Shown: piece by piece, positions 1-64,000 of the stretch | Numbering within the stretch: position 1 is the first letter of the stretch | Layout: the number at the start of each line of letters is the position of its first letter | NCBI GenBank assembly: GCA_037349105.1 | Contig: JAYJMM010000025.1 | Span: forward strand, 806,001 to 870,000 | Length of the DNA stretch: 64,000 nucleotides | DNA from: Limnomonas spitsbergensis | Lineage: Eukaryota > Chlorophyta > Chlorophyceae > Chlamydomonadales | Direction: 5' to 3' | Position numbers and translations under genes: made by a program | Notes under the pieces: model-generated | The model's database searches: none | What the model was told of the DNA's origin: nothing | Seen by the model: the letters and a program-made list of their open reading frames with translations, nothing else

Positions 1-2421
1 TCCTCACCTCCGTCACCACCCCCCTCTCCCTCCCCACCTCCGTCACCACCACCCTCTCCCTCCCCACCTCCATCTCCACCACCCTCTTCATCCCCACCTC
101 CATCTCCACCACCCTCTCCCTCTCCCACTCCACCTCCATCACCACCACCCTCTCCCTCCCCACCTCCATCACCACCACCCTCACCCTCTCCACCACCATC
201 TCCACCACCCTCTCCCTCCCCACCTCCATCACCACCACCCTCTCCCTCCCCACCTCCATCACCACCACCCTCTCCCTCCCCACCTCCATATCCATTACCC
301 TCTCCCTCCCCACCTCCATCACCACCACCCTCTCCCTCCCCACCTCCATCACCACCCCCCTCTTCCTCCCCACCTCCGTCACCACCACCCTCTCCCTCCC
401 CACCTCCATATCCACCACCCTATCCCTCCCTACCCTCATCTCCACCACCCTCTCCCTCCTCACCTCCGTCACCACCTCCCTCTCCCTCCCCACCTCCATC
501 TCCACCACCCTCTCCCTCTCCACCTCCGTCACCATCACCCTCTCCCTCCCCACCTCCATATCCGCCACCCTCTCCCTCCCCACCTCCATCACCACCACCC
601 TCTCCCTCCCCACCTCCATCTCCACCACCCTCTACCTCTCCACCTCCATCTCCACCACCCTCTACCACTCCATATCCACCACCCTCTCCCTCCCCATCTC
701 CATCACCACCACCCTCTCCCTCTCTACCTCCATCTCCGCCACCCTCTCCCTTTCCACCTCCGTCACCACCACCCTCTCCCTTCCCACCTCCATCACCACC
801 ACCCTCTCCCTCTCCCACTCCACCTCCATCACCACCACCCTCTCCCTCCCCACCTCCATCACCACCACCCTCACCCTCTCCACCACCATCTCCACCACCC
901 TCTCCCTCCCCACCTCCATCACCACCACCCTCTCCCTCCCCACCTCCATCACCACCACCCTCTCCCTCCCCACCTCCATATCCATTACCCTCTCCCTCCC
1001 CACCTCCATCACCACCACCCTCTCCCTCCCCACCTCCATCACCACCCCCCTCTTCCTCCCCACCTCCGTCACCACCACCCTCTCCCTCCCCACCTCCATA
1101 TCCACCACCCTATCCCTCCCTACCCTCATCTCCACCACCCTCTCCCTCCTCACCTCCGTCACCACCTCCCTCTCCCTCCCCACCTCCATCTCCACCACCC
1201 TCTCCCTCTCCACCTCCGTCACCATCACCCTCTCCCTCCCCACCTCCATATCCGCCACCCTCTCCCTCCCCACCTCCATCACCACCACCCTCTCCCTCCC
1301 CACCTCCATCTCCACCACCCTCTACCTCTCCACCTCCATCTCCACCACCCTCTACCACTCCATATCCACCACCCTCTCCCTCCCCATCTCCATCACCACC
1401 ACCCTCTCCCTCTCTACCTCCATCTCCGCCACCCTCTCCCTTTCCACCTCCGTCACCACCACCCTCTCCCTTCCCACCTCCATCACCACCACCCTCTCCC
1501 TCCCCACCTTTATCACCACCACCCTCTTCCTCTCTACCCCCATTTCCACCATCCTCTCCTTCCCCACCACCCTCTCCCTCCCCACCTCCGTTACCACCAC
1601 CCTCTACCTCCCCACCTCCATATCCCTCCACACCTCCATATCCCTTTCCACCTCCATATCCCTCCACACCTCCATATCCCTCCACACCTCCATATCCCTC
1701 CCCACCTCCATATCCCTCCACACCTCCATATCCCTTCCCACCTCCATATCCCTCCACACTTCCATATCCCTCCACACCTCCATATCCCTCCACACCTCCA
1801 TATCCCTCCCCACCTCCACATCTCTCCACACCTCCATATCCCTCCACACCTCCATATCCCTCCCCGCTTCCCTCTCCACTTCCATATGCCTCCCCACCTC
1901 AACCACCCTCTCTGTCCCCACCTTCCTCTCCCTCTCCCTTCCCACCTCTCTCTTTACTCTCCTCCCCACCTCCCTGTCCATCTCCTTCTCCCTCCCCACC
2001 CCCCTTTTCCTCTCCCTCCCCACCTCCCTCTCCCACTCCTTCTCGCTCCCCACCTTCCTCTCCCTCTCCCTCCCCACCTCCCTATCCCTCTGTCTTTCCA
2101 CCCCTCCCTCCTTCTTCCTTTCCCCCCAGCTCCCTCTCTCCCTTTCCACCCGTGCCCCCCTTTCCCTCTCACCCTGAAGCCACCTCTCCTCCTCCCCTCC
2201 TTCCCCCCTCTCCCTCCCCCCCCCTTCCTCCCTCTCCCTCTCACCCCCTTCCTCCCTCTCCCTCTCCCCCCTTCCTTCCCTCTCCCTCTCCCCCCTTCCT
2301 TCCCTCTCCCTTTCCCCCCCTCCCCCCCTCTCCCTCTCCCCCCCTCCCCCCCTCTCCCTCTCCCCCCCTTCCTCCCTCTCCCTCTCCCCCCCATCCTCCC
2401 TCTCCCTCTCCCCCCCTTCAG
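1..2421 (+). repeat. Polypyrimidine minisatellite (30-bp unit, higher-order 690-bp repeat) ending at a splice acceptor
   Basis: The plus strand is almost purely C/T/A. From 1 to about 1,600 the unit is 30 bp (tctccctccc, cacctccatc, accaccaccc). The block from about 115 recurs from about 805, giving a 690-bp higher-order repeat of 23 units. From 1,600 to 1,880 it becomes a cctccatatccctccacac-type repeat, and from 1,880 to 2,420 simple CCCTCTCCCT tracts. It ends exactly at ccccttcag, the acceptor of the exon at 2,422, so it is read as the 3' part of an intron whose polypyrimidine tract has expanded to more than 2.4 kb. Long Gly/Glu/Asp-rich or Pro-rich reading frames across it are translations of the repeat and are not called as genes. 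Confidence 0.9.
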
Positions 2422-24678
<22,257 letters not shown>

Positions 24679-27600
24679 GCACCTGAGTGGCTTGAGATCC
24701 CTTAATTCTGGGGCATCTTGAGGATTCTTCAATCCTTCAGTCATTTCCGGGAAGGAACTTCGGGTAATGAAGTGTACATGATGAATGCAGGGCTTTCAAT
24801 GGTATGAGAAAGGATGCTTCGGGATATGGTTAGTTACAGATTTCATTCACACGTAATTGTTTGCTTCAACAACATTAGTATTCGCATGGCAAGTGATTTC
24901 CACGGATTTGGGATCGGATCCCAAGTTCATTTTCTTACTTAATTAGCGTACCGGTATATGTGCTGTTCTCTTTTTGAGCTAGCTGATTGCAGGCTGGCAA
25001 AGTTGTCGCAGTGTAATGCTGCTGCACATATTTTCTACCACATATGGAGTAAATCAAATCACGTCATTCTGGTAATTTATTTTAATGATGTAGCAATCGT
25101 AGCTAGGCTATCTGTTAAGTCTTCACCGAGTTAACTTAAATATTTTGTGTAGCTGGTATCGTGGGTACATATGACATGTTATAAGTCATCCCTTACTTCC
25201 CAGTAAGTGGAGTCAAACTGTTGGTATGGAGCACTAGTTGCACACCCTCGTACGTCGCAGAATTGTGAGCCAGATTGTCTAGATTGTCTCTTTTTTCTTT
25301 TTGTGCATTCATGAGTGAGGCTCTCATGTCTTTCGCGAGCGAGTCCTCTCTGTCATTTCGTGCATTCGTGATCAAGATTGTCAATTTTGCTTGTTCGCAT
25401 GGATGGTAGCATGAGTGTCCTTGCCATGTGTCACTGACGAGGGGATACCAGGGTAACCAGGGAGTGGTGCACGCCCATTTATGAGAGATTATCTGAATTA
25501 TATATACGTCATTAGGCCCCTTTTAACTAGCTAAATAGTGAATATGCCGACATTTGACAAATTGAGATAATATCATTGACACTCGTGCATGATGAAAGCC
25601 GTGGTTGCTTCTTGTTGTACTTACTTAAATGCATGTGAGTCACCGCTAGGTGTTTTAATGTCGTCTTCACGTGCTCCTTAAATATTTAAAATGATGTATC
25701 TGGGCAAGATCTGGCGTGCTTATTTGTGTGTCTGAATGTAAAGATTACTTGCTTGCCGCCTCATTCCCTACCAGCCCCACGTGGCTGAGCGTTCAGCAGG
25801 GCCCAGCGGGTATGCACTGTTCTTAACTTGCTTGCCGCCTGAATAAGGGTCTTGTGTCTGAAGAGTCGCATCCAAATCCAACCAAACACGAAGTGTTTAC
25901 AAGGAAAACGTGTGCCGTCTTGGTCGTCTGGGATACTTCAGGTTGGATCCAATCTTGCAAGCCGCCGGCATAGACAGGGAAACCGACATGTGGACAACAT
26001 GCTACCAATCCTAAATGTGTGTTAGCTTGCCAATGGAGCGGACATCCAAGCATACAAGGCAATTGACCACCCGTGGTGTAAGCTACTTATTACATAACGA
26101 GCGTTCATTTGGAAGGCCGCCACTCCTAGATAATGCACAGTTGGTGGTGATTTCTTTACACACACATCAAAATAATACCAAGGCCATTCGAAATTTCGAA
26201 TTTTGAACCACATGGCCAAATATGCCGACTACGGTACTGTGATTTGTATCAAACACATGTGAACAATTGTGATTGGGACGCAAGTTGAATGTTGCATCCC
26301 TCACACAATTACACAAATATGATGCGTTGTCATGCATCCTTTCAGTTAAAAACACCAAAGCATCTCAGAAAAAATCCCGGAAATGTGAAGGGTGTCCCAA
26401 AATTCGGAATCTGCCTCCGTTGGGTGTGAAACTGCGAATCGGTTATGTATTTAACATTTTTGCCTTATGAAGGCAAAACATGGTCAAACATTCTCCAAAC
26501 ACGCAACAAAACTTAGCCAATCCGAAAATGTATTTTAAATACATTTTATTTCTATTTTTATTTTGTTATCTTTGGGGACCTCACCCAGCCGCTGACACAA
26601 GTTTGTGCGTGCGCGAACACCTGCCTCATTGCTAGTGCAGCTCCCGGCATGCGCCAGCACGGTGCTTGCTGTAGGCTGGAACCAAGTGCGGTAGCCGGTA
26701 GGCGGCCGCATACCTGTGCATGGTGGCGGGGTCCCTGGGGTCTTCTCTGCCATTTGCCTTCAGATGTGCATGCACTTACGCGGCACCCACTTGCTCAATT
26801 AGGAACAGGGAGCCGCTGCATGTCAGAGGCTGCCTCACACAGTCTAGGGACAGCTGATCCCCGCTCCAACTCCTCCAGTGCCTCTATCAGCTCACTGCAC
26901 CATGTGCGCCCTACATTTTTGGGCGCCCGCGCTTTTGAGTCTTTTTTGCGCATGATCCAAAGGCGAAACCTCATTGACGTGCGCCCTTCTGCATGTCCAG
27001 TCGAACCGCGAGCCGCAAGTCAGCCACCATGGCTACTGCCATGAGAAGCGGAGCACGTGCTGTCACCATTTGCATTGAACGGCTCGATTTACAGCTCTCA
27101 CTTACCTTAAGCAGGCAGCGGACACAGGTAGCCCCCCAGCCAGGCGCAGGTGCTGAAGTAGGCTGTAGGATACACATCACATAGGAGGATGGCATGGCTG
27201 CACCATTGCCCAGGCTGTGCATGGTAGCTGGAACTGAGCCTAGTCATTCCCTACCAGCCCCACGTGGCCGAGCGTCCAGCAGAGCCCAGCGGGATATGCA
27301 CTGTTCTAAACTTCGCCGTAGGCGCCGCACAGACAGCATGTAGCTAATGCAGGTTGGCAGATGGCGTCTCAGACGCGTTTCGGCGGCCGTGTGGCGCACA
27401 TGGTGCAGCAATGCAGCTAAAGGCGTCTCATACTTGGCGTGGCCTTCTTCAGGCTGCCATGGATTAAAGTATTACTGGGTTTACTGGTATGACCCAATAT
27501 GGTTTCCAGACTCGAGCCCCATTTTCGTCTTCGGCCATGCAAGGTCCAATTTCGGAGTTGGCCCGTGGATAAATGATGTTAAGACGCCGTCCTCCAAGGC

Positions 27601-27949
27601 CCAAAACAAGAATGCCATGATCCAGGATAAACCAAGGTAGTTCAAGGCTAGATTCGTCTGGCCCATGCATAGGAATAACACAGCATTGACCGGCATATCA
27701 TAGCAAACGTCTCTGACAATGCGCCCCCTGCATCTCCTTAAGCAAATAAGCACAGCTACCCGGGCCCCGAAGGTGATGTTCTGTATGTCATTGTAAAATA
27801 CCGTTTTTGCTTGCTTGTTTCAGAGTGCATGTGTTGAGTTCATTCTCGACGAGAAGCAACGATACAGGCATTGCTTTCCTTTTCATCGGCATCCCAGTCA
27901 GGCCAATGATCAAGACATCTCTGTCATTCAGAGCTTAGGCATCAAACTG
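24679..27949. other. Intergenic region, little recognisable
   Basis: No recognisable domain was found. 24,700-26,500 is relatively AT-rich and stop-dense. A block of about 80 bp beginning cattccctaccagccccacg occurs at 25,764 and again at 27,246, both times followed by gcccagcggg and a tatgcactgttct phrase, so it is a two-copy dispersed repeat. A TGTAA motif, the usual green-algal polyadenylation signal, lies near 25,013 and could end the surface-protein transcript. Confidence 0.5.
26795..26974 (-). CDS. Possible short coding exon or ORF, unrecognised
   Basis: A 59-codon minus-strand frame is rich in Lys, Arg and Glu, with a central CSELIEALEELERG helix-like segment, ending in TGA. A strong minus-strand donor (cttaag then gtaagtgag) lies about 130 bp upstream, near 27,110, after a frame reading GWGATCVRCLLK. 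The two could be exons of one small gene on the minus strand. No family is recognised and the composition is only weakly coding-like. Confidence 0.25.
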   Translation of the reverse strand: MRFRLWIMRKKDSKARAPKNVGRTWCSELIEALEELERGSAVPRLCEAASDMQRLPVPN

Positions 27950-30900
27950 CTACGTCGCCCTGCATGGCGGGTAGGACTGCCCGTTGATCACATGGCCATG
28001 CATGATGGCGCGCTGCACATCTGCCTCAAAGCGCCGAGGGTTCTCCTCCAATGCCGTTGCTGCCTCCTTGTTGAGCGGGTCCGTCACATTGGGGTCCTGA
28101 AAGTCCATCAAAGCAGGAAACGGGCAAGTGGTCATGAGAGTGTGAAGGCGAATTGGGACACAATCTTTACCTAAAACATTGACCAGTCTACAGTCAACGG
28201 CTGAAGTAGCGAGGCATGCAGCACCAAGTCCTGCCAACGGTGAACCAAGTTGCACCTGAACTGTAGCTATACAGCGTTAAACCATGCAGTACCCTTCATG
28301 TTCCCAAAGGTGTGGGCGCATTTGCCCTCTCCCTTTTTTCCTTCTTTTAGCCCCCTCCCTCTGCCCCCTCCCTTTTCGCCCCCTCCCTTTTTTTCTTCTT
28401 TTAGCCCCCTCATTTTGCCCCCAGCCCTTTTCGCCCCCTCTTTTTGCCCCCTCCCCTTTTCCCTTATTTCCCCCCCCCCCCTCATTTTCCCCTTTATTTT
28501 GCCCCCATCCTTGCCCCCTCCCTTTTCCCCTTATTTCCCCCCCCCCCCTCCCTTTGCCCCCTCCCTTCATGCAGATGGCATAACAGGACTTGCCAATCCA
28601 AAACGATCTGACTGAACCTGTGCAAGTCATTTCCAATCTCCATGCACATTGAAGAGGGGACAAACGCGTGTACAGGGTGCAAACTTGCTGGGCAGCCTAG
28701 CGCGCACCAAGAAAATAAACTGCAGGCCGTACACCACGGCACCAATGGTCAGAATGGGTTTCCAGTCCTCACGCAGGATGTTGAGACAGATCTTGCCTTC
28801 AGAGTCAATGTTGGGGTGGTACACCTGACCAGGGGTGGCAATGGGAGAGGGGCAGTCACTGAGGGGTTCAGACAGGTCGTAACAAGGGGTTTCGGCCAGT
28901 AACGCAGAAAGACCCCATCCCAATTCCCAAGGGTCGACTGCGGTTGTGGAGGACTCGTCGGACACCGAAGTCGAGGACTCGACAGACCCCTTGGGAGGGC
29001 GGCAGCTGGGGAGGGTGCAGCTAAGCACTAGGATAGCTCTAATGGCTTCAAGTGCTGCCACCTTCATCGCATATATACAATGACGGCCATGCAAGGATTT
29101 TGAGCTCCCTCGATTCATGTTCAACCTTGAAAACATGTCCCAAGAATCTTTGTTTCCCAATAACCTTTCTTTCCCAAGTACCCTTTGCCTATGCACCGAA
29201 TGGGGGACGGAAATACTTTTCTGCAGCAATCTCTACCCCATGTCTCACCCTTGTCTTGCAAAGGACCTTAGGAGGATCATGCGGGTAGCCCCCTGAGATG
29301 GTGAAGTCAAAGAGGAACTTCCCACCCCTGCACGTGGCAGTCAAAGTGACAGAATGTGATCAGTAGTCATCACCGGAGTTACAGGATGTGATCAGTAGTC
29401 ATCACCGCAATGGATAGACCTGCTGTGGGTCGAGGGGTCCTGACGCCTCGTGCTTCGGCGGAGTGTGCAGTCTTCCTATCTTTCATAACCTTGGGCACAA
29501 ACTAACAGTGCAGTATGGGACTCAAGGAATTGAATCATGACACAGTCTCATATTGCCCCACATGCATGGGAAAGCGCCAAGAGTGGAATAGCAGACACTT
29601 GATGACCGGTGCCCTGTGACCTGTGTCAAAAGCAAATATAGGGCAGTGGACGTTACCCTTGGACAGCCAGACTGACAATATTAGCCATGATCTACACGGC
29701 CAATCTCCAGAATAGCATGGGACATTGAGACATGCTCACATGCCCACCCTTCGCCACTTCCACAAGCATTGCATGGCATTCGAAATGGCTGCAGTGCTGC
29801 ACCTACTTCCAGATGCCTTCGTCTGGTCGAATGGTGATCTGGAAGTGCATCAGCTTTTCTCGCCCTTCTGCAGGGTTGAAAACAGGAGGCCAGGAGGGAC
29901 GATGTCAGCTGCGTGGTAGCATAATACAGCATGATACGGCACAGGTTTAGCATGATACAGCACATGTTAAGCAAGATACAGCACAGGTGAAGCATGATAC
30001 AGCACAGGTGAAGCCGGATTATGCCACCAAGATTGTACGAAACAGCACAGGTTAAGCCGGATTGACTACAGTACCAAGGTTTTAGTTAAAATATCGCACG
30101 ATTCGACACAGGCTTAGCCGGGTTGCGCTACCATGGGCAGCTGAAGCGAGCACGTGCAGGCAGAACAGTGGCCTCAACCCAGCATCACAAAGCTCAGGCT
30201 TTTACTGTGTCTGTGTGTCAAAAGCACGAGGACTTTTGGCCTTAACCGAGCATGAAGGGGTTATGCTCGTTTAATGCCAGAAGTTCCCTTGGATTTTTCT
30301 GAGGATATCCAGAAGGAGATATCCTCCGAGGATATACCAGATATATCCTGCCCAGCGCAGAAGGACTAATGGCCTTCCGCCAGCATCACAAGGCTCACTT
30401 ATACTGTGTTTGTGTGTCAAAAGCGCGAGGTTTTGGCCGACAAAGAGGTCTTAACCGAGCATGAAGGGGTGGAGTCCATATCCTGCCCAGCGCAGAAGGA
30501 CTGGTGGAATTACACCAGCATTCACAGGCGCAGTCTACAGCCTGCACAATGCACAAGGACCTCAAGCCAGCTTCAACAGGCGTCGTCTACAGCCTGCACA
30601 ATGCACTACAGCCAGTGACCTCAACCCAGCATCAACACGCCCAGTCTATTTCCTGAAAAATACAAGAGGACTAGCAGCCTCAGCCTAGCCTCAGCCTAGC
30701 CTCAGCCCAGCCTCAGCCCAGCCTCAGCCCAGCCTCAGCCTAGCCTCAGCCCAGCCTCAGCCAAGCCTCAGCCCAGCCTCAGCCCAGCCTGAACCCAGCC
30801 TCAGCCGAGCCTCAGCCCAGCCTCAGCCCAGCCTCAGCCCAGCCTCAGCCCAGCCTCAGCCTAGCCTCAGCCCAGCCTCAGCCCAGCCTCAGCCCAGCCT

Positions 30901-33075
30901 CAGCCCAGCCTCAGCCCAGCCTGAACCCAGCCTCAGCCCAGCCTCAGCCCTGCCTCAGCCCAGCCTCAGCCCAGCCTCAGCCTAGCCTCAGCCTAGCCTC
31001 AGCCCAGCCTCAGCCCAGCCTCAGCCCAGCCTGAACCCAGCCTCAGCCCAGCCTCAGCCCAGCCTCAGCCCAGCTTCAGCCCAGCCTGAACCCAGCCTCA
31101 GCCCAGCCTCAGCCCAGCCTCAGCCCAGCCTGAACCCAGCCTCAGCCCTGAATCAGCCCAGCCTCAGCCCAGCCTCAGCCCAGCCTGAACCCAGCCTCAG
31201 CCCTGCCTCAGCCCAGCCTCAGCCCAGCCTCAGCCTAGCCTCAGCCCAGCCTCAGCCCAGCCTCAGCCCAGCCTCAGCCCAGCCTCAGCCCAGCCTCAGC
31301 CCAGCCTCAGCCTAGCCTCAGCCCAGCCTCAGCCCAGCCTCAGCCCAGCCTCAGCCCTGCCTCAGCCCAGCCTCAGCCCAGCCTCAGCCTAGCCTCAGCC
31401 CAGCCTCAGCCCAGCCTCAGCCCAGCCTCAGCCCAGCCTCAGCCCAGCCTCAGCCCAGCCTCAGCCCAGCCTCAGCCGAGCCTCAGCCCAGCCTCAGCCC
31501 AGCCTCAGCCCTGCCTCAGCCCAGCCTCAGCCCAGCCTCAGCCCAGCCTCAGCCCAGCCTCAGCCCAGCCTCAGCCTAGCCTCAGCCCAGCCTCAGCAGG
31601 TAAACATGATGCACACTATATGCAAGCGGGCATGTTGAGTTACCTGAGAAGTGGATGGTACGCATTACCGTTGTGCATACATAACATCGTTATGCACTAA
31701 TGTCATGTAACGCGCAAGGACTGGCACGTTGGAGGGAAGCGCTCCGAGGTGAGGGGGACTGTCACAATTCAAAGAGTTCGGAGGCTGGGGGGACTCTGAT
31801 ATTATATTATAATATTCCTGATGCGCATAAACAAGAGGCCTGTAAGAGTTACCTGGGAAATGAATGGTGATATTGGGGGGCAAGCTGAGCTCCACCATAT
31901 CTGTTACAGGAAGAGAGGAGGGCATGGTCCGTTCAGCAAAATCTGGAAATACCATTTTCAAATTCATGTTGGGCTGATACTTGTTATTAGGCAGCATCAG
32001 GGGCAGCATTCAGGGTTGAACCAAACCACTAAGTTGCGTCATGCGCAAGGGAAAACGTTGCATGCAGTGAGGTTGGCTTCAGTGCAGGCTCGTCTAGCAG
32101 ATCAGACAAGGCAGGTTAGCGGTTGGTCAATGGCATGATAGATGTCTCGACCCATGCCATGATAACGACCATGCAATCTACTGGCCATGCACTATGCCTG
32201 GCCATTCTTCTGGCCATGCAACAATGCCAAGTGCCATGCCATCCCACTGGCCATGTATAACAAGCCAGGCAGTACTGCCCAGTGACAAGCCACTCTCCTA
32301 GCCATGCATTCTACTTCCTCGCTTTCCAGCAGTATCATGCCATTCTGCTGGCTATGCATGCATGTGCTTTTGAACCGCCAATCTCCTGGGCATGTTGATC
32401 TATTGCGCTTCTGCGACAAACAGGCGGATCCCGAAGGAGAATAATCGCACCTTTCTGCATCCTCAGCTCCCCTGTGCGATCGAAGTCGAGTTGGTGCAGA
32501 GGTGGGACGCAGAGGGGCAAAGTGAGGTCAAGTGTGGTTTAAAAGCGATCACATGGTAGCGAACGACACAATAACGTTACGTGAGAGATCTATGGCGCAA
32601 TGGCACAACCTAAATTCGGCGAGTATTTTATTCGGCAAAGCGAAATCAACACAAGGCCCGAGGAGGAGGGGGGTGCATGGAGTTCAGGCATGCTCTAGCC
32701 CCTAGCACATCATGTAATGCAGTAACAGGAGATGCCTCTGGAAATATGACAAAGATCCGGAGTGGGTTTTCTGGGGCTGTTGAGTTCGGTGTTTTGAGGC
32801 GGAGGGGGTGGACCGGGAGTTATCTGGGTATCTACCGCTGCCTTCCTACGCCCCCACCTGCCGACATGCGAGTCACTTTAGTTCCATTGGCCACCGCAGC
32901 GTCCTCCTCCTTTTTTTGCTTGTCCTGTTCGAAGAGGCACCGACCATAGGTGTGTCCAGGCAGCGAGGGCGAGTGAGAACGGCTTTGGGTTATAACTCGG
33001 CCACCACGTGAGTCACTGCAGCGCCTCTGGATGAAGCCGCAGACAACATACCCGCATAGAGAATAGCTTGATCAT
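27950..33075 (-). CDS. UBC12: NEDD8-conjugating enzyme Ubc12 (E2), complete, 8 exons
   Basis: Minus-strand exons in order: 33075-33052, 32924-32858, 32471-32451, 31900-31853, 29867-29807, 29327-29249, 28824-28708, 28096-27950 (TAG). All phases agree and the product is 187 aa, close to the roughly 183 aa usual for UBC12. It starts MIKLFSMR, the family's characteristic N-terminus, which docks the NEDD8 E1. Then come [30 protein letters not shown] and YPHDPPKV. The catalytic core is [18 protein letters not shown] with the active-site Cys at about residue 113, followed by [11 protein letters not shown] and DPLNKEAA. It transfers the ubiquitin-like NEDD8 to cullins, controlling SCF-type ligases in the cytosol and nucleus. 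Its largest intron (29,868-31,852) holds an 11-bp minisatellite. It is divergently transcribed from the TPR-CobW gene, with 424 bp between the starts. Confidence 0.95.
28320..28575 (+). repeat. Polypyrimidine tract repeat (ccctccctttt) in the last UBC12 intron
   Basis: Irregular tcgccccctcccttttt units are C/T-rich on the plus strand, so purine-rich in the UBC12 transcript, downstream of the donor at 28,707. Pro/Phe-rich plus frames and Gly/Glu/Lys-rich minus frames here are not genes. Confidence 0.85.
29345..29410 (+). repeat. Short tandem duplication in a UBC12 intron
   Basis: gtgatcagtagtcatcaccg is present twice, 35-40 bp apart. Confidence 0.85.
29925..30130 (+). repeat. Degenerate repeat of catgatacagcacaggt(t/g)aagc
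   Basis: About seven decayed copies in a UBC12 intron. A related 'atcgtgc(t/c)accat ... ctgtatcgtgc' phrase appears near 35,115-35,205 and 'cgatacggctcgatatggcacagg' near 33,765, so the motif is dispersed. Confidence 0.6.
30180..30675 (+). repeat. Duplicated block in the UBC12 intron
   Basis: gcatcacaaagctcaggctt ... tgtgtgtcaaaagcacgagg (30,183-30,235) recurs at 30,383-30,430, each followed by an 'accgagcatgaaggggt' phrase. A shorter 'cagtctacagcctgcacaatgcac' phrase occurs twice near 30,530-30,605. Confidence 0.75.
30676..31600 (+). repeat. 11-bp minisatellite, about 84 copies
   Basis: Unit cctcagcccag, with recurrent variants cctcagcctag, cctgaacccag and cctcagccctg. The order of variants repeats at longer range, suggesting block duplications. 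It ends at cagcag/gtaaac at 31,600, a plus-strand splice-donor-like sequence that the minus-strand gene would not use. Confidence 0.95.
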
Positions 33076-33499
33076 GGCGTCGAAGTTTTTCTACACCAAA
33101 GCCGGTAGCTTATGCAAGGAGAGAAGTGTTTTCGAGTTTGAGGAGACGTGACTAGGAGAGCAGTAGGCCTAGACAAGAACAACTGTACGAGCAGCTAGTT
33201 TTTAGTAATATGGCTGACCAGATTCCTAGAGCAGTTTCGAGTACAGGTCGTGAACGCAATCTATACTTGAGGATAGTGCTCCCCCTGGCCCCCTTTGCCC
33301 ACCCAGCTTGCAGGCAGGCCGTGGCATGTACAGCCCCCATCAAAACGCTACAATCCGCCCTCTGCCAAAATGCAGATTGGATCCGAGCCCTTCCCCTTCT
33401 CCTGAAACGAAATTTCCCAATGGCTGTCTTGCGCCGCTGGCACCGATTTATCTCAGCCACATGCTAATAGCTGACTGGCCATGCTAACAGCTCAGTTCC
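33076..33499. promoter_or_regulatory. Divergent promoter region between UBC12 and the TPR-CobW gene
   Basis: The two start codons are 424 bp apart and point away from each other, so the interval should hold both promoters and 5' UTRs. No clear TATA box or named element was seen. A plus-strand frame starting at 33,210 (MADQIPRAV...) could be an upstream ORF or an alternative first exon. An in-frame TAA at 33,485 precedes the chosen CobW-gene start. Confidence 0.5.
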
Positions 33500-36400
33500 A
33501 TGCAACAGCCCAACAACCAGCTGATAATGCAATCAATGCATGATCGATGTGAAATTAACCACATCACCGGGGCCGCTGATCTAGGCATCCACCCCGCCCG
33601 CGTCGCCCTCCGCCTGAAGCAAGAGGGATCTGCTGCCTTCATCGCAGGTGCGCTGTGAGGCACGCAACACCCTCAAGGTCCGTTCAATGGCTGTTGACTC
33701 CAGGGTCTTTCAGCTACACGACACGGGACAGGTTTATCCAGATTGCTATACCAATTGGCTGCACGATACGGCTCGATATGGCACAGGTCCAGCCAAATTA
33801 TGCTTCCAGATAGAGCATCCCATGCCCTTTTCCAGCCTCACATCATTAAGACTGGAACTCATGACCCTTGGTAGATGCATGGACATGATGTCAAGGATCC
33901 CTACTGGGCTTTCGCTATGTAGTATCGACCAGGAATCTATCAGGTATCTGGCTCGTATTGTTCCAGTATTGATCTTGTTTCAATCCGGTTTTGATGTGAT
34001 ATGGATCTGGCATGCATCTGGCATGCATCTGGCATGGATCTGGCATGGATCTGGCATGCATCTGACATGGTTATGGCATGGATCTGACATGGATCTGGCA
34101 TGGATCTGGCATGCATCTGACATGGATGTGTCATGGATCTGACATGGATCTGGCATGGATCTGGCATGGATCTGACATGGATCTGGCATGGATCTGACAT
34201 GGATCTGGCATGGATCTGGCATGCATCTGGCATGGATCTGGCATGCATCTGGCATGGATCTGACATGCATCTGGCATGCATCTGGCATGGATCTGACATG
34301 GATCTGGCATGGATCTGACATGGATCTGACATGCATCTGGCATGGATCTGGCATGGATCTGGCATGGATCTGATATGGATCTGGCATGGATCTGGCATGA
34401 ATCTGGCATGGTCTGCTTCGTATCCATTTGGTATCCACCTGATTTTCTCCACACTTCCATGCCTGTATCAGCCCACCCACCTCCCCCCCCTTGCTGCATG
34501 TAGGTCATCTGGAAGCTGCCGTGTCCGCCTTCACCTCAGCCATCAAAGCGTGTCCTCTCAATGACCCAGGCCTCATGGCTCAGCTCTATTCAAACAGGTA
34601 AGGCATCTTACAGCAGTGCAACGACACGGAAGGTCTCTGAAGTCAGCATTGGATGGCTGTCCTTGTGCCAGGGAGATTCTCTTGTTCAGTCTTTCGGGCC
34701 AGAAAACCAACTTTACCTGGCTGCCTCGCGGCTGTCTAGGGCCGAATTGGGACCAAGCCAACGGACATCGGACCAAGTATCACAGCTAGCCACACTAGGG
34801 GGCTCCTCATCTCATCTCATCTCATCTGAAACAGTTGGGCGCCCACGCAGCCGAATCTTCTTGTGCATGTACCAGAGGTGTAACGGCATTAACATGGACA
34901 CTGGCCTAGTTCCACCTAGGGGGAATCATCACACCTGACACGGGAAACGCTAGCCCCATGTCACACTTTTTCGTATCCTGTGTTTCGTTTTCTGTCTTGT
35001 CTAGGTTTCTGTCAGGGGTCGTTTTTTGCCTTCCTTGGCTTCTCCTGTCCTCTGCCCCCCTGCCCCTTAGTTTCGGTGGTTTGCTTGCATAGGCCCTACC
35101 TAAGTAAAGTGTGCTGAATCGTGCCATATCGTGGCACCATGGTAGCACAATCTGGCTGAACTTGTGCTGTATTGCGCCGTATCATGCTGTATCGTGCTAC
35201 CATGCTTGTCACAGGTCTGCAGTCCATGCCGAAGGTGATGCTTACACACAAGCCCTGGTGGATGGGCGCATCGCAGCTAAGCATGTGAGTGCCGCCCCAC
35301 ACCTACTCTTGCCCCACACAAGCAATCCTCCCCCTTCTCTGCCATTCCAGTCCTGTGTGATCTCCAAAGCTAACCTCAAGAACATGGTGCGTTGCTAAGT
35401 AGCTAGGTCAGCATGCAACTACAATATTGCAGCTGATATCACCCCCCTCACCCCTCCTTCTCACCCGCCTTAGGCCCCTACATGGCACACGAGATATGCT
35501 ATATCTGACACCTGATGTCACCCTCTCCCCTCCTTTCCCCCCTCCTCAGGCCCCCACATGCCCCCCTCCCCCCCCTCCTTTCCCCCCTCCTCAGGCCCCC
35601 ACATGCCCCCCTCCCCCCCCTCCTTTCCCCCCTCCTCAGGCCCCCACATGCCCCCCTCCCCCCCTCCTTTCCCCCCTCCTCAGGCCCCCACATGCCCCCC
35701 CCTCCCCCCCCTTCTTTTCCCCCTCCTCAGGCCCCCACATGCCCCCCTCCCCCCCCTCCTTTCCCCCCTCCTCAGGCCCCCACATGCCCCCCCCTCCCCC
35801 CCTTCTTTTCCCCCTCCTCAGGCCCCCACATGCCCCCCTCCCCCCCTCCTTTCCCCCCTCCTCAGGCCCCCACATGCCCCCCCCCTCCCCCCCTTCTTTT
35901 CCCCCTCCTCAGGCCCCCACATGGCACAAGACTTACATGCGGCAGGCCATCGCCCTGACATCGATGGAGCGGTACGAGGAGGCAGTACAAGTGCTGGATG
36001 CTGGCATCATGGCCTGCCTCAAGGCCACTCAGACTGCAACACCTGTTGCAACACCTGTTATAACACCTGTTGCAATGCCTGATGCAACACCAGCTGCAAC
36101 ACCAGCTGCAACAACCATAAACGCCCTTGAAGACATTGAGGAGATGCGCTCCGCCCGCGAGGCTGCCTGGGAGGCGGCCAGCGTGCGAGCTCGCAAGCGA
36201 CGCAGGCTGGAGGAAGAGAGGAAGGTGTCAGATCCAGTGGAAATGGCCCTGTCTATGTTAAGGGCATCTGGTGAGCGGGGAAGGAGAGATGACAGGGTGA
36301 CTGGTGGAAGAGCGGAAGCTGTCGGATCCAGTGGAAGGGCCCTCTCTTACTGTTTATGTTAAGGGCATTAGGTGGGCAGAGAAGGAGAGATGACAGGTGG

Positions 36401-39400
36401 ACTGGGAAAGAGCGGAAGCTGTCGGATCCAGTGGAAGGGCCCTCTCTTACTGTCTATGTTAAGGGCATTAGGTGGGCAGAGAAGGAGATATGACAGGTGG
36501 ACTGGGAAAGAGCGGAAGCTGTCGGATCCAGTGGAAGGGCCCTCTCTTACTGTCTATGTTAAGGGCATTAGGTGGGCAGAGAAGGAGATATGACAGGTGG
36601 ACTAGGAAAGAGCGGAAGCTGTCGGATCCAGTGGAAGGGCCCTCTCTTACTGTCTATGTTAAGGGCATTAGGTGGGCAGAGAAGGAGAGATGACAGGTGG
36701 ACTGGGAAAGAGCGGAAGCTGTCGGATCCAGTGGAAGGGCGTTGTCTATGTTAAGGGCATTAGGAGAGCGGGGAAAGGGTGGTGTGATATTGTATGGAGG
36801 CGAAGGAGGAGGAGTTTCCCGTGGAGATGGCCCTGTCTATGTTAAGGGGATTTGGTGAGTTAGAGAGAAGGGATGACAAAGTGACTAGAGGAAAAGGAGA
36901 AGGAGGAACAGCAGAAGATGTTGGATCCAGTGGAGAGGGCACTGTCTATGTGAAGGGGATCAGGTGAACAAGGGAGGAGGGGTGACAGGGTGACTGGAGT
37001 AGGAGGAGGAGGACGAGGAGGAAGTCGGATCATTTATGTTGTGCTGGCCCCTTTCCCTCCCGCAGGTCCACCCAGGAAGGCGGGTGGGGTCCCTGTCACT
37101 GTGGTCAGCGGGTTCCTGGGAGCCGGCAAGACCTGCCTCATGACTCATCTGCTGGCACATGTCAACAGCAGGACAGACGGATCACATGGGATAGGCAGTA
37201 CAAGTGAGACGAATGATGATAGCTTCATGCCTCCTGGCCGGAAGTATATGCTTTACCTGCAGTACAAGTTGTGCATGCTGTACCTGCGTTACAAGCTGTA
37301 CATGTTACACCTGCGTTACAAGCTGTACATGTTACACCAGCGTTACAAGCTGTACATGTTACACCTGCGTTACAAGCTGTACATGTTACACCTGCGTTAC
37401 AAGCTGTACATGTTACACCTGCGTCACAAGCTGTACATGTTACACCTGCGTTACAAGCTGTACATGTTACACCTGCGTTACAAGCTGTACATGTTACACC
37501 TGCGTTACAAGCTGCACCTGCTGTTCCTGCACTATTATGTTTTAACTGCTGTACATGCGTTACAAGCTGTAACTGTCTGATGTACTTGCGTTACAAGTTG
37601 TACATGCTGTCTCTGCAGTACATGATGTACTTTCATCACCTGATGTACACAACGCGCCTGCTTTACGTGCTGTACCCTCAGTGCCTGCAGATGGCTCTGC
37701 CAGGCCACCGGTGGTGGGGGTTCTTGTCAACGACCTGGCTGCTCTTAACATTGACGCACAACTTTTGACGCATGCTGCGAACAAGAGGCAGGGGCAGGTA
37801 GGGAGTGAACGTGTGTGTAGCCTAGTCTAGTGCTAAGCTGCTCTTAACATCAATGCACGGCTTTTGACGCATGCTGCGAACAAGAGGCAGGGGCAGGTAG
37901 GGAGTGAACGTGTGTGTAGCCTAGTCTAGTGCTAAGCTGCTCTCATCATCAATGCACAGCTTTTGACGCATGCTGCGAACAAGAGGCAGGGGCAGGTAGG
38001 GGGTGAAGTTGTGTGTAGCCTTGTCTAGTGCTAAGCTGCTCTCATCATCAATGCACAGCTTTTGACGCATGCTGCGAACAAGAGGCAGGGGCAGGTAGGG
38101 GGTGAATGTGTGTGTAGCCTAGTCTAGTGCTAAGCTGCTCTCATCATCAATGCACGGCTTTTGACGCATGCTGCGAACAAGAGGCAGGGGCAGGTAGGGA
38201 GTGAAGGTGTGTGTAGCCTTGTCTAGTGCTAAGCTGCTCTCATCATCAATGCACGGCTTTTGACGCATGCTGTGAACAAGAGGCAGGGGCAGGTAGGGGG
38301 TGAACGTGTGTGTAGCCTAGCCTAGTGCTAAGCTGCTCTCATCATCAATGCACGGCTTTTGACGCATGCTGCGAACAAGAGGCAGGGGCAGGTAGGGGGT
38401 GAAGGTGTGTGTAGCCTTGTCTAGTGCTAAGCTGCTCTCATCATCAATGCACAGCTTTTGACGCATGCTGCGAACAAGAGGCAGGGGCAGGTAGGGGGTG
38501 AAGGTGTGTGTAGCCTTGTCTAGTGCTAAGCTGCTCTCATCATCAATGCACAGCTTTTGACGCATGCTGTGAACAAGAGGCAGGGGCAGGTAGGGGGTGA
38601 AGGTGTGTGTAGCCTTGTCTAGTGCTAAGCTGCTCTCATCATCAATGCACAGCTTTTGACGCATGCTGCGAACAAGAGGCAGGGGCAGGTAGGGGGTGAA
38701 GGTGTGTGTAGCCTAGTCTAGTGCTAAGCTGCTCTCATCATCAATGCACAGCTTTTGACGCATGCTGCGAACAAGAGGCAGGGGCAGGTAGGGGGTGAAT
38801 GTGTGTGTAGCCTAGTCTAGTGCTAAGCTGCTCTCATCATCAATGCACGGCTTTTGACGCATGCTGCGAACAAGAGGCAGGGGCAGGTAGGGAGTGAAGG
38901 TGTGTGTAGCCTTGTCTAGTGCTAAGCTGCTCTCATCATCAATGCACGGCTTTTGACGCATGCTGTGAACAAGAGGCAGGGGCAGGTAGGGGGTGAACGT
39001 GTGTGTAGCCTAGCCTAGTGCTAAGCTGCTCTCATCATCAATGCACGGCTTTTGACGCATGCTGCGAACAAGAGGCAGGGGCAGGTAGGGGGTGAAGGTG
39101 TGTGTAGCCTTGTCTAGTGCTAAGCTGCTCTCATCATCAATGCACAGCTTTTGACGCATGCTGCGAACAAGAGGCAGGGGCAGGTAGGGGGTGAAGGTGT
39201 GTGTAGCCTTGTCTAGTGCTAAGCTGCTCTCATCATCAATGCACAGCTTTTGACGCATGCTGTGAACAAGAGGCAGGGGCAGGTAGGGGGTGAAGGTGTG
39301 TGTAGCCTTGTCTAGTGCTAAGCTGCTCTCATCATCAATGCACAGCTTTTGACGCATGCTGCGAACAAGAGGCAGGGGCAGGTAGGGGGTGAACGTGTGT

Positions 39401-42400
39401 GTAGCCTAGCCTAGTGCTAAGCTGCTCTCATCATCAATGCACGGCTTTTGACGCATGCTGCAAAACAAGAGGCAGGGGCAGGTAGGGGGTGAAGGTGTGT
39501 GTAGCCTTGTCTAGTGCTAAGCTGCTCTCATCATCAATGCACAGCTTTTGACGCATGCTGTGAACAAGAGGCAGGGGCAGGTAGGGGGTGAAGGTGTGTG
39601 TAGCCTAGTCTAGTGCTAAGCTGCTCTCATCATCAATGCACAGCTTTTGACGCATGCTGCGAACAAGAGGCAGGGGCAGGTAGGGGGTGAAGGTGTGTGT
39701 AGCCTAGCCTAGTGCTAAGCTGCTCTCATCATCAATGCACAGCTTTTGACGCATGCTGCGAACAAGAGGCAGGGGCAGGTAGGGGGTGAAGGTGTGTGTA
39801 GCCTAGTCTAGTGCTAAGCTGCTCTCATCATCAATGCACAGCTTTTGACGCATGCTGCGAACAAGAGGCAGGGGCAGGTAGGGGGTGAAGGTGTGTGTAG
39901 CCTTGTCTAGTGCTAAGCTGCTCTCATCATCAATGCACGGCTTTTGACGCATGCTGTGAACAAGAGGCAGGGGCAGGTAGGGGGTGGACGTGTGTGTAGC
40001 CTAGCCTAGTGCTAAGCTGCTCTCATCATCAATGCACAGCTTTTGACGCATGCTGCGAACAAGAGGCAGGGGCAGGTAGGGGGTGAAGGTGTGTGTAGCC
40101 TTGTCTAGTGCTAAGCTGCTCTCATCATCAATGCACGGCTTTTGACGCATGCTGCGAACAAGCGGCAGGGGCAGGTAGGGAGTGAAGGTGTGTGTAGCCT
40201 AGTCTAGTGCTAAGCTGCTCTCATCATCAATGCACAGCTTTTGACGCATGCTGCGAACAAGAGGCAGGGGCAGGTAGGGGGTGAAGGTGTGTGTAGCCTA
40301 GCCTAGTGCTAAGCTGCTCTCATCATCAATGCGCGGCTTTTGACGCATGCTGTGAACAAGAGGCAGGGGCAGGTAGGGGGTGAACGTGTGTGTAGCCTAG
40401 TCTAGTGCTAAGCTGCTCTCATCATCAATGCACAGCTTTTGACGCATGCTGCGAACAAGAGGCAGGGGCAGGTAGGGGGTGAAGTTGTGTGTAGCCTAGC
40501 CTAGTGCTAAGCTGCTCTCATCATCAATGCACAGCTTTTGACGCATGCTGCGAACAAGAGGCAGGGGCAGGTAGGGAGTGAAGGTGTGTGTAGCCTAGCC
40601 TAGTGCTAAGCTGCTCTCATCATCAATGCACAGCTTTTGACGCATGCTGCAAAACAAGAGGCAGGGGCAGGTAGGGGGTGAAGGTGTGTGTAGCCTTGTC
40701 TAGTGCTAAGCTGCTCTCATCATCAATGCACAGCTTTTGACGCATGCTGCGAACAAGAGGCAGGGGCAGGTAGGGGGTGAAGGTGTGTGTAGCCTTGTCT
40801 AGTGCTAAGCTGCTCTCATCATCAATGCACAGCTTTTGACGCATGCTGTGAACAAGAGGCAGGGGCAGGTAGGGGGTGAAGGTGTGTGTAGCCTTGTCTA
40901 GTGCTAAGCTGCTCTCATCATCAATGCACAGCTTTTGACGCATGCTGCGAACAAGAGGCAGGGGCAGGTAGGGGGTGAACGTGTGTGTAGCCTAGCCTAG
41001 TGCTAAGCTGCTCTCATCATCAATGCACGGCTTTTGACGCATGCTGCAAAACAAGAGGCAGGGGCAGGTAGGGGGTGAAGGTGTGTGTAGCCTTGTCTAG
41101 TGCTAAGCTGCTCTCATCATCAATGCACAGCTTTTGACGCATGCTGTGAACAAGAGGCAGGGGCAGGTAGGGGGTGAAGGTGTGTGTAGCCTAGTCTAGT
41201 GCTAAGCTGCTCTCATCATCTATGCACAGCTTTTGACGCATGCTGCGAACAAGAGGCAGGGGCAGGTAGGGGGTGAAGGTGTGTGTAGCCTAGCCTAGTG
41301 CTAAGCTGCTCTCATCATCAATGCACAGCTTTTGACGCATGCTGCGAACAAGAGGCAGGGGCAGGTAGGGGGTGAAGGTGTGTGTAGCCTAGTCTAGTGC
41401 TAAGCTGCTCTCATCATCAATGCACAGCTTTTGACGCATGCTGCGAACAAGAGGCAGGGGCAGGTAGGGGGTGAAGGTGTGTGTAGCCTTGTCTAGTGCT
41501 AAGCTGCTCTCATCATCAATGCACGGCTTTTGACGCATGCTGTGAACAAGAGGCAGGGGCAGGTAGGGGGTGGACGTGTGTGTAGCCTAGCCTAGTGCTA
41601 AGCTGCTCTCATCATCAATGCACAGCTTTTGACGCATGCTGCGAACAAGAGGCAGGGGCAGGTAGGGGGTGAAGGTGTGTGTAGCCTTGTCTAGTGCTAA
41701 GCTGCTCTCATCATCAATGCACGGCTTTTGACGCATGCTGCGAACAAGCGGCAGGGGCAGGTAGGGAGTGAAGGTGTGTGTAGCCTAGTCTAGTGCTAAG
41801 CTGCTCTCATCATCAATGCACAGCTTTTGACGCATGCTGCGAACAAGAGGCAGGGGCAGGTAGGGGGTGAAGGTGTGTGTAGCCTAGCCTAGTGCTAAGC
41901 TGCTCTCATCATCAATGCACGGCTTTTGACGCATGCTGTGAACAAGAGGCAGGGGCAGGTAGGGGGTGAACGTGTGTGTAGCCTAGTCTAGTGCTAAGCT
42001 GCTCTCATCATCAATGCACAGCTTTTGACGCATGCTGCGAACAAGAGGCAGGGGCAGGTAGGGGGTGAAGGTGTGTGTAGCCTAGCCTAGTGCTAAGCTG
42101 CTCTCATCATCAATGCACAGCTTTTGACGCATGCTGCGAACAAGAGGCAGGGGCAGGTAGGGAGTGAAGGTGTGTGTAGCCTAGCCTAGTGCTAAGCTGC
42201 TCTCATCATCAATGCACAGCTTTTGACGCATGCTGCAAAACAAGAGGCAGGGGCAGGTAGGGGGTGAAGGTGTGTGTAGCCTAGCCTAGTGCTAAGCTGC
42301 TCTCATCATCAATGCACAGCTTTTGACGCATGCTGCGAACAAGAGGCAGGGGCAGGTAGGGGGGGAAGGTGTGTGTAGCCTTGTCTAGTGCTAAGCTGCT

Positions 42401-45400
42401 CTCATCATCAATGCACAGCTTTTGACGCATGCTGCGAACAAGAGGCAGGGGCAGGTAGGGAGTGAACGTGTGTGTAACCTAGTCTAGTGCTAAGCTGCTC
42501 TCATCATCAATGCACAGCTTTTGACGCATGCTGTGAACAAGAGGCAGGGGCAGGTAGGGGGTGAAGGTGTGTGTAGCCTTGTCTAGTGCTAAGCTGCTCT
42601 CATCATCAATGCACGGCTTTTGACGCATGCTGCGAACAAGAGGCAGGGGCAGGTAGGGGGTGAAGGTGTGTGTAGCCTAGTCTAGTGCTAAGCTGCTCTC
42701 ATCATCAATGCACAGCTTTTGACGCATGCTGTGAACAAGAGGCAGGGGCAGGTAGGGAGTGAAGGTGTGTGTAGCCTAGTCTAGTGCTAAGCTGCTCTCA
42801 TCATCAATGCACAGCTTTTGACGCATGCTGCAAAACAAGAGGCAGGGGCAGGTAGGGGGTGAAGGTGTGTGTAGCCTTGTCTAGTGCTAAGCTGCTCTCA
42901 TCATCAATGCACAGCTTTTGACGCATGCTGTGAACAAGAGGCAGGGGCAGGTAGGGAGTGAAGGTGTGTGTAGCCTTGTCTAGTGCTAAGCTGCTCTCAT
43001 CATCAATGCACTGCTTTTGACGCATGCTGTGAACAAGAGGCAGGGGCAGGTAGGGAGTGAAGGTGTGTGTAGCCTAGCCTAGTGCTAAGCTGCTCTCATC
43101 ATCAATGCACAGCTTTTGACGCATGCTGCGAACAAGAGGCAGGGGCAGGTAGGGGGTGAAGGTGTGTGTAGCCTAGTCTAGTGCTAAGCTGCTCTTATCA
43201 TCAATGCACTGCTTTTGACGCATGCTGTGAACAAGAGGCAGGGGCAGGTAGGGAGTGAAGGTGTGTGTAGCCTAGCCTAGTGCTAAGCTGCTCTCATCAT
43301 CAATGCACAGCTTTTGACGCATGCTGCGAACAAGAGGCAGGGGCAGGTAGGGAGTGAACGTGTGTGTAGCCTAGTCTAGTGCTAAGCTGCTCTCATCATC
43401 AATGCACAGCTTTTGACGCATGCTGCGAACAAGAGGCAGGGGCAGGTAGGGGGGGAAGGTGTGTGTAGCCTTGTCTAGTGCTAAGCTGCTCTCATCATCA
43501 ATGCACAGCTTTTGACGCATGCTGCGAACAAGAGGCAGGGGCAGGTAGGGAGTGAACGTGTGTGTAACCTAGTCTAGTGCTAAGCTGCTCTCATCATCAA
43601 TGCACAGCTTTTGACGCATGCTGTGAACAAGAGGCAGGGGCAGGTAGGGGGTGAAGGTGTGTGTAGCCTTGTCTAGTGCTAAGCTGCTCTCATCATCAAT
43701 GCACGGCTTTTGACGCATGCTGCGAACAAGAGGCAGGGGCAGGTAGGGGGTGAAGGTGTGTGTAGCCTAGTCTAGTGCTAAGCTGCTCTCATCATCAATG
43801 CACAGCTTTTGACGCATGCTGTGAACAAGAGGCAGGGGCAGGTAGGGAGTGAAGGTGTGTGTAGCCTAGTCTAGTGCTAAGCTGCTCTCATCATCAATGC
43901 ACAGCTTTTGACGCATGCTGCAAAACAAGAGGCAGGGGCAGGTAGGGGGTGAAGGTGTGTGTAGCCTTGTCTAGTGCTAAGCTGCTCTCATCATCAATGC
44001 ACAGCTTTTGACGCATGCTGTGAACAAGAGGCAGGGGCAGGTAGGGAGTGAAGGTGTGTGTAGCCTTGTCTAGTGCTAAGCTGCTCTCATCATCAATGCA
44101 CTGCTTTTGACGCATGCTGTGAACAAGAGGCAGGGGCAGGTAGGGAGTGAAGGTGTGTGTAGCCTAGCCTAGTGCTAAGCTGCTCTCATCATCAATGCAC
44201 AGCTTTTGACGCATGCTGCGAACAAGAGGCAGGGGCAGGTAGGGGGTGAAGGTGTGTGTAGCCTAGTCTAGTGCTAAGCTGCTCTTATCATCAATGCACT
44301 GCTTTTGACGCATGCTGTGAACAAGAGGCAGGGGCAGGTAGGGAGTGAAGGTGTGTGTAGCCTAGCCTAGTGCTAAGCTGCTCTCATCATCAATGCACAG
44401 CTTTTGACGCATGCTGCGAACAAGAGGCAGGGGCAGGTAGGGAGTGAACGTGTGTGTAGCCTAGTCTAGTGCTAAGCTGCTCTCATCATCAATGCACAGC
44501 TTTTGACGCATGCTGCAAAACAAGAGGCAGGGGCAGGTAGGGGGTGAAGGTGTGTGTAGCCTAGCCTAGTGCTAAGCTGCTCTCATCATCAATGCACAGC
44601 TTTTGACGCATGCTGCGAACAAGAGGCAGGGGCAGGTAGGGGGTGAACGTGTGTGTAGCCTAGTCTAGTGCTAAGCTGCTCTCATCATCAATGCACGGCT
44701 TTTGACGCATGCTGTGAACAAGAGGCAGGGGCAGGTAGGGAGTGAACGTGTGTGTAGCCTAGTCTAGTGCTAAGCTGCTCTCATCATCAATGCACAGCTT
44801 TTGACGCATGCTGTGAACAAGAGGCAGGGGCAGGTAGGGGGTGAAGGTGTGTGTAGCCTAGCCTAGTGCTAAGCTGCTCTTATCATCAATGCACAGCTTT
44901 TGACGCATGCTGCGAACAAGAGGCAGGGGCAGGTAGGGAGTGAACGTGTGTGTAGCCTAGTCTAGTGCTAAGCTGCTCTCATCATCAATGCACAGCTTTT
45001 GACGCATGCTGCGAACAAGAGGCAGGGGCAGGTAGGGGGTGAAGGTGTGTGTAGCCTTGTCTAGTGCTAAGCTGCTCTCATCATCAATGCACGGCTTTTG
45101 ACGCATGCTGCGAACAAGAGGCAGGGGCAGGTAGGGAGTGAAGGTGTGTGTAGCCTAGCCTAGTGCTAAGCTGCTCTCATCATCAATGCACAGCTTTTGA
45201 CGCATGCTGCAAAACAAGAGGCAGGGGCAGGTAGGGGGTGAACGTGTGTGTAGCCTAGCCTAGTGCTAAGCTGCTCTCATCATCAATGCACAGCTTTTGA
45301 CGCATGCTGCGAACAAGAGGCAGGGGCAGGTAGGGGGGGAAGGTGTGTGTAGCCTTGTCTAGTGCTAAGCTGCTCTCATCATCAATGCACAGCTTTTGAC

Positions 45401-48400
45401 GCATGCTGCGAACAAGAGGCAGGGGCAGGTAGGGGGTGAAGGTGTGTGTAGCCTAGTCTAGTGCTAAGCTGCTCTCATCATCAATGCACAGCTTTTGACG
45501 CATGCTGTGAACAAGAGGCAGGGGCAGGTAGGGGGTGAAGGTGTGTGTAGCCTTGTCTAGTGCTAAGCTGCTCTCATCATCAATGCACAGCTTTTGACGC
45601 ATGCTGCGAACAAGAGGCAGGGGCAGGTAGGGGGTGAAGGTGTGTGTAGCCTAGTCTAGTGCTAAGCTGCTCTCATCATCAATGCACAGCTTTTGACGCA
45701 TGCTGCGAACAAGAGGCAGGGGCAGGTAGGGAGTGAAGGTGTGTGTAGCCTAGTCTAGTGCTAAGCTGCTCTCATCATCAATGCACAGCTTTTGACGCAT
45801 GCTGCGAACAAGAGGCAGGGGCAGGTAGGGAGTGAACGTGTGTGTAGCCTAGTCTAGTGCTAAGCTGCTCTCATCATCAATGCACCGCTTTTGACGCATG
45901 CTGCAAAACAAGAGGCAAGGGCAGGTAGGGGGTGAAGTTGTGTGTAGCCTTGTCTAGTGCTAAGCTGCTCTCATCATCAATGCACAGCTTTTGACGCATG
46001 CTGTGAACAAGAGGCAGGGGCAGGTAGGGAGTGAAGGTGTGTGTAGCCTTGTCTAGTGCTAAGCTGCTCTCATCATCAATGCACTGCTTTTGACGCATGC
46101 TGTGAACAAGAGGCAGGGGCAGGTAGGGAGTGAAGGTGTGTGTAGCCTAGCCTAGTGCTAAGCTGCTCTCATCATCAATGCACAGCTTTTGACGCATGCT
46201 GTGAACAAGAGGCAGGGGCAGGTAGGGGGTGAAGGTGTGTGTAGCCTAGCCTAGTGCTAAGCTGCTCTTATCATCAATGCACAGCTTTTGACGCATGCTG
46301 CGAACAAGAGGCAGGGGCAGGTAGGGAGTGAACGTGTGTGTAGCCTAGTCTAGTGCTAAGCTGCTCTCATCATCAATGCACAGCTTTTGACGCATGCTGC
46401 GAACAAGAGGCAGGGGCAGGTAGGGGGTGAAGGTGTGTGTAGCCTTGTCTAGTGCTAAGCTGCTCTCATCATCAATGCACGGCTTTTGACGCATGCTGCG
46501 AACAAGAGGCAGGGGCAGGTAGGGAGTGAAGGTGTGTGTAGCCTAGCCTAGTGCTAAGCTGCTCTCATCATCAATGCACAGCTTTTGACGCATGCTGCAA
46601 AACAAGAGGCAGGGGCAGGTAGGGGGTGAACGTGTGTGTAGCCTAGCCTAGTGCTAAGCTGCTCTCATCATCAATGCACAGCTTTTGACGCATGCTGCGA
46701 ACAAGAGGCAGGGGCAGGTAGGGGGGGAAGGTGTATGTAGCCTTGTCTAGTGCTAAGCTGCTCTCATCATCAATGCACAGCTTTTGACGCATGCTGCGAA
46801 CAAGAGGCAGGGGCAGGTAGGGGGTGAAGGTGTGTGTAGCCTAGTCTAGTGCTAAGCTGCTCTCATCATCAATGCACAGCTTTTGACGCATGCTGTGAAC
46901 AAGAGGCAGGGGCAGGTAGGGGGTGAAGGTGTGTGTAGCCTTGTCTAGTGCTAAGCTGCTCTCATCATCAATGCACAGCTTTTGACGCATGCTGTGAACA
47001 AGAGGCAGGGGCAGGTAGGGAGTGAAGGTGTGTGTAGCCTAGCCTAGTGCTAAGCTGCTCTCATCATCAATGCACAGCTTTTGACGCATGCTGTGAACAA
47101 GAGGCAGGGGCAGGTAGGGGGTGAAGGTGTGTGTAGCCTAGCCTAGTGCTAAGCTGCTCTTATCATCAATGCACAGCTTTTGACGCATGCTGCGAACAAG
47201 AGGCAGGGGCAGGTAGGGAGTGAACGTGTGTGTAGCCTAGTCTAGTGCTAAGCTGCTCTCATCATCAATGCACAGCTTTTGACGCATGCTGCGAACAAGA
47301 GGCAGGGGCAGGTAGGGGGTGAAGGTGTGTGTAGCCTTGTCTAGTGCTAAGCTGCTCTCATCATCAATGCACGGCTTTTGACGCATGCTGCGAACAAGAG
47401 GCAGGGGCAGGTAGGGAGTGAAGGTGTGTGTAGCCTAGCCTAGTGCTAAGCTGCTCTCATCATCAATGCACAGCTTTTGACGCATGCTGCAAAACAAGAG
47501 GCAGGGGCAGGTAGGGGGTGAACGTGTGTGTAGCCTAGCCTAGTGCTAAGCTGCTCTCATCATCAATGCACAGCTTTTGACGCATGCTGCGAACAAGAGG
47601 CAGGGGCAGGTAGGGGGGGAAGGTGTATGTAGCCTTGTCTAGTGCTAAGCTGCTCTCATCATCAATGCACAGCTTTTGACGCATGCTGCGAACAAGAGGC
47701 AGGGGCAGGTAGGGGGTGAAGGTGTGTGTAGCCTAGTCTAGTGCTAAGCTGCTCTCATCATCAATGCACAGCTTTTGACGCATGCTGTGAACAAGAGGCA
47801 GGGGCAGGTAGGGGGTGAAGGTGTGTGTAGCCTTGTCTAGTGCTAAGCTGCTCTCATCATCAATGCACAGCTTTTGACGCATGCTGCGAACAAGAGGCAG
47901 GGGCAGGTAGGGGGTGAAGGTGTGTGTAGCCTAGTCTAGTGCTAAGCTGCTCTCATCATCAATGCACAGCTTTTGACGCATGCTGCGAACAAGAGGCAGG
48001 GGCAGGTAGGGAGTGAAGGTGTGTGTAGCCTAGTCTAGTGCTAAGCTGCTCTCATCATCAATGCACAGCTTTTGACGCATGCTGCGAACAAGAGGCAGGG
48101 GCAGGTAGGGAGTGAACGTGTGTGTAGCCTAGTCTAGTGCTAAGCTGCTCTCATCATCAATGCACAGCTTTTGACGCATGCTGCAAAACAAGAGGCAAGG
48201 GCAGGTAGGGGGTGAAGTTGTGTGTAGCCTTGTCTAGTGCTAAGCTGCTCTCATCATCAATGCACAGCTTTTGACGCATGCTGTGAACAAGAGGCAGGGG
48301 CAGGTAGGGAGTGAAGGTGTGTGTAGCCTTGTCTAGTGCTAAGCTGCTCTCATCATCAATGCACTGCTTTTGACGCATGCTGTGAACAAGAGGCAGGGGC

Positions 48401-51400
48401 AGGTAGGGAGTGAAGGTGTGTGTAGCCTAGCCTAGTGCTAAGCTGCTCTCATCATCAATGCACAGCTTTTGACGCATGCTGCGAACAAGAGGCAGGGGCA
48501 GGTAGGGGGTGAAGGTGTGTGTAGCCTAGTCTAGTGCTAAGCTGCTCTTATCATCAATGCACTGCTTTTGACGCATGCTGTGAACAAGAGGCAGGGGCAG
48601 GTAGGGAGTGAAGGTGTGTGTAGCCTAGCCTAGTGCTAAGCTGCTCTCATCATCAATGCACAGCTTTTGACGCATGCTGCGAACAAGAGGCAGGGGCAGG
48701 TAGGGAGTGAACGTGTGTGTAGCCTAGTCTAGTGCTAAGCTGCTCTCATCATCAATGCACAGCTTTTGACGCATGCTGCGAACAAGAGGCAGGGGCAGGT
48801 AGGGGGTGAACGTGTGTGTAGCCTAGTCTAGTGCTAAGCTGCTCTCATCATCAATGCACGGCTTTTGACGCATGCTGTGAACAAGAGGCAGGGGCAGGTA
48901 GGGAGTGAACGTGTGTGTAGCCTAGTCTAGTGCTAAGCTGCTCTCATCATCAATGCACAGCTTTTGACGCATGCTGTGAACAAGAGGCAGGGGCAGGTAG
49001 GGGGTGAAGGTGTGTGTAGCCTAGCCTAGTGCTAAGCTGCTCTTATCATCAATGCACAGCTTTTGACGCATGCTGCGAACAAGAGGCAGGGGCAGGTAGG
49101 GAGTGAACGTGTGTGTAGCCTAGTCTAGTGCTAAGCTGCTCTCATCATCAATGCACAGCTTTTGACGCATGCTGCGAACAAGAGGCAGGGGCAGGTAGGG
49201 GGTGAAGGTGTGTGTAGCCTTGTCTAGTGCTAAGCTGCTCTCATCATCAATGCACGGCTTTTGACGCATGCTGCGAACAAGAGGCAGGGGCAGGTAGGGG
49301 GTGAAGGTGTGTGTAGCCTAGCCTAGTGCTAAGCTGCTCTCATCATCAATGCACAGCTTTTGACGCATGCTGCGAACAAGAGGCAGGGGCAGGTAGGGAG
49401 TGAAGGTGTGTGTAGCCTAGTCTAGTGCTAAGCTGCTCTCATCATCAATGCACAGCTTTTGACGCATGCTGCAAAACAAGAGGCAAGGGCAGGTAGGGGG
49501 TGAAGTTGTGTGTAGCCTTGTCTAGTGCTAAGCTGCTCTCATCATCAATGCACAGCTTTTGACGCATGCTGTGAACAAGAGGCAGGGGCAGGTAGGGAGT
49601 GAAGGTGTGTGTAGCCTTGTCTAGTGCTAAGCTGCTCTCATCATCAATGCACTGCTTTTGACGCATGCTGTGAACAAGAGGCAGGGGCAGGTAGGGGGTG
49701 AAGGTGTGTGTAGCCTAGCCTAGTGCTAAGCTGCTCTCATCATCAATGCACAGCTTTTGACGCATGCTGTGAACAAGAGGCAGGGGCAGGTAGGGGGTGA
49801 AGGTGTGTGTAGCCTAGTCTAGTGCTAAGCTGCTCTTATCATCAATGCACTGCTTTTGACGCATGCTGTGAACAAGAGGCAGGGGCAGGTAGGGAGTGAA
49901 GGTGTGTGTAGCCTAGCCTAGTGCTAAGCTGCTCTCATCATCAATGCACAGCTTTTGACGCATGCTGCGAACAAGAGGCAGGGGCAGGTAGGGAGTGAAC
50001 GTGTGTGTAGCCTAGTCTAGTGCTAAGCTGCTCTCATCATCAATGCACAGCTTTTGACGCATGCTGCGAACAAGAGGCAGGGGCAGGTAGGGGGTGAACG
50101 TGTGTGTAGCCTAGTCTAGTGCTAAGCTGCTCTCATCATCAATGCACGGCTTTTGACGCATGCTGCGAACAAGAGGCAGGGGCAGGTAGGGGGTGAAGGT
50201 GTGTGTAGCCTAGCCTAGTGCTAAGCTGCTCTCATCATCAATGCACAGCTTTTGACGCATGCTGCGAACAAGAGGCAGGGGCAGGTAGGGAGTGAACGTG
50301 TGTGTAGCCTAGTCTAGTGCTAAGCTGCTCTCATCATCAATGCACAGCTTTTGACGCATGCTGCGAACAAGAGGCAGGGGCAGGTAGGGGGTGAAGGTGT
50401 GTGTAGCCTTGTCTAGTGCTAAGCTGCTCTCATCATCAATGCACGGCTTTTGACGCATGCTGCGAACAAGAGGCAGGGGCAGGTAGGGGGTGAAGGTGTG
50501 TGTAGCCTAGCCTAGTGCTAAGCTGCTCTCATCATCAATGCACAGCTTTTGACGCATGCTGCGAACAAGAGGCAGGGGCAGGTAGGGAGTGAAGGTGTGT
50601 GTAGCCTAGTCTAGTGCTAAGCTGCTCTCATCATCAATGCACAGCTTTTGACGCATGCTGCGAACAAGAGGCAGGGGCAGGTAGGGGGTGAACGTGTGTG
50701 TAGCCTAGCCTAGTGCTAAGCTGCTCTCATCATCAATGCACAGCTTTTGACGCATGCTGCGAACAAGAGGCAGGGGCAGGTAGGGAGTGAAGGTGTGTGT
50801 AGCCTAGTCTAGTGCTAAGCTGCTCTCATCATCAATGCACAGCTTTTGACGCATGCTGCGAACAAGAGGCAGGGGCAGGTAGGGGGTGAAGGTGTGTGTA
50901 GCCTTGTCTAGTGCTAAGCTGCTCTCATCATCAATGCACGGCTTTTGACGCATGCTGTGAACAAGAGGCAGGGGCAGGTAGGGAGTGAACGTGTGTGTAG
51001 CCTAGTCTAGTGCTAAGCTGCTCTCATCATCAATGCACAGCTTTTGACGCATGCTGTGAACAAGAGGCAGGGGCAGGTAGGGGGTGAAGGTGTGTGTAGC
51101 CTAGCCTAGTGCTAAGCTGCTCTTATCATCAATGCACAGCTTTTGACGCATGCTGCGAACAAGAGGCAGGGGCAGGTAGGGAGTGAACGTGTGTGTAGCC
51201 TAGTCTAGTGCTAAGCTGCTCTCATCATCAATGCACAGCTTTTGACGCATGCTGCGAACAAGAGGCAGGGGCAGGTAGGGGGTGAACGTGTGTGTAGCCT
51301 AGTCTAGTGCTAAGCTGCTCTCATCATCAATGCACGGCTTTTGACGCATGCTGTGAACAAGAGGCAGGGGCAGGTAGGGAGTGAACGTGTGTGTAGCCTA

Positions 51401-54400
51401 GTCTAGTGCTAAGCTGCTCTCATCATCAATGCACAGCTTTTGACGCATGCTGTGAACAAGAGGCAGGGGCAGGTAGGGGGTGAAGGTGTGTGTAGCCTAG
51501 CCTAGTGCTAAGCTGCTCTTATCATCAATGCACAGCTTTTGACGCATGCTGCGAACAAGAGGCAGGGGCAGGTAGGGAGTGAACGTGTGTGTAGCCTAGT
51601 CTAGTGCTAAGCTGCTCTCATCATCAATGCACAGCTTTTGACGCATGCTGCGAACAAGAGGCAGGGGCAGGTAGGGGGTGAAGGTGTGTGTAGCCTTGTC
51701 TAGTGCTAAGCTGCTCTCATCATCAATGCACGGCTTTTGACGCATGCTGCGAACAAGAGGCAGGGGCAGGTAGGGGGTGAAGGTGTGTGTAGCCTAGCCT
51801 AGTGCTAAGCTGCTCTCATCATCAATGCACAGCTTTTGACGCATGCTGCGAACAAGAGGCAGGGGCAGGTAGGGAGTGAAGGTGTGTGTAGCCTAGTCTA
51901 GTGCTAAGCTGCTCTCATCATCAATGCACAGCTTTTGACGCATGCTGCAAAACAAGAGGCAAGGGCAGGTAGGGGGTGAAGTTGTGTGTAGCCTTGTCTA
52001 GTGCTAAGCTGCTCTCATCATCAATGCACAGCTTTTGACGCATGCTGTGAACAAGAGGCAGGGGCAGGTAGGGAGTGAAGGTGTGTGTAGCCTTGTCTAG
52101 TGCTAAGCTGCTCTCATCATCAATGCACAGCTTTTGACGCATGCTGCGAACAAGAGGCAGGGGCAGGTAGGGAGTGAAGGTGTGTGTAGCCTTGTCTAGT
52201 GCTAAGCTGCTCTCATCATCAATGCACAGCTTTTGACGCATGCTGTGAACAAGAGGCAGGGGCAGGTAGGGGGTGAAGGTGTGTGTAGCCTAGTCTAGTG
52301 CTAAGCTGCTCTTATCATCAATGCACTGCTTTTGACGCATGCTGTGAACAAGAGGCAGGGGCAGGTAGGGAGTGAAGGTGTGTGTAGCCTAGCCTAGTGC
52401 TAAGCTGCTCTCATCATCAATGCACAGCTTTTGACGCATGCTGCGAACAAGAGGCAGGGGCAGGTAGGGAGTGAACGTGTGTGTAGCCTAGTCTAGTGCT
52501 AAGCTGCTCTCATCATCAATGCACAGCTTTTGACGCATGCTGCGAACAAGAGGCAGGGGCAGGTAGGGGGTGAACGTGTGTGTAGCCTAGTCTAGTGCTA
52601 AGCTGCTCTCATCATCAATGCACGGCTTTTGACGCATGCTGTTAACAAGAGGCAGGGGCAGGTAGGGAGTGAACGTGTGTGTAGCCTAGTCTAGTGCTAA
52701 GCTGCTCTCATCATCAATGCACAGCTTTTGACGCATGCTGTGAACAAGAGGCAGGGGCAGGTAGGGGGTGAAGGTGTGTGTAGCCTAGCCTAGTGCTAAG
52801 CTGCTCTTATCATCAATGCACAGCTTTTGACGCATGCTGCGAACAAGAGGCAGGGGCAGGTAGGGGGTGAACGTGTGTGTAGCCTAGTCTAGTGCTAAGC
52901 TGCTCTCATCATCAATGCACAGCTTTTGACGCATGCTGCGAACAAGAGGCAGGGGCAGGTAGGGGGTGAAGGTGTGTGTAGCCTAGTCTAGTGCTAAGCT
53001 GCTCTTATCATCAATGCACAGCTTTTGACGCATGCTGCGAACAAGAGGCAGGGGCAGGTAGGGAGTGAACGTGTGTGTAGCCTAGTCTAGTGCTAAGCTG
53101 CTCTCATCATCAATGCACAGCTTTTGACGCATGCTGCGAACAAGAGGCAGGGGCAGGTAGGGGGTGAAGGTGTGTGTAGCCTTGTCTAGTGCTAAGCTGC
53201 TCTCATCATCAATGCACGGCTTTTGACGCATGCTGCGAACAAGAGGCAGGGGCAGGTAGGGGGTGAAGGTGTGTGTAGCCTAGCCTAGTGCTAAGCTGCT
53301 CTCATCATCAATGCACAGCTTTTGACGCATGCTGCGAACAAGAGGCAGGGGCAGGTAGGGAGTGAAGGTGTGTGTAGCCTAGTCTAGTGCTAAGCTGCTC
53401 TCATCATCAATGCACAGCTTTTGACGCATGCTGCGAACAAGAGGCAGGGGCAGGTAGGGGGTGAACGTGTGTGTAGCCTAGCCTAGTGCTAAGCTGCTCT
53501 CATCATCAATGCACAGCTTTTGACGCATGCTGCGAACAAGAGGCAGGGGCAGGTAGGGAGTGAAGGTGTGTGTAGCCTAGTCTAGTGCTAAGCTGCTCTC
53601 ATCATCAATGCACAGCTTTTGACGCATGCTGCGAACAAGAGGCAGGGGCAGGTAGGGGGTGAAGGTGTGTGTAGCCTTGTCTAGTGCTAAGCTGCTCTCA
53701 TCATCAATGCACGGCTTTTGACGCATGCTGTGAACAAGAGGCAGGGGCAGGTAGGGAGTGAACGTGTGTGTAGCCTAGTCTAGTGCTAAGCTGCTCTCAT
53801 CATCAATGCACAGCTTTTGACGCATGCTGTGAACAAGAGGCAGGGGCAGGTAGGGGGTGAAGGTGTGTGTAGCCTAGCCTAGTGCTAAGCTGCTCTTATC
53901 ATCAATGCACAGCTTTTGACGCATGCTGCGAACAAGAGGCAGGGGCAGGTAGGGAGTGAACGTGTGTGTAGCCTAGTCTAGTGCTAAGCTGCTCTCATCA
54001 TCAATGCACAGCTTTTGACGCATGCTGCGAACAAGAGGCAGGGGCAGGTAGGGGGTGAAGGTGTGTGTAGCCTTGTCTAGTGCTAAGCTGCTCTCATCAT
54101 CAATGCACGGCTTTTGACGCATGCTGCGAACAAGAGGCAGGGGCAGGTAGGGGGTGAAGGTGTGTGTAGCCTAGTCTAGTGCTAAGCTGCTCTCATCATC
54201 AATGCACAGCTTTTGACGCATGCTGCGAACAAGAGGCAGGGGCAGGTAGGGAGTGAAGGTGTGTGTAGCCTAGTCTAGTGCTAAGCTGCTCTCATCATCA
54301 ATGCACAGCTTTTGACGCATGCTGCGAACAAGAGGCAGGGGCAGGTAGGGGGTGAAGGTGTGTGTAGCCTTGTCTAGTGCTAAGCTGCTCTCATCATCAA

Positions 54401-57400
54401 TGCACGGCTTTTGACGCATGCTGTGAACAAGAGGCAGGGGCAGGTAGGGAGTGAACGTGTGTGTAGCCTTGTCTAGTGCTAAGCTGCTCTCATCATCAAT
54501 GCACAGCTTTTGACGCATGCTGCGAACAAGAGGCAGGGGCAGGTAGGGGGTGAAGGTGTGTGTAGCCTAGTCTAGTGCTAAGCTGCTCTCATCATCAATG
54601 CACAGCTTTTGACGCATGCTGCGAACAAGAGGCAGGGGCAGGTAGGGAGTGAAGGTGTGTGTAGCCTAGTCTAGTGCTAAGCTGCTCTCATCATCAATGC
54701 ACGGCTTTTGACGCATGCTGCGAACAAGAGGCAGGGGCAGGTAGGGGGTGAAGGTGTGTGTAGCCTAGCCTAGTGCTAAGCTGCTCTCATCATCAATGCA
54801 CAGCTTTTGACGCATGCTGCGAACAAGAGGCAGGGGCAGGTAGGGAGTGAAGGTGTGTGTAGCCTAGTCTAGTGCTAAGCTGCTCTCATCATCAATGCAC
54901 AGCTTTTGACGCATGCTGCAAAACAAGAGGCAAGGGCAGGTAGGGGGTGAAGTTGTGTGTAGCCTTGTCTAGTGCTAAGCTGCTCTCATCATCAATGCAC
55001 AGCTTTTGACGCATGCTGTGAACAAGAGGCAGGGGCAGGTAGGGAGTGAAGGTGTGTGTAGCCTTGTCTAGTGCTAAGCTGCTCTCATCATCAATGCACT
55101 GCTTTTGACGCATGCTGTGAACAAGAGGCAGGGGCAGGTAGGGAGTGAAGGTGTGTGTAGCCTAGCCTAGTGCTAAGCTGCTCTCATCATCAATGCACAG
55201 CTTTTGACGCATGCTGTGAACAAGAGGCAGGGGCAGGTAGGGGGTGAAGGTGTGTGTAGCCTAGTCTAGTGCTAAGCTGCTCTTATCATCAATGCACTGC
55301 TTTTGACGCATGCTGTGAACAAGAGGCAGGGGCAGGTAGGGAGTGAAGGTGTGTGTAGCCTAGCCTAGTGCTAAGCTGCTCTCATCATCAATGCACAGCT
55401 TTTGACGCATGCTGCGAACAAGAGGCAGGGGCAGGTAGGGAGTGAACGTGTGTGTAGCCTAGTCTAGTGCTAAGCTGCTCTCATCATCAATGCACAGCTT
55501 TTGACGCATGCTGCGAACAAGAGGCAGGGGCAGGTAGGGGGTGAACGTGTGTGTAGCCTAGTCTAGTGCTAAGCTGCTCTCATCATCAATGCACGGCTTT
55601 TGACGCATGCTGTTAACAAGAGGCAGGGGCAGGTAGGGAGTGAACGTGTGTGTAGCCTAGTCTAGTGCTAAGCTGCTCTCATCATCAATGCACAGCTTTT
55701 GACGCATGCTGTGAACAAGAGGCAGGGGCAGGTAGGGGGTGAAGGTGTGTGTAGCCTAGCCTAGTGCTAAGCTGCTCTTATCATCAATGCACAGCTTTTG
55801 ACGCATGCTGCGAACAAGAGGCAGGGGCAGGTAGGGAGTGAACGTGTGTGTAGCCTAGTCTAGTGCTAAGCTGCTCTCATCATCAATGCACAGCTTTTGA
55901 CGCATGCTGCGAACAAGAGGCAGGGGCAGGTAGGGGGTGAAGGTGTGTGTAGCCTTGTCTAGTGCTAAGCTGCTCTCATCATCAATGCACGGCTTTTGAC
56001 GCATGCTGCGAACAAGAGGCAGGGGCAGGTAGGGGGTGAAGGTGTGTGTAGCCTAGCCTAGTGCTAAGCTGCTCTCATCATCAATGCACAGCTTTTGACG
56101 CATGCTGCGAACAAGAGGCAGGGGCAGGTAGGGAGTGAAGGTGTGTGTAGCCTAGTCTAGTGCTAAGCTGCTCTCATCATCAATGCACAGCTTTTGACGC
56201 ATGCTGCGAACAAGAGGCAGGGGCAGGTAGGGGGTGAACGTGTGTGTAGCCTAGCCTAGTGCTAAGCTGCTCTCATCATCAATGCACAGCTTTTGACGCA
56301 TGCTGCGAACAAGAGGCAGGGGCATGTAGGGAGTGAAGGTGTGTGTAGCCTAGTCTAGTGCTAAGCTGCTCTCATCATCAATGCACAGCTTTTGACGCAT
56401 GCTGCGAACAAGAGGCAGGGGCAGGTAGGGGGTGAAGGTGTGTGTAGCCTTGTCTAGTGCTAAGCTGCTCTCATCATCAATGCACGGCTTTTGACGCATG
56501 CTGTGAACAAGAGGCAGGGGCAGGTAGGGAGTGAACGTGTGTGTAGCCTAGTCTAGTGCTAAGCTGCTCTCATCATCAATGCACAGCTTTTGACGCATGC
56601 TGTGAACAAGAGGCAGGGGCAGGTAGGGGGTGAAGGTGTGTGTAGCCTAGCCTAGTGCTAAGCTGCTCTTATCATCAATGCACAGCTTTTGACGCATGCT
56701 GCGAACAAGAGGCAGGGGCAGGTAGGGAGTGAACGTGTGTGTAGCTTAGTCTAGTGCTAAGCTGCTCTCATCATCAATGCACAGCTTTTGACGCATGCTG
56801 CGAACAAGAGGCAGGGGCAGGTAGGGGGTGAAGGTGTGTGTAGCCTTGTCTAGTGCTAAGCTGCTCTCATCATCAATGCACGGCTTTTGACGCATGCTGC
56901 GAACAAGAGGCAGGGGCAGGTAGGGGGTGAAGGTGTGTGTAGCCTAGCCTAGTGCTAAGCTGCTCTCATCATCAATGCACAGCTTTTGACGCATGCTGCG
57001 AACAAGAGGCAGGGGCAGGTAGGGAGTGAAGGTGTGTGTAGCCTAGTCTAGTGCTAAGCTGCTCTCATCATCAATGCACAGCTTTTGACGCATGCTGCGA
57101 ACAAGAGGCAGGGGCAGGTAGGGGGTGAAGGTGTGTGTAGCCTTGTCTAGTGCTAAGCTGCTCTCATCATCAATGCACGGCTTTTGACGCATGCTGTGAA
57201 CAAGAGGCAGGGGCAGGTAGGGAGTGAACGTGTGTGTAGCCTTGTCTAGTGCTAAGCTGCTCTCATCATCAATGCACAGCTTTTGACGCATGCTGCGAAC
57301 AAGAGGCAGGGGCAGGTAGGGGGTGAAGGTGTGTGTAGCCTAGTCTAGTGCTAAGCTGCTCTCATCATCAATGCACGGCTTTTGACGCATGCTGTGAACA

Positions 57401-60400
57401 AGAGGCAGGGGCAGGTAGGGAGTGAACGTGTGTGTAGCCTAGTCTAGTGCTAAGCTGCTCTCATCATCAATGCACGGCTTTTGACGCATGCTGTGAACAA
57501 GAGGCAGGGGCAGGTAGGGAGTGAACGTGTGTGTAGCCTTGTCTAGTGCTAAGCTGCTCTCATCATCAATGCACGGCTTTTGACGCATGCTGCGAACAAG
57601 AGGCAGGGGCAGGTAGGGGGTGAAGGTGTGTGTAGCCTAGTCTAGTGCTAAGCTGCTCTCATCATCAATGCACAGCTTTTGACGCATGCTGCGAACAAGA
57701 GGCAGGGGCAGGTAGGGAGTGAACGTGTGTGTAGCCTAGCCTAGTGCTAAGCTGCTCTCATCATCAATGCACTGCTTTTGACGCATGCTGCGAACAAGAG
57801 GCAGGGGCAGGTAGGGAGTGAAGGTGTGTGTAGCCTAGTCTAGTGCTAAGCTGCTCAACATCAATGCACGGCTTTTGACAAATGCTGTGAAACAAGAGGC
57901 AGGGGCAGGTAGGGGGTGAACGTGTGTGTAGCCTAGTCTAGTGCTAAGCTGTACTCATCATCAATGCACGGCTGTTGACCAAGGCTGCCATCAGAGGGCG
58001 ACGGCAGCAGTTAGGGAGTGGAGGAGGGCTTTTGACCAACGCTGCCATCAGAGCGCGACGGCAGCAGTTAGGGAGTGGAGGAGGGCTTTTGACCAACGCT
58101 GCCATCAGAGGGCAACGGCAGCAGTTAGGGAGTGGAGGAGGGCTTTGTGTGCGTCTCATGGTTGAAAGGAAGGGGAATATTTAATCGGAAAGCCAAACCA
58201 GTGATGAACAGACAAATTAGATTGAATCAAACCTGCATTCCCATGCTCGTAACGCAGGAGCAGGTTCACCAGTCGGGGGTCCTGCAGCAGCCTCACCAGC
58301 CTGAGGTTTTGGAGCTGAGCAACGACTCAGCAATCTAAACCACCCATGCACTGCCATGCTCATAACGCAGAATGTGCTTCATGAGTCTGGGGTCCTGCAG
58401 CAGCCTCAACAGCCTGAGGTTCTGGAGCTGAGCAACGGCTGCATCTGCTGCAATCTCAAGGGAGACATGCTGCTGGTGAGTGTGGGGGGGGGTGGAGGGG
58501 GGGGGTCTGGCATTTCTGACGGTGAGTGTGTGTGGTGTGTGTTGGGGGGGGGGGGGGCTGGAATATCTGCTAGAGCTGAGAGGGGCTGGATTGCCTCAGG
58601 TCTCTAACCAAATAAAAGCTGCTGAAAATTTACCACGCTCCCATGACGCAGGCCATAGCCAAGCTGCTGGTCCAGTATCCCGGCATGCAGCTGCTGCTCA
58701 TTGAGTCGACTGGAGTGGGGGAACCCCTGCCAGTGGCAGCAGCTCTGCAGGCACTGCAGGTTAATTGATTGGAAGTTGACAGTGGGGGGCAGTCCTAGTA
58801 ATTGGCAGTTGGGGTGAGACACAGTAATTGACAGTTGGATTTCTAGTGGCGGTTGAAGGTGGGGGAGCCACTGCCAGTGGCAGCAACCTGCAGGCAGGTA
58901 GGCTGACAGTTGGTGTCAGATCCAGATCTACTGACTGTGGCAGTTCGGGATCTACTGACTGTGGCAGATCGGGATCTACTGGCTGTGAATACCTCGCTCC
59001 CTTCGCTCCCTTCTGCTTTATTGTTGTCAGGGCTATGTTGTTGTGGATACGCTGGTGACAGTGGTGGACGTGCCCCTGTCTTCTCCTGGGTTGTGAATAC
59101 CTTGCTCCCTTAGTTCCCTTCTGTTTGCTGCTTGCTTGTGAATACTGTGCTCCCTCCTGTGTTTCTGTTGCCAGGGCTATGTGGTTGTGGACACTCTGGT
59201 CACAGTGGTGGACGTGCCCCAGTTTGCTGCAGCCATGGGCCTACTGCCCAACCTGACCGCTGGCAGGGTGCATCAGGCAGAAGTGGAGGACGAGGCAAAT
59301 AAGGCGGAGGAGAAGGGTGTGAAACTTTTGTCAGAGTTGCTGGTGGAGCAGGTGGGAAGTGGGGCACTGGTAGCAAGGAGGCATTTCGAACTATTTCCGC
59401 CACCCTCACACTCCCATTTGAGAGGACACTCCCATGTGAGATGGCTGATTTCTTTCTTCAGCCTTTGTTTTTGTTCTGTTGGCAAACTTGTGGGCGGCCT
59501 AACCCGGACGTCTTAGCTTGTTATGCTGCACTGGTTTCATAGCCCCCGCTTCGGTGTATGTTGCACTAGGTCAGGGGTCAAGGGTTCAGATTTTCCACCC
59601 CTGCCTTTTGCACCCTCTACAGGTGGAGTACGCCAACGTGGTCATCCTCAACAAGTGTGACCTGCTGGGAGAGCTGCTGGCTGAAAACGTGGAAAAGTGT
59701 GACGCGTCCACACCTGGCGCCGACAAGTTTGACCTGCTGCCTGTTGCAAGCGTGGCTGCAGCTTCTGCCATGTACAGCTCATGCCGGTTATCGGAGGAGC
59801 AGGGCCCCGGCGGCATGCTGCTGCTGGAGGCGGTGAGGCAGGCCGTGGCGGCGCTGGCCCCGGCAGCGGTAATCTTGCAGGCAGTGCGCTGTCAAGTGGA
59901 GACAGGGGAAGTGCTGTGGACACACAGGTGGGAGGCCGAAACCCTCAACCCTAAACCACAAAGCAAACATCCTTGCCGTTGTCCTAAACCCTAACCTAAA
60001 CCCTTTCTGAAAAGATTATTGTTGCTGCCATAAACCCTACCCTTAACGCTACCCTTCACCATAGGTAAACTTTTGACCCGATCAGCAAACATCCTTGCCG
60101 TCCTTTGGCCCCCCTCACTACGTGCGTTCCGTTTTTAACTGTTGTTCTGTTCGTCTCCCTCAGGTTTGACGCAGAAGCTATGGAGACCTGCGCAAAATGG
60201 CAGATGGAAATTCTGTCTCTCGACCACGCACTCCCACCCAGGCACAAGCGGTCCGCTCCTGGGGAGGAGGAGGCATACGGCATCAGCAGTGTGGTATTGG
60301 AGGCCACACGTCCCTTCCACCCTACCAGGCTGTGGGAGCTCCTTTGGGGAGCTGTGCCAACAAGGCAGTCAGTGCCAATAGGGCAGTCAGTGCCAACAGG

Positions 60401-62721
60401 GCCAACAGGTCAGACAGGGCCAACAGGGCCAACAGAGCCAACAGGGCAGTCAGCGCTGCTTCCGGGAGACGGCCACCACTGCCGGGAGGCTGGATCTCAC
60501 CATGGTGTCGGAGCCGGATCTAGCGCTGGATCAGAATCCGTTTCCGGATCTGACCATCGCTGCCATGAGGCCGGCTGTGCCAGAGACGGATCTAACACTA
60601 GATCTACGACCACTGGATCCGAGGCGTTACCAGATGTTCTGCGAGGATCGGATCTGGGCCTGCCTGATACGCTGTTGAGATCCAAGGGCTTCTTCTGGGT
60701 CGCGGGCATGCCTCAGGTGACCAATAAGGGTAGGGTTATAAATCTGTATTGAGGTTATCTGGGTCGCGGGCATGCCTCAGGTGACCAATAAGGGTAGGGT
60801 TATAAATCCGTATTGAGGTTATCTGGGTCGCGGGCATGCCTCAGGTGACCAATAAGGGTAGGGTTATAAATCTGTATTGAGGTTATCTGGGTCACGGTCA
60901 TGCATGAGGTGACAAATAAGGGTAGGGTTATAAATCCGTATTGAGGTTATCTGGGTCGCGGGCATGCCTCAGGTGACCAATAAGGGTAGGGTTATAAATC
61001 TGTATTGAGGTTATCTGGGTCGCGGGCATGCCTCAGGTGACCAATAAGGGTAGGGTTATAAATCTGTATTGAGGTTATCTGTGTCACGGTCATGCATCAG
61101 GTGACAAATAAGGGTAGGGTTATAAATCCGTATTGAGGTTATCTGTGTCGCGGGCATGCCTCAGGTGACCAATAAGGGTAGGGTTATAAATCTGTATTGA
61201 GGTTATCTGGGTCGCGGGCATGCCTCAGGTGACCAATAAGGGTAGGGTTATAAATCTGTATTGAGGTTATCTGTGTCACGGTCATGCATCAGGTGACAAA
61301 TAAGGGTAGGGTTATAAATCCGTATTGAGGTTATCTGGGTCGCGGGCATGCCTCAGGTGACCAATAAGGGTAGGGTTATAAATCTGTATTGAGGTTATCT
61401 GGGTCACGGTCATGCATCAGGTGACAAATAAGGGTAGGGTTATAAATCCGTATTGAGGTTATCTGGGTCGCGGGCATGCCTCAGGTGACCAATAAGGGTA
61501 GGGTTATAAATCTGTATTGAGGTTATCTGGGTCACGGTCATGCATCAGGTGACAAATAAGGGTAGGGTTATAAATCCGTATTGAGGTTATCTGGGTCGCG
61601 GGCATGCCTCAGGTGACCAATAAGGGTAGGGTTATAAATCCGTATTGAGGTTATCTGGGTCGCGGGCATGCATGAGGTGACCAATAAGGGTAGGGTTATA
61701 AATCTGTATTGAGGTTATCTGGGTCGCGGGCATGCATGAGGTGACCAATAAGGGTAGGGTTATAAATCCGTATTGAGGTCATCTGTGTCACGGTCATGCC
61801 CCATATGACGATTGAGTTGTTTGGTGTAAACCCTTATTGGGGGTTTTCTGGGTTATCTGGGTACCATACGGCAAGTGGATGGCGTCACCCCTTCCTGTCC
61901 ACCCCTCTGTCTCTCCCCACCTCGTGTCAGATTGCCTGGGAGCTGTCAGCCTCAGGCCCTTGGCGGCCATGTGGCCTCTAACAAGTCAAGGGCGCCTCCT
62001 CTTTCTCTACCTCCTGACCCCCCTTCCCCCGTGTCCCTCCCCACCTCATGTCAGGTTGCCTGGGAGCTGTCAGTCTCGGGTCCTCGCGGCCGCCATGTGG
62101 CCCCATACGGCGAGTGGATGGCACCCCGCCTCCCGCGACACCTGTGGGCTCCACTACTCACAAGCAGCAACAGCGCTGCTGCTCCGGCTGATTATGCGGA
62201 TGCTGCTTCTGCTGTTGATGATGATTCGACGGGGTGTGTTGGCGCTGCTGCGGCGGCGACGGCGGCGGCGGCAGCTTCTGCTGCAGCTGGTGATCGTTAT
62301 GCTTCCTCAGCTGCAGCAGGAGGCGGTGGACGCGGCTGGTGCCACAACTGGGGTGACAGGAAGCAAAGTTTGGTATTCATCGGGAAAGGAATGAAAGGTG
62401 GGGGGAGCTCTACCGAATGAACAGTTGCTCGCTATGTGCTGGTCCGCGTCATTGCATTGCCTCCCTGGTCACAGACTAGGAGGCTATGTATCTGGGAATG
62501 CTAGGATATGCTCCAAATTAATCATTCGGAATTCTGTGTGTGTTGTTGCAGCTGCCCCTCTGCTGGCCCGCCTTGACGCCTGCTTGGTGACAGACGAGGA
62601 GGCGCAGCGGCTGTTGGCAGCTGAGAAAGACCCCGGAGCCTTTGAGGAGGAGGACGCGCGGTGGGAGGTGTTGGCAACACCTTGGGCCGAGCGGATGTTC
62701 AAACGCCCTGTGTGTTATTAG
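33500..62721 (+). CDS. TPR-CobW/COG0523 fusion: putative zinc-type metal-chaperone GTPase, complete, 13 exons
   Basis: Exons: 33500-33647, 34504-34597, 35215-35284, 35913-36270, 37066-37203, 37691-37797, 58371-58475, 58652-58759, 59175-59351, 59623-59927, 60164-60716, 62055-62397, 62552-62721 (TAG). Phases all agree; 891 aa. Residues about 36-150 form TPR helices (LYSNRSAVHAEGD, WHKTYMRQA, RYEEAV). Walker A GFLGAGKT is near 239. It is followed by VLVNDLAALNIDAQ, the metal-binding NGCICC (about 327-332), LLIESTGVGEPLP, VTVVDV and the guanine-specificity motif NKCD (about 445). The C-terminal domain has YGISSVVLEATRPFHP, LLRSKGFFWVAG and WGDRKQSLVFIG, with an inserted collagen-like GPT stretch. 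The family delivers metals such as zinc to client enzymes using GTP; the TPR part suggests a protein-docking role. Intron 6 exceeds 20 kb. An optional 12-codon exon (35351-35386) would keep frame. ATGs at 33,527 and 33,536 are alternative starts. Confidence 0.9.
33993..34412 (+). repeat. 11-bp minisatellite, about 38 copies
   Basis: Unit catggatctgg with variants catgcatctgg and catggatctga, in the first intron of the TPR-CobW gene. The repeat reads without stops in several frames on both strands; those frames are not genes. Confidence 0.95.
35351..35386 (+). other. Possible cassette micro-exon of the TPR-CobW gene
   Basis: 36 nt between tgccattccag and gtgcgt read SCVISKANLKNM in phase 0, matching both neighbouring exons. 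Inclusion would add 12 residues between TPR helices. It could equally be a chance splice-site pair. Confidence 0.3.
35520..35912 (+). repeat. Acceptor array upstream of TPR exon 4 (9 acceptors, about 45-bp unit)
   Basis: The unit is a C/T tract (ctcctttcccccctcctcag) plus gcccccacatg. AGs fall near 35,549, 35,593, 35,639, 35,682, 35,729, 35,774, 35,821, 35,865 and the true one at 35,912, after which the exon continues gcccccacatggcacaagac. All earlier copies jump straight into the next pyrimidine tract. Pro-rich frames here are artefacts. Confidence 0.9.
36271..36975 (+). repeat. Donor array downstream of TPR exon 4 (100-bp unit, about 7 copies)
   Basis: The exon end (gtcagatccagtgga ... ctatgttaagggcatctg then gtgagcgggg) is repeated with a 100-bp period as gtcggatccagtggaagggc ... 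ctatgttaagggcattag then gtgggcagag. Copies near 36,370-36,740 are nearly identical. Two diverged copies near 36,820-36,965 end ggatttg/gtgagt and ggatcag/gtgaac. Confidence 0.9.
37250..37640 (+). repeat. 27-bp minisatellite, about 9 good copies
   Basis: Unit acctgcgttacaagctgtac plus atgttac, open in all forward frames. It lies in intron 5 of the TPR-CobW gene, between the Walker A exon and the NIDA exon. The ends are degenerate, and cagtacaa at the real exon end (37,203) resembles the unit, so it may also be exon-derived. Confidence 0.9.
37738..57955 (+). repeat. 20-kb megasatellite: about 200 copies of a 99-bp exon-plus-donor unit
   Basis: The founder unit is the last 60 nt of the NIDA exon (37,738-37,797) plus the first 39 nt of the intron: gctgctcttaacattgacgc ... 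aggcaggggcag then gtagggagtgaac. It repeats at 99 bp, occasionally 100 where gctgcgaac becomes gctgcaaaac. Recurrent variants are cacag/cacgg/cactg before cttttgacg, gggagtgaa/gggggtgaa, and cctagtctag/cctagcctag/ccttgtctag. Nearly every copy keeps CAG/GTAGGG. Larger blocks are themselves duplicated: offsets of about 693, 1,090, 1,288, 1,586, 2,280, 2,773 and 2,971 bp recur, all near multiples of 99. End units are the most diverged. Minus-strand 'MRQKLCIDDESS' frames are repeat translations. Confidence 0.97.
57960..58145 (+). repeat. 57-bp tandem repeat, 3 copies, diverged relative of the 99-bp unit
   Basis: ggcttttgaccaacgctgcc ... cggcagcag then ttagggagtggaggag repeats at 57 bp from 57,971. 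It resembles the exon-and-donor half of the 99-bp unit (ggcttttgacgcatgctgcg ... ggggcag then gtagggagtgaa), but the GT of the donor is changed to TT. Confidence 0.85.
58200..58370 (+). repeat. Decoy copy of intron end plus CxCC-exon start
   Basis: catgctcgtaacgcag then gagcaggttcaccagtcggg at 58,260 copies the true acceptor and exon at 58,371 (catgctcataacgcag then aatgtgcttcatgagtctgg). The decoy reads QSGVLQQPHQPEVLELSN and then hits a stop, so it lacks the CxCC metal site. Confidence 0.9.
58760..59174 (+). repeat. Decoy copies of the ESTG exon end and of the next exon start
   Basis: Near 58,855-58,905, ggtgggggagccactgccag then tggcagcaacctgcaggcag/gtagg copies the end of exon 8. At 59,029-59,080, tgttgtcag then ggctatgttgttgtggatac copies the start of exon 9 (59,175). 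A 'tgtgaata(c)ctcgctccctt' intron phrase occurs three times, and 'gatctactgactgtggcag' twice. Confidence 0.85.
59938..60065 (+). repeat. Interstitial telomere-like repeat
   Basis: Degenerate accctcaaccctaaacc, cctaaaccctaacctaaacc and similar units directly after the donor at 59,928. A short 'agcaaacatccttgccg' phrase is duplicated at 59,962 and 60,082. Confidence 0.75.
60700..61790 (+). repeat. 64-bp donor array, about 17 copies
   Basis: The founder is the end of exon 11 (tgggtcgcgggcatgcctcag, then gtgaccaataagggtagg). Units repeat at 64 bp with two main variants, gtcgcgggcatgcctcag and gtcacggtcatgcatcag, the second often followed by gtgacaaataa. Nearly all copies keep AG/GTGAC. The second half of the unit, taagggtagggttataaatc, contains a telomere-like GGGTAGGGTT. 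Confidence 0.95.
61860..62054 (+). repeat. Decoy copy of intron end plus exon-12 start
   Basis: cacctcgtgtcag then attgcctgggagctgtcagc at 61,930 copies the real acceptor and exon at 62,055 (cacctcatgtcag then gttgcctgggagctgtcagt). The decoy also has cggccatgtggcc before a TAA. The phrase catacggcaagtggatggc precedes the decoy, and its counterpart is inside the real exon. Confidence 0.9.
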
Positions 62722-62910
62722 CTTGTGTGGCTGGCAAGATGCATGCACGCTGCCTACCGGTAGTGGCACAAAATGGCCTCCAGGCTCATGATAAGCTGAA
62801 CGCGCAATGGGAGGTGTTGGCAGCACCTTGGTCTGACGGATGTCTAAATGCCCTGTGTGCTATCCGCTGGCGAGATGCATGCACGCTGCCTAGTGGCACA
62901 AAAAGTGTGT
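62722..62910 (+). repeat. Partial duplicate of the TPR-CobW 3' end downstream of the stop
   Basis: cgcaatgggaggtgttggca then gcaccttgg(t)c ... ggatgt at about 62,803-62,845 copies the last codons of the gene (62,658-62,700). The following ctggc(g/a)agatgcatgcacgctgcc is copied too. The copy lies outside the coding sequence and is frame-broken. Confidence 0.85.
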
Positions 62911-63007
62911 CCCGATGCAGCCTCGATGTAATGGCTGGATCTGCATTACCTCTCAGCAGTATGTGGACGCGGGCATGCAGCGCCGTAGGCTAACACAAGT
63001 GTTGCAA

Positions 63008-63130
63008 CAGGCTGGACAGCATCCTGTTATGGGGGCACTGTCGCTGCCAGAGGTGCATCCTCCTGTTGCGGCACTACTGTTCGGACAGCATCCTGTTGTT
63101 GGGGCACTGTCGATGCCAGAGGTGGTCAAT
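63008..63130 (+). repeat. About 75-bp tandem duplication
   Basis: ggacagcatcctgtt(a/g)t(g/t)gg then ggcactgtcg(c/a)tgccagaggt occurs at 63,014 and 63,088. No gene is recognised in 62,910-63,480. Confidence 0.85.
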
Positions 63131-63482
63131 GGCCCGTACCAAATTTACGTGCTGGAAGCTGGCTACAGGCGTTCCGCAGCAGCCTCAAACCGGATAGTGC
63201 CTTACATGCACCTTAAGTGCCATGCGGCGAATACTCGATGGAGCGCGGCAACCAGAGGCGCTTCCCTCCTTGCATGACCTTCCTCATGCTGCTGCTTTTG
63301 TATTTTGAGACATACACACAAGAACTAGACGTCCTGGACGTGCTTCATCACAGCCCTGTCTGGACCGAACACGTCATAAGATTGTTGTCATCACTTCGCA
63401 ACTAAGCGGCTGCAAAAGTAAGATTCGTAACTAAAAAACGTTTAGATGTTCACCCCCTGCGTACACATAGCGGTAGTTTATC

Positions 63483-63600
63483 ATGCGTTGCAGCCCTGCC
63501 GGGGTGCATGCTAGCATGCAGGAGGGCGAGGTCATCCGCATAGAGCAGGCCATCCAGCCGTCGCAACTCCGTTATCACACTGTCACATGCCTTATCTCAG
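63483..63600 (-). mobile_element. Decayed non-LTR retrotransposon reverse transcriptase fragment
   Basis: The minus strand reads VITELRRLDGLLYADDLALLHAS, broken by the 20-residue limit here into VITELRRLDG and LLYADDLALLHAS. YADD (63,531-63,542) is the catalytic motif of LINE-type reverse transcriptases. Upstream on that strand (to about 63,700) other frames are interrupted by stops, so the element is a remnant. The full boundaries cannot be seen. Confidence 0.6.
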
Positions 63601-63804
63601 TGGGCAAAGGTGTTGGGCAAGAAATGGAACCCATCTCTGGGCTGATGTGGACACAACCGCGACCACTTGATCAGCGTTTGAGGTCCAGGCATCATAGCTT
63701 GTTCCATGCCTGCATGCATCAGGCCCATCACACTTCAAAACTTCACAAAACGGCACGGCCAGTTCAAAAGTCGGCTCAGCAGTCTACCCAGTTGCACAAC
63801 CGCG

Positions 63805-63990
63805 CTAGACCACATGCGCCTCCTTTCTGAAGTCCACCTCCCGGTTGTCCCCACAACTGATCTTGCATGTGTGAAAATTGATGTTCATGCGGCTGCCGCG
63901 CGACCGTGCCTTGAGGACACACATGGCCATGTCAAAGGCCCGGCCGTGGGGCGGGGACCACCAGAAGAGCTGCCAGACGCATGCCAAGTT
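63805..63990 (-). CDS. Unassigned ORF at the window edge
   Basis: A minus-strand frame beginning MACVWQLFWWSPPHGRAF, open at the window-edge side, ends in TAG at 63,805. It lies about 200 bp upstream of the reverse-transcriptase remnant on the same strand and may belong to the same element or to a neighbouring gene. No domain is recognised. Confidence 0.25.
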   Translation of the reverse strand, partial: NLACVWQLFWWSPPHGRAFDMAMCVLKARSRGSRMNINFHTCKISCGDNREVDFRKEAHVV

Positions 63991-64000
63991 GGCCTGAGGG

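Follow-up and report, generated by a model that had tools for sequence, protein, structure and literature searches.

The window, by which we mean the whole 64,000-nucleotide stretch of Limnomonas spitsbergensis DNA analysed here, carries a CobW/G3E GTPase gene whose modelled protein contains both the CobW domain (PF02492, E 3.3e-34, 118.5 bits against a cut-off of 20.7) and the CobW_C domain (PF07683, E 4.3e-14, 52.6 bits against a cut-off of 22). Exon boundaries come from a phase-consistent model, complemented at exons 5 and 6 by homologue alignment, and the features of the gene and of its fifth intron are as follows (window coordinates).

34504–62721, + strand: CobW/CobW_C gene (Pfam), 12 modelled exons, 841 codons to the stop, N-terminal start not found
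34504–34597, + strand: exon 1
35215–35284, + strand: exon 2
35913–36270, + strand: exon 3
37066–37203, + strand: exon 4
37691–37797, + strand: exon 5, with the NIDA motif; its last 60 bp (37738–37797) are copy 1 of the array
37798–58370, + strand: intron 5, 20,573 bp, array for most of its length (intron lengths from an 11-exon model)
37738–57979, + strand: satellite in which a 99-bp unit is present 204 times, each copy with 60 bp of exon end, the donor CAG/GTAGGG and 39 bp of intron start (TRF and unit analysis)
57970–58146, + strand: three units of 57 bp, copied from the exon end and diverged; where the donor aligns they read TT, and a GT persists one base upstream (TRF, sequence)
58234–58327, + strand: diverged copy of the 5' part of exon 6 with its acceptor, within intron 5 (85% identity across 94 bp, E 1.7e-26, BLAST)
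58371–58475, + strand: exon 6, with the SNGCICC motif
58652–58759, + strand: exon 7
59175–59351, + strand: exon 8
59623–59927, + strand: exon 9
60164–60716, + strand: exon 10
62055–62397, + strand: exon 11
62552–62721, + strand: exon 12

Intron 5 is far longer than the nine other introns of the 11-exon model (176–1,338 bp). The Asp of the NIDA motif is present in 114/114 aligned homologues. Among the best 120 of 7,878 homologue matches, most of them without an organism name, those named are bacterial except for one dinoflagellate, with no named green-algal orthologue. A TPR label was a guess and was dropped, as Pfam gave no TPR match.

TRF assigned the array a period of 99, 204.3 copies and 96% matches, and our own division into units gave 204, a count taken from a single assembly, with 203 steps of 99 (187), 100 (15) or 97 (1) bases. 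The array begins within exon 5, its opening 60 bp being the exon end AALNIDAQLLTHAANKRQGQ, and GTAGGG is kept in 204/204 units and the full CAG/GTAGGG in 203/204. The earlier note had described about 200 copies of a 99-bp unit that begin in the NIDA exon, join exon end, donor and intron start, and lie between two exons of one CobW gene, and each part of that description is borne out by the unit analysis and the 12-exon model. A 25-base donor-spanning pattern (≤2 mismatches) matched the forward strand of the 260-Mb genome 204 times, and neither the reverse strand nor a reversed control at all; the genome total equals the array unit count, and all of the matches listed fall within this array, far beyond what chance would give.

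The 204 units comprise 53 distinct sequences with a mean pairwise identity of 96.5%. Differences from the consensus number 8 and 5 in the units at the array start, 15 at its end and 0–6 inside, with unit 2 intermediate between the exon sequence and the array sequence, and multi-unit blocks recur within the array, the longest exact one spanning 11 units (~1.1 kb). Exchange or slippage would be expected to leave this pattern of recurring blocks and of units that diverge most at the edges. Across the 202 inner units, 7/61 exon-derived and 9/39 intron-derived alignment columns vary (Fisher p = 0.16), so the invariance of the donor is in itself no sign of selection.

The copies are not equivalent for the protein. 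Reading frame is kept by only one of the 203 exact donors, the first, after which it stays open to the normal stop; every later exact donor leads to a stop at codon 265, through an in-frame TAG ten codons beyond the first donor. Likewise, a NIDA Asp codon beginning with G occurs in unit 1 and in no other (1/204 units). Judged by reading frame, the protein is given by the first donor only, and frame and conservation together point to its probable use in the cell. The earlier note had argued that splicing must select the first donor or else follow a recursive or skipping scheme; reading frame favours the former option, which suffices, and the latter is not needed.

The same gene carries three smaller junction-spanning arrays and further diverged exon copies, all on the + strand.

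35527–35923, + strand: array with a 45-bp period built from the exon 3 acceptor (CCTCCTCAG/GCCCCCACATG), nine exact acceptors including the real one (TRF, BLAST)
36249–36740, + strand: array with a 100-bp period built from the end of exon 3 and its donor (TRF, BLAST)
58859–58896, + strand: diverged copy of the exon 7 end (90% identity over 39 bp), which stops short of the junction and was left out of the junction count
59005–59079, + strand: diverged copy of the 5' part of exon 8 with its acceptor (85% identity across 75 bp)
60694–61800, + strand: array with a 64-bp period built from the end of exon 10 and its donor (ATGCCTCAG/GTGACC), 17.3 copies by TRF (TRF, BLAST)
61902–61976, + strand: diverged copy of the 5' part of exon 11 with its acceptor (84% identity across 77 bp)

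We favour, with a probability of about 80%, a near-neutral satellite that spans a splice junction in a gene spliced at its outer sites. A tandem duplication over the exon 5/intron 5 boundary would have placed a second exon end and donor inside the intron, and slippage or unequal exchange could then have enlarged and homogenised the array to ~200 units. The spliceosome would take the first, outermost donor and join it to exon 6, the other copies leaving as intron and the protein remaining unchanged. Duplication across the junction would be nearly neutral provided that the outer site wins and later copies go out with the intron. The array, the gene model, the loss of frame at later exact donors, the missing NIDA Asp codon in later copies and the like arrays at other junctions are direct observations; the use of the first donor in the cell, the near-neutrality and the growth mechanism are what we infer. 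Against the outer-site rule, the acceptor arrays need the last of nine near-identical exon 3 acceptors to win, and in that array 3/8 upstream acceptors also keep an open frame.

An effect of the array on expression, in which a long intron and competing donors reduce productive splicing (through second-donor use, skipped exons or slow transcription) and array length tunes output, gains some plausibility from the 20,573 bp of intron 5 in a species whose introns have a published mean length of 788 bp (PMC11228838), but the unit shows no constraint beyond homogenisation and we consider such an effect unlikely. It is less likely still that the copy number is wrong, the assembly having been stretched or compressed. 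Units that differ by a mean of just 3.5%, in a genome assembled with Canu from PacBio continuous long reads and then polished with both long and short reads, do invite that concern, yet the available text of the genome paper gives a read L50 of 32.9 kb, a longest read of 127 kb and 63x coverage, exceeding the array length (PMC11228838). Moreover, variant order along the array is traceable because no exact block exceeds 11 units, and both array edges pass smoothly into unique exon and intron sequence.

Decay of the gene into a pseudogene would make its splicing irrelevant, and broken exon copies do lie in several introns; with 841 codons open to the stop, both motifs (NIDA and CICC) kept and the two CobW domains intact, this is very improbable. 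We give the least credence to the units acting as cassette microexons (AG/36 nt/GT, 12 in-frame residues apiece). An intact arrangement of this kind with 12 codons occurs in 133/203 downstream units, with 63 nt between cassettes by arithmetic, but the AG is present in only 145/203 units scored and is lacking in unit 2, 16/203 units have a frame-breaking length, and no later copy retains the NIDA Asp codon. It is just as hard to credit that some transcripts splice from unit to unit and carry LLTHAANKRQGQ, the 12-residue cassette, in variable number within the NIDA–CICC loop, in which case the satellite would be a source of length variants of a metal chaperone.

The array can be set beside several known systems. 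The ratchet point of recursive splicing consists of a pyrimidine tract and a zero-length AG/GT exon. The array resembles it in having a donor directly after AG inside a long intron, but the unit consensus has no pyrimidine tract, the purine-rich AACAAGAGGCAGGGGCAG preceding CAG/GT (read by eye), and does not form a ratchet point. Introner elements are dispersed copies with splice sites in many genes; the array is likewise a repeated sequence carrying splice sites, but its unit occupies a single genomic place, the 204 pattern matches equalling the array unit count, and it is not an introner. Megasatellites have long units, clearly over 100 bp, so that this term, used in the earlier note, was a loose one for a unit of 99 bp. 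Intron gain by tandem duplication shares with the array a duplication over an exon–intron boundary, but there a single duplication yields a new intron, whereas here copies accumulate inside one intron.

The earlier note's impression that no comparable case exists does not hold, given the smaller arrays in this gene and its paralogues and a human VNTR. Human ABCA7 is a smaller precedent: according to the available text of PMC5954066, intron 18 contains a 25-bp VNTR of ~12 to 427 units that includes the exon 18 donor, in which the first donor is the canonical one and splicing at the second has also been observed. Both arrays open with the exon's own donor (here unit 1 comprises the exon 5 end and donor) and reach hundreds of units, in ABCA7 in long alleles; the ABCA7 unit starts from the GT and its longest allele is 10,678 bp, while the CobW unit of 99 bp includes 60 bp of coding exon and its array covers 20.2 kb (PMC5954066). 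Minisatellites at splice junctions are also described, in the accessible part of PMC2812944, as internal tandem repeats of human segmental duplications, with ~30-bp units repeated four times on average, some of which stay in mRNA or become new introns. As far as their available text goes, PMC4039745 and PMC6692358 treat minisatellites or VNTRs near alternative splicing and offer no close parallels. ABCA7 was the only large donor array among the literature matches listed (titles and opening abstract lines), and splice-site arrays are not mentioned in the available portion of the L. spitsbergensis genome paper (PMC11228838).

A single intron with some 200 almost identical donors constitutes a natural test of spliceosome choice among equal sites. 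RNA-seq data and full-length transcripts exist for L. spitsbergensis, and the data section of the genome paper names two SRA runs and a Zenodo-hosted GFF (PMC11228838, available text), so the question of donor choice may be answerable from existing data.

Among the arrays of this kind in this CobW gene and its relatives, the 20-kb one is the largest. With paralogue exon boundaries being our own calls from profile matches and GT/AG, paralogue C100 has 11 donors at 117-bp spacing 3' of an exon ending VIENE, C81 has 8 donors at 92–107-bp spacing 3' of an exon ending VVNEA, and C116 has an acceptor array of 7 sites including the real one, 71 bp apart with one gap of 141. Seven of ten CobW loci had no junction copies (0/23 junctions), the C81 array lying at a junction outside that set. 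Pooled over the six loci having both kinds of window, extra copies occur at 17/48 junctions versus 192/382 intron windows, the latter overlapping and hence non-independent; since the junction rate is not above the intron rate, a junction-aimed process is unnecessary. We accordingly did not adopt a junction-targeted duplication mechanism, noting that C116 (4/6 junctions versus 18/39 intron windows) and C100 (6/6 versus 84/183) run opposite to the pooled result on small numbers. The rates, which are 7/21 versus 88/135 in the gene of the 64,000-nucleotide window, are uneven from gene to gene, and some genes may be biased toward junctions. Mid-exon windows had extra copies in 7/51 (same gene), 0/8 (C116) and 1/4 (C100) cases. 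A motif test of 99 tandem arrays of 30–260 bp was not convincing (donor-like motifs in 7 versus 3 in the reversed control, acceptor in 6 versus 3). The occurrence of junction-crossing arrays in several CobW-family genes of a repeat-rich genome suggests that dominance of the outer site lets genes tolerate such duplications, a tolerance that may matter more than the single array; in ten arbitrary 10-kb picks of the genome, tandem repeat made up 39% on average.

The array at 37738–57979 is a real splice-junction satellite, the largest among those found here. It was recovered as one array of period 99 with 204.3 copies (TRF), and splitting on a conserved anchor gave 204 units, with a 99-base step in 187 of 203 cases. 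Unit 1 lies within the exon at 37691–37797, its first 60 bases giving AALNIDAQLLTHAANKRQGQ, after which come GTAGGG and intron. All 204 units keep GTAGGG intact and 203 keep the full CAG/GTAGGG donor, which bears out the earlier proposal of about 200 copies of a 99-bp unit starting in the NIDA exon with an intact donor. A 25-base pattern allowing up to 2 mismatches gave 204 forward matches across the 260-Mb genome, all in the array among the places listed, while its reversed control gave no matches in the same genome; the array is taken as a single-locus satellite.

The gene model is based on reading frame, GT/AG boundaries and homology. Twelve exons joined in phase give 841 codons to the stop, the modelled protein has Pfam hits to PF02492 (E 3.3e-34) and PF07683 (E 4.3e-14), and the homologue alignment extends to both flanks of the array, with NIDA upstream and NGCICC downstream. 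These features argue that the flanking exons belong to one CobW gene, as the earlier note had supposed. The N-terminal start of the modelled gene was not found, and exons upstream of the P-loop had no Pfam match.

Donor choice was assessed by substituting each exact donor in turn into the gene model. Among 203 exact exon 5 donors, the normal stop is reached from the first alone; all others halt at codon 265, because the unit contains an in-frame TAG. The NIDA Asp codon starts with G in unit 1 only (1/204), and all 114 aligned homologues longer than 300 aa (from 120 of 7,878 matches) carry this Asp, so later units are not constrained to the protein sequence. Elsewhere in the gene, frame is kept by 1 of 10 exact exon 10 donors, the real one, and by the real exon 3 donor but none of four array donors. 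The nine exact exon 3 acceptors leave an open frame for the last (real) and the first three; these three of the eight upstream copies (35527–35923) would give longer in-frame proteins. Exons 6, 8 and 11 each have one acceptor copy upstream, and none of the three keeps frame.

Edge units are the most diverged, inner units are nearly identical and blocks of units recur (longest exact block, 11 units), a pattern that fits growth by slippage or unequal exchange. The share of variable columns in the exon part (7/61) is not significantly below that in the intron part (9/39; p = 0.16), and donor conservation therefore needs no selection. Further layers can be made out: the exon end recurs in three 57-bp copies that carry TT at the aligned donor position, and a diverged copy of the start of exon 6 lies at 58234–58327.

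Within this gene, a BLAST search with every exon and its flanks revealed copies spanning both splice sites of exon 3 (acceptor and donor), the exon 5 and 10 donors and the acceptors of exons 6, 8 and 11; the exon 7 end copy stops short of its junction. Across 56 junctions tested in 10 CobW-family loci, with paralogue exon boundaries being our own calls, extra spanning copies occurred at 7/21 junctions in this gene, 4/6 on contig C116 and 6/6 on C100 (where two junction markers, themselves duplicated, matched twice and for one the upstream copy was tested), and at 0/23 in the remaining seven loci. Arrays in the paralogues are as follows, the C81 array having been found later and lying outside the 56-junction set.

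Junction arrays in CobW paralogues
L009 (C81) 7127–7882: 98-bp donor array, end of CobW exon (..DDVKPDGVVNEA) plus donor; 8 donors, 92–107 bp apart
L012 (C100) 1900–3160, reverse: 117-bp donor array, end of P-loop exon (..RIAVIENE) plus donor; 11 donors
L010 (C116) 4343–4886: 71-bp acceptor array, acceptor plus start of P-loop exon; 7 acceptors, counting the real one

A 102-bp array at 7635–8727 of the window (10.7 copies, TRF) contains a pyrimidine tract and TTCAG, then the first part of a putative open exon ending AAG/GTAAAAG, and resembles an acceptor array belonging to a second gene.

Outside the array, copies were found for 88/135 of this gene's intron windows; the counts were 18/39 on C116, 84/183 on C100, 2/10 on C81, 0/11 on C21 and 0/4 on C40, and the remaining four loci offered no such windows. 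Among mid-exon windows, copies were found for 7/51 in this gene, 0/8 on C116, 1/4 on C100 and 0/20 in the remaining loci, with five of the 7 falling in exons 3 and 10, which hold short coding repeats (TRF). When the six loci that have both junctions and intron windows are combined, 17/48 junctions had copies versus 192/382 intron windows; the windows overlap and are not independent. In these combined counts junctions are not enriched, and the middles of exons mostly lack copies; C100 and C116 individually exceed their own intron rates, on six junctions each.

The earlier note knew of no comparable case, a point answered by the human ABCA7 intron 18 VNTR, which includes the exon donor: it has a 25-bp unit in about 12 to 427 copies, the first two bases being the exon 18 donor, with the first donor canonical and use of the next also observed (PMC5954066). 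By comparison, the CobW unit is larger and includes coding exon, and its array is about twice as long. The satellite is most likely near-neutral and handled by splicing from the outer donor; its value is that the choice among some 200 equal donors could be read from transcripts.

The genome searched has 260,226,709 bases in 124 contigs; the published Limnomonas spitsbergensis assembly is given as 260,248,090 bp, 124 contigs and 54.15% GC (PMC11228838). GC content is 53.6% in the window and 51.5% in ten 10-kb picks, a non-random set at round coordinates on contigs with CobW matches. Tandem repeats occupy a mean of 39% of these picks (median 32%; shuffled controls 0), and two are almost wholly one array (L022, 12-bp unit, 93%; L025, 24-bp unit, 100%), so the genome may hold many arrays >10 kb. 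A 30-bp pyrimidine-rich array with extreme GC skew (about 10.4 kb; stretch L018 1137–10000 and window 1–1568) appears to cross the left edge of the window. Short interstitial telomere-like ACCCTAA repeats occur at 9858–9910 and 19282–19393, and the minus strand at 28750–28824 encodes a peptide that we take to be ubiquitin-conjugating-enzyme-like.
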